From Microbacterium terricola (GTDB lineage Bacteria; Actinomycetota; Actinomycetes; Actinomycetales; Microbacteriaceae): a DNA stretch of 64,000 nt. Both the position numbers and the translations under genes were made by a program. The number at the start of each line of letters is the position of its first letter. Within the stretch, counting starts at the first letter, position 1. Below, piece by piece: positions 1 to 64,000 of the stretch. The notes beneath the pieces were generated by a model, which worked only from the letters and a program-made list of their open reading frames with translations, was not told where the DNA came from and ran no database searches. The stretch is from NCBI RefSeq assembly GCF_027943945.1, contig NZ_AP027141.1, positions 1,736,001-1,800,000 on the forward strand, written 5' to 3'.

Positions 1-1049
1 TCGGAGGAGGGACGGTGTCCGGCCCGCATGCCACCGCAACCGGGCATCCCCTCGTCGCCGCCGACGACGACGAGGGGCCGGTCTCGGCCCACGTCCTGAA
101 CGGCGAGCAGTCGAACACCTCGCTCATCGCACCGGCCACCGCGTCGCGCCCCGCCGTGATCTGCAAGATCTTCCGCCAGGTGAATCAGGGCCGCAACCCG
201 GACATCGAGCTGCAGACGGCACTCGCGGGTGCGGGTTCTCCGCACATCGCGCCGGCGGTCGGCTGGGTCGAGGGGACGTGGCTCGACCCCGGTGCCGCGC
301 AGCAGACGGTCGGCGGGTCACTGGCGTTCGCGCAGCGGTTCTTCTCGGGAGTCGAGGATGCGTGGCGGGTAGCCCTCCGCGCTGCGGCGGACGGGACGCC
401 GTTCGACCGGGAGGCCCACGCCCTGGGACGCGCAACCGCGGACGTGCATCTCTCGCTCGCGCACCTGTTCCCCACCCGGCCCGCCGAGCCCCGCGACGTC
501 GACGGGTTCGCCGAGACCTGGCGCCGCCGGCTCTCCATCGCCCTCGCCGAGGTCCCCGCGATCGCCGAGCGGCGCACCGCGATCGAGGCGGTGTACGCGC
601 GCGCATCCTCCGCCCGGCCGACGCTGCAGCGCATCCACGGCGACTACCACCTCGGCCAGGTGCTGCACACCGAGAACGGCTGGGTGCTCCTCGACTTCGA
701 GGGCGAGCCGATGCGGCCGATCCGCGAGCGGGTGCGCCCCGATGCCGCGCTCCGCGACGTCGCCGGGATGCTGCGCTCGTTCGATTACGTCGCCGGCTCG
801 ATCCGGCTCGACGACCCCGCGAGACCGGCCGCCGCAGTGCGTGCCTGGGTCGACGCGGCGCGGGCCGCCTTCCTCGCGGGCTATGCCGAAGCCACCGGCG
901 ACCCGCTCGATGCCGACGACCCGCTGCTGGCGGCTCTGGAGCTCGACAAGGCCGTGTACGAGGCGATCTACGAAGCGCGCAACCGGCCCACGTGGGTCAC
1001 GATCCCGCTGCGGGCGATCGGACGCCTCGCGGCCACCCACCCGGCGTGA
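1..1049 (+). CDS. mak: Maltokinase, 5' end cut by window edge
   Basis: Maltokinases phosphorylate maltose to maltose 1-phosphate with ATP, feeding the GlgE alpha-glucan pathway from trehalose via TreS. About 345 residues are visible. The segment GEQSNTS near base 107, the catalytic loop HGDYHLGQVL near base 636 and the metal-binding DFEGEP near base 695 are typical of the Mak/Pep2 aminoglycoside-kinase-like fold. A GTG at 15 with GGAGGAGG before it could be read as a start, but the frame is open to base 3 and family members are about 450 residues with an N-terminal cap domain, so I read this as a truncated gene whose start lies upstream. It converges on the next gene with a 12-base gap. The function rests on motifs; the substrate is inferred. 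Confidence 0.85.
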   Translation, partial: GGGTVSGPHATATGHPLVAADDDEGPVSAHVLNGEQSNTSLIAPATASRPAVICKIFRQVNQGRNPDIELQTALAGAGSPHIAPAVGWVEGTWLDPGAAQQTVGGSLAFAQRFFSGVEDAWRVALRAAADGTPFDREAHALGRATADVHLSLAHLFPTRPAEPRDVDGFAETWRRRLSIALAEVPAIAERRTAIEAVYARASSARPTLQRIHGDYHLGQVLHTENGWVLLDFEGEPMRPIRERVRPDAALRDVAGMLRSFDYVAGSIRLDDPARPAAAVRAWVDAARAAFLAGYAEATGDPLDADDPLLAALELDKAVYEAIYEARNRPTWVTIPLRAIGRLAATHPA

Positions 1050-1061
1050 CCGCGGCCGGCC

Positions 1062-2336
1062 TCAGTCGTCGAGCTCCGCCTCTTCCGGCTCGGGGATGTC
1101 GAGGTCGTCGTCGGCCGACTCGGCATGCCAGTGCTCCCAGCGCGTCATGAGCTCGCCGATCGCGGCGTGGAAGCGCGCCGTCGCCGCACCGGGTGCGGTG
1201 TCGCCGAAGTAGTGCTGGACCCACTGCTCGAGACGCGCGACGGCGTCGGGGTCGTCGAGCACTCGATGCCCCTCCGCCACGATCTGTCCGGCCGCCGCGG
1301 CGTCCAGCCACTCGCAGGCGGACAGGTAGCCGTGCGTGTCGACGATCGCCTCGGGATCGGCGGGGCGGGTCACGAGAAGCGGCTTGTCGGCGGCCAGGCG
1401 GTCGTAGACCATCGCGGAGATGTCGACGACCGCGAGGTCAGCCGCCGCGAGCTGCCAGCCGAGCTCCGGGCCGTCGTCGAACACGTGGTGGGCGGCGGGA
1501 TCGGCCGTGTTCGCGGCGGCGAGCGCCGCGATGATGCGGGCGTTGGCGGCCCCGTACTCGGCGTTGACGACCCCGGATCGCGGGTGCGGCCGGTAGATCA
1601 CCCGGTGCTCCCCGGTGGCGAGCAGCGCCGCGACCAGCGCCTCGCCGTGGGTGAGGATCGAGCCGTAGTGCGCGGAAGGCCGGTCGCCCTCCCAGGTCGG
1701 CGCGTACAGGACGACGGTGCGGGCGTCGGGAGTGTAGGGAAGCGTGCCCGAGTAGTGGTCGGCCTGGGGGCGGCCGATCTGGAGCGTGCGACGGTCGAGG
1801 TCGTAGTCCCACAGCACCCGCTGCAGGCGCTCGCGGGCGGCGTCGCCGGCGATGAACGCGTAGTCGTACGCCTTGTACTGGTTGGTGGTCATGTACATCT
1901 TGTCGGACTCGCCGTGGTTGATGAACACGTGCCAGCGGCGTCCGTAGCGGAACATCTGGAAGTTGCGCGTGTTCTGATTCACGTACAGGACGACCCGGAT
2001 GTCCTGCGTGGCGATGTAGTCCTCGAGGTCCCGGACGGTGGGGACGAAGGCGACGGGCAGACCGGACTCGCGCAGCAGCGACCGTGCGCCGGTGGCGGCA
2101 CGGCTGAGGATCACGACGGGCCAGGTCTTCGCGAGCTCGGCGAGCGGCTTGTACCACTGGCGCATCTGGTACATGTTCACCTCGCCGTCGGCGAAGTACA
2201 CCGCGACCCGGAAGTGCCCGGCCGGATGCGGGGGCGTCGAGGCGACCGTGCGACGCACGCCGGCGACCGCCGACCGAGTGGCGAGCGCCTTGCGCAGCAG
2301 AGCCGCTGCCTTCTTCGCGTCACCTATCGCATCCAC
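1062..2336 (-). CDS. CDP-glycerol glycerophosphotransferase family protein
   Basis: This 424-residue protein resembles the TagB/TagF glycerophosphotransferases that build teichoic-acid-like polymers at the inner membrane face from CDP-activated polyols. The C-terminal half shows the family hallmarks VVLYAPTWEGDR (about residue 210), YRPHPRSG and a late acidic/serine segment VVDISAMVYD. No transmembrane helix is obvious, and the tail is very acidic (SADDDLDIPEPEEAELDD). Two adjacent GTG codons are possible starts. I chose the second (2336) because a TAGGCT -10 box lies exactly 6 bases upstream, the spacing seen at many leaderless genes in this window. It is divergent from the GT2 gene, 41 bases away. 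The exact polymer is unknown. Confidence 0.85.
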   Translation of the reverse strand: MDAIGDAKKAAALLRKALATRSAVAGVRRTVASTPPHPAGHFRVAVYFADGEVNMYQMRQWYKPLAELAKTWPVVILSRAATGARSLLRESGLPVAFVPTVRDLEDYIATQDIRVVLYVNQNTRNFQMFRYGRRWHVFINHGESDKMYMTTNQYKAYDYAFIAGDAARERLQRVLWDYDLDRRTLQIGRPQADHYSGTLPYTPDARTVVLYAPTWEGDRPSAHYGSILTHGEALVAALLATGEHRVIYRPHPRSGVVNAEYGAANARIIAALAAANTADPAAHHVFDDGPELGWQLAAADLAVVDISAMVYDRLAADKPLLVTRPADPEAIVDTHGYLSACEWLDAAAAGQIVAEGHRVLDDPDAVARLEQWVQHYFGDTAPGAATARFHAAIGELMTRWEHWHAESADDDLDIPEPEEAELDD

Positions 2337-2342
2337 CACCTC

Positions 2343-2348
2343 AGCCTA
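2343..2348 (-). promoter_or_regulatory. -10 box of leaderless CDP-glycerol transferase gene
   Basis: TAGGCT on the minus strand, 6 bases before GTG 2336. It decides the start between two adjacent GTG codons. No -35 consensus was recognised. Confidence 0.55.
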
Positions 2349-2377
2349 CCGAGGGTGCGCCATGGCATGATCGACGG

Positions 2378-3466
2378 GTGCAGGTCGAGCCCGGGAGCCG
2401 AGACGCGCCGGTCGTCTCCGACACCGCGGGCGTGAGCTTCGTCATGCCGGTGCTGAACGAGCGCGCATACCTCCAGCGGGCGGTGGAGACCGTGCTCGCG
2501 CAGCGCTTCGACGGTCCGCGGGAGCTCATCCTCGCCCTCGGCCCGTCCACCGACGGCACCACCGAGCTCGCGCGAACGCTCGCCGACGGCGACGACCGGA
2601 TCCGGCTCGTCGACAACCCGGCCGCGGACATCCCGATCGGGCTCAACCTCGCCATCCGCGCGTCGTCCTTCCCGACCATCGTCCGCGTCGACGCCCACAG
2701 CGAGCTCGACCCCGAGTACACGCGCACCGCGCTCGCGACCCTCGCCCGCGAGCGCGCGGCCAACGTCGGCGGAGTGATGCGCGCCGACGGTCGCACGCCG
2801 TTCCAGCGAGCCGTCGCGCGAGCGTACAACTCCCGCATCGGTCTCGGCGGCGGCGCCTATCACGGCGCCACCCACGCGGGCGAGGCGGAGTCCGCCTACC
2901 TCGGGGTGTTCCGGCGCGCCGTGCTGGACGAGGTCGGTCTGTTCGACGAGACGATCCGCCGCGGCGAGGACTGGGAGCTGAACCTGCGCATCCGCGCGGC
3001 CGGCTACCGCGTCTGGTTCGACCCCTCGCTCGCCGTCACGTACTGGCCCCGCGAGAGCTGGCCTCAGCTGGCCAGGCAGTTCGTCGCGACCGGCCAGTGG
3101 CGGGGCGAGCTGGTGCGACGTTTCGGGCGCCGCAACTCGGTCCGCTTCTTCGCCCCGCCCGCGCTGGTGCTGTCGCTCGCGCTGAGTCTCGTGGTCTGGC
3201 TGCTCCGCGCGACGGGTGTGCTGCGCGGCGGGTGGGCGGTCGCCGCATCCGTCGTCTTCCTGCCGGTGATCGCCTACGTGGCGCTGATCATCGCGGTCGC
3301 CCTCGGGCGCGGCGGCGGCAGCGGCTGGCGCGACCGCCTGTGGACGCTGGCCGTGCTGCCCACGATGCATCTTGCCTGGGGGTCGGGGTTCATCCGCGGC
3401 ACGCTGCGCGGTGCGCGGGACACGGTCGACACCTCGCGGCTGGCGCGGAACACGCCGCTGCCCTGA
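2378..3466 (+). CDS. ExoA-like family 2 glycosyltransferase
   Basis: This 362-residue GT-A enzyme transfers a sugar from a nucleotide donor to a lipid-linked or polymer acceptor. The N-terminus carries the GT2 entry motif VSFVMPVLNE (about residue 20), then LGPSTDGT, VRVDAHSELD with the metal-binding acidic pair, and RGEDWELNLRIR near residue 190 as the catalytic ED. The C-terminal 100 residues hold about three hydrophobic helices, as in ExoA-type membrane-anchored transferases of exopolysaccharide clusters. The GTG start at 2378 follows a CATGAT -10-like box by 6 bases, consistent with a leaderless mRNA. It sits among three CDP-glycerol transferase-like genes, so a role in a wall or capsule polymer is likely. 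Donor and acceptor cannot be told from sequence. Confidence 0.87.
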   Translation: MQVEPGSRDAPVVSDTAGVSFVMPVLNERAYLQRAVETVLAQRFDGPRELILALGPSTDGTTELARTLADGDDRIRLVDNPAADIPIGLNLAIRASSFPTIVRVDAHSELDPEYTRTALATLARERAANVGGVMRADGRTPFQRAVARAYNSRIGLGGGAYHGATHAGEAESAYLGVFRRAVLDEVGLFDETIRRGEDWELNLRIRAAGYRVWFDPSLAVTYWPRESWPQLARQFVATGQWRGELVRRFGRRNSVRFFAPPALVLSLALSLVVWLLRATGVLRGGWAVAASVVFLPVIAYVALIIAVALGRGGGSGWRDRLWTLAVLPTMHLAWGSGFIRGTLRGARDTVDTSRLARNTPLP

Positions 3467-3475
3467 GGGTTCCGC

Positions 3476-4915
3476 TCAGTCGCGATCGACGAGTCGCTGA
3501 TCGAGGATGCGGCTGACCACCCGCTCCGCGGCACGGCCGTCGTCTCGCGCGTTGAACTTCTCGCGCCACTGCGCGTACCGCGCGGCGTGGACGGCGGGTT
3601 CGTGCGCGGCGATCGCCGCCACCAGGTCGTCCTGCGAGCGCACGACGGGGCCCGGCGCGTGCTGCTCCAGGTCGAAGTAGAACCCGCGCAGCTCGCCCCG
3701 GTAGTGCTCGAGGTCCGGCACCAGGAAGAACATCGGCTTGCCGGTGACGCTGAAGTCGAACATCACCGAGGAGTAGTCCGTGATGAGCGCGTCAGCGACG
3801 AGCAGCAGCTGAGCGGTGTCGGGGTAGCCGGTGACGTCGATGACCCGCGACCCCTGCGCGTCGTGGCCCGGCCCGATGGTGCGGGAGTGCCCGCGCACCA
3901 GCACGGTCGCGTCGGCGGCGGCCGCGAGCGCGACGGGGTCGACGAAGTCGACGATCTCGCGGCGGTCGTCGCGCCACGTGGGCGCGTAGAGCAGCACCCG
4001 CTCGTCCGCGGCGATCCCCAGCGCCGCCCTGGCCGGTGCGCCGTCGCCGCCGACGAGCACGTCGTTGCGCGGGTAGCCCTCGACCCAGATCGGCCGGCGC
4101 AGGAACGCGTAGGCCTTGCCGAGGATGCGGGCGGCGTACGGGTTCTGCGCGAGGAGGATGTTCCAGCGGCGCGACTCCTTCAGCACGGCCCCGGCGCGCC
4201 GGGGGGCGAAGCCCGGCCGGTGCAGGGCGAGACGCTTCAGCGGGGTGCCGTGCCACGTCTGCAGGACGACCTGCCCGGGGCGACGCACGAACCGACGGCG
4301 CAGCCAGTCGTTCACCACGAGGAGACGGGCCGCGCCACGGGCACGCCACCACTCCGGGCTGCCTTCGACGACCGGGACGGCGCCCTCCGGCACGACCACC
4401 GAGAGGTCGACGACACTCCAGTAGCGGGTGACTCCGGGCGCCCGCAGGGCAAGTTCGCGGTCGATCGCGAGCGGATTGCAGCTCGCGTTGCGGCCGTAGA
4501 AGCTCTCGAAGAACACGGCGTTCTCGGGTCCGCCCGTGCCCGTGGCATAGCGGCGCTCGAGTGCCTCCTGCGCCTCACCCGAGTCGTACGCAGGGTCGAC
4601 GGGTGCCCCGATGTGGAGGGCGTCCGCGACGAGGGCGGCGCGCAGCATCCCGAACTGCACGAGCGGGAGCTCGGGGAGGTCTTCGACGTCTGCGCCGTCC
4701 GCCTGCACGGCGTAGACGCCGGAGGAGAGGGGCAGCTCGGGTCCGCCCCATCGCGACGCCCGGAGCGGAAGGGTGGCGGTCCAGCCGTCGTCGCCGGCGA
4801 CGGCGGCCGCATCGACCTGCGCGCGCGGGCCGATGAGCGCCACCCTGCGCGGCACGGCTCCTGTGCCGACGAGGACCAGCGCTGCGCCGTCCGTGCTGAA
4901 GCGCGCGTGCGTCAT
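3476..4915 (-). CDS. CDP-glycerol glycerophosphotransferase family protein, second copy
   Basis: A 479-residue member of the TagF/TagB family. The N-terminal 130 residues look like a beta-rich accessory domain (VLVGTGAVPRRVALIGPRAQ). The catalytic half has QTWHGTPLKRL, VEGYPRNDVL, VLLYAPTWRDD, LVRGHS and ITDYSSVMFDF, all typical of glycerol- or ribitol-phosphate polymerases; the histidines in WHGTPLKR and RGHS are the expected catalytic candidates. The start codon overlaps the stop of the upstream gene by 4 bases (ATGA), so the two are translationally coupled. It converges with the GT2 gene across a 9-base gap. The product is probably a wall teichoic-acid-like or glycan-phosphate polymer. Confidence 0.87.
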   Translation of the reverse strand: MTHARFSTDGAALVLVGTGAVPRRVALIGPRAQVDAAAVAGDDGWTATLPLRASRWGGPELPLSSGVYAVQADGADVEDLPELPLVQFGMLRAALVADALHIGAPVDPAYDSGEAQEALERRYATGTGGPENAVFFESFYGRNASCNPLAIDRELALRAPGVTRYWSVVDLSVVVPEGAVPVVEGSPEWWRARGAARLLVVNDWLRRRFVRRPGQVVLQTWHGTPLKRLALHRPGFAPRRAGAVLKESRRWNILLAQNPYAARILGKAYAFLRRPIWVEGYPRNDVLVGGDGAPARAALGIAADERVLLYAPTWRDDRREIVDFVDPVALAAAADATVLVRGHSRTIGPGHDAQGSRVIDVTGYPDTAQLLLVADALITDYSSVMFDFSVTGKPMFFLVPDLEHYRGELRGFYFDLEQHAPGPVVRSQDDLVAAIAAHEPAVHAARYAQWREKFNARDDGRAAERVVSRILDQRLVDRD

Positions 4916-6168
4916 CGCACTCCCTTCGTCGACCGGTCGATTCCACGCAGGATCGCACGGTACACCCGCTCGGTGTTGCGCCCGTCATCGAAGGCGTGCA
5001 CCCGCTCGCTGAGCTGTCGGGAGCGATCCACGCCGGCCTCCCAGGCGGCCGGGTCGCCGAGCACGCTGTCGAGCCGGTCGGCGGCCTGATCCCAGTCCCG
5101 CGCCCAGTCGTCGCCGGCGACATCCGCGTAGGCGCCGTAGAAGCCCCGCCGTGCTCCGTAGGCCTCGACGTCGGGGGCGAGGTACACGACCGGCAACGGC
5201 ACGAGCGCCGCATCGAAGGCGAGCGACGAGTAGTCCGTGAGGAGCACGTCCAGGCCGGGGAGCAGCGGCGTGACGTCGCTGACCCGATCGCTGCCGAGCG
5301 AGCGCACCCGCTCTGTCGGGAACGGCGGCGAGTACTCCCCCGCGCCGAGCGGATGCGATCGCACCAGCAGGACCGCGCCCCGTCGGCGCAGCACGCCCTC
5401 GATGCGCTCCCACTGGGCCGCGGTGGGAACGGCGGGGTCCGGGTCGCCGTCTCGCCACGTGGGCGCGTACAGCACCAGCCGCGCCGCAGGGTCGATGGGC
5501 CCGCTCGCGATGTCGATCGCGGAGCGGGCGTGCAGCCGCCGCTCCAGCTCCGTGCCCTGCGAGAGCACGTCGACGCGGGGTTCGCCCGTCACCGGCACCC
5601 GGTCGTCGGTGAGTCCGAAGGCGGATTCGAGACGCGCGCGCACCGGGTGCGACGCGGCGGGCAGCACCCTGATGCGCTGTGCGGCTCCTCGGTACAGGGC
5701 GGCCAGCAGGCGCCGGAGGGCGAGCGAGCGCGGCAGGATGCGGCTGCGCACCGTCTCGGGAGAGTCGAGCCCGATGCGCTTGAGCGGGATGCCGTGCCAC
5801 AGCTGGGCGACGAATGCACCCGACACGGCGTAGCGGTTCACGTCGCCGAAGCCGTGGGTCACGACGACGACCTCTGCCCGGGCGGTGCGCCAGAAGCCGC
5901 GGAGCGAGGACTTGGGGATCGTGGCGATGCCGAGGGCGGCAGCATCCCGCGCGTCCCGGGCGGAGCCCGTCAGCCAGACCATCTCGTGCCCGGCCGGTGC
6001 CGCCTGACGCCACAGCGCCAGCGCGCCGTCGCCGATGCCGGCACCGCAGCCGAACACCCACGTGTCTCGCGAGCGAGGGATCAGCAGGGTGGCGAGGCGG
6101 CCGAGGGCGTAGAGCGGGATGCTGGCGAGCTTCCTCGCGTTGCCCGCGCCGAACGAGAAGGACGCCAC
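4912..6168 (-). CDS. CDP-glycerol glycerophosphotransferase family protein, third copy
   Basis: A 418-residue TagB/TagF-like protein and first gene of a two-gene operon with the 479-residue homologue. Motifs in order: WVFGCGAGIGDGA near residue 38, QLWHGIPLKRIGLDSPE near residue 140, VTGEPRVDVL, VLYAPTWRDGDPDP, RSHPLGAGEY and LTDYSSLAFDAAL. It lacks the accessory N-terminal domain of its neighbour, so the pair may act as primase and polymerase, which is inference. The start GTG lies inside the 3' arm of a perfect 16-bp hairpin, and a TAGGCT box lies in the loop 6 bases upstream, pointing to a leaderless mRNA starting at the codon itself. Confidence 0.87.
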   Translation of the reverse strand: MASFSFGAGNARKLASIPLYALGRLATLLIPRSRDTWVFGCGAGIGDGALALWRQAAPAGHEMVWLTGSARDARDAAALGIATIPKSSLRGFWRTARAEVVVVTHGFGDVNRYAVSGAFVAQLWHGIPLKRIGLDSPETVRSRILPRSLALRRLLAALYRGAAQRIRVLPAASHPVRARLESAFGLTDDRVPVTGEPRVDVLSQGTELERRLHARSAIDIASGPIDPAARLVLYAPTWRDGDPDPAVPTAAQWERIEGVLRRRGAVLLVRSHPLGAGEYSPPFPTERVRSLGSDRVSDVTPLLPGLDVLLTDYSSLAFDAALVPLPVVYLAPDVEAYGARRGFYGAYADVAGDDWARDWDQAADRLDSVLGDPAAWEAGVDRSRQLSERVHAFDDGRNTERVYRAILRGIDRSTKGVR

Positions 6169-6196
6169 CCCGCGAGCCTATCGCGGGGTGGCGTCC
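6160..6196 (-). terminator. htrA terminator hairpin containing the next gene's promoter and start
   Basis: There is a perfect 16-bp inverted repeat (6160-6175 and 6181-6196) with a 5-base loop, 18 bases past the htrA stop. The 3' arm runs into TTCTCGTTC on the minus strand. The loop plus first arm base forms TAGGCT, the -10 box of the downstream gene, and its start GTG 6168 lies within the 3' arm. Confidence 0.75.
6175..6180 (-). promoter_or_regulatory. -10 box inside terminator loop
   Basis: TAGGCT on the minus strand, exactly 6 bases before GTG 6168. It occupies the loop of the hairpin described for 6160-6196. Confidence 0.6.
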
Positions 6197-6214
6197 TGAC
6201 TGCCGTCTCGGGGC

Positions 6215-7804
<1,590 letters not shown>

Positions 7805-7909
7805 CGCTGCTCCTTCTTCCAAAAGCAAGACCCACATTGCCCGGCGATGCTGTGTGTTTCTTATGGTGCGGGTGGGATACGTCTATGCGAGTGCTCGGTG
7901 CGCGTCCAG

Positions 7910-7915
7910 TAGCGT
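7910..7915 (+). promoter_or_regulatory. -10 box of leaderless aminotransferase gene
   Basis: TAGCGT, 7 bases before GTG 7923. It supports that start over the longer open frame that runs back through the htrA start. Confidence 0.5.
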
Positions 7916-7922
7916 GAGGCCC

Positions 7923-9125
7923 GTGCACGAGATTCCCGGCGCGTGGCGCCGCACCGCGGCAGGAGCCGGCCTGCTCGGCGTCGACGGCGACACCCGCCCC
8001 ACCATCTTCGCGGAGATGTCCGCCCTCGCGGCGCAGACCGGCGCACTGAATCTCGGCCAGGGGTTCCCGGATGAGGACGGCCCCGCCGAGGTGCTCGAGG
8101 CGGCGCGACAGGCGATCTCCGCCGGGGTGAACCAGTACCCGCCCGGCCGGGGCCTCCCCGTCCTGCTCGACGCGATCGCCGTCCATCAGCGCCGCTTCTA
8201 CGGGATCGAGCTCGATCCCGCGCGGGAGGTGCTCGTCACCGCCGGGGCGACCGAGGCATTGGCCGCCGCGCTCCTCGCCCTGACCGACGGACCCGACGAC
8301 GAGGTCGTCGTCTTCGAACCGTTCTACGACGCCTATGCCGCCGTGATCGCGCTCTCCGGCGCCCGGCTCGTGCCGGTGCCGCTGCGGTGGCCGGATTTCC
8401 AGCCGGATCTCGACGACCTCCGCGCTGCGGTCACCGATCGCACGAGGGTCATCCTCGTCAACGACCCGCACAACCCGACCGGCGCGGTGTTCACGGAAGA
8501 GACCCGCGCGGAGATCGTGCGACTCGCCGAACAGCACGGCGCCGTGATCGTGACGGACGAGGTCTACGAGCATCTGGTCTTCGACGCGCCGCACGTGCCG
8601 ATCGCCACGCTCCCCGGCGCTGCGGAGCGCACCCTCACGATCTCGTCCGGGGGCAAGACGTTCTCGACCACCGGTTGGAAGATCGGGTGGATCACCGGAC
8701 CCTCGGCGCTCGTGGAGGCCGTCCTGGTGGTCAAGCAGTTCCTCACCTACGTCAACGGTGCGCCGTTCCAGCCGGCGATCGCCGTGGGACTCGGCCTCCC
8801 AGACTCCTTCTTCCACAGGATCGCCACCACCCTTCGCGACAAGCGCGATCTGCTCATCGCCGGGCTCACCGGGGCGGGCATGCCCGTGTCGGTCGCCGGA
8901 GGGTCGTACTTCACGGTGGCGGATGCGGCACCGCTCGGCGCCGAGGATGCCGCGGCCTTCTGCCGCGAGCTGCCCCATCGCGCCGGGGTCGTCGGCATCC
9001 CGCTCACGGCCTTCACCACGGCCGGCCGTCGCAGCGAGTACGCCGGCCTGGTGCGCTTCGCCGCGTGCAAGCGCACCGAGGTGCTCGAGGAGGCCGCCAG
9101 GCGCCTCGCGGGCTATTCGGCCTGA
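7923..9125 (+). CDS. PLP aminotransferase, DapC/YbdL type
   Basis: A 400-residue fold-type I class I/II aminotransferase. Visible motifs are LNLGQGFPDEDGP, VNQYPPGRG, VTAGATEALAAA, the NDPHNPTGAVF segment (Asn contacting PLP), TDEVYEHLVF and SSGGKTFSTTGWKIGW with the Schiff-base lysine, and near the C-terminus LVRFAACKR with the carboxylate-binding arginine. The pattern matches kynurenine/methionine aminotransferases and the mycobacterial Rv0858c protein named DapC. A different, shorter protein at 56716-57822 also fits succinyl-DAP aminotransferase and sits next to other dap genes, so this one may act on methionine, kynurenine or glutamine instead. It overlaps the convergent hydrolase gene by 13 bases. 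GTG 7923 was chosen from the promoter spacing and the homologue N-terminus. Confidence 0.9.
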   Translation: MHEIPGAWRRTAAGAGLLGVDGDTRPTIFAEMSALAAQTGALNLGQGFPDEDGPAEVLEAARQAISAGVNQYPPGRGLPVLLDAIAVHQRRFYGIELDPAREVLVTAGATEALAAALLALTDGPDDEVVVFEPFYDAYAAVIALSGARLVPVPLRWPDFQPDLDDLRAAVTDRTRVILVNDPHNPTGAVFTEETRAEIVRLAEQHGAVIVTDEVYEHLVFDAPHVPIATLPGAAERTLTISSGGKTFSTTGWKIGWITGPSALVEAVLVVKQFLTYVNGAPFQPAIAVGLGLPDSFFHRIATTLRDKRDLLIAGLTGAGMPVSVAGGSYFTVADAAPLGAEDAAAFCRELPHRAGVVGIPLTAFTTAGRRSEYAGLVRFAACKRTEVLEEAARRLAGYSA

Positions 9126-9925
9126 AGGTCCTCGCGCGGCACGACGCGGAACCGGCGCAGCAGCAGAGACGGGTTCACCCGCCGGACGCGCTCGACGGTG
9201 GCGCGGTCGACGTGCGCGACCGCCACATCGGTGGCGGTGCCGACTCCGGCGATCTCGACGCCCTGCGGGTCGACGATCATCGAAGCGCCCACCCCCAGCG
9301 GCGGCGGATGGTCGGCGGCGGCCACGTAGACCGTGTTCTCGATGGCGCGCGCATGCAGCAGCGTGCGCCACTGCCCCTCCTTCAGGGGTCCGCGCACCCA
9401 CTCGGCCGGGACGAGGATGACATCGGCGCCGGCGTCCGCGAGGACGCGGGCCACCTCGGGGAAGCGCAGGTCGTAGCAGGTCATCACCGCGAACCTGATG
9501 CCGTCCACCGTGAACGTCTCCGGCGGACCGATCTCGCCCGGCTCCACCCAGTCCGACTCCCGCTGGCCGAAGGCGTCGTACAGGTGCAGCTTGCGGTACG
9601 AGGCGACGATGCCGTCCGCGCTCACCGCGACGACCGTGTTGCGCACGCGGCGACCCTCGCCTCCCTCCAGGAGGCCCGCGACGATCACGACGCCGTGCGC
9701 GGCCGCGAGGCCGGTGAGCGCCGCGGTGAACGCGCCGTCCAGCGGCTGGGCGTGCTCCGCCAGGCTGGCGTCGAAGGGGTCGATGAAGTAGCTCGCGTAT
9801 TCGGGCAGGACCACGACCTTCGCGCCACGATCGGATGCGGTGGCCACCAGGTCGCCGATGACGGCGAGGTTCGCCGCCGTGTCGGCGGCTGGTGCGAACT
9901 GGGCGACGGCCAGTGCGGTGCTCAT
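9113..9925 (-). CDS. Nitrilase-superfamily carbon-nitrogen hydrolase
   Basis: A 270-residue member of the Nit branch. The catalytic triad is visible: Glu in VVLPEYASYF, Lys in SYRKLHLYD and Cys in VMTCYDLRFPE. The family hydrolyses small amides; the closest well-studied members are omega-amidase and deaminated-glutathione amidase (Nit1), and the neighbouring transaminase gene would fit a glutamine-transaminase/omega-amidase pairing, which is inference. Start ATG 9925 was chosen because GGAGGGAGG lies just before it and it overlaps the stop of the upstream DUF6328 gene (ATGA). A longer in-frame start at 10018 would add 31 residues of low-quality sequence. The 3' end overlaps the aminotransferase gene on the other strand. 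Confidence 0.9.
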   Translation of the reverse strand: MSTALAVAQFAPAADTAANLAVIGDLVATASDRGAKVVVLPEYASYFIDPFDASLAEHAQPLDGAFTAALTGLAAAHGVVIVAGLLEGGEGRRVRNTVVAVSADGIVASYRKLHLYDAFGQRESDWVEPGEIGPPETFTVDGIRFAVMTCYDLRFPEVARVLADAGADVILVPAEWVRGPLKEGQWRTLLHARAIENTVYVAAADHPPPLGVGASMIVDPQGVEIAGVGTATDVAVAHVDRATVERVRRVNPSLLLRRFRVVPREDLQAE

Positions 9926-10434
9926 CGGCCTCCCTCCTCCCGCTGGGAGCGGATCACGAGCGGCACGATCAGCCAGAGCGTCACCAGCACGAGGGCGAGT
10001 GCGATGACCACGATCCACGCGGCGCCCGCATCGAGCACCACGTCGAACACGAAGGCGACGACGCCCACCACCAGCGCGGCGACGGTCGCGAGCGCGGTCA
10101 CGAGTGCCGCGTGCCCATAGGAGACGACGCGGGGCTTCAGGCGCTGCCGGAACAGCGCCCGGTGCAGGGCCACCGGCGCCAGGGCGACGATCGTGCTGAG
10201 GGCGGCGATAGTCACGAGGGTCAGGTACAACGTGCGCTGGCCCCCGTTCAGGTCTGCGAACGCCGGCTGGAATGCCAGGGCGAGGAGGAAGCCGGTGAGG
10301 ATCTGCGTGCCGGTCTGCAGGACCCGCAGCTCTTGCAGCACCTCGTTCCAGTTGCGGTCTGCGCGCTCCGCGGGGGTCTCGTCCCGGCCATCCGCGAAGT
10401 CGTCCAGCGGGTGCGTGTCGGGAGCGGGGGCCAT
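9922..10434 (-). CDS. DUF6328 family membrane protein
   Basis: A 170-residue protein with a soluble N-terminus of about 40 residues (NWNEVLQELRVLQTGTQILTG is the recognisable DUF6328 region, split here between amphipathic and membrane parts) and four hydrophobic helices. It lies at the inner membrane; function unknown. It is the first gene of a two-gene operon with the nitrilase homologue (4-base overlap). The ATG at 10434 has a GAGGAT -10-like box 6 bases upstream, so the mRNA may be leaderless. Confidence 0.8.
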   Translation of the reverse strand: MAPAPDTHPLDDFADGRDETPAERADRNWNEVLQELRVLQTGTQILTGFLLALAFQPAFADLNGGQRTLYLTLVTIAALSTIVALAPVALHRALFRQRLKPRVVSYGHAALVTALATVAALVVGVVAFVFDVVLDAGAAWIVVIALALVLVTLWLIVPLVIRSQREEGGR

Positions 10435-10507
10435 GCCCTCATCCTCGCGTCAGCGGCGCGCTCACGGCAAGCGCGCCCCGGTGGTCCGACCTGCTCCGAA
10501 GCCATGC

Positions 10508-10513
10508 TAGAGT
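10508..10513 (+). promoter_or_regulatory. -10 box of tRNA-fMet
   Basis: TAGAGT, placing transcription start a few bases before the tRNA 5' end at 10526. No clear -35 was recognised. Confidence 0.55.
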
Positions 10514-10525
10514 TGACTCTTGTGC

Positions 10526-10599
10526 CGCGGGGTGGAGCAGCTCGGTAGCTCGCTGGGCTCATAACCCAGAGGTCGCAGGTTCAAATCCTGTCCCCGCAA
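10526..10599 (+). tRNA. Initiator tRNA-fMet (CAT anticodon)
   Basis: A 74-base cloverleaf with anticodon CAT at 10560-10562. Features specific to the initiator tRNA are the unpaired C1:A72 at the top of the acceptor stem (C 10526, A 10598) and three consecutive G:C pairs in the anticodon stem (CTGGG with CCCAG). The T arm contains GGTTCAAATCC. No CCA is encoded: the sequence after the discriminator A is CAG. A strong terminator follows 8 bases later. Confidence 0.97.
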
Positions 10600-10606
10600 C
10601 AGAAAC

Positions 10607-10640
10607 GAAGAAGGCGTCCCCTCCGGGGGGCGCCTTCTTC
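10607..10640 (+). terminator. Intrinsic terminator of tRNA-fMet
   Basis: A 10-bp perfect stem (10607-10616 with 10631-10640) is extended inside by a C-rich/G-rich pairing, followed by TGTTG. The 3' strand carries CTTCTTCTGTT. Confidence 0.88.
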
Positions 10641-10668
10641 TGTTGTCGCGTGACCCGTTCTCCGCGGC

Positions 10669-11139
10669 TCAGTCCTCGTCCATGACCTCGCTCATCTCGC
10701 CGAGGAAGCGTGAGATCACCCGCAGCTCGTCCTCGCTGTAGGGCATCGTCATCGCGCGCATCCCCTTCAGGCGCTCGCCGAAATGGCGATAGAACGCCTC
10801 CCTGGACGTGTCGGTCAGCACGACGATCCGCGCCCGCCGGTCGATGGGATGCGGGCGGCGCTCGAGATGCCCGGATTGGGTCAGCCGGTCGAGCAGCTTC
10901 GTCGTCGACGCCGTCGAGATCCGCAGGTGGCGGGCCACCTCGTGGGGACTGACGGACTCGCCCCTGTTCTCGCGCATGATCAGCATCCGCAGCGCCGCGA
11001 CATCCGTCGCATTCATGTCCATGTCGCCCTTCATGCCGCTGTGCATGCGCTCCATGGCGTCGCTGAAGGCGCGCACGGCCCGCAGCACATCCATCACCGC
11101 GACCTCGTGCGGCGTCTGCGGTGACCAGCGTTCCGCCAC
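10669..11139 (-). CDS. MarR family regulator, likely carotenoid repressor
   Basis: A 156-residue winged-helix protein. The wHTH spans about residues 35-110: MNATDVAALRMLI, then VSPHEVARHLRISTASTTKLLDRL as the recognition region and RRPHPIDRRARIV as the wing. It is divergent from the carotenoid operon, the arrangement known for CrtR of Corynebacterium glutamicum, a MarR protein released by geranylgeranyl diphosphate. That makes it the likely local repressor, which is inference. I chose GTG 11139 because GAAGGGAG stands 7 bases upstream; an ATG at 11169 is in frame but has no ribosome site. The inverted repeat at 11184-11202 is the best candidate operator. Confidence 0.82.
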   Translation of the reverse strand: MAERWSPQTPHEVAVMDVLRAVRAFSDAMERMHSGMKGDMDMNATDVAALRMLIMRENRGESVSPHEVARHLRISTASTTKLLDRLTQSGHLERRPHPIDRRARIVVLTDTSREAFYRHFGERLKGMRAMTMPYSEDELRVISRFLGEMSEVMDED

Positions 11140-11183
11140 GTAGACACTCCCTTCAGTCCTCTGTATCATCGCCGATAATCAGA

Positions 11184-11202
11184 TTGCTAGATAAACTAGC
11201 GA
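11184..11202. promoter_or_regulatory. Candidate MarR operator between regulator and crt operon
   Basis: GCTAG-ATAAA-CTAGC is a perfect 5-bp inverted repeat, matching 6 of 7 when extended by 2 bases each side. It lies 13 bases before the idi start and is A/T-rich in an otherwise very GC-rich region, so binding here would block idi expression and possibly the regulator's own. Not tested. Confidence 0.55.
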
Positions 11203-11214
11203 TATTGGAGGATC

Positions 11215-11826
11215 ATGACCACCCCCCTGCTCGACACCGACCAGGTCGTTCTGCTCGACGACGAGGGCCGTGAGATCGGCTCAGCGCCGAAGGCGAGCAT
11301 CCACGGCACCGAGACGGCCCTGCATCTCGCGTTCTCCTGCCACGTCCTCGACGATCAGGGCCGTGTGCTCGTGACCCGCCGCGCGCTCGGCAAGACGACA
11401 TGGCCGGGCGTGTGGAGCAACTCGTTCTGCGGGCACCCGCGTCCGGCCGAGCCCCTGATCCAGGCGGTGCGCCGACGGGCCGAATACGAGCTCGGGCTCG
11501 AGCTCGACGACATCGAGCTCGCCCTCCCCCTCTTCCGGTACCGGGCCACCGACGCCAGCGGGATCGTGGAGCACGAGATCTGCCCCGTGTACATCGCGCG
11601 CACGCGCGCGCAGCCCGTGCTCAACCCGCTCGAGGTGGCCGAGTCCCGCTGGGTCGCCCCGGAGGACCTGGCCGCATCACTTCAGGCGACGCCGTGGGCG
11701 TTCAGTCCGTGGCTGGTGCTGCAGGCCAACCAGCTCCGACTCTTCGGCGCAGCGGACACCGGGGTGGACAACGGGGTGGACACCGGTGCCGACACCGGAA
11801 CGGACGGCGGGACGACCGCGCCATGA
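11215..11826 (+). CDS. idi: Isopentenyl-diphosphate delta-isomerase, type I
   Basis: Interconverts IPP and DMAPP, supplying the primer for prenyl chain growth. This is the Nudix-fold type I enzyme: ALHLAFSCHV holds metal-binding His, SNSFCGHP the catalytic Cys near residue 71, and EHEICPVY the catalytic Glu. The core ends near residue 180; the last 20 residues are an unusual Asp/Thr/Gly repeat (DTGVDNG, DTGADTG, DGG), probably disordered. It is the first gene of the carotenoid operon, with GGAGG upstream of ATG 11215. Its stop overlaps the crtE start by 4 bases. Confidence 0.95.
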   Translation: MTTPLLDTDQVVLLDDEGREIGSAPKASIHGTETALHLAFSCHVLDDQGRVLVTRRALGKTTWPGVWSNSFCGHPRPAEPLIQAVRRRAEYELGLELDDIELALPLFRYRATDASGIVEHEICPVYIARTRAQPVLNPLEVAESRWVAPEDLAASLQATPWAFSPWLVLQANQLRLFGAADTGVDNGVDTGADTGTDGGTTAP

Positions 11827-12902
11827 CGCAGACCCTCACCCGCACCTCCGACACAGCAGCGATCGACGAGGCCATCGACCACGCGCTGCGCAGGCTCGGT
11901 GATCGGGCCGTGCACGTGGGCGGCTCGCTGCCCGCGCTCGTCGCCGCCGCCGGCCGCGCTGCGGACGGAGGCAAGCGGCTGCGACCTGCGATCGTGCTCG
12001 GCGCCTTCCGCGCCTTCGACGGCCCCGCCGACCAGCTCGACTCCTGCATCGCGGTGGCGGCGGCGTTCGAGCTGCTGCACACCGCCTTCGTCGTGCACGA
12101 CGACGTGATCGACCACGACGTGGTGCGTCGCGGGCAGCCGAACGTCGCGGGGACGTTCCGGCAGCGCGCGGTCGTGCACGGTGCGGACAGCGCCGGCGCC
12201 GCGCTCCTCGGCGACGCCGCGGCGATCCTGGCCGGCGACCTCCTCATCCACGAGGCACTGCGCACCGTCGCGCTCATCGACGTCCGGCCCGCCGTGCGGG
12301 CGGCGCTCCACGATCTGATCGACGATGCCGTGCTGTTCTCCGCCGCCGGCGAGCTCGGCGATGTCGAGAACGCCGTCGGCGCGGACGTCCCCGACACCGA
12401 CCGCACCCTCACGGTCGCGCACGACAAGACGGCCGTGTACTCGTTCACCGCTCCCCTGTGCGCCGGCGCCCTGCTCGCCGGCGCGGACGCCTCCGCCCTG
12501 GCTGTGCTGGGCGGCATCGGCGCCGACCTCGGCCTCGCGTTCCAGCTCGTCGACGACCTGCTCGGGGCATTCGGCGCGGCCGAGCACACCGGACGCGAGC
12601 CGGGCGGCGACCTCCGTGAGGCCAAGCGCACACCGCTCGTCGCTCTGGCCCGCGACTCCGCGGAGTGGCCGCGCGTGACCGCGGCCATCGGCCTCGCGAG
12701 CACCGGACCCGTCGCGGTTCGCGAAGCGCAGCGCACCCTCGAGAGCAGCGGCGCCCGCTCCGGGGTCGTCAGCCTCGTGCGCGCGGCGCTCGACCGCATC
12801 CAGAGCACTGTGGACGATGCTGTGGGGGATGCCGCCCTGCCCCCTGCCGCAGGCGACCTGATCCGCCGACTCGCCGCCGGCATCGAGGAGCGCATGCCGT
12901 GA
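11823..12902 (+). CDS. crtE: Geranylgeranyl diphosphate synthase
   Basis: A 359-residue all-alpha trans-prenyltransferase that adds IPP to allylic diphosphates to make C20 GGPP. The first aspartate-rich motif is HDDVIDHD near residue 98, with the substrate-binding GGKRLRP near residue 49 and DKTAVYSF. The second motif reads VDDLLGAFG, where the last Asp is Gly; this variant is usual in actinobacterial CrtE/IdsA. ATG 11823 overlaps the idi stop (ATGA). It supplies two GGPP for CrtB and C5 units come from idi. Confidence 0.94.
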   Translation: MTQTLTRTSDTAAIDEAIDHALRRLGDRAVHVGGSLPALVAAAGRAADGGKRLRPAIVLGAFRAFDGPADQLDSCIAVAAAFELLHTAFVVHDDVIDHDVVRRGQPNVAGTFRQRAVVHGADSAGAALLGDAAAILAGDLLIHEALRTVALIDVRPAVRAALHDLIDDAVLFSAAGELGDVENAVGADVPDTDRTLTVAHDKTAVYSFTAPLCAGALLAGADASALAVLGGIGADLGLAFQLVDDLLGAFGAAEHTGREPGGDLREAKRTPLVALARDSAEWPRVTAAIGLASTGPVAVREAQRTLESSGARSGVVSLVRAALDRIQSTVDDAVGDAALPPAAGDLIRRLAAGIEERMP

Positions 12903-13780
12903 CCGATCAGCAGACCGGCTCCGCGCACGGACTGGCCCTCTACGACCGCACCGCGCGCGACGCCGCCGCCGTCGTCATCGAGGCGTACTCGACGTCGTTC
13001 GCGCTCGCCTGCCGCCTGCTCGGGCCGCGCGTGCGCCCGCACGTGCGGGCGATCTATGCGCTCGTGCGGGTCGCCGACGAGATCGTCGACGGGCCCGCGC
13101 TCGCGGCCGGCCTCAGCCCCGACGCCGAGCGCATCGTGCTCGACGAGCTCGAGGCGGAGACCCTCGCAGCGGTCCGCCGCGGCTTCAGCGCGAACCTCAT
13201 CGTCCATGCCTTCGCCCTCACCGCACGCGAGTGCGGCATCGGCCGCGAGCTGGTCGCGCCGTTCTTCGCGGCCATGCGCACCGATCTCACCGTCACCGCG
13301 CACGACGCGACCTCGCACGACGCGTACGTGTACGGCTCGGCCGAGGTCGTCGGCCTCATGTGCCTGCAGGCGTTCACCAACGCGGGGGCGCAGCATCCGG
13401 TCGAGCCGGCGCCGCACCTCGTCGACGGCGCGCGGCGTCTCGGGCGGGCGTTCCAGGACGTCAACTTCCTCCGCGACCTCGACCACGACAGCACCGAGCT
13501 CGGCCGCGACTACCTGCGGGTGGGCGAGGGCGCCGCGTCGCGCGAGGCCGTCCTCGACCGCATCGACGCCGACCTCGCCGCCGCCGCCGCGACCGTCGCG
13601 GATCTGCCGGACGACTGCCGCCGCGCCGTGACGGCCGCGCACGACCTGTTCGCCGAGCTGTCCGGTCGGCTGCGCCGCCAGAACGCGCCGTCGGGGCGTG
13701 TGCGGGTCCCCGACGCGGTGAAGGTCCGGCTCGCGGTGCGCGCCTGGCTGGGGTTCGCGCCGCGGAGCGCCAGGGCATGA
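12899..13780 (+). CDS. crtB: Phytoene synthase
   Basis: A 293-residue squalene/phytoene synthase that condenses two GGPP to 15-cis-phytoene. Asp-rich motif one is RVADEIVDG near residue 60 and motif two is FQDVNFLRDLDHD near residue 190, both needed for Mg-diphosphate binding; YSTSFALACRLL and RVRVPDAVKVRLA are also conserved. GTG 12899 overlaps the crtE stop (GTGA), and the gene overlaps crtI by 4 bases, so the whole set is translationally coupled. Confidence 0.95.
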   Translation: MTDQQTGSAHGLALYDRTARDAAAVVIEAYSTSFALACRLLGPRVRPHVRAIYALVRVADEIVDGPALAAGLSPDAERIVLDELEAETLAAVRRGFSANLIVHAFALTARECGIGRELVAPFFAAMRTDLTVTAHDATSHDAYVYGSAEVVGLMCLQAFTNAGAQHPVEPAPHLVDGARRLGRAFQDVNFLRDLDHDSTELGRDYLRVGEGAASREAVLDRIDADLAAAAATVADLPDDCRRAVTAAHDLFAELSGRLRRQNAPSGRVRVPDAVKVRLAVRAWLGFAPRSARA

Positions 13781-15339
13781 GCGAGCAGCGCACGGCCCTC
13801 GTCATCGGCGCGGGCATCTCCGGACTCGCGACCGCGGCGCTCCTCGCCCGCGACGGCTGGTCGGTGACGGTGCTGGAAGCGCGCGAGAGCATCGGCGGGC
13901 GCGCGGGCAGCTGGGAGCGGGACGGCTTCCGCTTCGACACCGGCCCCAGCTGGTACCTGATGCCCGAGGTGTTCGACCACTTCTTCGCGATGTTCGGCAC
14001 CACCGCGGCCGCCGAGCTCGACCTCGCACCACTCGACCCGGCCTACCGGGTGTACGCGGAAGGCACCGCCGATCCCGTCGACGTCCACGCGTCGAGGGAT
14101 GCCGCCACCGCCCTCTTCGAGAGCAGGGAGGCAGGCGCGGGCACCCGCCTCGCCCGCTATCTCGACTCGGCTCGGGAGGCGTACACACTGGCTGTGAACC
14201 GGTTCCTCTACGACACCTACGAGACCAGCGCCGGACTGCGCGATCCCGCGCTGCTGCGACACCTGCCGACCCTCGCACCGCTGCTCACGCGATCGCTCGA
14301 GCGGCATGTGTCGGCCCGGTTCCGCGATCCGGTGCTGCGGCAGCTGCTCGGCTACCCCGCGGTCTTCCTCGGCGGATCGCCCGATCGGGTGCCCGCGCTC
14401 TATCACCTGATGAGCCACCTCGACCTGGAGCAGGGCGTGCTCTACCCGCGCGGAGGCTTCACCGCGCTGATCCAGGCGATCGCCCGCCTGGCCGAGCGCA
14501 CCGGCGCGGTCGTGCGCACCGACGCCCCGGTGGCGGAGATCCTCGTCGCGGGCAGCCCCGCGACGGCGACCGGCGTGCGGCTGGCCTCGGGAGAGGTCCT
14601 CTCCGCCGATGTGGTGGTCTCCACCGCCGACCTGCACCACACCGAGACCGCTCTGCTCCCGAAGCAGCACCGCAGCCTCCCCGAGCGCTGGTGGCGTCGG
14701 CGCACGCCCTCGCCGGGCGCGCTGCTCCTCCTGCTCGGCGTCGAGGGCGAGCTGCCCGCGCTCTCCCACCACACGCTCGTGTTCTCCACGGACTGGAAGC
14801 GCAACTTCGACGACATCTTCGGCCGCGACTCCCGGATCCCCGATCCGGCGTCGCTGTACGTCTGCCGCCCGAGCGCGACCGACGCCACGGTCGCCCCGCC
14901 CGGGCACCAGAACCTGTTCGTGCTCGTGCCGATCCCGGCCGACCCGCAGCTCGGGCACGGCGGCACAGACGGCGCCGGCGACCCGCGCATCGAGGCCGCG
15001 GCCGACCGCGCGATCACGCAGATCGCGGACTGGTGCGGCATCCCCGACCTCGCCGACCGCATCGTGGTGCGCCGCACGATCGCGCCCGCCGACTTCGAAG
15101 CCGATCTCCATTCCTGGCGCGGCAGCTCGCTCGGCCTCGCGCACACCCTTGGGCAGAGCGCCATGTTCCGTCCGCGCAACGCTTCCCGGCGGGTCCGTTC
15201 CCTGCTCTATGCCGGCGGGTCCGCACTGCCCGGCATCGGCCTGCCGATGTGCCTGATCTCCGCCGAGCTCGTGCTCAAGCGTCTCCGCGGCGACCGCACG
15301 CCCGGGCCGCTGCCCGCACCCGCGGCGGTGAGCGCCTGA
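13777..15339 (+). CDS. crtI: Phytoene desaturase (lycopene-forming)
   Basis: A 520-residue FAD-dependent CrtI-type desaturase that converts phytoene to lycopene in four steps. The N-terminal dinucleotide fold is VIGAGISGLATAALLARDG, with GGRAGSWERDGFRFDTGPSWY following. The C-terminal FAD-contact region is YAGGSALPGIGLPMCL. Membrane-associated, acting on substrate in the bilayer. It is followed after 1 base by the first cyclase subunit gene. Confidence 0.95.
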   Translation: MSEQRTALVIGAGISGLATAALLARDGWSVTVLEARESIGGRAGSWERDGFRFDTGPSWYLMPEVFDHFFAMFGTTAAAELDLAPLDPAYRVYAEGTADPVDVHASRDAATALFESREAGAGTRLARYLDSAREAYTLAVNRFLYDTYETSAGLRDPALLRHLPTLAPLLTRSLERHVSARFRDPVLRQLLGYPAVFLGGSPDRVPALYHLMSHLDLEQGVLYPRGGFTALIQAIARLAERTGAVVRTDAPVAEILVAGSPATATGVRLASGEVLSADVVVSTADLHHTETALLPKQHRSLPERWWRRRTPSPGALLLLLGVEGELPALSHHTLVFSTDWKRNFDDIFGRDSRIPDPASLYVCRPSATDATVAPPGHQNLFVLVPIPADPQLGHGGTDGAGDPRIEAAADRAITQIADWCGIPDLADRIVVRRTIAPADFEADLHSWRGSSLGLAHTLGQSAMFRPRNASRRVRSLLYAGGSALPGIGLPMCLISAELVLKRLRGDRTPGPLPAPAAVSA

Positions 15340-15340
15340 C

Positions 15341-15691
15341 ATGGCGGGCGCCTACCTCATCGCGATCCTGCTCTCCTTCGCGGGGATGCTGGTGCTCGAC
15401 CTTCGGCTCGACCTCATCGCCCGCCGCTCCCCCGCCCGCACCGCCGTCGCCGTCGCCGTCGGCACGCTCGTCCTGCTCGTGTGGGACCTGACCGGCATCG
15501 CCGCGGGCATCTTCGTGCGCGGCGACAGCCCGCTGTTCGTCGGCGTGGACCTCGCCCCGCACCTTCCGCTGGAGGAGCCGGTGTTCCTGGCGTTCCTCTG
15601 CTACCTGGCGCTGGTGCTGTGGGCGGGGGCGGAGCGCCTCCGCGCCCGCCGGGAGAAGCAGGTCGCCGTCCGAGAGGAGACTGCGCCGTGA
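15341..15691 (+). CDS. crtYe: C50 carotenoid cyclase subunit CrtYe
   Basis: A 116-residue protein with three membrane helices, one half of the heterodimeric cyclase that closes the rings of C50 carotenoids (CrtYe/CrtYf, LbtA/LbtB). The conserved PxEE motif appears as LPLEEPVF near residue 78, after WDLTGIAAGIF. It sits between crtI and crtYf; the stop overlaps the crtYf GTG. Which ring type is formed (epsilon as in decaprenoxanthin, gamma as in sarcinaxanthin, beta as in C.p.450) cannot be read from sequence alone. Confidence 0.9.
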   Translation: MAGAYLIAILLSFAGMLVLDLRLDLIARRSPARTAVAVAVGTLVLLVWDLTGIAAGIFVRGDSPLFVGVDLAPHLPLEEPVFLAFLCYLALVLWAGAERLRARREKQVAVREETAP

Positions 15692-15990
15692 GCTATCCCC
15701 TGCTCGTCCTCCCCTTCCTCGCGCTGACGCTGGCGGCCACGGTCGCCACGGCACGGCGTCCCCGGTTCGGGCAGCGGATGATCTCGTCCGCGCTCGCGGC
15801 CATCGCACTGATGCTCCTCACCGCCGTGTTCGACAACCTGATGATCGCCGCCGACCTGTACTCGTACCCTGCGGAGCACCTGTCCGGGCTCCGCGTGGGA
15901 GCGGCTCCGCTCGAGGACTTCGCGTACCCCCTCTGCGCGGCCTTCCTCGTGCCGGCCGTCTGGACGCTGACCGAGCGGAAGCGCGCATGA
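15688..15990 (+). CDS. crtYf: C50 carotenoid cyclase subunit CrtYf
   Basis: A 100-residue, three-helix membrane protein, the partner of CrtYe. The PxED signature appears as PLEDFAYP near residue 75, the equivalent of PLEEP in the partner. The start GTG 15688 overlaps the crtYe stop (GTGA), which fits equal synthesis of two subunits of one complex. The stop overlaps the crtEb start. Confidence 0.89.
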   Translation: MSYPLLVLPFLALTLAATVATARRPRFGQRMISSALAAIALMLLTAVFDNLMIAADLYSYPAEHLSGLRVGAAPLEDFAYPLCAAFLVPAVWTLTERKRA

Positions 15991-16886
15991 CCCCCCGCGC
16001 CCTGAGGGCCGCCCGCGTCCAGCGCGTCGCACGCTCCCTCCTCATCGCCTCGCGGCCGGTGAGCTGGATCAACACCGCCTACCCGTTCGCCGCCGCCTAC
16101 CTCCTCACCACCCGCCAGGTCGACCTGACCCTGATCGTCGGCACCCTCTTCTTCCTGGTCCCCTACAACCTCGCGATGTACGGCATCAACGACGTGTTCG
16201 ACTACGAGTCCGACATCCGCAACCCCCGCAAGGGCGGTGCGCACGGCGCCGTCCTCGAGCCCGCCCTGCACCCCACCACTTTCTGGGCGGCAGGGCTGCT
16301 GAGCCTGCCGTTCGTCGCGTACCTGGTGCTGGTGGGGACGCCGGTCTCCTGGCTCGTCCTTGCCCTCAGCCTCTTCTTCGTCGTCGCCTACTCGGCGCCG
16401 CCCCTGCGGCTCAAGGAGGTGCCGTTCGCCGATTCGGCGACCAGCAGCATCCACTTCTTCTCGCCGGCCGTCTACGGCCTCGTGCTGGCGGGCGCGACAT
16501 GGACCTGGCAGCTCGCGGCGATCGTCGGCGCGTTCGCGCTCTGGGGCATCGCCTCGCACGCCTTCGGGGCGGTGCAGGACGTGGCTGCCGACCGTGCGGC
16601 CGGCATCGCCTCCATCGCGACGGCGCGCGGCGCGCGCTGGACGGTGTGGTTCGCCCTCGGCTGCTACGCCGCGGCCGGGCTCGCGATGCTCTTCACGACC
16701 TGGCCTGGCCCGCTCGCGGCCCTCGTCGCCCTGCTGTACATCGGCAACGTGTGGCCGTACCGGGATGTCGACGACGCGACGGCGACGCGAGCGACAGCAG
16801 GCTGGGGTCGCTTCCTCTGGATCAACCAGATCGCCGGCTTTGCCGTGACGGTGCTGCTGATCTGGTACGCGATCGCGACGGCGTGA
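15987..16886 (+). CDS. crtEb: Lycopene elongase (UbiA prenyltransferase)
   Basis: A 299-residue UbiA-family membrane prenyltransferase that adds two C5 units from DMAPP to lycopene, giving a C50 chain such as flavuxanthin before cyclisation. The first Asp-rich motif is NDVFDYESD near residue 71 and the second QDVAADRAAG near residue 193, both on the cytosolic face; about eight hydrophobic helices. Last gene of the operon, overlapping crtYf by 4 bases. Its presence with paired small cyclases marks the end product as a C50 rather than C40 carotenoid. Confidence 0.94.
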   Translation: MTPRALRAARVQRVARSLLIASRPVSWINTAYPFAAAYLLTTRQVDLTLIVGTLFFLVPYNLAMYGINDVFDYESDIRNPRKGGAHGAVLEPALHPTTFWAAGLLSLPFVAYLVLVGTPVSWLVLALSLFFVVAYSAPPLRLKEVPFADSATSSIHFFSPAVYGLVLAGATWTWQLAAIVGAFALWGIASHAFGAVQDVAADRAAGIASIATARGARWTVWFALGCYAAAGLAMLFTTWPGPLAALVALLYIGNVWPYRDVDDATATRATAGWGRFLWINQIAGFAVTVLLIWYAIATA

Positions 16887-16897
16887 TCCGCATCCCC

Positions 16898-16956
16898 GGC
16901 TGAACAGCCACCGGGCTGAACAGCCATCGGACTGAACAGCCCCCGGCTGATCAGCC
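16898..16956. repeat. Four palindromic 16-bp repeats after the crt operon
   Basis: CTGAACAGCC starts at 16900, 16916 and 16932, followed by CTGATCAGCC at 16947. With flanking GG the units read GGCTGAACAGCC, a near palindrome; the fourth, GGCTGATCAGCC, is a perfect 12-bp palindrome. The last two units merge with the terminator. Confidence 0.8.
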
Positions 16957-16966
16957 CGGGGGCTGT
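16936..16966. terminator. Bidirectional terminator, crt operon and UPF0182 gene
   Basis: An 11-bp stem ACAGCCCCCGG pairs with CCGGGGGCTGT around a self-complementary CTGATCAG centre. It lies between two convergent transcription units. There is no strong T tract on either side. Confidence 0.7.
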
Positions 16967-16971
16967 CGGGC

Positions 16972-19875
16972 CTACTGGCCGTCCAGCTCGATCAGCCGGT
17001 TGACCGCCGCGGTCAGCCTCTTGTCGGCCTCGCCGTACGCTGCCCAGTCGCCGTCCTGCAGCGCCGCCTCGCGGTCCAGCATGGCGTCCTGCGCCTCGGC
17101 CAGCGCCTCCTGGTAGTCGTCGTCGTTCGGCGCCGGCGTCGGCTCGGTCGTCTCGGAGGGAGCCGGCGTGGGCGCGGTCGGCACGGGCGACGGTGTCACA
17201 TCCGCGTCGCCGCCGGTGGCACCGGCGTCGCCGCCGAACAGCGTGTCGAGCGCCTCGCTCAGCGTGTCCTCGAAGGCGACGTCGTTTCCGAACGAGACCA
17301 GCACCTTCTGCAGGGTCGGGAGCTTGGTGGCGCCCGAGGACTGCACGAAGACCGGCTGCACGTAGAGCAGTCCACCGCCGACGGGCAGCGTCAGGAGGTT
17401 GCCGTTGAGCACATCCGATTGCCCCTGCTTGAGGATGTTGATGAACGCGGAGACCTGCGGGTCGGCGTCGAAGGTGTTCTGCACCTGCCCGGGACCGGGC
17501 ACCGTCGTGTCGGCGTCGATCACCAGCATCCGGAGCTTGCCGTAGTCCGCGGCCTTCTTGCCGCTCGCGGCCCCCGCATCCGAGTCGACAGCCAGGTAGC
17601 CCATCAGCACGTTGCGCGCATTGGCGCCGAGCGACGACGGGATGAAGGACGTGAACATCGAGTACGACGCTTCGTCCTGTCCGGGCATCTTCATCGTCAG
17701 GTAGTAGGGCGGCTGCAGGTTCGACTCGTCCTGCGGGTCGTTCGGGGTCGTCCACGCGTTGTCGCGCTGGTAGAACGACTGCGCATCGTCGACGTGGTAC
17801 ACGCCGAGCATCGCGCGCTGCACCTTGAACAGGTCTGTCGGGTAGCGCACGTGGCTGATCAGGTCGCCGGACATCTCGCTGATCGGCTCGACCGTGGACG
17901 GGTAGACCTTCTGCCAGGCCTGGAGGATCGGGTCCTCCTCGTCCCAGGCGTAGAGCGTGACGGAGCCGTCGTACGCGTCGACGGTGGCCTTGACCGAGTT
18001 GCGGATGTAGTTGATGTCATCCAGCGCGAACCGCTGCGGCGTCGTGCTCGAGTCCGAGATCGCCGTCTGCAGGCTGACCGTGCTCGAGTACGGGTAGTTC
18101 GCGCTCAGGGTGTAGCCGTCGACGATCCAGACGATCCGTCCGTCCACCACGCTCGGGTACGGGTCGCTGTCCAGCGTCAGGTACGGCGCGACCTTCTGGA
18201 CACGGTCCTTGGGGTTGCGGTCGTAGAGGATCTGCGAGTCCTCGTTGAGGTAGTCCGAGAACAGGATCTGCTCCGACTGGAACTTCAGGGCGTAGACGAG
18301 ACGGTTGAAGACGCCGCCGACGCTCGGCCCGCCGTCACCCGTGAAGGTGGTCTTCGTCTCGTTCGCGCCGTCCGGTCCGGTCGGGTAGTCCAGCTCGATG
18401 TCGCTCGCGCCCTCGGGTGCGCCGACGATGGAATACGGCGGCGAGTACTCGCCGAAGTACACCCGCGGCTCGAAGTTCTCGCGATCGGAGAGGAAGCCGG
18501 ATGCGGGGATGCCCTGCTCGAGGAAGACGGGGTCGCCGTCGCTCGTGCGATCGTTGCCCTTCGCCGCGACGATGCCGTAGCCGTGGGTGTAGACGAGCGC
18601 CGAGTTCTGCCAGTCGGCGGCCTGCCCGAGCTGCTCGAGGTTGAGCTCGCGCACCGAGACGAGGGTGTCCTGCGATTCGCCGTCGATCTGGTACCGGTCG
18701 ACGTCGAGCGGGTCCTGGAACTGGTAGTACGAGCGGTACTGCTCGAGCTGACGCACGGTCGGCGAGATGATCGCCGGGTCCATGATGCGGATCTGCGCGG
18801 TGGTGTCGGCGTCAGAGCGCAGCTGACCGGCCTCCGCAGCGGTCTCGGCGGCGAAGTTGCTCTTCTCGAGCCCGTCGATGCCGTACGCGACCTGGGTCAT
18901 GTCGACGTTGCGCTGGTAGTACTCCTCCTCCAGGGAGAAGCGGTTCGGCTGCACCTGGAAGGTGTTCACCACCCACGGGTAGCCGACGCCGAGCACGATC
19001 GAGGAGACCACCAGCACCGCCGTGGCGATGAGCGGGTACCGCCACCGGCCGATGATGGCGGTGACGAAGAACAGGACGGCCACGATGGCGGCGGCGATCG
19101 CGAGGATCGTCAGGCCGGGGATCACGGCGTGGACGGTCGTGTAGCCGGCGCCGGTGATGCGGTCCTCCGGCTGGTTCAGCGTCTTGTAGCGGTCGAGCCA
19201 GAGGCTCACACCCTGAACGGCGAGGTAGAGGCCGGCGAGGACGGCGAGCTGGATCCGGGCGGACTTGGAGATCCGCAGCTCGCGCTCACCGACCCGCACC
19301 GATCCGTACAGGTACGACACGACGGCGGTCACCAGGATGCAGATGAGCAGCACGGCCGAGACGAAGCCGAGCAGGGTGCTGTAGAACGGCAGCGCGAAGA
19401 GATAGAAGCCGGTGTCGAGCCCGAACTCGGGATCGACGGTGTCGGTCGCGACGCCGTTGAACCACAGCCAGGTGGTCTGCCACTGCGCGGACGCGGCGAA
19501 GCCGGCGAAGAACCCGAAGAAGACGGGGATGCCCCACATCGCCAGACGGCGGAGCGGCTCGACGACCTCCTGGTACCGGTCGAGCTGCGAGCTCAGCCGT
19601 GCATAGACGGGTCGCAGGCGGTACGCGAGCTGGATGGTCAGCCACACCGGCACCGCCATGCCGAGGAAGCCGACCACGAACATGACGACGCGCGCCGTCC
19701 ATTGGGTCAGCAGCACCGAGTCGAACCCGAGCTGCTCGAACCACAGCCAGTCGGCGTAGAGGCCCACGAAGGCGAAGAACGCCACGACGAGGGCGGCGAT
19801 GATCGCCAGGGAGATGGCGATGACGCGGCGGGAGCGAGGCGGTGTGGCCTGTGTCGGCGCAGAGGTCGTGGTCAC
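16972..19875 (-). CDS. UPF0182 family membrane protein
   Basis: A 967-residue protein with seven hydrophobic helices in the first 330 residues (AIIAALVVAFFAFVGLYADW is the first, shown only up to that point) and a large extracytoplasmic domain in the rest. The C-terminal 90 residues are a Pro/Thr/Glu linker and an acidic helical tail with DREAALQDGDWAAYGEAD. UPF0182 is conserved across actinobacteria (Rv3193c in M. tuberculosis, from memory), function unknown. GTG 19875 has TAGGAT 6 bases upstream, so the mRNA is probably leaderless. The upstream same-strand gene is a YlbL-like protease, the same order as in mycobacteria. Confidence 0.9.
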   Translation of the reverse strand: MTTTSAPTQATPPRSRRVIAISLAIIAALVVAFFAFVGLYADWLWFEQLGFDSVLLTQWTARVVMFVVGFLGMAVPVWLTIQLAYRLRPVYARLSSQLDRYQEVVEPLRRLAMWGIPVFFGFFAGFAASAQWQTTWLWFNGVATDTVDPEFGLDTGFYLFALPFYSTLLGFVSAVLLICILVTAVVSYLYGSVRVGERELRISKSARIQLAVLAGLYLAVQGVSLWLDRYKTLNQPEDRITGAGYTTVHAVIPGLTILAIAAAIVAVLFFVTAIIGRWRYPLIATAVLVVSSIVLGVGYPWVVNTFQVQPNRFSLEEEYYQRNVDMTQVAYGIDGLEKSNFAAETAAEAGQLRSDADTTAQIRIMDPAIISPTVRQLEQYRSYYQFQDPLDVDRYQIDGESQDTLVSVRELNLEQLGQAADWQNSALVYTHGYGIVAAKGNDRTSDGDPVFLEQGIPASGFLSDRENFEPRVYFGEYSPPYSIVGAPEGASDIELDYPTGPDGANETKTTFTGDGGPSVGGVFNRLVYALKFQSEQILFSDYLNEDSQILYDRNPKDRVQKVAPYLTLDSDPYPSVVDGRIVWIVDGYTLSANYPYSSTVSLQTAISDSSTTPQRFALDDINYIRNSVKATVDAYDGSVTLYAWDEEDPILQAWQKVYPSTVEPISEMSGDLISHVRYPTDLFKVQRAMLGVYHVDDAQSFYQRDNAWTTPNDPQDESNLQPPYYLTMKMPGQDEASYSMFTSFIPSSLGANARNVLMGYLAVDSDAGAASGKKAADYGKLRMLVIDADTTVPGPGQVQNTFDADPQVSAFINILKQGQSDVLNGNLLTLPVGGGLLYVQPVFVQSSGATKLPTLQKVLVSFGNDVAFEDTLSEALDTLFGGDAGATGGDADVTPSPVPTAPTPAPSETTEPTPAPNDDDYQEALAEAQDAMLDREAALQDGDWAAYGEADKRLTAAVNRLIELDGQ

Positions 19876-19881
19876 GTTCTC

Positions 19882-19887
19882 ATCCTA
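19882..19887 (-). promoter_or_regulatory. -10 box of leaderless UPF0182 gene
   Basis: TAGGAT on the minus strand, 6 bases before GTG 19875. It directly abuts the hairpin at 19888-19905. Confidence 0.55.
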
Positions 19888-19905
19888 GGCGGCCGATCAG
19901 CCGCC
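19888..19905 (-). terminator. Short GC hairpin after ylbL-like gene
   Basis: GGCGGC and GCCGCC form a 6-bp stem with a 6-base loop, between the ylbL-like stop (19914) and the next promoter, with no base between hairpin and -10 box. There is no T tract, so terminator activity is uncertain. Confidence 0.45.
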
Positions 19906-19913
19906 CGGCCCGC

Positions 19914-21035
19914 TCACGAGCCGCAGGTCGGCAGCGCGTCGAGATCGCCGTCCTCCCGGATGGCCTCCAGTGCGGCCAGCGAATCGTCGAGGGTCTCGAC
20001 CGAGAACACGCGCAGTCCGTCCGGCACGTGCCCGACGACCTCGTCGCAGTTCGACTCCGGCGCGAGGAACCAGCTCGCGCCGGCGTCCTTCGCGCCCCAC
20101 AGCTTCTGCTGGATGCCGCCGATCGGGCCGACGGTGCCGTCCGCGGTGATCGTGCCGGTGCCGGCGACGGTCTCCCCCGCATTGAGCTCGCCGGGGGTGA
20201 GCACGTCGATGATGCCGAGGGCGAACATCATCCCGGCGCTCGGTCCGCCGACGTTGTTCAACTGGATCGTCACGTCGATCGGGAAGTCGAAGTCGCTCAT
20301 CAGCGTGACTCCGAGCAGCCACGTCTTCTCGCCGTCGACCTCGGTCTCCTTCGGCACGATCGAGATCGTCTGGTCCTCACCGTCGCGCACGATGCTGAGC
20401 TCGACCGCCGCGCCGTCGCCCTCGTTGACGATGTCGCGGAGCGCACCGGCATCCGTCGCCGGAGTCCCGTTCGCCGCCAGGATGATGTCGCCCTCTTCGA
20501 GCTGACCCTCCGCGGCGGAGTCCTCGACGACCGAGTAGACCGTCAGCATCGCGTTCACGTCGTAGCCGAGCTCGCTGAGGGCGGCCGCGGTCGCCTCCTT
20601 CTGCGAGTCGACCATCAGCGCCGCGCTCTCCTCGTTGCGCTCCTCCGTGGTCTGCCCCTCCGGGAACACGGAATCGATCGGCAGCACGGCCTTACTCTGG
20701 TCGAACCAGGCGAGGGCGAGCTCGAACCACGAGGGGGTGCGCTCGCGGTTGCCGACGACCTGCACGGTGAGCAGGTCCAGTGCGCCCGCCGTCTCGTACG
20801 TGTCCGCGCCCTCGACCGAGATCAGCGGGACGTCCTCGCCGTCCGCGTTCTCGACCGAACCGAGGGTGTTGTACACCGGCCCGGGCTGCTGGATCACGTA
20901 GGACGTCGGCAGGAACGTGAGCACCAGGAGCACCACCAGGGCGACCACCAGGGCCCAGATGCCGACAGTCGTGCTGCGGGAGGGACGCCGCCGGGGGGCG
21001 GGCGCGATGGTCACGTTGTCGTCGAACAGCGCCAC
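19914..21035 (-). CDS. PDZ and Lon-like protease, YlbL family
   Basis: A 373-residue membrane-anchored protease. One helix near residues 25-45 (VGIWALVVALVVLLVLTF) anchors an external part; a PDZ domain lies near residues 155-225 (AAEGQLEEGDIILAANGTPA); the C-terminal Lon-type Ser/Lys protease domain has GGPSAGMMFALG with the nucleophile Ser and GGIQQKLWGAKDAG with the catalytic Lys. In Bacillus the YlbL homologue acts in cell-division checkpoint proteolysis (family knowledge); targets here are unknown. The start is GTG 21035 with AAAGG upstream. The gene pair with UPF0182 is conserved in order in mycobacteria (Rv3194c-Rv3193c, from memory). Confidence 0.9.
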   Translation of the reverse strand: MALFDDNVTIAPAPRRRPSRSTTVGIWALVVALVVLLVLTFLPTSYVIQQPGPVYNTLGSVENADGEDVPLISVEGADTYETAGALDLLTVQVVGNRERTPSWFELALAWFDQSKAVLPIDSVFPEGQTTEERNEESAALMVDSQKEATAAALSELGYDVNAMLTVYSVVEDSAAEGQLEEGDIILAANGTPATDAGALRDIVNEGDGAAVELSIVRDGEDQTISIVPKETEVDGEKTWLLGVTLMSDFDFPIDVTIQLNNVGGPSAGMMFALGIIDVLTPGELNAGETVAGTGTITADGTVGPIGGIQQKLWGAKDAGASWFLAPESNCDEVVGHVPDGLRVFSVETLDDSLAALEAIREDGDLDALPTCGS

Positions 21036-21161
21036 GGGAGCCTTTCTGAGCCTGGTCGTTCGCGACCGGCGTAAGGCTATCGGGGCCGGGCCGGGGAGGT
21101 GCGATGATCCGTGCGACTAGCGTAGGACCACTGGTCCCGACCCGGCTGAGAGGCGACTGAA

Positions 21162-22601
21162 GTGGCAGACGACGACCGGAGCCCCGAAGACGAATTCCAG
21201 GAGCTCATCCGGCAGCTTTTCGGCGGTGAGGGCGGACAGCTCGACCCCGAGCAGCTCTCACAGCTGGCGGGCATGAACATCGATCCCGCGATGATGCAGG
21301 CGCTCATGCGGCAGCTGCAGGGCGCCTTCGCGTCGGGCGGCGACGAGGGCGGCATCTCCTGGGACCTGGCGCAGCGCCAGGCGCTGCACATCGCGAACCA
21401 GGACGGCCTCGGCATCACCGACGGCCAGCGCACCGACCTCGAGCAGGCGTTCTCGCTCGCGACGCTGTGGCTCAGCGAGGCCACGACGATCTCGGAGCTG
21501 GCGACCGCCCCGCGCGCCATGACCCGCGGCGCCTGGGTCGAGGCGACGCTGCCGGTCTGGCAGCAGCTCGCCGAACCCGTGGCCACGAGCATCGCCGACG
21601 CCCTCACGGGTGCCCTCAGCGAGCAGGCGCCCGAGGAGATGCAGGGGCTCGTCCAGGGCGCGCGGCGCTTCATGCGCACCGTCGGCGGGTCCCTGTTCGC
21701 CACCCAGCTCGGTCACGTCGTGGGCAACCTGTCGAAGGAGGTCGTCTCCGGCGGCGACGTCGGCATCCCGCTGATGCCCGACGGCGAGGCGGCCATCCTG
21801 CCGCAGAACTTCGCCGACTTCGGACGCGACCTCGAGATCCCCGACGATCAGCTGGCGCTGTACATCGCGACGCGCGAGCTGGCGCACGCCCGCCTGTTCC
21901 GGCACGCTCGCTGGCTGCGCCTGCACGTCATCTCGCAGGTGACGGACTTCGCGCGCGGCATCCGCGTCGACACGAGCGCCCTCGAGGAGCTCGCCAGCAG
22001 GTTCGACCCCAGCGAGCCGGAGGAGCTGCGCCGGGCGCTGGAGAGCGGCGCTCTGCTGCCCGCCCGCACCGATGAGCAGGAGACCGCGCTCGTCCGGCTG
22101 GAGAACCTGCTCGCGACCATCGAGGGCTGGGTCGACGTGGTCACCGCGCAGGCCACCGGCCGGCTGCCGATGGCCGACCGGATCGCGGAGGCCGTCCGCC
22201 GACGCCGTGCGGTCGGCGGTCCCGCCGAGCAGGCGCTGGCCTCGCTCGTCGGCCTCACCCTGCGACCGCGGCGGATGCGGGAGGCTGCCGCGATGTGGCA
22301 GGCGGTGACGGACGCGGTCGGCGTCGGCGCGCGCGACGCGCTGTGGGACTACCCCGACCTCATGCCGACCGCCGAGGACATCGACGATCCCGCCGCGCTC
22401 GTCGCGCGGCTGGAGGCCAGGGCGCGCGGCGAGGAGCCGGCCCCCGACGAGATGGACGACGCGCTCGCGCGTCTGCTCGCGGGCGAGGAGCCCCGGGCCG
22501 GCGAAGAGACCGGTGCGGCAGACGTGACCGGAGACGAGACCGGAGACGAGGCCGGCGACGAGAGCGGCGACGAGGGCACCGACCAGCCGCGCCCGGTGTA
22601 A
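21162..22601 (+). CDS. DUF2342 zinc-metalloprotease-like protein
   Basis: A 479-residue cytosolic protein of the DUF2342 family, often labelled coenzyme-F420-associated or zinc-dependent metalloprotease. The conserved centre is LYIATRELAHARLFRHARW (about residue 230) and LRRALESGALLP. The classical HExxH is not present; instead RELAHARLFRHARWLRLH supplies His residues, so protease activity is unproven. The N-terminus is Gln/Leu-rich and the last 40 residues form a Gly-Asp-Glu repeat (TGDETGDEAGDESGDEG). GTG 21162 is the likely start. It matches Rv3195 in the mycobacterial order and is followed by the TOMM-like gene. Confidence 0.83.
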   Translation: MADDDRSPEDEFQELIRQLFGGEGGQLDPEQLSQLAGMNIDPAMMQALMRQLQGAFASGGDEGGISWDLAQRQALHIANQDGLGITDGQRTDLEQAFSLATLWLSEATTISELATAPRAMTRGAWVEATLPVWQQLAEPVATSIADALTGALSEQAPEEMQGLVQGARRFMRTVGGSLFATQLGHVVGNLSKEVVSGGDVGIPLMPDGEAAILPQNFADFGRDLEIPDDQLALYIATRELAHARLFRHARWLRLHVISQVTDFARGIRVDTSALEELASRFDPSEPEELRRALESGALLPARTDEQETALVRLENLLATIEGWVDVVTAQATGRLPMADRIAEAVRRRRAVGGPAEQALASLVGLTLRPRRMREAAAMWQAVTDAVGVGARDALWDYPDLMPTAEDIDDPAALVARLEARARGEEPAPDEMDDALARLLAGEEPRAGEETGAADVTGDETGDEAGDESGDEGTDQPRPV

Positions 22602-22693
22602 TCCGCTCCTCCCCAGCCCGCGTGGGCGATGCGCCGGCCGCGGTTCTGTGGACAGGCTCGGCGGGGCGTGCGCTCCCGGACGATGATCGGGGC

Positions 22694-23545
22694 ATGCTCC
22701 GACTCGATCCAGGTCACCCTCCGCTGTGGCGGACGGCGACCTCGCTGCAGTTCGGACTCGACCCCGTCGCCGTCGTCGAGGCTCCGGAGCCCTGGCAGGA
22801 GCGGCTCGTCCACGAACTCGCGCGCGGCGTGCCCGAGGGCGCCCTCGACCAGATCGCCGAGCTGCTCGGCGCCCCGACCGGTGCCGCGGCGGAGCTGGTG
22901 CGGATGCTGAGACCGGCCCTCGTCGGGCCGGTCCCCCGCCCGCCGGTCGCCGAGCTCCGGGTGCCCGACGGATTCCCGCGCGCACAGGCCTCGGTGTTCG
23001 AGCGCGCCCTGTCGGCGACGCACTGCGAGGTGCGGGTGCGGCGCGCCGGCCGTCCGGCCACGGCCGTCCCGCACCGGACTGTCGTGCTGCTCGCGCACCA
23101 CCTCGTGGTGCCGCGGGCCGCCGCCGATCTGATGGCGCGTGACATCGCGCATCTTCCCGTCGTGTTCGAGGGAGCCCGCACGGTGGTCGGCCCGCTCGTC
23201 GTCCCTGGCCGGACGGCGTGTCTGGCGTGCCAGGCCGCCGCTCAGCGCGACCGCGACCCGGCATGGCCCCTCGTCGCCGCCCAGCTGGTCGGGCGCGCGC
23301 CGCTCGACGTCGACGACGCGACGCTCTGGGATGCGGGCCTCACCGCGGGCAGGCTGCTCAGCGCGGTGCGGGCGGGCGCTGACTCGATCTCGGTGGTGCT
23401 GCACGCCGGCTCCCTGCAGCGGACGCACCTGCGCCACCAGCCGCACGAAGGGTGTCTGTGCCGATCTCCTGGAGGAAGCGGGAGCGCTGCCGATCACGGT
23501 GGCCGCGCGCCCACGACAGGTGCAGCGTCCGGCCCGCCCGCGTGA
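22694..23545 (+). CDS. Orphan TOMM cyclodehydratase/leader-binding-like protein
   Basis: A 283-residue protein resembling the C-protein (E1-like, RiPP leader-binding) half of TOMM azoline cyclodehydratases. The N-terminal 90 residues look like a peptide-clamp winged helix (LDPGHPPLWRTATSLQFGLD at the start). The conserved centre is GPLVVPGRTACLACQ with the first Cys pair, and RDRDPAWPLVAAQL. The second pair is HEGCLC near residue 255; together CxxC and CxC would bind a structural zinc. No YcaO, dehydrogenase or short precursor gene lies nearby. I think it matches Rv3196 by position. The start ATG 22694 has GATGAT 6 bases upstream. Everything after HEGCLC, 28 residues, is read from the antisense of uvrD2 and is probably non-conserved. 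Function unknown. Confidence 0.75.
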   Translation: MLRLDPGHPPLWRTATSLQFGLDPVAVVEAPEPWQERLVHELARGVPEGALDQIAELLGAPTGAAAELVRMLRPALVGPVPRPPVAELRVPDGFPRAQASVFERALSATHCEVRVRRAGRPATAVPHRTVVLLAHHLVVPRAAADLMARDIAHLPVVFEGARTVVGPLVVPGRTACLACQAAAQRDRDPAWPLVAAQLVGRAPLDVDDATLWDAGLTAGRLLSAVRAGADSISVVLHAGSLQRTHLRHQPHEGCLCRSPGGSGSAADHGGRAPTTGAASGPPA

Positions 23546-25133
23546 TGCCGACGTAGGCGAGCCGGCGCTCCTCGTCGACGTGCTCGAACGTCGTCGCGTA
23601 GCCGATCGGCAGCTGGCCCTCCGCGACCCCCACGAGGTAGACGTGATCCCACTCCAGGCCCTTTGCGGCGTGGAGCGTCGCCAGCGTCACGGTGCGCAGC
23701 GTCGGCTCGTCCTGCGACTTGGCGCGCGTGAGCAGCTCGTCGGCGAAGGTGCGCAGCGTGGTGCCGTCCGGCGCCTCCTCGGCCAGCCGCAGCAGGGCCG
23801 CGCGGGCCTCCCAGGCGTCGCGCAGCGCGCCGCCCGCCTGCGGCGCCTCGTCCGTGTAGCCGAGGGAGCGCAGGACATCGCGGACCGCGTCGAGGAAACC
23901 GCGCTCGGTCGGGGCGACCGCGGCGCCGCGCAGCGCGAGCACCGCCTGGCGCACCTCCGGCACATCGAAGAACCGTCGGCCGCCGAGCACGGTGGTCGCC
24001 ACGCCCTTGCCCGCCAGCGCCGTGGTCAGCTCGGCCGACTGCGCGTGCGCGCGGTAGAGCACGGCGATCCGCTGCGGATCGGTGCCGGCCGCGATGCGCG
24101 CCGCGATGTGCGCGGCGACGCCGCGCGCCTCGTCCAGGTCGTCGTCGTAGGCGCTGACCGTCGGCAGCTCGCCGTCGCCTGAGCGGTGCGTGTTCGCGGA
24201 CGGCGCGGGCGCCGCGGTCAGCTCGAGGGCACCCGGCCGGTTGCGCATGAGCGCGTTCGCGACGGCGAGGATCGACGCATCCGACCGGTAGTTCGTCTCC
24301 AGCCGCACCACGGTGGCGTCGGCGTGCCGGTGCGGGAACTCGAGCAGGAAGCGCGCGTCGGCGCCCGCGAACGAGTACACGGTCTGACTGGCGTCACCCA
24401 CGACGCACAGATCGCGGCGGTCGCCGAGCCACAGTTCGAGCAGGCGGTTCTGCAGCGGAGAGACGTCCTGGAACTCGTCGACGGTGAAGTGGCGGTACTG
24501 CTCGTGGACCGCCTTCGCGACGTGGGGCTCGGCCTCCAGCATCCCCGCGCACGCCAGCAGCACGTCCTCGAAGTCGAGCTGACGGCGCTCGTCCTTGAGC
24601 TTCTCGTAGGCACGGTGGAGATCTGCCACCCGGTTCGCGTCGTACCGGCCGACACCGCCGGGGCGGGCGGCCACGTAGTCCTCGATGCTGCGCATCGTGA
24701 CCTTGCGCCATTCGATGCCCGACGCGATGTCCCGCAGCGTGGCCGTGTCGGGCTCGAGCCCGATGCCGTCGGCGGCATGGGCGAGCAGCCGCACCTTGTT
24801 GTCGACGATGGACGGTGCGGTGTCGCCCGCGAGCGTGGGCCAGAAGAAGTTCAGCTGCGCGAGGGCGGCGGCGTGGAACGTGCGCGCGGCGACACCCTCG
24901 ACACCGAGCGCGCGGAGGCGACCGCGCATCTCGCCCGCAGCCTTCGAGGTGAACGTCACCGCCATGACACGCCCCGGCGAGTAGGCGCCGGTGTCGACGC
25001 CGTGGGCGATCCGGTGGGTGATCACGCGGGTCTTGCCCGTGCCGGCACCTGCGAGCACGGCGACCGGACCGCGCAGCGCCGATGCCGCCTCGCGCTGGCG
25101 CTCGTCCAGCCCTTCCAGTGCGCGACCGATCAT
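23358..25133 (-). CDS. uvrD2: Superfamily 1 DNA helicase UvrD2
   Basis: A 591-residue 3'-5' DNA helicase. Motif I VLAGAGTGKT, Ia VTFTSKAAGEM, II VDEFQDVS, III VGDASQTVYSF, IV VRLETNYRS, V TLHAAKGLEW and VI YVGITRAGR are all present in order. The family's C-terminal HRDC domain and the tetracysteine hinge known from mycobacterial UvrD2 (about 700 residues) are missing; after QRSRFLQEIG only a 34-residue Ala/Arg/Ser-rich tail follows, encoded antisense to the end of the TOMM-like gene. It overlaps the upstream nudC stop by 4 bases (ATGA), so the two form an operon. Role: DNA repair and replication-fork maintenance. Confidence 0.93.
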   Translation of the reverse strand: MIGRALEGLDERQREAASALRGPVAVLAGAGTGKTRVITHRIAHGVDTGAYSPGRVMAVTFTSKAAGEMRGRLRALGVEGVAARTFHAAALAQLNFFWPTLAGDTAPSIVDNKVRLLAHAADGIGLEPDTATLRDIASGIEWRKVTMRSIEDYVAARPGGVGRYDANRVADLHRAYEKLKDERRQLDFEDVLLACAGMLEAEPHVAKAVHEQYRHFTVDEFQDVSPLQNRLLELWLGDRRDLCVVGDASQTVYSFAGADARFLLEFPHRHADATVVRLETNYRSDASILAVANALMRNRPGALELTAAPAPSANTHRSGDGELPTVSAYDDDLDEARGVAAHIAARIAAGTDPQRIAVLYRAHAQSAELTTALAGKGVATTVLGGRRFFDVPEVRQAVLALRGAAVAPTERGFLDAVRDVLRSLGYTDEAPQAGGALRDAWEARAALLRLAEEAPDGTTLRTFADELLTRAKSQDEPTLRTVTLATLHAAKGLEWDHVYLVGVAEGQLPIGYATTFEHVDEERRLAYVGITRAGRTLHLSWARGHRDRQRSRFLQEIGTDTLRAAGGAGASAAGSRRAAPPRSSQRPPAPR

Positions 25134-26023
25134 GCGCGCCCCTCGTACCAGTCGGTGATCAGCCGGTGCGCGATCGACGCGGTTCCCGGGAGGGTGACCT
25201 CGCCCTCGCCGCGAAGGCCCGCCCCGACCTCGTCACGGGTGAACCAGCGCACCGCGGCGATCTCCTCGCCGTCCGCCTCCGCGGCGGCGTCGTCGGCAGC
25301 GGCGGCCCAGAAGCCGAGCATCAGCGATCGCGGGTACGGCCACGCCTGCGATCCGCGGTAGACGATGTCGAGCGCGTCGACGCCCGCTTCCTCGTGCACC
25401 TCGCGCCGCACCGCCTCCTCGAGCGACTCGCCCGCTTCGACGAAGCCCGCGAAGCAGGAATAGCGATCGGCGCCCCAGAGCGCGTTCGAGCCGAGCAGCA
25501 GACGGTCGGGGTCCGTCGCGCTCGTGATCGCCACGATGACGGCGGGGTCGGTGCGCGGGAAGTGGTCGCGCCCGCAGGCCGGGCAGTGGCGGGCCCAGCC
25601 GGCCATGGTGGTCTCGGTGAGCGTTCCGCAGGCGGAGCAGTACGGCGCGTCCAGCAGCCAGCGCCCGAGGCTGAGTGCGGCCACGAAGGCGCCGGCATCC
25701 GCCGCGGTCAGCGTTCCGCCGATCGCGCGCAGGCTCGCCCACTCCCCGGGGAAGGTGACGTCGTCGGTTGCGGCGACCACCGCGGCCAGCAGTGCCTCTC
25801 CGTCTGCGGCGCGCCCGAGGAAGGCCCACTGCGCGTCGGCGGGCGCCTGCGCCGGTTCCACCCACCGCAGCCCTTCGCCGGAGACGGGCGCTCTGTCACC
25901 CACGATCACGAGGACACGGCTGGCTGCGTCGAGCCGCAGCGTGTCGAGGAGTCCGGGGGTCGCGCGCTCGTCGGCGGCGCGGTCGAGGCCGATCTGGATC
26001 GGCCGATCGGCGGATGCGGGCAT
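25130..26023 (-). CDS. nudC: NADH pyrophosphatase / RNA decapping hydrolase
   Basis: A 297-residue NudC-type Nudix enzyme that splits NAD(H) into NMN(H) and AMP and removes NAD caps from RNA 5' ends. The zinc ribbon is CSACGT and CPACGRD near residues 140-165; the Nudix box is GFVEAGESLEEAVRREVHEE; the NAD-specific SQPWPFPxS motif reads SQAWPYPRS here (Pro to Ala, Phe to Tyr). ATG 26023 has AGGAAGG before it; the longer frame to 26131 would overlap the divergent gene's start and lacks a ribosome site. In operon with uvrD2. Confidence 0.93.
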   Translation of the reverse strand: MPASADRPIQIGLDRAADERATPGLLDTLRLDAASRVLVIVGDRAPVSGEGLRWVEPAQAPADAQWAFLGRAADGEALLAAVVAATDDVTFPGEWASLRAIGGTLTAADAGAFVAALSLGRWLLDAPYCSACGTLTETTMAGWARHCPACGRDHFPRTDPAVIVAITSATDPDRLLLGSNALWGADRYSCFAGFVEAGESLEEAVRREVHEEAGVDALDIVYRGSQAWPYPRSLMLGFWAAAADDAAAEADGEEIAAVRWFTRDEVGAGLRGEGEVTLPGTASIAHRLITDWYEGRA

Positions 26024-26106
26024 CGCGGGGGCCTTCCTGCGTGGATCGACGAACGGGCCTGTCGACAAGCCGGGCGTGGCGCGGGGACGCACCGGCGTGC
26101 CGCGCC

Positions 26107-26112
26107 TACCCT
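26107..26112 (+). promoter_or_regulatory. -10 box of leaderless phosphotransferase-like gene
   Basis: TACCCT, 6 bases before ATG 26119. It supports that start over the much longer open frame upstream. Confidence 0.5.
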
Positions 26113-26118
26113 GGGCAC

Positions 26119-27453
26119 ATGGCACGCTCACCCCTCACTCTAGCCGCGTCGGTGACTTCGGCTCTGCCCCGGGTCGGCGTCGTCGGGGCGGGAAACCTGA
26201 CCGAGTCGGCCACCGGCCGCTACGACGCGGCAGTGGTGCAGCTCGACGACGGACGACGCGTCGTCGTGCGGGTCCCCGCGGCGCCCGACGCCGCCTCGGA
26301 CGCCGCCTCCGACCTCGCGGCTGAGGCGCGCGCGCTGCGCGCGCTGACTCCCGGCGTGCGCGGCCTGCTGCCGTTCCGCGCGCCCGAGGTGCTCGGCGAG
26401 ACGAGCCTCGACGGCGCCCGCGCCGTCGTCGTCGACTACCTCCCCGGCTACCGGGTCGACGCCGCACACCTGCCGCCGGGTGAGGGTGTCGCGACCTCGA
26501 TCGGCGACGCGCTGGGCGCGCTGCACAGCCTTCCGCTGTCGATCGTGCGCACCGAGGGCCTCCCCTCGCGCACCCCCGAGCAGGTGCGCGACGACGTCCG
26601 GCGGACGATCGACCGGGCCTCGGAGACGCATGTCGCCCCGATCTCGCTGATCGCTCGGTGGACCAGGGCGGTCGAGAACGACGAGCTGTGGCGCTTCGAG
26701 TCCGCGGTGGTCCTCGGCGGCGCGGCCGCCGCATCCTTCCTGCTCGAGGACGTCGACGACATCCCGCAGGTGACCGGCGCGCTGGACTGGTCGGGATTGT
26801 CAGTCGGCGACCCCGCCACCGACCTGCAGTGGCTCGCCGCCGCGCCGGCCGCCGCCGACGACGTGTTCGCCGCGTATGTGCGTCGCAGCGGTCGCGCGCC
26901 CGACGCACTGCTGCGCGATCGCGCGCGCCTGTACGCCGAGCTCGAGTTCGCGAAGTGGCTGGTGCACGGACACGACGCCGACCGCGCCGACATCGTCGAC
27001 GACGCCGCCGCGCTGCTGCTGTCGCTGGCGGAGACCACGTCGGGTGAGGACATCGTCACGGATGCCGAGCTCGGCGTCGATGACGCGATCGCCCTCCTCG
27101 ACCGCGTGCCCGCAGCCGGCACCGCCGCCGGCACGCTCGCCGACATGTCGATGCAGACCGACACCTACGGTGCGGACGAGCTCTCGCTCTGGGACGAGGA
27201 GAACGAGGGCAGGACGGATGCGGCTGCCGACCCGTCCGACCAGACCCAGCCCGTCGCTCCCCTGGATCTCGGTTCGTTCGAGCCGCAGCCGACGGTCCCG
27301 CCGCTCGGCGTCGCCCCCATGGAGACCCTCGACGGACCGATGGCGCAGCGCGACGACGCGGACTCGGGACCGCTGGAGTGGGCCGACACGCAGGCGCAGG
27401 CGGAGAACTCGCGCGCCGCCGACGCCGCGCTGCGGCGGTGGCTCGCGCGCTGA
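26119..27453 (+). CDS. APH-fold phosphotransferase with lost catalytic loop
   Basis: A 444-residue protein of the aminoglycoside/macrolide phosphotransferase fold. The N-lobe (VVQLDDGRRVVVRVPAA), linker (VVVDYLPGYRVD) and C-lobe (GDALGALHSLP; GALDWSGLSVGDPATDLQWL, the DxD-type metal loop) are recognisable. Where active members have HGDlxxxN, this one reads VLGGAAAASF: the catalytic Asp is Gly and the Asn is Ser, so phosphotransfer is doubtful. The last 120 residues are acidic and low complexity. It takes the position held by an ion channel gene (Rv3200c) in mycobacteria, in opposite orientation to adnB and nudC. It ends 4 bases before the adnB stop. A regulatory pseudokinase is possible. Confidence 0.75.
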   Translation: MARSPLTLAASVTSALPRVGVVGAGNLTESATGRYDAAVVQLDDGRRVVVRVPAAPDAASDAASDLAAEARALRALTPGVRGLLPFRAPEVLGETSLDGARAVVVDYLPGYRVDAAHLPPGEGVATSIGDALGALHSLPLSIVRTEGLPSRTPEQVRDDVRRTIDRASETHVAPISLIARWTRAVENDELWRFESAVVLGGAAAASFLLEDVDDIPQVTGALDWSGLSVGDPATDLQWLAAAPAAADDVFAAYVRRSGRAPDALLRDRARLYAELEFAKWLVHGHDADRADIVDDAAALLLSLAETTSGEDIVTDAELGVDDAIALLDRVPAAGTAAGTLADMSMQTDTYGADELSLWDEENEGRTDAAADPSDQTQPVAPLDLGSFEPQPTVPPLGVAPMETLDGPMAQRDDADSGPLEWADTQAQAENSRAADAALRRWLAR

Positions 27454-27457
27454 CCGC

Positions 27458-30400
27458 TCAGGCCCGCAGGACCAGATCGGCAGCGAGGTAGTAGAGCACG
27501 ACGTCGATCGACTCCTTCGGCACGCCGTGGCGTCGGTGGTAGGCCTCGCGGTACAGCTCGAGCTGCAGCATCCGCTCGTCCTTCTCCGCGTCCGTGCGCG
27601 GGGCGGCGCCGGTCTTCCAGTCGACGATCTCGATGCGGTCGCCACGGCGGTACACCGCGTCGAGCTTGCAGATGATCACGTGCGGGCGGCCGTCGAGGTC
27701 GGTCGTGGTGAAGTCGATCTCGGTCTCGACCTCGAGGGGCTGCAGAGCGGCCCACTCCGAGCGCTCGAAGGTGTCGCGGAGAGCCTGCAGGGCGACGGCA
27801 TCGGCGGCCGATGAGGTGGAGGCGTCATCGGCGTCGGACTCCCAGAGCGCGTCGTCGAGCGAACCGGCCGCGCCGACGAGACCCGAGCGCTGCTCGACCC
27901 AGGCGTGGAACAGCGTGCCCAGCCGCGTCTGCCGGTACGGGCGCTCCGGCAGGGGGCGAGCGATGCGGGCGACGGTGCCGGCGTAGTCGGCGGCGAAGTC
28001 CTTGTAGCGCGACGCCGCGATGCGAGTGGGCGCGACCGCGGCCGTGCGCGTGTGGCGGGCGTCGCGCTCGGCGAGCAGCAGCACGAGATCATCGTCGGGG
28101 TGAGCACGGTCGGCGCCGACAGCGGCGTCGACGGCGGCTGCGGCCGCCTCGACCGTGGTGCGCCGTGCGCCGAGGGGGTCGATCGGCCAGGTGAGCATGC
28201 GGCGGTCGCCGAGGTAGGGGTTATCGCCCGGATCGTCGGAGGGCAGCTCGACGTCGAGAGCCTCGGCGATCTCGACGGCGAACACGCTGCGCTCCCTGGG
28301 CTTCTTGGTGCCCGACCAGCTCGATCCGCTCAGCAGCAGGTGGTCGCGGGCCCGGGTCACGGCGACGTACGCGAGCCGACGGTCCTCGTCGAGCTGACGC
28401 CCTCGATTCGCCTCGACGAAGGCGTCCAGCGCGCTCTTGAGCGCCTGCTGGGTCGGGCTCGCATGGGCGTCCCAGGCGAACACGGGCAGCCAGGAGGCGT
28501 CGCCGCGGAAGGCGTAGGGCAGCACGCCGAATCCGAGCCACCCCTTCGTGTCTCGCGGGGCGCTGGGCAGCTCGTCCTTGACCAGACGGACCACGGCCAC
28601 CGCATCCCATTCGAGGCCCTTCGAGCCGTGGATCGTCAGGAGCTGGACGACGTCGGGCTCGGGCGGCTCGGTGCGCGGCGCGAATTCGTCGAGCTGCTCG
28701 GCGTGGTCGAGCCAGGCGAGCAGGTTGGCGACGGACCCGCTCTCGTCGGCGGCGAGGAAGCCGTGCAGCTCGTCCACGAAGGCGCGCAGCTGCGCCGTGG
28801 CGATGCGCGCAGGTCCGCGCACGTCGTTGGCGGCGAGTTCGATGTCGAGCCGCAGCTCGAGCTCAATGAGCCGTACCAGCTCGGGCACCGGGATGCCGAC
28901 CGCGCGACGCAGGCCGGCGAACACGGCTCCCGCCTCGCGGAGGCGCTCTACGGCGCTCGGCGTGAAGGCGCTGAGCCATCCGTGATCGGGCCGGGTACGG
29001 GCCACGAAGTCGAGGGCGTCGATGAGCGAGCCCTGATCATCGCCCGCGCTGCCGCGGATCTGCTCGACGACCTCCGGGGCGAGCGGCTGGAGCGCCGCGT
29101 CGTGCCGGGCGAGGCGCCGGGCGAGCGCCGCGAGCTCGCGCATGTCGGGCAAGCCGATGGCCCAGCGGGGTCCGGTGAGCAGCCGGATCAGCGCGGAGCC
29201 GGCCGTCGGGTCGCTGATCACCCGCATCGCCGCGACCACGTCGACCACCTCGGGTGTCGACAGGAGTCCGCCGAGACCCAGGATGCGGTGCGGGATGCCG
29301 CGGCGACCGAGCGCGTCGCCGAAGCGGACCATGTGCTTCTTGCTGCGGAACAGCACGGCGCCGGTCGTCGAGCGCCCTGCCCGGGCGCGCGTCGCCCTCA
29401 CCTCGTGGAACCACTCGGCCACCCGCTCGGTCTCGGCGTCGAGGTCGGCGTCGAAGGAGAGCTCGACCGCGCCGGCCGGAGCCGCCGGGCGCGGGCGCAG
29501 CCCCTGCACGTCGACGGGCGCCCTGGCCGCAAGCGGTGCGAGCACCGCATTCGCGGCGGTGAGCACCTGCGCGCTGTTGCGCCAGCTCGTCAGCAGCGAG
29601 AACTGCGCGCAGGGCGCGTCCGGCGAGAAGGCCGCGGCGAATCCGCCCAGGTTGCCTGCGCTCGCGCCGCGCCAGCCGTAGATCGCCTGGTGCGGGTCGC
29701 CGACAGCCATCACGGCCGTCTCGGCGAAGAGGGCGGACAGCAGATCGGTCTGCACGACGGAGGTGTCCTGATACTCGTCGAGCAGGACGACCCGGTAGCG
29801 TGCCCGCAGCTCGGCGGCTGCCGCCGGGTGGTCGCGCACGACCTCGACGGCGCCGGCCACCTGGTCGGAGAAGTCCAGCACTCCCCTGCGCCGCTTCTGC
29901 ACCGCGTACTCGCGGGCGAGGTCGGCAAGCAGGCCGAGCCCGGAGACCTCGCGCTCGGCGGTGACGACGTCGGCGTAGACCGTGACCGTCTTGCGCTCGG
30001 ACGGGCGGTCGAGGACGCTGCGGAAGCCGTCGGGGAACGCGGCGAGATCGTCCAGCGAGACGAGGTTGTCGACGCCGTCGCGGGCGATGCGCAGGGCGGC
30101 GTCGACGATCGTGCCGAGCGCCTTGTCGCGCTCCTCGAGGCGGGGATCGTCCGAGGCGAAGATGACCTGGCGCATGAGGAGCCAGGCGGCCGACTCGCTG
30201 AGCACCACCGCCTCGGCGTCGCGGCCGATCCGCACCGCGTGCTCGCGCACGATCTGATCGGCGAAGCTGTTGTACGTGGCCACCGTCGGCCGATGCAGCA
30301 TCGCGTCGGCGTCGGCGGGCACGGGCTCGGCACCGGTCGCCGCCACCAGAGCGTCCAGCGCGCTCGTGCGCGTCGACCCCGGACGCTCGCCGCGTTCGAT

Positions 30401-30748
30401 CTCGCCGAACAGCGCCAGACGGCCCTCGGCGTGCAGCGCGGGCAGGTGCGGCAGCAGTCCGCGGCGCTCGAACTCGGCGAGCCGATCGAGCCGTGCCCTG
30501 ATCCGCTCGGCGAGCTCCCCCGCCGCCTTGCGCGTGAAGGTCAGACCCAGGACCTCGTCGCGGCCGACGATCCCGTTGGCCACCAGCCACACCACGCGCG
30601 CCGCCATCGTCTCGGTCTTGCCGCTGCCCGCGCCCGCCACGACGAGCGCCGGCGTGAGGGGCGCCTCGATCACCGCCGTCTGCTCTGCGGTGGGCGGGAA
30701 CTGCCCCAGCGCCGCCGAGATCGCGGCGGCTGTCAGCATCCCCGTCAC
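27458..30748 (-). CDS. adnB: AdnB subunit of AdnAB helicase-nuclease
   Basis: A 1096-residue motor-nuclease subunit of the actinobacterial double-strand-break resecting machine. The UvrD-like motor has VAGAGSGKTETM (motif I), LLDEYQDTS (II), AVGDPHQAIYGWRG (III), TIHGSKGLEWD (V) and YVAVTRARDH (VI). The C-terminal RecB-type nuclease shows RLGTLFHAWVEQR with the H, CKLDAVYRR and VDWKTGAAP as D and D-x-K, then QLELYREAY. GTG 30748 overlaps the adnA stop (GTGA), coupling the pair. AdnB is the dominant motor in the mycobacterial enzyme (family knowledge). With AdnA it loads at DNA ends and degrades or resects them for recombination. Confidence 0.94.
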   Translation of the reverse strand: MTGMLTAAAISAALGQFPPTAEQTAVIEAPLTPALVVAGAGSGKTETMAARVVWLVANGIVGRDEVLGLTFTRKAAGELAERIRARLDRLAEFERRGLLPHLPALHAEGRLALFGEIERGERPGSTRTSALDALVAATGAEPVPADADAMLHRPTVATYNSFADQIVREHAVRIGRDAEAVVLSESAAWLLMRQVIFASDDPRLEERDKALGTIVDAALRIARDGVDNLVSLDDLAAFPDGFRSVLDRPSERKTVTVYADVVTAEREVSGLGLLADLAREYAVQKRRRGVLDFSDQVAGAVEVVRDHPAAAAELRARYRVVLLDEYQDTSVVQTDLLSALFAETAVMAVGDPHQAIYGWRGASAGNLGGFAAAFSPDAPCAQFSLLTSWRNSAQVLTAANAVLAPLAARAPVDVQGLRPRPAAPAGAVELSFDADLDAETERVAEWFHEVRATRARAGRSTTGAVLFRSKKHMVRFGDALGRRGIPHRILGLGGLLSTPEVVDVVAAMRVISDPTAGSALIRLLTGPRWAIGLPDMRELAALARRLARHDAALQPLAPEVVEQIRGSAGDDQGSLIDALDFVARTRPDHGWLSAFTPSAVERLREAGAVFAGLRRAVGIPVPELVRLIELELRLDIELAANDVRGPARIATAQLRAFVDELHGFLAADESGSVANLLAWLDHAEQLDEFAPRTEPPEPDVVQLLTIHGSKGLEWDAVAVVRLVKDELPSAPRDTKGWLGFGVLPYAFRGDASWLPVFAWDAHASPTQQALKSALDAFVEANRGRQLDEDRRLAYVAVTRARDHLLLSGSSWSGTKKPRERSVFAVEIAEALDVELPSDDPGDNPYLGDRRMLTWPIDPLGARRTTVEAAAAAVDAAVGADRAHPDDDLVLLLAERDARHTRTAAVAPTRIAASRYKDFAADYAGTVARIARPLPERPYRQTRLGTLFHAWVEQRSGLVGAAGSLDDALWESDADDASTSSAADAVALQALRDTFERSEWAALQPLEVETEIDFTTTDLDGRPHVIICKLDAVYRRGDRIEIVDWKTGAAPRTDAEKDERMLQLELYREAYHRRHGVPKESIDVVLYYLAADLVLRA

Positions 30749-33700
30749 GACGCGCTCACCGCGCCGATGGTGTGGATGCGGCAGAGTCCGTACGAGTGGT
30801 CGGCACGGCAGTGCTCTTCGTAGGGCGCCTGGAACCCGCTGCCCCGCATGACGCCGACCGCGGCGGAGATGCGGTCCACGAACGCGGCGCGGGTGTCGTC
30901 GTCGAACGGCGGCTGGTGCGGGATCACGTAGTCCTTCTGGGAGGTGGGACGCAGTACGAGCAGTCGCGCGCCGCCGGCCGGGTGCCCTGCCGCCGCCTCG
31001 ATCGCGCCGGCCTCGAATGCGAGCTGGTAGGCGGCGAGCTGCGGGTTGTCTGCCACTTTGGCGTCGCTCTGCGGCTCGCGCTTGCCCGTCTTCAGGTCGA
31101 TGATCACGACCGCGCCTTCCGGAGTGAGCTCGACCCGGTCGATGTAGCCCGACAGCACCACCCCGTGCTCGAACACCTCTTCCGTCGTGAGCGGCACGGC
31201 CACCTCGAAATGCGGCTCGGCGGTGAGCAGGCTCCCGCCGGAGCGCTCGAAGTCGCGGAGGTACGCGTGCAGCCGTCTGATGAGGTCGCGCGCCCGGGTG
31301 AGCTCCGCGCGCTCGCGCCACGGCGCCTCGAAGGTCAGCTCGCCCCAGCGAGCCTCGACGGCGCGCCACAGCGCCGCCTCGTCTGCGCCCTCCGCGTGCT
31401 CCAGCGCCGCGTGGATGATGGTGCCGAGCCCGGCTGACGCGCTGCCGGCGTCGCCGCCGAGATCACCGATCACCCAGTTCAGCTCGCACTCTTCGAGCGT
31501 GTGGAGGCGCGACGGCGACACCCGGATGTCTTCGCGCGCGAGATCGCGCAGCGGCCCGGTCGACGTGGGTCCCGGCACCCCGTACCACTCGACAGGGCGG
31601 GAGCCCGCCACGCCGGCGTCGGCGAGGAGCGCGAGCTGCCCGGCCGCATGAGGTCGCGCAGATGCCCGGCCGGAGGTGAGGGTGCGACGGTGCGCGGCGA
31701 CGAGCCCGCGCAGGGAGAGCGGGTGCTCGCTCGTGAACGGCTCCGGATCGGGCAGGAACTCGAAGAACACACTCGGCCCGGTGTCGTCGTCATCCACTGC
31801 GGTGACGATCAGCTGCGTCGTCGCCCGGGAGGCGGCGCGGACGAGCAGGCGCAGCTCGTCGTGCATCGCCGCCCTGCGCCGGTCGAGCGGCGCGAGCGCC
31901 TCACCCTCACCGGCCACGGCTGCGCCCGCGAGGCGCCAGGTCTCCAGCAGGGAGCCGCGCAGACGCGTGTTCGGCCACACCCCGTCCTGCACCCCGGCGA
32001 TGACGACGGTGTCGAACTCGGTGCCGATCGCGCCGGCCGGGGTGAGGACGCGCACAGCGGCATCGGGCAGGGCGGCGTCGAGGCGGTCGTCGGCGACGTC
32101 GCTGTCGAGCACGCCGCGCACGAACGCGCGCGGGTCGGAGTCGACGGTGCGCTCGACGAAGCGCTTGGCCGCCTGGAAGAGGGCCACGACGGCGTCGAGG
32201 TCGCGCCCCGCCTGCTCGGCAAGGGGTCCGTGCCCCGCGGCGAGCTCGGTCCATGCCCGTTCGAGGTGACTGCGATCCCACGCCGTCCAGAGCAGCTCGT
32301 GGACGGTCGCCCCCTCGGCGAGCTCGCGTCGGAGCACCTCGAGCGTGCGTGCGAGGGTCGCTGCGCGTCGCGCCTCGCGGGTGTCGAGCAGATCGAACTC
32401 CAGCGGGAAGCGCATCGCCGAGACCAGCAGCTCCCGACCCGCCCGCTCTCCCCCGGCGGCGAGCTCACTGTGCCGCAGACCCGACCGCAGACGGCGCAGC
32501 TCGATCGGATCGAGCCGGCCGCACACCCCGCCGAGCGCGCCGGACACGTCGTCAGCGGTCCAGTCGTCGTCGCTCGCGGCGAGCTCGATGAGGCGCAGCA
32601 GGTCGCGAACGGGCGCGAGCGCCCCGAGCGCCTGACCGGGCCCGCTCGCCCGAGCCGGCACCTCGCGCGCCGACAGCTCTGCCTCGAGCGCGCTGATCTG
32701 CCGGGTGTCGTGGGCGATCACCGCGCAGGAGCCCCACGGGACGCCGGCGTGCACATGCCGTTCGCGCAGCAGCCGCGCGATCGCGTCGTACTCCTCGGCG
32801 CTCGAGCGCAGGGTGAGCGCGCGCAGTGAGGCGTCCGGCTCGACGCCCACGGGCGCGGCTCGGTGGGCGACGACGCCGACCGCCCCGATGTGACCGGTGA
32901 CGCGGCGCACGAGGTCGATGTGGGCGGGGGTGCCCCTGTGCGCGTCGCGCAGCACCCATTGACCGCCGAGGCCCGCGGCGAGCCGGGCGAAGTTCTCGGG
33001 CGTCGCGCCGCGGAACGCACCCGCGCCGACGTCGGGGTCGCCGAAGGCCAGCACCGCCATCCCCCTGGCACGGCACGCCTCGACCAGCTCGACGCCGCCG
33101 AGTGTGAGCTCCTGCGCGTCGTCGATGAGCAGCGCGGCCACCGGATCGAGCAGCTGCGCCCCCGCACCGCCGGCTCGGACGAGGCCGACAGCCTCGCGGA
33201 TGAGTCCGGCGGCATCGCGGTGAGCCCCGCGCATGTCGGCACGGACCTGGAGGTACTCGGCCGTGAACGATGCCATCGACTCCCACACCGGCAGCTCGTG
33301 GGCACGGCCGAGCGCCGCGAGCCGCGCGGGCTCGAGGCCCAGCGTCGTGCACTCCGCGATGAATGCGCGGACCTCGGCGCGGAACCCCTTGGTGCTGCGG
33401 ATCGACGGGGTGAGCCAGTCGGGCCAGCGGGTCGGCGCGTGCTGCTCGTCTTCGGCGTCGCCGTCGAGGAGGTCGTGGATGAGCTGGTCCTCGTCGGCGC
33501 CGGTGAGCAGCTGCGGCGGCTCGTCACCGGCCGCGACGGCCGCCGCGCGGACCAGGCGGAAGGCGAACGAGGCGACCGACCGCGCCATCGGACCGGATGT
33601 CGCCTGCCCGACCGTCAGTGCGAGCCGGTCGCGCAGCGCGGTCGCGGTGAGACGGGAGGGCGTCAGCACGGCGATGGCGTCGGGAGTGACGCCTGCGGCG

Positions 33701-33831
33701 ACGAGCGCCGCGACCCGGTCGGTCAGCGCCGTGGTCTTGCCCGTCCCCGGGGCGCCGACCACCACGCCTGATGCGTCGAACGGGAGGTCGGCGATCGCCT
33801 GCTGGGCGGCGTCCGCACTCCTTTCGACCAT
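30745..33831 (-). CDS. adnA: AdnA subunit of AdnAB helicase-nuclease
   Basis: A 1028-residue partner of AdnB. The motor domain has Walker A VVGAPGTGKTTAL and a degenerate motif II, LLIDDAQELT. The nuclease domain is intact: GLGTIIHAALEHAEG, GYIDRVEL, VIIDLKTGK and QLAAYQLAF. Three cysteines that may bind iron-sulfur are visible: one in LEECELNW before the nuclease and two in EEHCRADHSYGLCRIH at the end, one fewer than the four of AddB-type proteins. The ATG at 33831 has TAGCGT 6 bases upstream, so the mRNA is probably leaderless. It is transcribed with adnB. Confidence 0.92.
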   Translation of the reverse strand: MVERSADAAQQAIADLPFDASGVVVGAPGTGKTTALTDRVAALVAAGVTPDAIAVLTPSRLTATALRDRLALTVGQATSGPMARSVASFAFRLVRAAAVAAGDEPPQLLTGADEDQLIHDLLDGDAEDEQHAPTRWPDWLTPSIRSTKGFRAEVRAFIAECTTLGLEPARLAALGRAHELPVWESMASFTAEYLQVRADMRGAHRDAAGLIREAVGLVRAGGAGAQLLDPVAALLIDDAQELTLGGVELVEACRARGMAVLAFGDPDVGAGAFRGATPENFARLAAGLGGQWVLRDAHRGTPAHIDLVRRVTGHIGAVGVVAHRAAPVGVEPDASLRALTLRSSAEEYDAIARLLRERHVHAGVPWGSCAVIAHDTRQISALEAELSAREVPARASGPGQALGALAPVRDLLRLIELAASDDDWTADDVSGALGGVCGRLDPIELRRLRSGLRHSELAAGGERAGRELLVSAMRFPLEFDLLDTREARRAATLARTLEVLRRELAEGATVHELLWTAWDRSHLERAWTELAAGHGPLAEQAGRDLDAVVALFQAAKRFVERTVDSDPRAFVRGVLDSDVADDRLDAALPDAAVRVLTPAGAIGTEFDTVVIAGVQDGVWPNTRLRGSLLETWRLAGAAVAGEGEALAPLDRRRAAMHDELRLLVRAASRATTQLIVTAVDDDDTGPSVFFEFLPDPEPFTSEHPLSLRGLVAAHRRTLTSGRASARPHAAGQLALLADAGVAGSRPVEWYGVPGPTSTGPLRDLAREDIRVSPSRLHTLEECELNWVIGDLGGDAGSASAGLGTIIHAALEHAEGADEAALWRAVEARWGELTFEAPWRERAELTRARDLIRRLHAYLRDFERSGGSLLTAEPHFEVAVPLTTEEVFEHGVVLSGYIDRVELTPEGAVVIIDLKTGKREPQSDAKVADNPQLAAYQLAFEAGAIEAAAGHPAGGARLLVLRPTSQKDYVIPHQPPFDDDTRAAFVDRISAAVGVMRGSGFQAPYEEHCRADHSYGLCRIHTIGAVSAS

Positions 33832-33837
33832 GTCAGC

Positions 33838-33843
33838 ACGCTA
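33838..33843 (-). promoter_or_regulatory. -10 box of leaderless adnA-adnB operon
   Basis: TAGCGT on the minus strand, 6 bases before ATG 33831. Confidence 0.55.
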
Positions 33844-33932
33844 GCGCCACTCGGCGACATCGCCGTTCGCACGCGTCCGACCCGTTCGCCGAGAGCGTTC
33901 CGGCCGCGGCCGACCGGCCGCATCCGGTGTCG

Positions 33933-33938
33933 TAGAGT
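33933..33938 (+). promoter_or_regulatory. -10 box of the DUF3107 gene
   Basis: TAGAGT, about 45 bases before GTG 33984. Unlike many neighbours this gene has a leader and a ribosome site (GCAGGAGGG). Confidence 0.5.
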
Positions 33939-33983
33939 TGCCATGCACCGGGCCAGACGCCCCGGCCGCAGGAGGGCAGTGAC

Positions 33984-34208
33984 GTGGAGATCCGCATCGG
34001 CATCGCAAACACCGGCCGTGAGCTCAGCTTCGAGACCAGCGACTCGGCGGCGACCGTGAAGCAGTCGGTGGCAGGCGCCCTCGACGCCGGAGCCACGCAC
34101 GTCACCTTCGCCGATGTGAAGGGCAACTCGTACATCGTGCCCACCGCCGGCCTCGCGTACATCGAGCTCGGGACGGAAGAGTCCCGCCGCGTCGGCTTCG
34201 TCGCCTGA
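33984..34208 (+). CDS. DUF3107 family small protein
   Basis: A 74-residue cytosolic protein, an almost standard DUF3107 (Rv3208A/TB9.4 in mycobacteria, from memory). It starts MEIRIGIANTGRELSFET and ends EESRRVGFVA. Function unknown. GTG 33984 is supported by GCAGGAGGG 6 bases upstream. Two bases separate it from the next small gene, so they are cotranscribed. Confidence 0.88.
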   Translation: MEIRIGIANTGRELSFETSDSAATVKQSVAGALDAGATHVTFADVKGNSYIVPTAGLAYIELGTEESRRVGFVA

Positions 34209-34210
34209 CG

Positions 34211-34498
34211 ATGGAGATCGTCTTCGCGCTGATGGTCGGCGCCGTGTGGGGCCTCGGGGCGCATTTCCTCGCGCCCGGTCGCGACACGCGGGGCGTCGCC
34301 GTCGGCCCGTTCACGGGCGCCCTCATCGGCGGGGTCACCTGGCTGATCCTCACCTGGGCGGGCGTCGGCACCGACAGCGGATGGCTGTGGCTGATCTCCA
34401 TGCTCACGCCGCTGCTCGCGTTCCCGGCACTGGCGGCGCTGACGGTGGCGCGTCGCGCGCACGATCAGCGTGAGCGCACCAGGCTCCGCATCCTCTAG
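34211..34498 (+). CDS. Small hypothetical membrane protein
   Basis: A 95-residue protein with three hydrophobic helices: residues about 3-20 (FALMVGAVWGLGAHFL), 32-50 (VGPFTGALIGGVTWLILTW) and 57-80 (WLWLISMLTPLLAFPALAAL), ending in a basic cytosolic tail RRAHDQRERTRLRIL. Not recognised. It is cotranscribed with DUF3107 and overlaps the convergent ferritin-like gene by 4 bases. Confidence 0.7.
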   Translation: MEIVFALMVGAVWGLGAHFLAPGRDTRGVAVGPFTGALIGGVTWLILTWAGVGTDSGWLWLISMLTPLLAFPALAALTVARRAHDQRERTRLRIL

Positions 34499-35208
34499 GC
34501 GGCGAGCCCCATGTCGTCCATGCGACGAGAGTGGGCGGCCATCAGGTCGGTGAACACCGGCTCGACCTTCTTCTCGTCCGCGCGCTGCAGCGATGCCGGA
34601 CGCAGGGCGGCACGGGCGATCAGCAGCGTGTCGCCGACGAGGCGCCGGCCCCACATGGCCAGCAGCGCCTTCCATTCCGGGTCGCTGGCGATCGTGGCCT
34701 TGATGATCTCGACGATCGCCTGCCGGTCGTTGTCGGCGCGCAGCATCCGCGCGACGCGCTGGCCGGTCTCCCCGTAGCTGAGCGAGAGCGCTTCGTAGAA
34801 GTCGTCCAGCATGCCCGCCGTGATGTGGACGGACAGCATCGTCTCCTGCGGACGCACACCGTGCGTGGCGCGGCGGAACGCGTCCAGCGGCTCACGGAAC
34901 GGCAGCATGAGAGCGGTCGGGTCGTCGCCGCGCTCGCGGATGAGAGCGACCAGCTGCTGGTGCTTCGTGAGCGCCGCGCCGGCGGCGCGAGAGAGCGACT
35001 CCTTGTCGGCCAGGCCGGGCGTCGAGGCGATCAGCTCCGACAGCGTCTCGAAGTAGCCGAGCTGCAGATAGGCGGCCTGACCGAGGAAGGTGTCGATCTC
35101 GGGAGCGAGCTCTTCGAAGTCGACGCGCCGCGCATCGCCGACGTCGTCACGCGACCGCAGCTGCAGGAGCCTGTCCTGCGGGCGGCGCTGCCAGAACCAC
35201 TTCACCAC
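34495..35208 (-). CDS. Ferritin-like fold protein
   Basis: A 237-residue all-helical protein of the actinobacterial ferritin-like group sometimes annotated as a MiaE-type tRNA hydroxylase relative. The helices contain EIDTFLGQAAYLQLGYFETL and a later HITAGMLDDFYEALS; whether the full Glu/His di-iron set is retained cannot be decided by eye. It matches Rv3210c by position next to the RNA helicase (from memory). GTG 35208 has TAGGCT exactly 6 bases upstream, one half of the symmetric divergent promoter at 35211-35237. Confidence 0.78.
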   Translation of the reverse strand: MVKWFWQRRPQDRLLQLRSRDDVGDARRVDFEELAPEIDTFLGQAAYLQLGYFETLSELIASTPGLADKESLSRAAGAALTKHQQLVALIRERGDDPTALMLPFREPLDAFRRATHGVRPQETMLSVHITAGMLDDFYEALSLSYGETGQRVARMLRADNDRQAIVEIIKATIASDPEWKALLAMWGRRLVGDTLLIARAALRPASLQRADEKKVEPVFTDLMAAHSRRMDDMGLAA

Positions 35209-35210
35209 GG

Positions 35211-35237
35211 GTCCAGCCTAGAGCCGATAGGCTGGAC
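35211..35237. promoter_or_regulatory. Symmetric divergent promoter, two TAGGCT boxes
   Basis: A perfect 10-bp inverted repeat (GTCCAGCCTA, 7-base spacer, TAGGCTGGAC). Each arm carries TAGGCT pointing outward: the left one is 6 bases from GTG 35208 (ferritin-like, leaderless), the right one drives the helicase mRNA, which has a leader of about 100 bases. Confidence 0.6.
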
Positions 35238-35340
35238 ACGCCCCGGCAGTGGATCGGGGCCCCGCGCCTGCGGCTGAGTGAAGGGCGTGGATCCGACATT
35301 CTTCAGGCGGTCATCTCTCCGCCGGACAGGCTCAACAATC

Positions 35341-36858
<1,518 letters not shown>

Positions 36859-36876
36859 CCCGCAGCATCCCCCGAC

Positions 36877-37740
36877 TCACTCCGGGTTCGGAGGGCGAGG
36901 CGGACGCGGCGGGTAGACCCACGTCACCATCACCACCGAGATGATCATCAGCAGGAACCACGAGATCAGCTTGGTGAGCGAGACGGGCTGCCAGCCGTCC
37001 GCCTGATCCGGGTAAAGCCACGCGCCCGCCCAGGTGCCGATGTTCTCCGCCAGGTAGATGAACACCGCGACGCCCGCGAACGCCGCGAGCACCGGCATCC
37101 GCACGACGTGTCGCCAGACCCGCGCGTACATGACGGTCGGCAGCCACAGCACGATCACGGCGGCCAGCAGCACCCAGCGCAGATCCCACCAGAAGTGGTG
37201 GGTGAAGAAGTTCGCGTAGATCGCGACGGCCACGACCGTGGTCAGCCATCGCCGCGGGTAGCGCGTGAAGCCGAGGTCGAACAGGCGGTAGACGCGGACC
37301 ATGTACGAGCCGACCGCCGCGTACATGAACCCGCTGAACAGCGGCACACCGCCGATCCGCATCACACCGTCCGCGGCGTACGCCCACGAGCCGACGTCGG
37401 TCTTGAACAGCTCCATCGCGGTTCCGGTGAGGTGGAAGAGCACGATCACCCAGAGCTCGCGGCCCGTCTCCAGTCGAGCGGCGATCATCACCACCTGGAT
37501 CAGGACCGCGGCGATGGTCAGCGCATCGTTGCGGGCGAGTGCCGCGTCATCCGGGTACCAGAGGCGCGCGGCGAGGATCGCGACCAGCAGCAGCGCGCCG
37601 AACACGCACGCCCACGCCTGCTTGAGCACGAACACGGCGAACTCGACGAGCCAGGCGCGCACGCCACGGCGAGGCGCGTCGCGCAGGATGCGGTGGGCGA
37701 CCGCGTCGATGCGCCGTTCGAGGGACGTGGACTGGCGCAT
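36877..37740 (-). CDS. DUF817 family membrane protein
   Basis: A 287-residue integral membrane protein with about eight helices and the DUF817 hallmark region FHLTGTAMELFKTDVGSW. Aromatic and His-rich helices (YANFFTHHFWWDLRWVL) suggest pigment or cofactor contact, which is speculative; function unknown. The tail is PPRPPRPPNPE. The ATG at 37740 is preceded by TAGCGT at 6 bases, so it is probably leaderless, with a perfect inverted repeat directly upstream. Confidence 0.85.
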   Translation of the reverse strand: MRQSTSLERRIDAVAHRILRDAPRRGVRAWLVEFAVFVLKQAWACVFGALLLVAILAARLWYPDDAALARNDALTIAAVLIQVVMIAARLETGRELWVIVLFHLTGTAMELFKTDVGSWAYAADGVMRIGGVPLFSGFMYAAVGSYMVRVYRLFDLGFTRYPRRWLTTVVAVAIYANFFTHHFWWDLRWVLLAAVIVLWLPTVMYARVWRHVVRMPVLAAFAGVAVFIYLAENIGTWAGAWLYPDQADGWQPVSLTKLISWFLLMIISVVMVTWVYPPRPPRPPNPE

Positions 37741-37746
37741 CGCTCG

Positions 37747-37752
37747 ACGCTA
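37747..37752 (-). promoter_or_regulatory. -10 box of leaderless DUF817 gene
   Basis: TAGCGT on the minus strand, 6 bases before ATG 37740. It abuts the inverted repeat 37753-37776. Confidence 0.55.
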
Positions 37753-37776
37753 ACGCGTGTCGTGCGAAACACGCGT
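37753..37776. promoter_or_regulatory. Candidate operator, ACGCGTGT inverted repeat
   Basis: ACGCGTGT and ACACGCGT are perfect 8-bp arms with an 8-base spacer, covering the region just upstream of the DUF817 -10 box and 33 bases before the other gene's -10. Size and spacing suit a dimeric regulator; no regulator gene is adjacent. Confidence 0.5.
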
Positions 37777-37808
37777 CATAATCCCGCTGCGACCGCCAGA
37801 CGCCCCAC

Positions 37809-37814
37809 TATCGT
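37809..37814 (+). promoter_or_regulatory. -10 box of SHOCT membrane protein gene
   Basis: TATCGT, about 49 bases before GTG 37863. This gene has a leader and a ribosome site (GAAAGAGGC). Confidence 0.5.
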
Positions 37815-37862
37815 GAGGATTGCGCGGCACACAGCCGCGCCGATTCCTGAAAGAGGCACGAC

Positions 37863-38276
37863 GTGCGATTCTTCGAGACCGTGGAGTACCAGGGCTTCTG
37901 GGGCTCCTTCTGGGACCTCATCTGGTGGTTCCTGTGGCTGTTCATCTTCTTCGCCTACCTCATGGCGCTGTTCGCGATCATCGGGGACCTGTTCCGCGAC
38001 TCGAAGCTCAGCGGCTGGTGGAAGGCGGTGTGGATCTTCTTCCTGATCTTCTTCCCGATCGTGACGGCGCTCGTCTACCTGATCGCCCGGGGCAACGGCA
38101 TGGCCGAGCGCGGCGCCGCCCAGGCGCGCCAGTACAAGGCCGCGCAGGACGACTACATCAAGTCGGTCGCGGGCAGCAGCCCGTCCGACGAGATCGCCAA
38201 GGCGAAGGCCCTGCTCGACGCCGGCACCATCTCGCAGGCCGAGTACGAGCAGATCAAGGCTCGCGTCCTGGCCTGA
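37863..38276 (+). CDS. Membrane protein with PLDc_N-like and SHOCT domains
   Basis: A 137-residue protein with two helices (LIWWFLWLFIFFAYLMALFAII and FFLIFFPIVTALVYLIAR, shown here as about residues 18-40 and 60-78) typical of cardiolipin-synthase N-terminal-like small membrane proteins. The C-terminal 35 residues are a SHOCT domain, DEIAKAKALLDAGTISQAEY. Function unknown; SHOCT often marks small oligomerising membrane proteins. The start is GTG 37863 with AAAGAGG upstream. It ends at a strong hairpin shared with the convergent PHP gene. Confidence 0.82.
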   Translation: MRFFETVEYQGFWGSFWDLIWWFLWLFIFFAYLMALFAIIGDLFRDSKLSGWWKAVWIFFLIFFPIVTALVYLIARGNGMAERGAAQARQYKAAQDDYIKSVAGSSPSDEIAKAKALLDAGTISQAEYEQIKARVLA

Positions 38277-38290
38277 TCCGACTCAGCGCA

Positions 38291-38330
38291 GAAGCGCCCT
38301 CGTCCGCCTACGGGTAGACGGGGGCGCTTC
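38291..38330. terminator. Bidirectional terminator between SHOCT and PHP genes
   Basis: GAAGCGCCCTCGTC (38291-38304) pairs with GACGGGGGCGCTTC (38317-38330), 13 of 14 with one mismatch. The PHP stop codon (38308-38310) lies inside the loop. It follows the SHOCT stop by 14 bases. Confidence 0.8.
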
Positions 38331-39177
38331 CCGTTGCGGCGTCGATGATGCGCTGGACCATCTCGTCGGCGGTCGTGTTCTCCCCCGGCAGGTTCGGCTT
38401 GCCGAGGCCGTGGTAGTCGCTGGAACCGGTGACGATCAGGTCGTGCCGGTCGACGACGGTACGCAGGGCCGCGACCCCGTCCGGGGTGTTCTCACGGTGG
38501 TCGAGCTCGAAGCCGGCGAGGCCGGCGGCGATGAGCGCTTCGAGCGTCGCCGTCGACATCATCCGGCCGCGGCCGAGGGTTGCCGGATGGGCGATGACCG
38601 GAACGCCGCCCGCTGCGACCACCAGCCGCACAGCCGTGCGGGCATCGGGAGCGTAATGCGGCTCGTAGTAGCCGGCCCGCGGGTGCAGGATGCCGTCGAA
38701 GGCCTCGCCCCGGTCGGCGACGATCCCCCGCGCGATGAGAGCGTCGGCGATGTGCGGGCGGCCGACCGTGGCGCCGTCGGTGGTCTGTCCGGCGACGTCC
38801 GCCCAGGTGAGGTCGTAGTCGTGACCGATCGAGCGCACGATCCGCTCGGCACGCCCCATCCGGTCGTCGCGCACGCGCTCCATCTCGGCCCGGAGCGCCG
38901 TGTCGTCCGGATCGAACAGATAGGCGAGGACGTGGACGCTCCGCCCCTCCTGCCGCGCCGACAGCTCCATGCCGGGCAGGAAGGTGAGTCCGAGCGACAC
39001 CGCGGCCTCCGCGGCCTCGGCCCATCCGGCGGTGGTGTCGTGGTCGGTCAGGGCGACGGTGCGCAGACCGTGGCGGTGCGCGGCCGACATGACCTGTGCG
39101 GCGGTCTCCGTGCCGTCCGAGTGCAGCGAGTGCAGGTGCAGGTCGCTCGGACCCTCGAAACGCCGCATTCCCACCAC
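38308..39177 (-). CDS. PHP-domain phosphoesterase (RNase AM/TrpH type)
   Basis: A 289-residue metal-dependent phosphoesterase. Metal ligands of the PHP fold are visible: SDLHLHSLHSDG, ALTDHDTT, LPGMELSA, VIAHPATLG and VTGSSDYHG. Close bacterial relatives (YciV/RNase AM) trim 5' ends of RNA and 3',5'-nucleotides; the substrate here is not shown. Two GTG and an ATG are possible starts in frame. I chose GTG 39177 because TACGCT stands exactly 6 bases upstream; ATG 39168 would be 3 residues shorter. It converges with the SHOCT gene and is divergent from the EEP gene. Confidence 0.86.
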   Translation of the reverse strand: MVGMRRFEGPSDLHLHSLHSDGTETAAQVMSAAHRHGLRTVALTDHDTTAGWAEAAEAAVSLGLTFLPGMELSARQEGRSVHVLAYLFDPDDTALRAEMERVRDDRMGRAERIVRSIGHDYDLTWADVAGQTTDGATVGRPHIADALIARGIVADRGEAFDGILHPRAGYYEPHYAPDARTAVRLVVAAGGVPVIAHPATLGRGRMMSTATLEALIAAGLAGFELDHRENTPDGVAALRTVVDRHDLIVTGSSDYHGLGKPNLPGENTTADEMVQRIIDAATGSAPVYP

Positions 39178-39183
39178 GAACCG

Positions 39184-39189
39184 AGCGTA
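39184..39189 (-). promoter_or_regulatory. -10 box of leaderless PHP gene
   Basis: TACGCT on the minus strand, 6 bases before GTG 39177. It selects that start over GTG 39174 and ATG 39168. Confidence 0.55.
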
Positions 39190-39228
39190 TCGCGCCGCGC
39201 CACTGGCCGATCTCCCAGCCTCCTGGCC

Positions 39229-39234
39229 TAGAGT
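39229..39234 (+). promoter_or_regulatory. -10 box of leaderless EEP gene
   Basis: TAGAGT, 7 bases before GTG 39242. Confidence 0.55.
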
Positions 39235-39241
39235 CGCGATC

Positions 39242-40258
39242 GTGCTGCGCGTGCTGGGGATCCTGCTGACACTGCTCTGCGCCGTGGCAGCCGCCGTGCT
39301 CACGTGGCCCTCCTTCTTCCGCGTCGATCGCACCTTCCCGATCGCGCAGATCGTCTCCTTCCGGGGGGTGCTGACCCTCGCGTTCGGGGTGCTGCTGGTC
39401 CTCGCCCTCCTGCTGGCGCTGATCCGCCCGATCCGGGGCTTCGCATTCTCGATCGCTGTCGTCGCCGCGGCCGCCACGATCGCGAACGGCGCCATCGTCG
39501 CGTCTCGGGGCCTCGGCACCGAGGGGCTGCCGGCGACGACGGAGGACAGCATCCGCGTCCTGACCTGGAACACGGCGGGTGCCGACAACGCCGACACCGT
39601 CGCCCAGATCGCCGTGGCGATGGACGCGGACATCGTGACGCTCCCGGAGACGACCATCGAGACCGGCGAGGCCGTCGCGCTCGCGATGCGCGACCTCGAC
39701 CATCGGATGTGGGCCTACCACGCCGAGTACGGCGAGGACGGCTGGGATGCGCGCTCGACCACGCTGCTCATCTCGCCCGACCTCGGCGAGTACTCGGTCA
39801 TCGAATCCTCCGCCGACGGCTCGTCCAACACGTCCACGGTGCCGAGCGCCGTCGCGATGCCCGTCGACGGCTCCGGTCCCACGATCGTCGCCGCGCACGC
39901 CGTCGCCCCGCGGCAGTCGGCGATGGAGCACTGGCGCACCGACCTGCAGTGGCTGGCCGATCAGTGCGGAGCGTCCGACGTGATCATGGCCGGCGACTTC
40001 AACGCCACCCTCGACCACTTCGGCGGGCTCGGCTTCGAGGGAGGCAGTCTCGGCCGCTGCCATGACGCGGCGTCCGAGACCGGCAACGGCGCGATCGGCA
40101 CCTGGTCGACGGAGTTCCCTGCCCTGCTCGGCGCACCCATCGACCACGTCATGGCCGGCAGCGACTGGAAGGCCACCGGCTCGCTCGTGCTCACCACCCT
40201 GGACGACTCCGGCAGCGATCACCGCCCCCTCGTGGTGCAGCTCGAACCCGCCGGCTGA
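39242..40258 (+). CDS. Membrane-anchored endonuclease/exonuclease/phosphatase family protein
   Basis: A 338-residue protein with three N-terminal helices (about residues 1-25, 40-62 and 66-88) then an external or periplasm-facing EEP domain. Catalytic motifs: VLTWNTAGAD, VTLPETT, VAAHAVAP, MAGDFNATLDH, APIDHVMAG and GSDHRPLVV. EEP enzymes cut phosphodiester or phosphomonoester bonds in DNA, RNA or lipids; membrane-anchored actinobacterial members are unassigned. GTG 39242 fits the TAGAGT box. A structured 84-base inverted repeat follows the stop. Confidence 0.86.
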   Translation: MLRVLGILLTLLCAVAAAVLTWPSFFRVDRTFPIAQIVSFRGVLTLAFGVLLVLALLLALIRPIRGFAFSIAVVAAAATIANGAIVASRGLGTEGLPATTEDSIRVLTWNTAGADNADTVAQIAVAMDADIVTLPETTIETGEAVALAMRDLDHRMWAYHAEYGEDGWDARSTTLLISPDLGEYSVIESSADGSSNTSTVPSAVAMPVDGSGPTIVAAHAVAPRQSAMEHWRTDLQWLADQCGASDVIMAGDFNATLDHFGGLGFEGGSLGRCHDAASETGNGAIGTWSTEFPALLGAPIDHVMAGSDWKATGSLVLTTLDDSGSDHRPLVVQLEPAG

Positions 40259-40261
40259 CCC

Positions 40262-40345
40262 GTCGCGAGATAAGGAGAAGGAGCCACCGGAGGAGGACGG
40301 TGCGCCTGAGCAGCCTCCCTCCGCGTCATCGCCGCATCTCGCGAC
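40262..40345. repeat. 10-bp inverted repeat enclosing a purine-rich/pyrimidine-rich hairpin
   Basis: GTCGCGAGAT (40262-40271) and ATCTCGCGAC (40336-40345) are perfect complements 64 bases apart. Inside, GGAGGAGG faces CCTCCCTCC across a 19-base centre. It fills most of the space between the EEP stop and the pepP promoter. A terminator or RNA structure is likely, though no T run follows. Confidence 0.6.
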
Positions 40346-40375
40346 AGAGTGCGGGTCGCGTGGGAGACTTGACGC

Positions 40376-41797
40376 ATGAGCACGACAGGCGAATCCCCGG
40401 CCGGCACCGAGACGATCACGGCCCCCACCCCCTCGGCGAGCACCAATCGGCGGCAGCCCTTCCCGCAGGGCTTCCTGGACACCATCTCGCAGGGCTGGGC
40501 CGAGCGCCCCGAGCATCTCCCGCCCGCCCGTGAGCAGGCCGCGTACGCGGCACAGCGCCGGGCTGCGGTCTCGGTCGCGTTCACCGGCAAGCGCCTGGTC
40601 GTCCCCGCCGGCGACCTCAAGCAGCGCAGCAACGACACCGACTACCCGTTCCGCGCGCACAGCGCGTTCGCCCACCTGACCGGCTGGGCCGCCGACTCGG
40701 AACCAGGCTCGCTCCTCGTCTTCGAGCCGACGGCCGACGGCCACGACGTGACGCTGTACTTCCGCGAGCGCGCCGGCCGCACCACGACCGAGTTCTACGC
40801 GGATGCGTCGATCGGCGAATTCTGGATCGGCCCGCGTCCCGCGCTGGCCGGCGTGGCCGCCGACCTGGGTCTCGCCACCGCGCACATCGACGACTTCGCC
40901 GCGGGCGACGCGGACCTCGTGGTCGACGAGGACGCAGACCTGACCCGCTTCGTCTCCGAGCTGCGACTGGTCAAGGACGCGTACGAGCTCGCGCAGGTGC
41001 AGCTCGCCGTCGACGTCACCGCCAAGGGGTTCGACGACATCGTCGCCGATCTCCCCCGCATCATCGAGCACCCCCGCGGCGAGCGGGTCGTCGAGGGCCT
41101 CTTCCACCAGCGCGCGCGCAGCGAGGGCAATTGGGAGGGCTACGACACGATCGCCGCCTCCGGCCCGCACGCCTGCTACCTGCACTGGACCCGCAACGAC
41201 GGCGCCGTGGTGCCGGGCGACCTGATCCTGGTCGACGCGGGCGTCGAGGTCGACAGCCTCTACACCGCCGACATCACCCGCACGATCCCGGTCTCGGGCA
41301 CGTTCACCGACATCCAGCGGAAGGTCTACGAGACCGTCCGCGAGGCCGCAGACGCGGCGTTCGACGCCGCCAAGCCGGGCGTGCTGTTCCGCACCGTGCA
41401 CGAGGCCGCCATGAAGGTCATCGCCGAGCGCACCTCCGAGTGGGGACTGCTGCCGGTCACGGCGCAGGAGGCCCTCGACGCGGACAAGGGAGGCCAGCAC
41501 CGCCGCTACATGGTGCACGGCACCAGCCACCACCTCGGCCTCGACGTGCACGACTGCGCGCAGGCGCGCCGCGACATGTACTACGACGGCGTGCTCGAGC
41601 CGGGCATGGTGTTCACGATCGAGCCTGGCCTGTACTTCCAGATCGACGACCTCACCGTGCCCGCCGAGTACCGCGGCATCGGCGTGCGCATCGAGGACGA
41701 CGTGCTGCTCACCGAGGACGGGGCGGTCAACCTCTCCGCGGCCATTCCGCGCACCGCGGACGAGGTCGAGGAGTGGATCGCCCGGCTGAGCGCCTGA
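40376..41797 (+). CDS. pepP: Xaa-Pro aminopeptidase (aminopeptidase P)
   Basis: A 473-residue M24B metallopeptidase that releases an N-terminal residue before proline. The N-terminal creatinase-like domain is residues about 60-190 (AHLTGWAADSEPGSLLVFEP at its centre, in part). The pita-bread domain binds two Mn: VDAGVEVDSLYTADITRT (two Asp), GTSHHLGLDVHD (His), TIEPGLYFQ (Glu) and VRIEDDVLLTEDG (Glu). ATG 40376 has GAGACT 6 bases upstream, so the mRNA may be leaderless. GGT follows after 16 bases. Confidence 0.94.
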   Translation: MSTTGESPAGTETITAPTPSASTNRRQPFPQGFLDTISQGWAERPEHLPPAREQAAYAAQRRAAVSVAFTGKRLVVPAGDLKQRSNDTDYPFRAHSAFAHLTGWAADSEPGSLLVFEPTADGHDVTLYFRERAGRTTTEFYADASIGEFWIGPRPALAGVAADLGLATAHIDDFAAGDADLVVDEDADLTRFVSELRLVKDAYELAQVQLAVDVTAKGFDDIVADLPRIIEHPRGERVVEGLFHQRARSEGNWEGYDTIAASGPHACYLHWTRNDGAVVPGDLILVDAGVEVDSLYTADITRTIPVSGTFTDIQRKVYETVREAADAAFDAAKPGVLFRTVHEAAMKVIAERTSEWGLLPVTAQEALDADKGGQHRRYMVHGTSHHLGLDVHDCAQARRDMYYDGVLEPGMVFTIEPGLYFQIDDLTVPAEYRGIGVRIEDDVLLTEDGAVNLSAAIPRTADEVEEWIARLSA

Positions 41798-41813
41798 TCG
41801 CGGTTCGCCGAGC

Positions 41814-43595
41814 GTGTCGACGCCTCCGCCCTTCACCACCCGCCCGACCCTGACCGGCACGTTCGGGATGGTCGCATCCACCCACTGGATCGCGACCGCC
41901 GTCGCCCAGGGCGTGCTCGAGCGCGGCGGCAACGCCTTCGACGCGGTGGTGGCGGGCGGCTTCGTGCTGCACCTCGCCGAGCCGCACCTGAACGGACCGG
42001 GCGGGGATCTCGTCGGCGTGTTCGCCACCGCCGCCGATCCGCGCACGCCCGTCGTGCTGATGGGACAGGGGCCGGCACCGGCGGGCGCATCGATCGCGCA
42101 CTTCCGCGCGGAGGGGCTCGACCTCGTCCCCGGCGCAGGCGGCCTCGCGGCGGCCGTACCCGGTGCGGTGGATGCGTGGCTCGTCCTGCTGCGCGACCAC
42201 GGGACGATGGGGCTCGCCGACGTGCTCTCCCCCGCGATCGGCTACGCCCGCGACGGGACCCCCCTGCTGCCCACCACGACCGCCACGATCGCGCACGTCG
42301 CCGATCTGTTCCGCGCGCACTGGCCGACGTCGGCGTCGCTCTGGCTGCCGGAGGACGAAGTGCCGTCAGCGGGGACGCTGCACCGCAACCCCGCCTACGC
42401 CGAAGTGCTCGAGCGGCTGGCGGCCACCGCATCCGCGCGTCGCGATCGCGCCGAGGGCGTCGAGGCGGCGCGGACGGAATGGTCGACCGGCATCGTCGCG
42501 CAGTCAGCGTCCGCGTTCCTCGGCGTCCCGCACCGGCACTCCACGGGGACCGACCACGCCGCCGTCATCACGCCCGCCGACTTCGCCGCCTTCTCGGCAG
42601 GATACGAGGATGCGGTCACCGTGCCCTTCCGTGGGCACACGGTGGCGAAGGCGGGCGCATGGACCCAGGGCCCGGCCCTCCTCGAAGCGCTGCGCATCCT
42701 CGAGCCGCTGCCCGACGAGCAGCTCGATGTGGGCACCGCCGACGGCGCGCACACGATCATCGAGACCCTCAAGCTCGCGCTCGCGGACCGGGATGCGCAC
42801 TACGGCGACGGCGCACCCCTCGCCGAGCTGCTCTCCGACGCGCACGTCGCGGCGCGGCGCGCGGACATCGGGCCGACGGCGTCGCGCGAGTGGCGTCCCG
42901 GTGCGGTGCCGGGCCGTGACCCGTTCCGTCCGCCGCTGCGTCAGCGCGCAGACGACCCGGTCGCGTTCGCGGGTGCCGGCGAGCCGACCGTCGCACCGAC
43001 CGGTGAGACCCGGGGAGACACCTGCCACATCGACGTCGTCGATCGCTGGGGCAACATCGTCTCGGTGACGCCGTCGGGCGGCTGGCTGCAGTCGTCTCCG
43101 ACGGTCCCCGAGCTCGGCTTCTGTCTCGGCACCCGGCTGCAGATGACCTGGCTCGACGAGTCGGCGCCGTCGGCGCTGCGTCCGGGCGCGCGTCCGCGCA
43201 CGACCCTCAGCCCGACGCTCGTGCTCTCCGACGACGCGACGGTCGCACTCGGCACGCCCGGCGGCGACCAGCAGGACCAGTGGCAGCTGCCGATGCTGCT
43301 GCGGATGATCGTCGGGGGCTGGAGCGCACAGGAGGCGATCGACGCGCCGACGCTGCACACGACCGCGCTCGTGGACTCGTTCTGGCCGCGCACCTGGGAG
43401 CCCGCAGGCGTCTACGTCGAGGATCGCCTCGGCGACGACGTGATCCAGGGACTCGCCGACCGGGGCCACGAGGTCGTCCGCGCAGGCGACTGGCGTCTGG
43501 GGCGGCTGTCGGCGGTCGGGCTCGATCGCGCGCAGGGCACGGTGTGGGCCGCGGCGAATCCTCGCGGCATGCAGGGCTACGCCGCGGGTCGCTGA
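41814..43595 (+). CDS. ggt: Gamma-glutamyltransferase family protein
   Basis: A 593-residue Ntn-hydrolase precursor. The N-terminal signature RGGNAFDAVVAGGFVLH and EPHLNGPGGDLVG are present; the autoprocessing site reads RGDTCHIDVVD, with Thr as the new N-terminal nucleophile of the small subunit; PGARPRTTLSPTLVL and LGTPGGDQQDQWQLPMLL follow. No signal peptide is visible, so this may be a cytosolic member (CapD/YwrD-like) rather than the secreted glutathione enzyme. Start GTG 41814 has no clear ribosome site and lies 16 bases after pepP, so coupling is likely. It overlaps the convergent hydrolase by 19 bases. Confidence 0.89.
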   Translation: MSTPPPFTTRPTLTGTFGMVASTHWIATAVAQGVLERGGNAFDAVVAGGFVLHLAEPHLNGPGGDLVGVFATAADPRTPVVLMGQGPAPAGASIAHFRAEGLDLVPGAGGLAAAVPGAVDAWLVLLRDHGTMGLADVLSPAIGYARDGTPLLPTTTATIAHVADLFRAHWPTSASLWLPEDEVPSAGTLHRNPAYAEVLERLAATASARRDRAEGVEAARTEWSTGIVAQSASAFLGVPHRHSTGTDHAAVITPADFAAFSAGYEDAVTVPFRGHTVAKAGAWTQGPALLEALRILEPLPDEQLDVGTADGAHTIIETLKLALADRDAHYGDGAPLAELLSDAHVAARRADIGPTASREWRPGAVPGRDPFRPPLRQRADDPVAFAGAGEPTVAPTGETRGDTCHIDVVDRWGNIVSVTPSGGWLQSSPTVPELGFCLGTRLQMTWLDESAPSALRPGARPRTTLSPTLVLSDDATVALGTPGGDQQDQWQLPMLLRMIVGGWSAQEAIDAPTLHTTALVDSFWPRTWEPAGVYVEDRLGDDVIQGLADRGHEVVRAGDWRLGRLSAVGLDRAQGTVWAAANPRGMQGYAAGR

Positions 43596-44260
43596 GCGAC
43601 GCCCCGCATCCACTCCACGACGCGCGGCGCCACGCCCGCGCCGACCTCGGCGGCGGGCTGCTTGCGGCCCTTCACCTCGAAGGAATGGCCGCCGGGCACC
43701 CAGACGAGCGTGGCGTCGCGGCAGGTCGCGACGGCGTCGATCACCTGCTCGGGCGGGGCGGCGAACGGGTCGGCCTCGCCGGAGAGGAAGAGCTGAGGCT
43801 GGCCGATGGCGGGCAGATGCGCGACCCGCGGCGCGTCCGGGCGCCCCGGCGGGTGGAGCGGATAGCCCAGGTACACGAGCCCCGCCGGGTCGATCGCGCC
43901 CTCGGCCGCGGCGACGGACGCCATCCGTCCGCCGTAGGACTTCCCGGCGGCGAACAGGGGCGCGTCGACCGCGCCGCGCAGGTGGTCGGCCACCGCGGCC
44001 CAGGTCGAGACGGCGTGCGCGGCGGGTCCCGGCATGCGCCGGCCCGCCTCGGCGTAGGGGAACGCGAAGCGCATCGTCGCGACGCCGTGCGCCCGCAGCG
44101 CGGCGGCGAAGCCGACCAGGAAGGGATGCTGCATCCCCGCGCCGGCTCCGTGCGCCAGTGCGAGCACAGCCCAGGGCTCGTCGGGCGTCTCTAACGTCGC
44201 GGAGACGTCGACGTCGCCGGCGGGCAACGCGACCGTGATCCGCACGTCGGTGCGTGTCAT
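43577..44260 (-). CDS. Alpha/beta-fold hydrolase (dienelactone-hydrolase-like)
   Basis: A 227-residue alpha/beta hydrolase of the TEX30/KANSL3-like bacterial group. The oxyanion region is LALAHGAGAGMQHPFL; the nucleophile elbow is AAGKSYGGRMAS (Ser); a late acid is in LSGEADPFAAP and the catalytic His in VPGGHSFEVK. The substrate is unknown. ATG 44260 gives the normal family N-terminus; in-frame ATGs at 44287 and 44290 would extend it into the stop region of the gene upstream. It overlaps the convergent GGT gene. Confidence 0.86.
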   Translation of the reverse strand: MTRTDVRITVALPAGDVDVSATLETPDEPWAVLALAHGAGAGMQHPFLVGFAAALRAHGVATMRFAFPYAEAGRRMPGPAAHAVSTWAAVADHLRGAVDAPLFAAGKSYGGRMASVAAAEGAIDPAGLVYLGYPLHPPGRPDAPRVAHLPAIGQPQLFLSGEADPFAAPPEQVIDAVATCRDATLVWVPGGHSFEVKGRKQPAAEVGAGVAPRVVEWMRGVAQRPAA

Positions 44261-44267
44261 GGTGTGG

Positions 44268-45017
44268 CTATCGCCCGGAGTCGTCATCATCCGGCTCGGC
44301 GGGCTGCTGCGCGGGCCCGGCGGGCTGCTGCGCGGGCTCGGCGGGCTGCTGCGGGGGCGCGGCGGGCTGCGGCACGGGTTCGGTCGCCGGTGCACGGCGC
44401 TCACCGTAGCGCGGCGGCTCTGCCGGGTCTGCCGCGGCAGGTCGGGGCACCGGTGCCGCGCCGGGCGCGGCGGGGGTCGCCGGCACCACGGGCGCCACCG
44501 GCTGCGTGGGTTCGGGCTGCGCCGCGGCCCCGGCGCCGAGGTGGCCGGCGCGCGGACCGAGGGCCGTCAGTGCGAGGTGGTACGCCTGGCCGCGCGCCGT
44601 GACCTCGTAGCGATCGGCGCGCACCTGCATGACCGACGCGTAGTCGCGGCGCCTGCGCAGGAACGCGTATCCGATGATGCTGATGAGCATCCCGAGCGCG
44701 ATGCCGATCAGCACCACCCCTGCGAAGACCTGGATGGGCGGGGACGGCGACCCCAGCACGAAGATCGCGGCGAACAGCAGGCCGAGCAGCAGCCCGTTGA
44801 TGGCCCCGGATCGCGCCGCCGTGGCGTAGCCGAGCCGCCCGGTCACGCGCTCGATCGAGCGCAGGTTCACCCCCACGATCGCGATCTCTCGTGCGGGCAC
44901 CTCCGACTCGATCAGCTCGGAGACGAGCTTCTGCGCCTCCTCATAGGTCGAGAACGCGGCGATGGTCTTGCCCACGTCGTCGCCCGCTTGCGGAAACCGC
45001 CCGCCGATCATGCTCAT
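44268..45017 (-). CDS. General-stress-protein-17M-like membrane protein
   Basis: A 249-residue protein. The first 60 residues match the GSP17M/YflT-type domain (AAFSTYEEAQKLVSELIESE and REIAIVGVNLRSIERV). Two helices follow (about residues 65-85 and 92-115), with a basic loop RRRRDYASVM. The last 100 residues are Pro/Ala/Gln-rich with repeated PAQQPA units and end DDDDSGR. Function unknown; family members respond to salt or acid stress. ATG 45017 or 45011 may be the start (GGGGAG lies before both). It is divergent from the MgtE-N gene, 40 bases away, and followed by the hydrolase. Confidence 0.8.
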   Translation of the reverse strand: MSMIGGRFPQAGDDVGKTIAAFSTYEEAQKLVSELIESEVPAREIAIVGVNLRSIERVTGRLGYATAARSGAINGLLLGLLFAAIFVLGSPSPPIQVFAGVVLIGIALGMLISIIGYAFLRRRRDYASVMQVRADRYEVTARGQAYHLALTALGPRAGHLGAGAAAQPEPTQPVAPVVPATPAAPGAAPVPRPAAADPAEPPRYGERRAPATEPVPQPAAPPQQPAEPAQQPAGPAQQPAEPDDDDSGR

Positions 45018-45044
45018 CTCCCCATCCTTCCACGGGCCCCGCAC

Positions 45045-45050
45045 TACGCT
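45045..45050 (+). promoter_or_regulatory. -10 box of leaderless MgtE-N/CBS gene
   Basis: TACGCT, 7 bases before GTG 45058. Confidence 0.55.
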
Positions 45051-45057
45051 GGGACGT

Positions 45058-46353
45058 GTGAGCACGCAGAGGGTTTTCGTCGCACGCCTAGCCGGCTGCA
45101 CGGTCTTCGACCCCGCAGGCGACCGGCTCGGCAAGGTCCGGGATGTCGTCGTCATCTACCGCAAGAACGATCCCCCGCGCGTGATCGGACTCATCGTGGA
45201 GATCCCCGGGCGGCGCCACGTGTTCGTCTCGATCGGACGCGTCACCTCGATCGCCACCGGCCAGGTCATCACGACCGGCCTCATCAACGTGCGCCGCTTC
45301 CAGCAGCGCGGTGGCGAGGTGCGGGTGATGTCGGAGCTGCTGGGCCGCAAGGTCTACTTCGCCGACGGCTCCGGCCACGCCGTGATCGAGGACGTCGCGA
45401 TCGAGCGCAACCGCCTCGGCGAGTGGGACATCGGGCAGCTGTTCCTGCGCAAGCCCAAGACGAGCGCGTCGCCGTTCGCCAAGGGGCCGACCACGTTCGC
45501 GAACTGGGCGGACGTGCAGGAGCGCCAGATCCCCGGTGAGGCCCAGTCCGCGGAGCAGCTGGTGGCCACCTACTCCGAGCTGAAGCCCGCCGACCTCGCC
45601 AACACGCTGCTCGACCTGCCGGACGAGCGCCTCATCGAGGTGGCCGAGGAGCTCCCGGACGATCGCCTCGCCGACGCGCTCGAGGAGATGCCCGAAGACG
45701 ACCAGGTGCACATCCTCGAAGCGCTCGGCGACGAGCGCGCCGCCGACATCCTCGATGCGATGGAGCCGGACGACGCCGCCGATGTGCTGGCCCAGCTCCC
45801 GGAGGCGCGGCTCGAGGAGCTGCTCGACCTCATGGAGCCCGAAGAGGCCGAGGACGTGCGCGCCCTGCTGAAGTACGGCCCCGACACGGCGGGCGGGCTC
45901 ATGACCAGCGAGCCCATCGTGCTGTCCGCCGAGGCGACCGTCGCGGAGGCGCTCGCCCTCATCCGGCGTCACGAGCTGCACCCGGCCCTCGCCGCCGCCG
46001 TCTTCGTCACGCTGCCCCCGTTCGAGACGCCGACCGGGCGCCTGCTGGGCACGGTGCACTTCCAGCGGATGCTGCGCTACCCCCCGCACGAGCGGCTGGG
46101 CACGATCATCGACGACACCCTCGACCCGGTGCCGGCGACGGCGTCCGCCGCCGAGGTGGCGCGGCTCCTGGCCAGCTACAACCTCGTCTCGCTGCCTGTC
46201 GTCGATCCGGCCCACCGCCTCGTCGGGGCGGTCAGCGTCGATGACGTGCTCGACTACCTCCTCCCCGAAGACTGGCGATCGCAGGATGCGGAGGATGAAC
46301 GAACTCCCGATCCTGTCCCGACCACGACCGCGAGCATTCCGAGGAGGCGCTGA
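45058..46353 (+). CDS. MgtE N-domain and CBS-pair protein without channel domain
   Basis: A 431-residue soluble protein. A PRC-barrel-like region covers residues about 1-140 (GDRLGKVRDVVVIYRK; LLGRKVYFADGSG). The MgtE intracellular N domain follows with its helical repeats (PDERLIEVAEELPDD; EEMPEDDQVHILEALG; MEPDDAADVLAQLPE), then two CBS motifs (GGLMTSEPIVLSAEATVAEA and LVSLPVVDPAHRLVGAVSVD). The five-helix Mg2+ channel domain of true MgtE is absent, so this is a regulator or sensor rather than a transporter. The neighbouring DUF1003 membrane protein overlaps its stop (TGATG), and the pair is conserved in actinobacteria (Rv1232c region, from memory). Confidence 0.88.
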   Translation: MSTQRVFVARLAGCTVFDPAGDRLGKVRDVVVIYRKNDPPRVIGLIVEIPGRRHVFVSIGRVTSIATGQVITTGLINVRRFQQRGGEVRVMSELLGRKVYFADGSGHAVIEDVAIERNRLGEWDIGQLFLRKPKTSASPFAKGPTTFANWADVQERQIPGEAQSAEQLVATYSELKPADLANTLLDLPDERLIEVAEELPDDRLADALEEMPEDDQVHILEALGDERAADILDAMEPDDAADVLAQLPEARLEELLDLMEPEEAEDVRALLKYGPDTAGGLMTSEPIVLSAEATVAEALALIRRHELHPALAAAVFVTLPPFETPTGRLLGTVHFQRMLRYPPHERLGTIIDDTLDPVPATASAAEVARLLASYNLVSLPVVDPAHRLVGAVSVDDVLDYLLPEDWRSQDAEDERTPDPVPTTTASIPRRR

Positions 46354-46892
46354 TGGCCCGCACACCACGCCAGCCGTCGCTGGATGCCCCCCGCGGGCGC
46401 TCGGGGATGCTGCAGCGCACCCCGCAGCCGTCGCGCGACCGCTTCGGGCGGTTCTCCGAGTCGTTCGCGCGCGGGATGGGCACCTCCGGGTTCCTGATCG
46501 GCATGACGGTCTTCGTGGCCGCGTGGCTGACCTGGAACATCGCGATGCCGCCGGAGCTGCAGTTCGACCCCGCCGCCACCAACTTCACGCTGCTGACCCT
46601 CATCCTCTCGTTGCAGGCGTCGTACGCCGCGCCGCTCATCCTGCTCGCGCAGAACCGGCAGGACGACCGCGACCGGGTGCAGATCGAGCAGGATCGCCAG
46701 CGCGCCGAGCGCAACCTCGCCGACACCGAGTATCTGGCCCGCGAGATCGTCGCGCTCCGGATGGCGCTGACCGATGTCTCCGACGAGGCCGTCACCCGTG
46801 ACGTCCTGCGCAGCGAGCTGCGCTCGTTCCTCGAGCAGCTCGACAAGCGCGCGGTCGAGTCGGACAAGCGCTCGTCCGACGACGCGTCGTGA
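46353..46892 (+). CDS. DUF1003 family membrane protein
   Basis: A 179-residue protein. The N-terminal 35 residues are basic and polar; two helices at about 45-65 (GFLIGMTVFVAAWLTWNI) and 78-98 (FTLLTLILSLQASYAAPLIL); then the DUF1003 signature LLAQNRQDDRDRVQIEQDRQ followed by a long coiled-coil-like helix to the end. Function unknown. It overlaps both the MgtE-N stop (1 base) and the mrp GTG (4 bases), so three genes are coupled. Confidence 0.88.
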   Translation: MARTPRQPSLDAPRGRSGMLQRTPQPSRDRFGRFSESFARGMGTSGFLIGMTVFVAAWLTWNIAMPPELQFDPAATNFTLLTLILSLQASYAAPLILLAQNRQDDRDRVQIEQDRQRAERNLADTEYLAREIVALRMALTDVSDEAVTRDVLRSELRSFLEQLDKRAVESDKRSSDDAS

Positions 46893-48040
46893 GCGAGACC
46901 GCTGACGCCGTACAGCGGGCCGTCGGCGCGGTCGTCGATCCCGAGCTGCGGCGCCCGATCGCCGATCTCGACATGGTGCGCACGGTGGACGTCGACGGCG
47001 ACGTCGCCAAGGTCGCGATCGTGCTCACGATCGTCGGCTGCCCCGCGGCCGAGCGGATCTCCGCCGAGGTGCGCGCGGCCGCGGCATCCGTCCCCGGCAT
47101 CGCGGAGGTCGACCTCGAGGTCGGCGTCATGTCGCCGGCCGAGCGCCGCGCCCTCACCGAGAAGCTGCGCGATGGGCGACCGGCGCGCCAGATGGCGTTC
47201 GGCCCAGACTCGCTGACCCGCGTGATCGCCGTCACGAGCGGCAAGGGCGGCGTGGGCAAGTCGACCGTCACCGCCAATCTCGCGGTGGCACTGGCGCGAC
47301 GGGGACTGTCGGTCGGCCTCGTCGACGCCGACGTCCACGGCTTCTCGATCCCCGGGCTCATGGGCCTCGTGGATGCGGCCGGCGGCGTCCCGCAACCCAC
47401 CCGCATCGACGACCTCATGCTGCCGCCGGTCGCGCACGGCGTGAAGGTCATCTCGATCGGCATGTTCCTGCGCCGCGGTGACGCCGACGGACCGCTCGGC
47501 GCGGTCGCCTGGCGCGGGCCGATGCTGCACCGCACCGTGCAGCAGTTCCTCACCGACGTGTTCTTCGGCGACCTGGATGTGCTGCTGCTCGACATGCCGC
47601 CCGGCACCGGCGACATCGCGATCTCGGTGGGGCAGCTGCTCCCCCACGCCGAGGTGCTCGTCGTGACCACGCCGCAGGCCGCGGCGTCCGACGTGGCGGT
47701 GCGCAGCGGGCTCGTGGCGCGGCAGACCGGTCAGCGCGTCATCGGGGTCGTGGAGAACATGGCCGCGATGACCCTGCCGGACGGCACCACGCTCGATCTG
47801 TTCGGAACCGGGGGCGGTCAGGCGGTGGCCGACGCCCTCGCCACGGCTGAGCAGACGGTCGAGGTGCTGGCTTCGGTGCCGCTGAGCCCGGCCCTCCGCG
47901 CGGCGGGGGACGCCGGGATGCCGGTGGTGCTCTCATCGCCGACGGATGCTGCCGCCCGCGCCATCGAAAAGCTCGCGACCGCGCTCGTCGGCCGCGGACG
48001 CGGCCTCGCGGGTCGCTCGCTGCCACTGCGGCCGAGCTGA
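46889..48040 (+). CDS. mrp: Mrp/NBP35 family ATPase, iron-sulfur carrier type
   Basis: A 383-residue P-loop protein. An N-terminal MIP18/DUF59-like domain (GAVVDPELRRPIADLDM) is fused to the ATPase domain with the deviant Walker A SGKGGVGKSTVTANL, VDADVHGFSIPG and DMPPGTGDIAI. In the usual Mrp, a CxxC for the bridging Fe-S cluster follows VENM; here the loop reads NMAAMTLPDGTTLDLFG with no Cys, as in many actinobacterial Mrp proteins, so cluster binding may differ or use other ligands. GTG 46889 overlaps DUF1003 (GTGA). Confidence 0.9.
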   Translation: MSETADAVQRAVGAVVDPELRRPIADLDMVRTVDVDGDVAKVAIVLTIVGCPAAERISAEVRAAAASVPGIAEVDLEVGVMSPAERRALTEKLRDGRPARQMAFGPDSLTRVIAVTSGKGGVGKSTVTANLAVALARRGLSVGLVDADVHGFSIPGLMGLVDAAGGVPQPTRIDDLMLPPVAHGVKVISIGMFLRRGDADGPLGAVAWRGPMLHRTVQQFLTDVFFGDLDVLLLDMPPGTGDIAISVGQLLPHAEVLVVTTPQAAASDVAVRSGLVARQTGQRVIGVVENMAAMTLPDGTTLDLFGTGGGQAVADALATAEQTVEVLASVPLSPALRAAGDAGMPVVLSSPTDAAARAIEKLATALVGRGRGLAGRSLPLRPS

Positions 48041-48049
48041 TTCCGCATC

Positions 48050-49339
48050 TCAGAACGGCGCAGCCGCGGTGTCGGGACGGAACACCGGCAGTCGGCGTTC
48101 TGGTTCGACGAGGTAGACGCGGCCCATCGGCGAGGTCCACTCGATGACGCCGCTCTCGATCTGGCGCACGAGCCAGTTGCCGTGGTGTTTGACGTGGTGG
48201 TGGCCGGTGCAGAGTGGAGCCAGGTTCCAGGCTGCGGTGACACCGCCGTGCTCCCACGCGAGCTGATGATCGATCTCGCACCGTGACGCGGGGACTCCGC
48301 AGCCGGGGGCGAGGCATCTGCCGGCGAGCCAGCGCTGCAGCCGCCGCAGCTCGGGCGGCGGACGGTAGCGTCTTCGCCCGACGGAGAGGACGACGCCGGT
48401 CTCGGGGTGCGTGAGCACCCGCATCCATCCCGCCGCGCCTCCGCAGAGCTCTCGCGCGCGCTCGATCGGGATCGGACCGACGCCTTCCACCACCGGCACG
48501 CCGTCGGCGATGTCGCCGGACAGCAGCGCCAGCACCGGCACGGTCACGGCGACCGTCGCCCGGATGCCCCGCACTGCGGTCGGCTGCGAGGGGACGACGC
48601 CGTCCACGAGCAGATCGCAGACGACATCCGCACGGATCTGATCGAGGGTGCGCTCTTCGCCCTCCGCAGCAGACAAGGCCGTGCCCATGCCGGTGATGCG
48701 GTGGTGGATCGCGTGCGCTTCGACGGCGGGCATCAGCACGTTCAGCCACGCCATGCCGTCGTCGGCCGGCGTGACGACGACCCGCCGGTGAAGGAGCGCC
48801 TCGGCATGCCGCTCCGCGAGGGTCTGCGCCCGCGTCAGATCGACGCGCCTGCGCAGCTCTCGCCGGAACGACCCCACGGGCCGGGACTCCGCCAACCGCA
48901 CGGCGGCGTCGACAAGTCCGTCGCGCAGCTCCGGCTCGACCGGATCGAGCAGCTCGACCAGGACCTCGGCATGCCGCAGCGTCATTCCTGCCCGGCCCAG
49001 CGAGGCGAGGACCATGGGGTACCGGTGCACGAGTGCGTCGGCAATCGAGATCAGGTCGCCTGCCGCATGCTCGGTGATCCGCAGCGCCGCGGCAAGCTCG
49101 AGGCGGATCGACCGCTCCTTGACCTGGGTGACCGGCTCGCCGGGCTGGACGGCGTCGGCGAGCATCTCACGCCGGAGGCTGTCGAGCCGGACCAGCTGCT
49201 CCGCGGCGAACACCGACATCATGTCGGCCACCTCGGTCACGAGGTCGAGCGCGTCCGGTGCCAGGGCGGCGGCAGCATCCCACGCCTCCTCGGAGAAGGA
49301 GTCGTCCTCCTCGGGGAGGGAGCTGCCGGCGTCTTCCAT
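48050..49339 (-). CDS. DUF222/HNH endonuclease-domain protein
   Basis: A 429-residue member of the very common actinobacterial DUF222-HNH family. The DUF222 helical domain covers residues about 30-300 (RLELAAALRITEHAAGDLI; GRAGMTLRHAEVLVEL). The HNH fold at the end has CLAPGCGVP as the first Cys pair, CEIDHQLAWEHGG with the catalytic His, and NLAPLCTGHHHVKHHGNW. Some members are mobile-element remnants and others may cut DNA; role unknown. ATG 49339 has TATCGT 6 bases upstream. It converges with mrp. Confidence 0.9.
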   Translation of the reverse strand: MEDAGSSLPEEDDSFSEEAWDAAAALAPDALDLVTEVADMMSVFAAEQLVRLDSLRREMLADAVQPGEPVTQVKERSIRLELAAALRITEHAAGDLISIADALVHRYPMVLASLGRAGMTLRHAEVLVELLDPVEPELRDGLVDAAVRLAESRPVGSFRRELRRRVDLTRAQTLAERHAEALLHRRVVVTPADDGMAWLNVLMPAVEAHAIHHRITGMGTALSAAEGEERTLDQIRADVVCDLLVDGVVPSQPTAVRGIRATVAVTVPVLALLSGDIADGVPVVEGVGPIPIERARELCGGAAGWMRVLTHPETGVVLSVGRRRYRPPPELRRLQRWLAGRCLAPGCGVPASRCEIDHQLAWEHGGVTAAWNLAPLCTGHHHVKHHGNWLVRQIESGVIEWTSPMGRVYLVEPERRLPVFRPDTAAAPF

Positions 49340-49345
49340 GGCCCC

Positions 49346-49351
49346 ACGATA
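49346..49351 (-). promoter_or_regulatory. -10 box of leaderless HNH gene
   Basis: TATCGT on the minus strand, 6 bases before ATG 49339. Confidence 0.55.
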
Positions 49352-49444
49352 CGAGGGGGGTCCGACATCGGAGCGGGTCGGGACGTTTCGTCTCCGCCCT
49401 TGCGGGCCTCGCTCAACGACCCGGGAACGCTTCGACCGCAGGGG

Positions 49445-49819
49445 CTAGGTGGCCTCGTTGTCGAAGGGGGTCTCGCCGCCCGGCCGGAACGGCGTGGGCG
49501 CCGGTGCGGGCGCCATCTCGGCTGACGGCTTCACGGCGGCGGCGGTCGCAGCCGGCACGGGCGCGTCGTCGAGCAGGGCCTGGCGGATGATCCGGCGCGG
49601 GTCGTACTGACGGGGATCGAGGCTGCGCCAGTCGACGTCGTCGAAGTCCTCGCCCATCTCCTCCTTCACCCGCGTCTTGGTGGAGGTGAGGAAGTCGCGG
49701 GCGCGCTGCGTGAGACGCGCGAGGCCCTCCGCGTAGCGCGGCAACCGCTCCGGCCCGATGATCAGCGCGGCGATCACGCCGAGCAGCAGCAGCTTCTCGA
49801 TCGTGATGCCGTTGAACAT
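49445..49819 (-). CDS. tatB: Sec-independent translocase subunit TatB
   Basis: A 124-residue TatA/B-family protein. One membrane helix at residues about 6-22 (EKLLLLGVIAALIIGPERLP ends with the conserved PERLP), an amphipathic helix LTQRARDFLTSTKTRVKEE and an acidic/Pro-rich tail. Length and the DWRSLDPRQYDPRRI region fit TatB rather than TatA. It lies between HNH and the O-methyltransferase, as TatB does near Rv1220c-Rv1224 in mycobacteria (from memory). The ribosome-like GGGAGG is only 1 base from ATG 49819, but TAACCT lies 7 bases upstream, so a leaderless mRNA is the better reading. Confidence 0.9.
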   Translation of the reverse strand: MFNGITIEKLLLLGVIAALIIGPERLPRYAEGLARLTQRARDFLTSTKTRVKEEMGEDFDDVDWRSLDPRQYDPRRIIRQALLDDAPVPAATAAAVKPSAEMAPAPAPTPFRPGGETPFDNEAT

Positions 49820-49826
49820 GCCTCCC

Positions 49827-49832
49827 AGGTTA
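49827..49832 (-). promoter_or_regulatory. -10 box of leaderless tatB
   Basis: TAACCT on the minus strand, 7 bases before ATG 49819. Confidence 0.45.
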
Positions 49833-49868
49833 CCGCCGCGCCTGAGCACTCCCGTGCCGCCTCGCGCA

Positions 49869-49874
49869 TAGGCT
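49869..49874 (+). promoter_or_regulatory. -10 box of O-methyltransferase gene
   Basis: TAGGCT, 17 bases before ATG 49892, followed by a ribosome site CGGAGGATC. Confidence 0.5.
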
Positions 49875-49891
49875 GAGCCCCGGAGGATCAC

Positions 49892-50527
49892 ATGGGCGAC
49901 TACGACGCGAACAACCGCTTCGCCGCGGAGGCGACGAGCGAGCCGGACCACATCGCGCGGGCCCGCGCGTTCGCGTACGAGCTCGGGGCGACGCCGATCA
50001 GCGCACCCGTCGGCGCGCAGTGCGCGCTCATCGCGGCGGCGTCGCAGGCGCTGAACATCGTGGAGATCGGCACGGGCGCCGGCGTGAGCGGACTGTGGCT
50101 GCTGCACGGCTCGCCGCGTGCCACGCTCACGACGATCGACAGCGAGCCCGAGCACCTGGGCGCTGCCCGTCAGGCGTTCGCCGAGGCGAAGATCCCGCCC
50201 GCCCGCGCCCGGTTCATCACCGGCCGCGCCGCGGAGGTCCTCCCCCGTATGAACGAAGCCTCATATGACATCGTCCTGATCGACGCCGACCCCGAGGGGG
50301 TCATCGAGTACGTCGAGCACGGGCTGCGCCTCGTGCGCGCGGGCGGCACCGTCCTCGTGCCCCGCGTGCTCGCCGGCGGCGCCGTCGCCGACCCGGTGCG
50401 CCGTGACGCGATCACCGTCGCGTACCGCTCCCTGATCCAGGAGACGCAGTCCTCGCCTGCCGTCATCGGCGCTCTCTCGATCGTCGGCGAAGGTCTGCTC
50501 CAGCTCACCACGCTGCCCCGCGACTGA
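49892..50527 (+). CDS. SAM-dependent O-methyltransferase
   Basis: A 211-residue class I methyltransferase of the O-MT type 3 family (Rv1220c-like). SAM motif I is VEIGTGAGVSGLWLLHG near residue 60; acidic ribose loop TTIDSEPEHLGAAR; metal-binding motif IVLIDADPEGVIEY near residue 130. Small-molecule catechol-like or other phenolic substrates are usual in this family; not known here. A GC-rich hairpin with a CGAA loop ends both this gene and the convergent DUF3117 gene. Confidence 0.9.
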   Translation: MGDYDANNRFAAEATSEPDHIARARAFAYELGATPISAPVGAQCALIAAASQALNIVEIGTGAGVSGLWLLHGSPRATLTTIDSEPEHLGAARQAFAEAKIPPARARFITGRAAEVLPRMNEASYDIVLIDADPEGVIEYVEHGLRLVRAGGTVLVPRVLAGGAVADPVRRDAITVAYRSLIQETQSSPAVIGALSIVGEGLLQLTTLPRD

Positions 50528-50543
50528 CCCTGGGGAACAGCAG

Positions 50544-50569
50544 AACGGCCGGTCCGAAGACCGGCCGTT
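50544..50569. terminator. Strong terminator hairpin, O-MT and DUF3117
   Basis: A perfect 11-bp stem AACGGCCGGTC/GACCGGCCGTT with the tetraloop CGAA. It sits 16 bases after the O-MT stop and 20 before the DUF3117 stop of the opposite strand. Confidence 0.85.
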
Positions 50570-50588
50570 CCTCACGGATGCTGCGAAG

Positions 50589-50762
50589 TCAGGCGACGTT
50601 GACGACCCCGCCCAGCACATCGTAGAGCTCCTTGGCCTCGGCGTCGTTCACGGAGACGACGAGTCGCCCGCCACCCTCGAGCGGCACGCGCACGATGATG
50701 AGACGACCCTCCTTCACGGCCTCCATCGGCCCGTCTCCGGTTCTCGGCTTCATGGCTGCCAT
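50589..50762 (-). CDS. DUF3117 family small protein
   Basis: A 57-residue cytosolic protein, near-identical in layout to actinobacterial DUF3117: MAAMKPRTGDGPMEAVKEGR at the start, then a basic beta segment and LYDVLGGVVNVA at the end. Function unknown, though its conservation is extreme in the phylum. ATG 50762 has GGGAG upstream. The mRNA probably begins just after TAAACT about 40 bases upstream. Confidence 0.85.
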   Translation of the reverse strand: MAAMKPRTGDGPMEAVKEGRLIIVRVPLEGGGRLVVSVNDAEAKELYDVLGGVVNVA

Positions 50763-50836
50763 TGCGGCTCCCTTTCGTCGTGGTCTTACCTGGAAGTTTA
50801 CCGTGCGTCCGGGACACTCGGATAATCCTGAGTAAC

Positions 50837-52042
50837 TCAGGGGATCTGCCAGTACGTGGTTCCGAGCGCGTACATGTTGTAGATCCACCACCATTGGGCC
50901 ACCAGGCAGAGGGCGAGAACGCCGACCCGCCACACGCGCGAGCGCGGCATCGCGACGGCGCCCCACAGCGGCGACAGCGGCGCGAGCAGGCGGAACACGC
51001 TCGACTGCGGGAAGAACACGGCGAGCAGGTACAGCAGGTAGCTCGCCGACCACAGCCGCAGGTCGACGCCGAGCCGGCGCACGTGCGGCTCGAAGAGCAG
51101 GAGCGCGACCAGACCCGCGACCAGCAGGCCGAGCGCGACGTAGCCGACCACCGGCCCGAACCCCCAGTCGGTGAACCAGAATCCGGCCGCCTGCACGAAG
51201 CCGTCGAACGGCACGAACCCGCCGCCCGCGTCGGAGATCCAGTTGCGGCGCCAGGCCAGCTCGGTGGCCAGGTATGCACCGGGGTCGCCGGTCGCCACCG
51301 CCGCGAGGAACTGCCACGAGAAGCCCACCACGACCGCGAGAGCGCCGGTGGCCACGATGTGCACGATCTCCCGCACGGACAGCGGGTCGACCCGCCGCCG
51401 CACCCACCGCACGATCCCGTGCAGGCCGAGGAAGAGCGCGAACGCCAGCACCCCGGGGCGCGTGTACCCCATCAGCGGGATCAGCAGGTACAGCCAGGCG
51501 TACTGCCGCCGCAGCACCTGCCACAGTGCGAGGAACAGCCACAGGAGGAAGAGCGACTCGGCGTAGCCGACGTGGAACAGGCCAGCCAACGGGCCCGCCG
51601 CGAAGAACACGACGGCCCACGTCGCGGTGCTCTCGTCGACGCGCAGGCGCAGCATCCGGAACAGCACGAGGGAGGCGAGGTAGCCGGAGACCAGCGACAC
51701 GACGGTCGCACCAGCACCCCAGGAGCCGAAGAGGGCGCCGACCACGGCCGAGAGATATGCGTAGATGGGCATGAACGCCCACTGGTTCTCGGCGACCTGA
51801 CCGGAGTCGGTCAGCGGGAGCTCGGTCGGATAGCCGTGCTCCGCGACGAACCAGTACCACTGGGCGTCCCACCTCAGCAGCAGGCTGCTCAAGGCTGACG
51901 CCGGGTCGGACACTCCCCCTGCCGAGGCCGCGATCACCAGGAACACCACCGTGACGACCCGCGCGGCGACATAGATGAGCGCGATGCGCGCGGCGATCGG
52001 CAGCCGCGCACCCACACGCGCGGGTGCGGTCAGCTGAGCCAC
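50837..52042 (-). CDS. Mannosyltransferase-like (PIG-V type) membrane protein
   Basis: A 401-residue polytopic protein with about ten helices. Early loop residues WDAQWYWFVAEHGYP resemble the metal-binding region of GT-C mannosyltransferases of the PIG-V/GPI family; later TRPGVLAFALFLGLH and FGFSWQ-type helices follow. It would use polyprenyl-phosphate mannose on the outer face to add mannose to lipid or protein, which is inference. GTG 52042 overlaps the dapE 3' end by 13 bases on the same strand. A short CCTGAG/CTCAGG hairpin (50827-50841) lies at its stop. Confidence 0.75.
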   Translation of the reverse strand: MAQLTAPARVGARLPIAARIALIYVAARVVTVVFLVIAASAGGVSDPASALSSLLLRWDAQWYWFVAEHGYPTELPLTDSGQVAENQWAFMPIYAYLSAVVGALFGSWGAGATVVSLVSGYLASLVLFRMLRLRVDESTATWAVVFFAAGPLAGLFHVGYAESLFLLWLFLALWQVLRRQYAWLYLLIPLMGYTRPGVLAFALFLGLHGIVRWVRRRVDPLSVREIVHIVATGALAVVVGFSWQFLAAVATGDPGAYLATELAWRRNWISDAGGGFVPFDGFVQAAGFWFTDWGFGPVVGYVALGLLVAGLVALLLFEPHVRRLGVDLRLWSASYLLYLLAVFFPQSSVFRLLAPLSPLWGAVAMPRSRVWRVGVLALCLVAQWWWIYNMYALGTTYWQIP

Positions 52043-53100
52043 GCCCTGAGCCCGTGCTCGACCGCCTCGATCTGGGCGAGCGGAACCCGCTCCTCGTCGT
52101 GGTGGGCCAAGTGGGGGTCGCCCGGTCCGTAGTTGACGGCGGGCACGCCCATCGCCGAGAACCGCGCGACGTCGGTCCAGCCGTACTTGGGCTGCGGCGT
52201 GGCCCCCACGGCGGCGACGAACTCCCGCGCGAGCGGTGCGTCGAGGCCGGGGCGCGCACCCTCGGCCACATCGACCACCTCGACCTCGAAGCCCTCGAAC
52301 ACATCCCGCACGTGCTGCATGGCCTCGGCCGCGTCGCGGCTCGGGGCGAAGCGGTAGTTGACCTCGACCTCGCACGCGTCGGGGATGACGTTGCCGGCGA
52401 TGCCGCCGTGGATGGCGACCGCGTTGAGTCCCTCGCGGTACTCGAGGCCCTCGACGACGACATCGCGCGGCCGGTACTCGGCCAGGCGCGCGAGGATGGG
52501 CGCGGCCTTGTGGATCGCGTTCTCTCCGATCCACGAGCGCGCACTGTGCGCCCGCACGCCGCGCGTCCGCACGAACGCGCGGAGCGTGCCGTTGCAGCCG
52601 CCCTCGACCTCGCCGTTGGACGGCTCGCCGAGGATCGCGAAGTCCGCGGCGAAGACCTCGGGCCGAGTGGCAGCGAGACGGGTGAGCCCGTTGCGCGCGG
52701 AGTCGACCTCTTCGTGGTCGTACCAGAGCCAGGTGATGTCGATGCGGGGCGCGACGAGCTCGGCGGCGAGCTTGAGCTGCACGGCGACGCCCGCCTTCAT
52801 GTCGACGGTGCCTCGGCCCCAGAGGTACGGCTGGCCGTCGATGTCGATGTCGCGGGTGGGCACGTTGCCGTTGATGGGCACGGTGTCGATGTGCCCGGCG
52901 ATCGCGACCCGCCGATCGCGGCCGAGGCGGGTGCGCGCCACGATCGTGTCGCCCTCACGCAGCACCTCCAGATGCGGGTACGCCGACACCGCGGCGAAGA
53001 TCGCATCGGCGAGCGGGGTCTCGTCGTCGGAGACGCTCGGGATGTCGCAGATGGTGCGGGTGAGGTCGACGGATGTCGCAGTCAGGTCGAGCGCCGGCAT
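52030..53100 (-). CDS. dapE: Succinyl-diaminopimelate desuccinylase
   Basis: A 356-residue M20 metallohydrolase that cuts N-succinyl-LL-DAP to LL-DAP in lysine and peptidoglycan synthesis. Zn ligands: [10 protein letters not shown] (His and catalytic Asp), GTVDMKAG (Asp), YDHEEVDS (catalytic Glu), and downstream [10 protein letters not shown] region. The length and the actinobacterial type ([20 protein letters not shown] at the start) fit DapE rather than ArgE. ATG 53100 has TAGACT 6 bases upstream. It is divergent from dapD, 44 bases away, so two succeeding pathway enzymes are driven from one short intergenic space. Confidence 0.93.
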
Positions 53101-53106
53101 CCCCCG

Positions 53107-53112
53107 AGTCTA
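53107..53112 (-). promoter_or_regulatory. -10 box of leaderless dapE
   Basis: TAGACT on the minus strand, 6 bases before ATG 53100. Confidence 0.55.
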
Positions 53113-53131
53113 GCCGTGGCCCTGCGCCGGG

Positions 53132-53137
53132 TAGTTT
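53132..53137 (+). promoter_or_regulatory. -10 box of leaderless dapD
   Basis: TAGTTT, 7 bases before ATG 53145. It supports that start over the longer frame from 53073, which would lie inside the dapE promoter. Confidence 0.55.
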
Positions 53138-53144
53138 GGATGGC

Positions 53145-54095
53145 ATGAGCGATGCGCGATGGATCTGGGGTGCCGGGCTTGCGACCACGGCGGGCGACGG
53201 CACGGTGCTCGACACCTGGTACCCGTCGCCGGAGGGCGGCCGCATCGCCGCAGACCCCACCGCCCAGCTCGGGCCGCTCGCCGGCCTGGAGGGGCCCGAT
53301 CCTCGGCGCAACGTGACCATCGAGACGCTCGTCGTCGAGATCGACCTCGACGAGGCGCCCGCGTCGACGCCCGACGCGTACCTCCGCCTGCACGCCCTCT
53401 CGCACCTGCTCGTGCGACCGGGCGAGGTGAACCTCGACGGCGTCTTCGCGCACCTGCCGAACGTGGCGTGGACCAACGCCGGCCCTGTCCTCCCCGCCGA
53501 CCTCGACCGGCTCCGCCCCCAACTCCTGCGCGCAGGCATCCATGTCACCGGGCTCGACAAGTTCCCCCGCCTGCTCGATTACGTGACGCCCGCGGGCGTC
53601 AGGATCGCGGATGCTGCGCGCGTGCGCCTCGGTGCGCACCTCTCCCCCGGCACCACCGTCATGCACGAGGGCTTCGTCAACTTCAACGCGGGCACGCTCG
53701 GCCAGAGCATGGTCGAGGGGCGCATCTCGCAGGGCGTCGTGGTCGGCGACGGCAGCGACATCGGCGGCGGCGCGTCGATCATGGGCACCCTCTCGGGCGG
53801 CGGTCAGCACCGCGTGTCGATCGGCGCGCGCACCCTGCTCGGCGCGAACGCCGGCATCGGCATCTCCCTCGGCGACGACTGCGTCGTCGAGGCGGGCCTG
53901 TACGTCACCGCCGGCTCGAAGATCGTCCTCGCCGACCAGCCCGCGCGCGCCGACGGCTCGCGCCCGGTGGCGAAGGGGGCGGAGCTCTCCGGGCAGGACG
54001 GCCTGCTGTTCCGCCGCAACTCGCTCACCGGAGCCGTCGAAGCGGTCCGTCGCGCGGGCGTCGGCGTGACGCTCAACGAGGCCCTGCACGCCTGA
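53145..54095 (+). CDS. dapD: Tetrahydrodipicolinate N-succinyltransferase
   Basis: A 316-residue left-handed beta-helix trimer enzyme that adds succinyl from succinyl-CoA to tetrahydrodipicolinate. The N-terminus reads [20 protein letters not shown]. Hexapeptide turns span residues about 155-260: [60 protein letters not shown]. This is the actinobacterial group 2 type, longer than the enterobacterial one. It is divergent from dapE. Confidence 0.94.
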
Positions 54096-54122
54096 GCGCC
54101 ACCGCAGGATCGGCGGCCCGTC

Positions 54123-54884
54123 TCAGTCGCGGAGCCGCACCGACAGGCAGGTGACGCACCCCTCGAGCTTCTCGAACTCGCTCACGGGCGTGGTGACGAC
54201 CTCGAGGCCGCGCGCCCGCCACGCCGCCGCCGTGGCCGGCGCGTCAGCAGACATGAGAACGGTGCCCTCGTCGAGCACGACGACTGCCGTGCCGTGCTCC
54301 TCGGGGACGGCGGAGAACGCCGGGAAGATCGACGGGTCGTCGATGAGCGGCTCGAACCCGACGACCGTGCCGTCGGGCAGCGCGGTGACGCCCGATTTCA
54401 GGTGGAGGACCTTGGTCACCGGAACCTCCACGACGTTCCATCCCCTGGGCGCCAGCAGGGCGCGCAGCTGCGCGATGCCCACGCTGTTCGTGCGCGTCGA
54501 CGCACCCACGTAGACGGACCGCCCGACCTTCAGCACGTCGCCGCCGTCGAGCGTTCCCGGCGCCTCGATCGCGGCCACCTCGAGACCGGTGCGGAGGATC
54601 GCGGCGCGGATGCTGTCGCTCTCGCCCCTGCGCGACACCGCGCCGGCGCGGCCCAGCACCGCCAGCGCGCCGAACACGACGACCGCGTCCTCGACGAACA
54701 CGCCGTCCGGATGCTCGTCGGCCGGCTCGACCTCGACGATCTCCCAGCCGCGGGTGCGGAAGGCCGCCACGTACGCCTCCCACTGCGCCAGGGCGAGGTC
54801 GTGGTCGACCGGCACGCGGTCGAGGTGCGTCAGCTCGCCGTCAGCCAGCTGAGGCGACGGCCGACGGACGAGCAGCCGCGGCAT
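54123..54884 (-). CDS. Dimethylarginine dimethylaminohydrolase-like protein
   Basis: A 253-residue pentein-fold protein of the amidinotransferase/arginine deiminase superfamily. Visible are FVEDAVVVFG with acidic substrate contacts, GTLDGGDVLK, the catalytic His region KVLHLKSGVTALPDG and the C-terminal nucleophile Cys in LEGCVTCLSVRL. The set matches DDAH, which hydrolyses N-methylated arginines to citrulline and methylamines; arginine deiminase is longer (about 400 residues). It is followed in operon order after the SHOCT gene with 4 bases between. Confidence 0.88.
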   Translation of the reverse strand: MPRLLVRRPSPQLADGELTHLDRVPVDHDLALAQWEAYVAAFRTRGWEIVEVEPADEHPDGVFVEDAVVVFGALAVLGRAGAVSRRGESDSIRAAILRTGLEVAAIEAPGTLDGGDVLKVGRSVYVGASTRTNSVGIAQLRALLAPRGWNVVEVPVTKVLHLKSGVTALPDGTVVGFEPLIDDPSIFPAFSAVPEEHGTAVVVLDEGTVLMSADAPATAAAWRARGLEVVTTPVSEFEKLEGCVTCLSVRLRD

Positions 54885-54888
54885 CCGC

Positions 54889-55206
54889 TCAGCCTTTGAG
54901 GATCTCGGCCCGCGCCTGCGCGTGCTCCTCCGCGCTGATGACCCCGCGTGCCTGCAGGCCGTCGACCTCGGCCAGGCGCTGCTCGAGCGTCTGCGGCGGT
55001 GCGGCCGGCGCGAGCACCTCGCTCGCGAGCACTCGGTTCGTCAGCTCCGCGTTGAGGGTGAACGGGTCATGGCCGGCATCTCGCACCTTCTTGGCGTTCC
55101 TGACCATCATCACGATCACGAACACGAAGCCCGACAGCACCACGGCCGCGGCGATCGCGAAGATCACGCCGAACGCCCCGAAGGCAACATTCATGTCGAA
55201 TCCCAT
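54889..55206 (-). CDS. Small membrane protein with SHOCT-like C-terminus
   Basis: A 105-residue protein: a helix at about 6-32 (VAFGAFGVIFAIAAAVVLSG, part), basic loop RNAKKVRDAGHDPF, then the short helix pair LEQRLAEVDGLQARGVISAE typical of SHOCT domains. Function unknown. ATG 55206 has GGGAGAG upstream. It lies upstream of the DDAH gene on the same strand. Confidence 0.72.
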   Translation of the reverse strand: MGFDMNVAFGAFGVIFAIAAAVVLSGFVFVIVMMVRNAKKVRDAGHDPFTLNAELTNRVLASEVLAPAAPPQTLEQRLAEVDGLQARGVISAEEHAQARAEILKG

Positions 55207-55257
55207 GACTCTCCCGTTCCCGGGCGCCACCGCCCGCAGGGGAATCCTAGGGGAGGA

Positions 55258-56556
55258 CTACTCCGCGCCCGGGTACGCGCGGTGTGGCGCGCCGATGTAC
55301 AGCTGCTGCGGGCGGCCGATCTTGGTCTGCGGGTCCTGCTGCATCTCGCGCCAGTGGGCGAGCCAGCCGGGGAGCCGGCCGATCGCGAACAGCACGGTGA
55401 ACATCCGCGTCGGGAAGCCCATCGCCTTGTAGATGACCCCGGTGTAGAAGTCGACGTTCGGGTAGAGACGACGCTCCTTGAAGTAGTCGTCCTCCAGCGC
55501 GATCTCCTCGAGCTGCTTGGCGAGGTCGAGCAGCGGGTCGCTCACCCCGAGGGCCTCGAGCACCTCGTCGGCGGACTCCTTGACGAGCTTGGCGCGCGGA
55601 TCGTAGTTCTTGTAGACGCGGTGCCCGAAGCCCATCAGCTTCACGCCGTCTTCCTTGTTCTTGACCCGCTCCACGAAGCGCTGCACGGACTCGCCCGAGT
55701 CGCGGATGCGGGCGAGCATCGCCAGCACCGCCTCGTTGGCCCCGCCGTGCAGCGGGCCGTAGAGCGCGTTGATGCCGGCCGAGATCGAGGAGAACTGGTT
55801 CGCGCCGGTGGAGCCGACGAGGCGCACCGTGGAGGTGGAGGCGTTCTGCTCGTGGTCCTCATGGAGGATGAGCAGGCGCTCGAGCGCCCGCGACATGACG
55901 GGGTCGATCTCGTAGACCTCGCTCAGCACGCCGAAGTTGAGCTTGAGGAAGTTGTCGACGAAGCTCAGCGAGTTGTCGGGGTACAGGAACGCCTGGCCGA
56001 TGCTCTTCTTGTGCGCGTAGGCGGCGATCACGGGGAGCTTCGCCAGCATCCTGATCGTGTTCAGCTCGACGTGCTCGGGGTTGGCCGGGTCGGACTGGTG
56101 CTCGTAGTACGTCGAGAGGGCCGCGGTGGCCGACGACAGCACCGACATGGGGTGCGCCGTGTGCGGCAGCGACGAGAAGAAGCGCTTGAGGTCTTCGTGC
56201 AGCAGCGTGTGACGGCGGATCTTCTCGTCGAACTCGCCGAGCTCATCGGCGGTCGGCAGCTCGCCGTAGAGCAGCAGCCAGGCCACCTCGAGGTAGGTGC
56301 TGTTCTTCGCCAGCTCCTCGATCGGGTATCCGCGGTAGCGCAGGATGCCCTGGTCGCCGTCGATGTAGGTGATGGCCGACTTGGTGGCCGAGGTGTTCAC
56401 GAAGCCGTAGTCGATCGTGGTGAGCCCGGTCTGGCGGGTGAGCGTCGAGATGTCGATGCTCGACGCGCCATCCGTGCCGTGCAGCACAGGCAGTTCGGCC
56501 GTCTTGTCGCCGATCGAGAGGATGGCCTTGTCGTTCTCGGTGCCCGCGTCGCTCAC
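55258..56556 (-). CDS. gltA: Citrate synthase
   Basis: A 432-residue hexameric-type (type II) citrate synthase that condenses oxaloacetate and acetyl-CoA to open the TCA cycle. Catalytic residues: His in GGANEAVLAML (preceded by ALYGPLHGGANE), His and Arg in MGFGHRVYKNYDPRAK, and Asp in LYPNVDFYTG. The N-terminal strand domain (LPVLHGTDGASSIDISTLTR) is the GltA rather than the PrpC form. GTG 56556 has GGAGG at suitable spacing. The likely -10 TAGGCT lies at 56636-56641. Confidence 0.95.
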   Translation of the reverse strand: MSDAGTENDKAILSIGDKTAELPVLHGTDGASSIDISTLTRQTGLTTIDYGFVNTSATKSAITYIDGDQGILRYRGYPIEELAKNSTYLEVAWLLLYGELPTADELGEFDEKIRRHTLLHEDLKRFFSSLPHTAHPMSVLSSATAALSTYYEHQSDPANPEHVELNTIRMLAKLPVIAAYAHKKSIGQAFLYPDNSLSFVDNFLKLNFGVLSEVYEIDPVMSRALERLLILHEDHEQNASTSTVRLVGSTGANQFSSISAGINALYGPLHGGANEAVLAMLARIRDSGESVQRFVERVKNKEDGVKLMGFGHRVYKNYDPRAKLVKESADEVLEALGVSDPLLDLAKQLEEIALEDDYFKERRLYPNVDFYTGVIYKAMGFPTRMFTVLFAIGRLPGWLAHWREMQQDPQTKIGRPQQLYIGAPHRAYPGAE

Positions 56557-56635
56557 GGCGCCTCCTCGCGATTTCCTGGTTGTGCCGGGGGATCTTCGCG
56601 CGGGGGGCGAGATGAGCTCCTCCGCGCCGCATTAC

Positions 56636-56641
56636 AGCCTA
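56636..56641 (-). promoter_or_regulatory. -10 box of gltA
   Basis: TAGGCT on the minus strand, 79 bases before GTG 56556, giving a leader of about 70 bases with a ribosome site. Confidence 0.5.
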
Positions 56642-56660
56642 TCGGCCCTCGCGGCACACT

Positions 56661-56713
56661 GCGGACACCGCCAATCCGCGAGCGGATCCGGTGGAGGAAA
56701 CCTCCGTGTCCGC
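56661..56713 (-). terminator. Three-way-junction-like structure after dapC
   Basis: An outer 8-bp stem (GCGGACAC/GTGTCCGC) encloses two smaller hairpins: GGAGG/CCTCC with a 3-base loop and ATCCG/CGGAT with a 4-base loop. It starts 2 bases past the dapC stop on the minus strand and probably ends transcription, though its shape is unusual for a plain terminator and no T run follows. Confidence 0.55.
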
Positions 56714-56715
56714 CC

Positions 56716-57822
56716 TCAGAGCCCGCGCAGACGCGCGACCGCGGCCGCGATGCGCTCGTCGGAGGCCGTGAGGGAGAGGCGGATGTGCTCCCGGAAGTGG
56801 GCGCCGTAGAAGTGACCGGGTCCGGCCAGGATGCCGAGGTCGGCGAGGCGATCGAGGCTCGCCCAGGCGTCCTTGCCCTCGGTGGCCCACAGGTACAGGC
56901 CGGCCTCGCTCCGATCGATCCGGAACCCGGCGGCTTCCACCGCGGGCTTGAGCGCGGCGCGGCGCGCCCGGTACCGCTCGCGCTGCGCGGCGACGTGCTC
57001 GTCGTCGTGCAGGGCGACCGTCATGGCCGCCTGGACCGGCCCCGGCAGCATCAGCCCGAGGTGCTTTCGCGCCGTCAGCAGCCGGGCGACGACCGACGGG
57101 TCGCCGGCGAAGAACGCGGCGCGGTAGCCGGCCAGGTTCGACTGCTTGCTCAGCGAGTACACCGACAGCACGCCGTCGGGCGAGCCGCCCGTGACGCGCG
57201 GGTCGAGCACCGACGGGATCGGCTCGGTGTCCCACGGCGACTCCCAGCCGAGCTCGGCGTAGCACTCGTCGCCGGCGAGCACGGCGCCGAGCTCGCGCGC
57301 ACGGGCCACCGCGACGCGGAGGGCGTCAGCATCCCATACCCTGCCGTCCGGGTTGCCGGGCGAGTTCAGCCAGACCAGCCGCGTGCTCTCCGGCCACTCG
57401 GCGGGGTCGTCCGAGGCGAGCGGCGTCGCTCCGACCAGGCGTGCGCCGACCTCGTAGGTCGGGTACGCGGCGCGCGGATGCACGACGACGTCGCCGGGAC
57501 CCAGGCCGAGCAGCAGCGGCAGCAGCGCGACGAGCTCCTTCGAGCCGACCGTCGGCAGGACGTGCTCGGGGGTCAGCCCGGCCACGCCGCGGCGGCGGGC
57601 GAACCACTGCGCGATCGCGCCGCGGAGATCGGGCGTGCCCATCGTCTGCGGGTACGAGTGGGCGTCTGTCGATGCCGCGAGGGCCGTCCGGATGAGCTCG
57701 GGCGTCGGATCGACCGGCGACCCGATCGACAGGTCGACGATGCCGTCCGGATGGGCGCGGGCGCGCTCCGCGTACGGCGCGACGGCGTCCCAGGGGTAGT
57801 CGGCGAGGTCCGAGACTCCCAT
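56716..57822 (-). CDS. dapC: Succinyl-diaminopimelate aminotransferase
   Basis: A 368-residue fold-type I PLP enzyme that makes N-succinyl-LL-2,6-diaminopimelate from the keto precursor with glutamate. Motifs: VDLSIGSPVDPTP, QTMGTPDLRGAIAQWFARR, LPTVGSKELVALLP, WLNSPGNPDGRVWD (Asn), GDECYAELGWES, SLSKQSNLAGYRAAF with the Schiff-base Lys, and IRLSLTASDERI with the Arg. The context near dapD, dapE and a ferredoxin matches Rv1178c, the second protein named DapC in M. tuberculosis (from memory). It follows fdxA at 15 bases. The start ATG 57822 lacks a strong ribosome site. Confidence 0.9.
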   Translation of the reverse strand: MGVSDLADYPWDAVAPYAERARAHPDGIVDLSIGSPVDPTPELIRTALAASTDAHSYPQTMGTPDLRGAIAQWFARRRGVAGLTPEHVLPTVGSKELVALLPLLLGLGPGDVVVHPRAAYPTYEVGARLVGATPLASDDPAEWPESTRLVWLNSPGNPDGRVWDADALRVAVARARELGAVLAGDECYAELGWESPWDTEPIPSVLDPRVTGGSPDGVLSVYSLSKQSNLAGYRAAFFAGDPSVVARLLTARKHLGLMLPGPVQAAMTVALHDDEHVAAQRERYRARRAALKPAVEAAGFRIDRSEAGLYLWATEGKDAWASLDRLADLGILAGPGHFYGAHFREHIRLSLTASDERIAAAVARLRGL

Positions 57823-57837
57823 GTCAGCGCGGCCGGA

Positions 57838-58158
57838 TCAGGGGGCCTGCGGCGGCAGCGCCTCGATGATCGGGTGGTCCTTGTGGATCACGCCGACCTT
57901 CGCCGCTCCACCGGGCGAGCCGACCTCGTCGAAGAACTCGACGTTGGCCTTGTAGTAGTCCTGCCACTCGTCGGGCAGGTCGTCCTCGTAGTAGATCGCC
58001 TCGACGGGGCAGACGGGCTCGCAGGCGCCGCAGTCGACGCATTCGTCGGGGTGGATGTACAGCGACCGGTCGCCCTCGTAGATGCAGTCGACAGGGCACT
58101 CGTCGATGCAGGCGCGGTCCTTCACATCGACGCACGGAAGAGCGATCACATACGTCAC
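57838..58158 (-). CDS. fdxA: Ferredoxin, 7Fe-8S (FdxA type)
   Basis: A 106-residue ferredoxin with one 3Fe-4S and one 4Fe-4S cluster. N-terminal cysteine set: PCVDVKDRACIDECPVDCIY; second set: DECVDCGACEPVCPVEAI. C-terminal 45 residues (YKANVEFFDEVGSPGGAAKV) are the normal FdxA tail. Electron donor for cytochrome P450s and other redox enzymes in actinobacteria. GTG 58158 has TAGACT 6 bases upstream, inside the 3' end of the upstream gene, so it has its own promoter. Confidence 0.95.
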   Translation of the reverse strand: MTYVIALPCVDVKDRACIDECPVDCIYEGDRSLYIHPDECVDCGACEPVCPVEAIYYEDDLPDEWQDYYKANVEFFDEVGSPGGAAKVGVIHKDHPIIEALPPQAP

Positions 58159-58162
58159 GTGA

Positions 58163-58561
58163 TCAGTCTAGTTCGCTCGTCGAGGGGGTGACGTCCGCCG
58201 CAGGTGCCGCCCGGTGATCCGGCCAGGCGACCACGATCGCCACGAGCAGCGGCACCGCGAGCGTCCAGACCATCCCGAGGATGCTCTCCGGGACGATCAC
58301 CGAGCCCCCCGGACCCTTGCCCGACACGATGAGGGTGGTGAGCATCATCCCGAGCCCTGTGGCCAGCGCCGCCCAGCGATCGAGCGTCAGCAGACGCACC
58401 GCGACGAGGAGTGCGCCCGATCCGATGATCGCCAGCACGAGGCCGAGCGGGAACCAGCCCAGCTCGAACGCGTGGGCGACCGTGCCGGCCAGGCCGTACA
58501 CGGCGCCGACGATCAGGGCGATGAGCCAGGTCACGACCCGGGCGACGACGACGCTGCGCAT
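58163..58561 (-). CDS. Small membrane protein, possibly DUF6113 family
   Basis: A 132-residue protein with four hydrophobic helices: about residues 9-30, 36-55, 62-85 and 98-115. A conserved-looking loop is GSVIVPESILGMVW. It ends with a polar tail, TPSTSELD. Function unknown; the layout fits DUF6113. The ATG at 58561 has TAGAGT 6 bases upstream. It is followed 5 bases later by fdxA. Confidence 0.62.
   Translation of the reverse strand: MRSVVVARVVTWLIALIVGAVYGLAGTVAHAFELGWFPLGLVLAIIGSGALLVAVRLLTLDRWAALATGLGMMLTTLIVSGKGPGGSVIVPESILGMVWTLAVPLLVAIVVAWPDHRAAPAADVTPSTSELD
58165..58170 (-). promoter_or_regulatory. -10 box of leaderless fdxA
   Basis: TAGACT on the minus strand, 6 bases before GTG 58158. 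It overlaps the 3' end of the upstream coding frame. Confidence 0.55.
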
Positions 58562-58567
58562 CCGTCA

Positions 58568-58573
58568 ACTCTA
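58568..58573 (-). promoter_or_regulatory. -10 box of small membrane protein gene
   Basis: TAGAGT on the minus strand, 6 bases before ATG 58561. Confidence 0.55.
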
Positions 58574-58575
58574 GG

Positions 58576-58890
58576 TCAGGCGGCCCATCCCCAGAGGCGG
58601 AGCAGTGCGGCCACCAGGGCGGCGGCTGCGACCACGACGAGGAACGGCGCGCGGAGCATCAGGAGCCCCGCGGCGACCAGGACGGCCGGGATGCGGGCGT
58701 CCACGACGATCTGCTGGCCCACTCCGAGGGTCTGCACGGCCACGAGCGCGGCCAGCAGCGCGACCGTCAGCAGGTCGGCGATGCGGGATGGCCGCGGCGC
58801 ATCGAGCCAGCGCGGCGGCACGAGGTAGCCGAGCGTCTTCAGCCCGACGCAGATGATCGCGGCCGTCCAGATCGCGGTCCAGAGGGTCAC
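58576..58890 (-). CDS. azlD: Branched-chain amino acid exporter small subunit AzlD
   Basis: A 104-residue membrane protein with three to four helices, partner of AzlC in the AzlCD (LIV-E/YgaZH-type) exporter. Visible are TLGYLVPPRWLDAPRPSRIA and LLTVALLAALVAVQT. GTG 58890 overlaps the azlC stop (GTGA), so the two are made together. It lies downstream of azlC on the same strand. Confidence 0.88.
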   Translation of the reverse strand: MTLWTAIWTAAIICVGLKTLGYLVPPRWLDAPRPSRIADLLTVALLAALVAVQTLGVGQQIVVDARIPAVLVAAGLLMLRAPFLVVVAAAALVAALLRLWGWAA

Positions 58891-59621
58891 GGCAGCCCCT
58901 CCTGGTTGTCCTCGGCGGGGACGGCCGGGCCGAGCCAGTCGAACCACCCGACGACGATGGCGACCAGCGCCGCGATGAGCACGGGGACCCCCGGCATCAT
59001 GACGGGCGTGAGCACGGTGGCCACGACCGCCGCCGCGATGCCCACGGCGATCGGCTGCCGGTGCCGCAGACGCGGCCAGAGGAGCGCCAGGAAGGCGGCG
59101 GCGGCCGCAGCATCCAGTCCGTACGCCTTCGGATCCCCCAGCACGTCGCCGAGCAGCGCACCCGCGAGGGTGGATGCGTTCCAGCCCACGTAGATGCCGA
59201 TCCCGGTGACCCAGAACCCGACCATGCGCGCCCGCGACGTGGTCTGCGCGAGCGAGACGGCCGTGGACTCGTCGATCGTGAAGTGCGCGGCGGCGGCGCG
59301 TCGCCAGAAGCCCGCGCCGATCACCGGCGACATGCGGATGCCGTAGGCGACGTTGCGCACGCCGAGCAGCGAGGCCGACGCGATCGCAGCGGGAGCCGCG
59401 GCCAGGCCGCCCGCGCCGATGACGCCGACGAACGCGAACTGCGAGCCGCCGGTGAACATCACGAGGCTGAGCACGCAGGTCTGCCAGACGTCGAGTCCGG
59501 ACGCGACCGCGAGGGCCCCGAAGGAGATGCCGTACGCGCTCGTGGCCAGCGCGACGCCGAGCGCCTGCCGCCACGCCCGTCGGTGCTCCCCGTCGGCGTC
59601 GATCTCGAGCGGGTGGGTCAC
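58887..59621 (-). CDS. azlC: Branched-chain amino acid exporter large subunit AzlC
   Basis: A 244-residue membrane protein of the AzlC family with about eight helices. Early motif YGISFGALAVASGLDVWQTC, then SLVMFTGGSQFAFVG, and VRNVAYGIRMSP. Exports valine, leucine, isoleucine or similar amino acids. GTG 59621 has TAGGCT 6 bases upstream. It follows the typA terminator. Confidence 0.91.
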   Translation of the reverse strand: MTHPLEIDADGEHRRAWRQALGVALATSAYGISFGALAVASGLDVWQTCVLSLVMFTGGSQFAFVGVIGAGGLAAAPAAIASASLLGVRNVAYGIRMSPVIGAGFWRRAAAAHFTIDESTAVSLAQTTSRARMVGFWVTGIGIYVGWNASTLAGALLGDVLGDPKAYGLDAAAAAAFLALLWPRLRHRQPIAVGIAAAVVATVLTPVMMPGVPVLIAALVAIVVGWFDWLGPAVPAEDNQEGLP

Positions 59622-59627
59622 CCGACG

Positions 59628-59633
59628 AGCCTA
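59628..59633 (-). promoter_or_regulatory. -10 box of leaderless azlC
   Basis: TAGGCT on the minus strand, 6 bases before GTG 59621. It is 14 bases from the end of the typA terminator. Confidence 0.55.
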
Positions 59634-59646
59634 TCCGCCGACGGGA

Positions 59647-59690
59647 AAGGGCAGGTTCCGGTCGCCGTGGACGACCGAGAACCTGCCCTT
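59647..59690 (-). terminator. Intrinsic terminator of typA
   Basis: A 12-bp stem (AAGGGCAGGTTC/GAACCTGCCCTT) extended by CGGTCG/CGACCG with a single bulged A, about 18 bp in total, followed by TTTCCC on the minus strand. It lies 14 bases past the typA stop. Confidence 0.85.
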
Positions 59691-59703
59691 CTGCGATGCG
59701 GGG

Positions 59704-61614
<1,911 letters not shown>

Positions 61615-61636
61615 GAGGGTTCCTTGAAAGAAGAAG

Positions 61637-61664
61637 GGGATGCACCCGGAGTCGGGTGCATCCC
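61637..61664 (-). terminator. Hairpin after ABC gene, overlapping the typA leader
   Basis: A perfect 12-bp stem (GGGATGCACCCG/CGGGTGCATCCC) with a 4-base loop, followed by CTTCTTCTTTC on the minus strand. It lies 37 bases after the ABC gene stop, and the typA -10 box (TAGAAT) abuts its upstream arm. Confidence 0.82.
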
Positions 61665-61670
61665 ATTCTA
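61665..61670 (-). promoter_or_regulatory. -10 box of typA
   Basis: TAGAAT on the minus strand, directly preceding the hairpin 61637-61664. Transcription would start inside the 5' arm of that stem. Confidence 0.55.
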
Positions 61671-61700
61671 CAAGTGGATGCCGTGTGCCTGCTGGACGCG

Positions 61701-63416
61701 CTATTCCTGCGCGGCCAGGAGGGCCGCCCGCGCCTCGCGACGCACGCGCTGCTCGGCCGGATCCGGTACAGGGACGGCGGCGATCAGACGCTGCGTGTAC
61801 GGGTCCTGCGGGTTGCGGAGGATCTGCTCCTTCGTTCCCTGCTCGACGATCTTGCCGTGCTGCATCACCGCGATCCGGTCGGCGAGCAGGTCGACGACGG
61901 CGAGGTCGTGCGTCACGAACAGCGTCGCGAACTGCTTCTCCTTCTGGATGTTCTGGAGCAGCTCGAGCACGCGCGCCTGCACCGACACGTCCAGCGCGCT
62001 GGTCGGCTCGTCGGCCACGAGCACGGTCGGGTCGAGCGCGAGCGCACGGGCGATGCCGATGCGCTGGCGCTGACCGCCGGAGAGCTCGTGCGGGTAGCGG
62101 TTGCGGAAGTCGCGCGGCAGCTCGACGAGGTCGAGCAGATCCGTGACGCGCGTGGCGATGTCGGCCTTGTCGTGGCCGGCGAGCTGCAGTGGCTCGCCGA
62201 TCGACTCGCCGACGGGCCAGCGCGGGTTCAGGGACGAGCCGGGGTCCTGGAAGACGATGCCGAGCTTGCGGCGCACGGCCTTCAGCTCCTTCGGGTCGAC
62301 TCCCACCATGTCCTGGCCCGCGACGCGCAGCGCGCCCTCGGCGACGGGGATCAGACCCACGATGGCGCGCGCGATCGTGGTCTTGCCCGATCCGGACTCG
62401 CCCACCAGGCCCAGCACCTCGCCGGGCTGGATGGTCAGGGACGCATCGGAGACCGCGCGGAACGCGGGCACGCGCCCGCGCTTCGGGTAGTCGATGCACA
62501 GCTTGTCGAGCACCAGAGCCGCGGTGCCCGCCTCGTGGCGAGCCGCAGCATCCGCTCCGGCCTCGCCGAGGCCGAGGTGAGGCACCGACGCCATCAGCGC
62601 ACGCGTGTACGGGTGCTCTGCCTTGCCGAAGATCTGCCCGACGGGGCCGTGCTCGACGACGTCGCCGTCCTTCATCACCATGACGTCGTCGGCCATGTCG
62701 GCCACCACGCCCATGTCGTGGGTGATGAGGATGATGGCCGAGTCGAGCTTCTGGTGCAGGTTGCGCAGCAGATCGAGGATCTCCGCCTGCACCGTCACGT
62801 CGAGGGCGGTGGTCGGCTCGTCGGCGATGAGCACGCGCGGGTCGAGCGAGATCGACTGCGCGATCATCGCGCGCTGCCGCTGCCCGCCGGAGAGCTGGTG
62901 GGGGTACGAGTTGTACGCCTTCTCCGGGTCGGGCATCTCGACGAGGCCGAGCAGCTCGATCGCGCGCTCCCTGGCCTGCTTGCGCGTCATGCCGTGCCGG
63001 TGGGTCAGCAGCGTCTCGGAGATCTGGAACCCGATCGTGTAGACGGGGTTGAGCGCCGTCATCGGCTCCTGGAAGATCGCCGCGATCCCCTCGCCGCGCA
63101 CCTTGCGGAGCACCTCGACGGGGGCATTGACGAGCTCACGGCCGGCGAGCTTGGCGCTGCCGCTGATCCGCGCGTTCTTGGGCAGCAGGCCCATGATCGC
63201 CATCGAGCTGGTGCTCTTGCCCGAGCCGGACTCGCCGACGATCGCGAGCACCTTGCCCGGCATGAGGTCGTAGGTCACGTGCTTGGCCGCGGCAGCCCAC
63301 TGGCCACCGACCCAGAACTCGACGCTCAGACCGCTCACCGACAGTGCGGGGCCTTCGAAGGGTGCGGCCGGCGCACCGGTCTGACGGCGCCCGCGGGCGC
63401 GCTCGCTCATGCTCAT
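61701..63416 (-). CDS. Dual-ATPase peptide ABC transporter protein (DppD-DppF fusion type)
   Basis: A 571-residue fusion of two oligopeptide-type ABC ATPases. First domain: GESGSGKSTSSMAI, LSGGQRQRAMIAQ, LIADEPTTALD; second: GESGSGKTTIARAI, LSGGQRQRIGIARAL, LVADEPTSALD. Each has the C-terminal OppD/F-like extension (EHPYTRALMASV; QDPYTQRLIAAVP). It energises uptake of peptides or nickel-like ligands, but no binding protein or permease gene is adjacent: the next gene to the right is a divergent PH-domain protein. ATG 63416 was chosen (GGGAGATGG upstream); 63410 is also possible. It is followed by a strong hairpin. Confidence 0.93.
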   Translation of the reverse strand: MSMSERARGRRQTGAPAAPFEGPALSVSGLSVEFWVGGQWAAAAKHVTYDLMPGKVLAIVGESGSGKSTSSMAIMGLLPKNARISGSAKLAGRELVNAPVEVLRKVRGEGIAAIFQEPMTALNPVYTIGFQISETLLTHRHGMTRKQARERAIELLGLVEMPDPEKAYNSYPHQLSGGQRQRAMIAQSISLDPRVLIADEPTTALDVTVQAEILDLLRNLHQKLDSAIILITHDMGVVADMADDVMVMKDGDVVEHGPVGQIFGKAEHPYTRALMASVPHLGLGEAGADAAARHEAGTAALVLDKLCIDYPKRGRVPAFRAVSDASLTIQPGEVLGLVGESGSGKTTIARAIVGLIPVAEGALRVAGQDMVGVDPKELKAVRRKLGIVFQDPGSSLNPRWPVGESIGEPLQLAGHDKADIATRVTDLLDLVELPRDFRNRYPHELSGGQRQRIGIARALALDPTVLVADEPTSALDVSVQARVLELLQNIQKEKQFATLFVTHDLAVVDLLADRIAVMQHGKIVEQGTKEQILRNPQDPYTQRLIAAVPVPDPAEQRVRREARAALLAAQE

Positions 63417-63433
63417 CGGTCCATCTCCCGTGT

Positions 63434-63440
63434 CAGGATG
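63434..63440. promoter_or_regulatory. Overlapping divergent -10 boxes
   Basis: CAGGATG contains CAGGAT for the plus-strand gene (6 bases before ATG 63446) and CATCCT for the minus-strand ABC gene, sharing five bases. The two start codons are only 29 bases apart. Activity is unproven. Confidence 0.4.
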
Positions 63441-63445
63441 GGCGA

Positions 63446-64000
63446 ATGCCTCAACCGGTCACTTTCCGTCCTCGCGGCGGTCTGATCCTCGCCGTGATCG
63501 CCATCGTCATCTGCGCGCTCGGGCTCATCGGACTCATCCTGTCCGAGGGCACCGAAGGGCTGTTCGGCTGGTTCTGGCCGATCGCCGCGTTCGCGTGGGG
63601 CGCGTGGCTGCTGTACATCAATCCGTGCGTGACCGTCACCGAGGGCTTCGTCGAGATCCGCAACATCCTCCGCACGCACCGCGTGCCGTGGGGCGACGTC
63701 GACGACGTCGAGTCGCGCTACGCGCTCACCGTCATGACGCGCGACGGCCGCCGCATCCGGGCGTGGGCCGCTCCCGCACCGAGTGCCCGCCAGGCTCTCG
63801 CGACGCGGCGTGACGAGGTCTCCCGCACGCCCGGCGAAGGCGACACGCGTCGCCCGTCGGATGCGGAGGGCACCGAGTCCGGCGACGCCACGGCGATCGT
63901 GCGCCGCCACCTGGAGACGTACCGCACCACGGGCGGACCCGGCCTGCCCGGCGGGACGACGAGCACCTGGAACCTGTGGCTGGTCGCGGTGACGGTCGCG
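63446..64000 (+). CDS. PH-domain membrane protein, cut by window end
   Basis: At least 185 residues, open to the end of the window. Two helices near the start (about residues 12-32 and 45-62; GLILAVIAIVICALGLIGLI is the first, in part), then the bacterial PH fold: CVTVTEGFVEIRNILRTHRV, WGDVDDVESRYALTVMT and RRIRAWAAPAPS. A variable region rich in Arg, Thr and Gly follows, then WNLWLVAVTVA may begin another helix. The family includes small inner-membrane proteins of unknown role. ATG 63446 is leaderless by spacing to CAGGAT. Confidence 0.8.
   Translation, partial: MPQPVTFRPRGGLILAVIAIVICALGLIGLILSEGTEGLFGWFWPIAAFAWGAWLLYINPCVTVTEGFVEIRNILRTHRVPWGDVDDVESRYALTVMTRDGRRIRAWAAPAPSARQALATRRDEVSRTPGEGDTRRPSDAEGTESGDATAIVRRHLETYRTTGGPGLPGGTTSTWNLWLVAVTVA

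Follow-up and report, generated by a model that had tools for sequence, protein, structure and literature searches.

TOMM cyclodehydratases such as LynD and TruD, the McbB/TclI-type scaffolds, the MccB/ThiF/MoeB E1 family (PF00899), and the RiPP recognition elements (RREs), which are PqqD-like winged helices, are the described systems closest to the protein analyzed here. LynD, McbB, and MccB handle peptides, and in the adenylating E1 family the arginine of the NLxRQ motif, a lysine, and an aspartate are the catalytic residues. McbB/TclI-type scaffolds cooperate with two enzymes, a cyclodehydratase and a dehydrogenase, and with a precursor, and such stand-alone proteins are described in the accessible part of one article (PMC10634744). 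According to the available portion of the RRE-Finder article, proteins homologous to RRE-containing ones occur in non-RiPP contexts (PMC7470986), and the available portion of a 2025 RRE paper marks putative RREs without RiPP enzymes (PMC12710340). The family described below was not mentioned in these portions of the two articles, and no paper with a title or abstract about the protein was found in the open-access literature searched, in which five articles contain the tag Rv3196 and one contains MSMEG_1937. To judge from the accessible text of a TOMM survey (PMC4603692), a survey started from YcaO would not see a gene of this kind.

The window is a 64,000-nucleotide stretch of Microbacterium terricola contig NZ_AP027141.1 (positions 1,736,001 to 1,800,000, forward strand). 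The ORF at 22694..23545 on the plus strand encodes a protein of 283 amino acids, here called the orphan protein, which was defined by its translation, profile matches, and predicted structure; the start codon at 22694 fits the MLRLDP...PPLWR N-terminus of many relatives. The ORF coordinates, the CxxC and CxC pairs, and the GPLVVPGRTACLAC core given in a preliminary description were all reproduced when the translation was checked. The protein has a single CxxC (C176 at 23219-23221 and C179 at 23228-23230), which belongs to the GPLVVPGRTACLAC core (23189..23230, plus strand), and a single CxC (C254 and C256, 23453..23461, plus strand), which lies within PHEGCLC. C176, C179, C254, and C256 were kept in 60, 59, 60, and 57 of 60 loci from across the class Actinomycetes, and each was kept in 32-36 of 36 Microbacteriaceae rows, window included; the four cysteines presumably form a zinc site. 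G166 was kept in 60 and H251 in 59 of the 60 class-wide loci, while W12, R13, Q19, and G21, which are conserved in at least 90% of alignment A1, were kept in 29, 49, 49, and 56 of them. The dN/dS of the gene was 0.28-0.54 in the 8 pairs whose divergence was low enough for the calculation, a rough estimate for which ORFs were taken from stop to stop and in which three of the 8 pairs share members; selection, as judged from these sequences, is purifying and not strong.

The orphan protein was also compared with family models and with other proteins. A Pfam scan assigned no family. The NCBIfam model TIGR03882 for the TOMM precursor leader peptide-binding protein matched residues 152-188 (E 2.7e-5) with 24.5 bits, below its curated cut-off of 36.9. 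A protein search in which 7998 candidates were scored returned 159 proteins at E<=0.001, the orphan protein included. Among the best 120 of these 159, a family of about 285 amino acids was followed by proteins mostly of 310-385 amino acids, which were often named bacteriocin biosynthesis cyclodehydratase. One locus (L131, genome G408) carried a further, distantly related E1-like homologue; YcaO was not matched in that genome.

The structure model of the orphan protein was confident (pLDDT 90.5), and a structure search aligned its residues 1 to about 260 with LynD/TruD, McbB, and MccB, which points to an RRE-like winged helix joined to an E1-like domain. The winged-helix part (residues 1-75, 22694..22918, plus strand) was recognized from a predicted secondary structure of three strands and three helices and from the LynD, McbB, and MccB alignments, which start at residue 1; the E1-like domain (residues 78-260, 22925..23473, plus strand), recognized by structure and sequence alignment, has lost its nucleotide-binding stretch. 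Two LynD rows superposed 241 and 250 residues of the predicted model over 1..260 with an rmsd of 3.7 and 3.5. The remaining LynD/TruD and McbB rows gave an rmsd of 10.8-13.1 and the MccB rows one of 4.8-7.0, which suggests that the RRE and E1 parts are differently arranged in those proteins. At the level of the fold, the predicted model thus has an E1 body with an N-terminal RRE-like winged helix, and the structural comparison with E1-like and TOMM proteins, on which the preliminary description had made its claim of an E1-like and RRE-like fold depend, did find a match.

The whole-chain fold is shared with LynD and TruD and the E1 part with MusD, and both the TOMM E1/RRE region and the orphan protein have a GPL.VPG.T.C..C core and an RRE-like N-terminus. 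However, unlike the TOMM cyclodehydratases, the orphan protein has no fused YcaO and no YcaO in its genome, and it is encoded in a fixed housekeeping locus. It is stand-alone and E1-like as are the McbB/TclI-type scaffolds, and the fold of McbB matches, but the YcaO-type cyclodehydratase was not found in its genome. The E1 body and the position of the CxxC are common to the orphan protein and the MccB/ThiF/MoeB family. The order of strands and helices and the alignment from residue 1 are common to it and the RREs, from which it differs in having no YcaO-based RiPP cluster.

The catalytic residues of the E1 family were counted in an alignment to MccB of 61 sequences, those of the 60 class loci plus the window's own. 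The arginine of NLTRQ was present in 0 of 61, the lysine position held Lys in at most 3 (Arg in 34, a gap in 18), and the catalytic aspartate was present in 5, so that the Arg, Lys, and Asp of an adenylating E1 were not conserved in the orphan family in this alignment. The first G-loop glycine (G1) was kept in 56 of 61; the nucleotide-binding stretch was absent from the window's protein and largely absent from forms like those of L007 and L009. Outside Microbacteriaceae the G-loop glycines were mostly kept, and the proteins there may bind nucleotide. From these alignments we predict that the orphan protein is E1-like but catalytically dead. An active E1 able to adenylate the carboxy terminus of a protein, in the manner of MccB or ThiF, would agree with the E1 fold, with the G-loop of most non-Microbacteriaceae orthologues, and with the PF00899 matches in both orthologues scanned; with the arginine lost throughout, the lysine mostly replaced by arginine or deleted, the aspartate rare, and the nucleotide-binding stretch deleted in the window protein, we consider it very unlikely.

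A search for YcaO (PF02624) in the complete 3.25-Mb genome of the same strain, a single contig, gave no match, which extends to the whole genome the earlier observation that no YcaO lay within 20 kb. In Microbacteriaceae the orphan profile was found in 144 of 150 genomes and YcaO in 13, all of them within the 144. In the class the profile was found in 135 of 148 genomes and YcaO in 43 (both in 39, profile only in 96, YcaO only in 4, neither in 9), and a few of the 135 profile matches were weak and may be true TOMM proteins. The always co-occurring YcaO gene that, according to the preliminary description, would have explained the protein as an ordinary TOMM enzyme was therefore not encountered. 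As judged from gene spacing, the locus seems to offer little space for a precursor, since the upstream gap is 92 bp and the downstream side is taken up by an antisense overlap. For the tree, 10 stretches away from the locus were fetched for E1-like outgroup domains, and 2 of them gave no match; the eight domains obtained, six of which adjoin a YcaO, grouped apart from the locus orthologues with a support of 0.965.

The TIGR03882 similarity, with 2 of 7 class orthologues scanned passing the model cut-off, would suit an ordinary TOMM cyclodehydratase component that works with a distant YcaO partner and a precursor. However, YcaO went unmatched in the strain's own genome as well as in 137 of the 150 genomes of the family and 105 of the 148 of the class, and the orphan clade was separate from the eight outgroup domains of the tree. 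On the YcaO counts and the tree we rejected the ordinary TOMM enzyme, which we regard as extremely improbable. TIGR03882 scored above its cut-off in 51 of the 148 class genomes, including 22 without a YcaO match; in all 22 its match overlapped the orphan-profile match, and eleven of the 22 were among the fetched loci with visible neighbours. Because the cut-off was passed in these 22 YcaO-less genomes, the TOMM label is probably wrong for the orphan clade, where it is probably an over-annotation.

The conserved block around the orphan gene comprises DUF2342, UvrD2, and NudC. The gene for a DUF2342/Zincin_2 protein (21162..22601, plus strand; Pfam, NCBIfam, and locus conservation) is co-oriented and lies 92 bp upstream, and a UvrD2-like helicase gene (23358..25133, minus strand; Pfam UvrD family) is convergent; the name UvrD2 is presumed from its position. 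Other conserved neighbours encode a UPF0182 protein (16972..19875, minus strand; Pfam), a PDZ-Lon protein that we take to be YlbL-type (19914..21035, minus strand; Pfam), and a NudC-type NAD(+) diphosphatase (25130..26131, minus strand; NCBIfam). The UvrD2 of the window had no HRDC match, and HRDC was present in all five other class UvrD2 proteins scanned. Farther out, the ORFs at 13231-16903 look by eye like C50-carotenoid genes (phytoene desaturase, a lycopene cyclase pair, and prenyltransferase), and two large UvrD/RecB-type ORFs at 27458-33831, which by eye resemble an AddAB-like nuclease-helicase, served as synteny markers.

The locus was then compared across the class in 60 loci of the 135 positive genomes, one to a few per family and several of them contig ends. 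DUF2342 was present in 53, on the same strand as the orphan gene in 50, and UvrD2 in 52, on the opposite strand in 51. An ABC1-kinase gene, identified with Pfam, followed downstream on the same strand in 49 loci (L007, L026, L033, L035, and others), within about 130 bp in 44 (measured to the first aligned residue, some genes apparently overlapping by a few bases), and a WhiB gene was present in many of these ABC1-bearing loci. Among the 35 Microbacteriaceae loci with the orphan gene, this ABC1 type was not found nearby in any. In 46 mycobacterial-type loci, which were found with a mycobacterial-type orthologue (42 titled Mycobacterium or Mycolicibacterium, two of them pieces of a single contig), the neighbours seen were DUF2342 (45 loci), ABC1 (43), WhiB (40), and UvrD2 (37). 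On the strength of these neighbours the mycobacterial gene position given in the preliminary description holds; we take the counterpart to be Rv3196, and from position the adjoining ABC1 protein, an ABC1/UbiB-like kinase, is presumably orthologous to Rv3197 and a relative of MABP-1. The accessible part of one report gives Rv3197 an ATPase activity and states that it confers inducible macrolide resistance (PMC8696161). The earlier label of a DNA-repair neighbourhood was half right: the block also contains the PDZ-Lon and zincin-like proteins and, outside Microbacteriaceae, the ABC1 kinase and WhiB.

In a phylum sample, the orphan profile was found in 12 of 13 genomes of the same class in comparison with 1 of 136 outside it, and that sole match (G252) was borderline and partial. 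Six Microbacteriaceae had no profile match: G049 and G119 had a diverged copy in the expected slot (43 and 35 bits), G015 had a gap of about 39 bp where the gene was expected, the contig of G099 ended, and G038 and G144 were missing DUF2342 as well. The occurrence of the profile in both the family and the class, at one conserved locus, bears out the proposed conservation as a stand-alone gene. Outside Microbacteriaceae, G157 had another frame in the slot, by eye HELAHL metallopeptidase-like. A HELAHL frame (by eye) was seen in the slot of L085:11600-12500, similar to the YgjP-like metallopeptidase genes that lie between DUF2342 and the orphan gene in L026:7934-8599 and L035:7433-8293. UvrD2 and DUF2342 were kept in G015 and G157, where no orphan gene was found, and thus no partner is absolutely dependent on it.

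The coordinates give an antisense overlap of 188 bp (23358..23545) between the 3' end of the orphan gene (residues 222-283, with C254/C256) and the 3' end of the UvrD2 gene, whose side carries ITRAG...LHLSW, which we take to be helicase motif VI. A convergent overlap of the two genes was found in 28 of 35 Microbacteriaceae loci, with a length of 2 modulo 3, a single phase in which the two frames are not codon-aligned, in 27 of the 28; elsewhere in the class it was found in 1 of 52 loci with both genes (4 bp). The overlap persisted in three genomes in which DUF2342 is not adjacent: its gene lies at another site in G127 and G058, and about 10 kb away in G132. A PTTxxAFARPA-like C-terminal tail was conserved in the relatives, and third-codon positions inside the overlap were by eye not clearly more constrained than those outside. 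The conservation of the tail may mirror the antisense UvrD2 coding, and we assign the tail no function.

Protein distances between neighbouring genes were compared by partial correlation in 27 loci (six genes, 15 pairs). The orphan-UvrD2 pair was the top of the 15 (+0.61, permutation p 0.001), with DUF2342-orphan at +0.07 and orphan-ABC1 at +0.14. In class repeats with trimmed alignments or other gene sets, orphan-UvrD2 gave +0.52, +0.52, and +0.56 by log (second, first, and second) and +0.63 to +0.65 by rank, where it came first in all three class sets; the jackknife range was 0.42-0.60. For Microbacteriaceae, its values after removal of the overlap region were +0.50 by log (second) and +0.47 by rank (third), below DUF2342-UvrD2 in both. 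The ABC1-UvrD2 pair gave -0.07, and +0.10 and -0.01 in the repeats, although ABC1 often lies between the orphan gene and UvrD2; with this near-zero value and the overlap in only 1 of 52 loci elsewhere in the class, simple adjacency is a poor explanation of the orphan-UvrD2 covariation. The taxa are few and related, phylogeny is not accounted for when labels are permuted, and values of +0.4 to +0.6 are reached by other pairs of neighbours as well; the covariation is therefore a lead, which favours UvrD2 as partner only suggestively. UvrD2, which the title of a 2008 paper reportedly calls an essential DNA helicase, is the likeliest partner, a choice that we hold tentatively, and DUF2342 or the ABC1 kinase is likely next in the ranking.

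The covariation with UvrD2 would also fit a nucleic-acid-binding protein whose winged helix sits on DNA or RNA and which takes part in repair with UvrD2, while its E1 part serves as a structural platform. The ligand of a winged helix can be DNA instead of a peptide, which counts against a peptide scaffold, and RREs are structurally homologous to DNA-binding helix-turn-helix domains, as the available portion of the RRE-Finder article states (PMC7470986). However, the match of the whole chain is to the peptide-handling LynD, McbB, and MccB, and we judge nucleic-acid binding to be improbable.

DUF2342 was considered as a partner because of its position: the orphan protein might be a substrate adaptor whose RRE groove hands a client to this zincin-like, putatively metallopeptidase protein. 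The shared strand and the short distance agree with this, as does the presence of DUF2342 in all 144 profile-positive Microbacteriaceae, though 148 of 150 have it anyway. Locus-linked DUF2342 proteins (window 22400-22601, L001-L100) mostly have, by eye, an acidic C-terminal tail that contains a short hydrophobic motif; all 20 unlinked DUF2342 proteins, 14 of them from other classes and 6 paralogues within the class, lacked this tail. However, the tail was present in L085 and L086, where no orphan gene was found, and missing in L056 and L060, which have one; with this double dissociation, the tail was rejected as a favoured RRE ligand and is a poor candidate for the host protein tail proposed in the preliminary description, for which it was the one tail examined. 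The orphan-DUF2342 covariation was weak (+0.01 to +0.38), the orphan gene stays beside UvrD2 in the three genomes where DUF2342 lies apart, and of the 136 phylum genomes from other classes 87 have DUF2342, while the orphan profile gave only its one borderline match among the 136. An adaptor role is therefore rather unlikely. The ABC1/UbiB-like atypical kinase could be the partner as an ancestral operon mate, in keeping with its downstream position in most class and mycobacterial-type loci, but the absence of that ABC1 type from the 35 Microbacteriaceae loci and a covariation that is not strong (+0.14 to +0.29) make this unlikely too.

The reading that we prefer, at about even confidence, is that the orphan protein would be a catalytically dead pseudo-E1 scaffold with an RRE-type winged helix, encoded by a housekeeping gene of the class Actinomycetes. 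A peptide segment of the client would be held against the winged helix, by analogy with the corresponding region of TOMM cyclodehydratases, while the E1 body and the four-cysteine, presumably zinc, site would serve as a platform; the client would be a cell protein, and no modifying YcaO would be involved. Zinc binding, peptide binding, and the scaffold role are what we infer. Since the gene is kept in most sampled actinomycetes, the majority of them without the antibiotic pathway, the protein probably grips a normal cell protein. The earlier interpretation, a housekeeping use of a RiPP-type fold, is as a whole partly supported, the fold, the absence of YcaO, and the conserved locus being in its favour.

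The orphan protein is a real, conserved member of the E1/RRE scaffold fold, with a housekeeping distribution, predicted to be without catalysis, and without a TOMM pathway. Most sampled members of the class have the gene, which in many of them is matched by a model whose name refers to antibiotic biosynthesis, and most hosts have no YcaO. We propose with considerable doubt that, from an early point in the history of the class Actinomycetes, an E1/RRE scaffold of RiPP type has served as a housekeeping subunit for peptide recognition, together with UvrD2 (or ABC1) and without a natural product. If that is true, the TOMM scaffolds and the orphan protein would be sister uses of one peptide-gripping pseudo-E1. 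A housekeeping peptide scaffold would link RiPP recognition folds to core physiology, make it advisable for genome miners to discount TIGR03882 matches at this locus, and provide a partner candidate for UvrD2.
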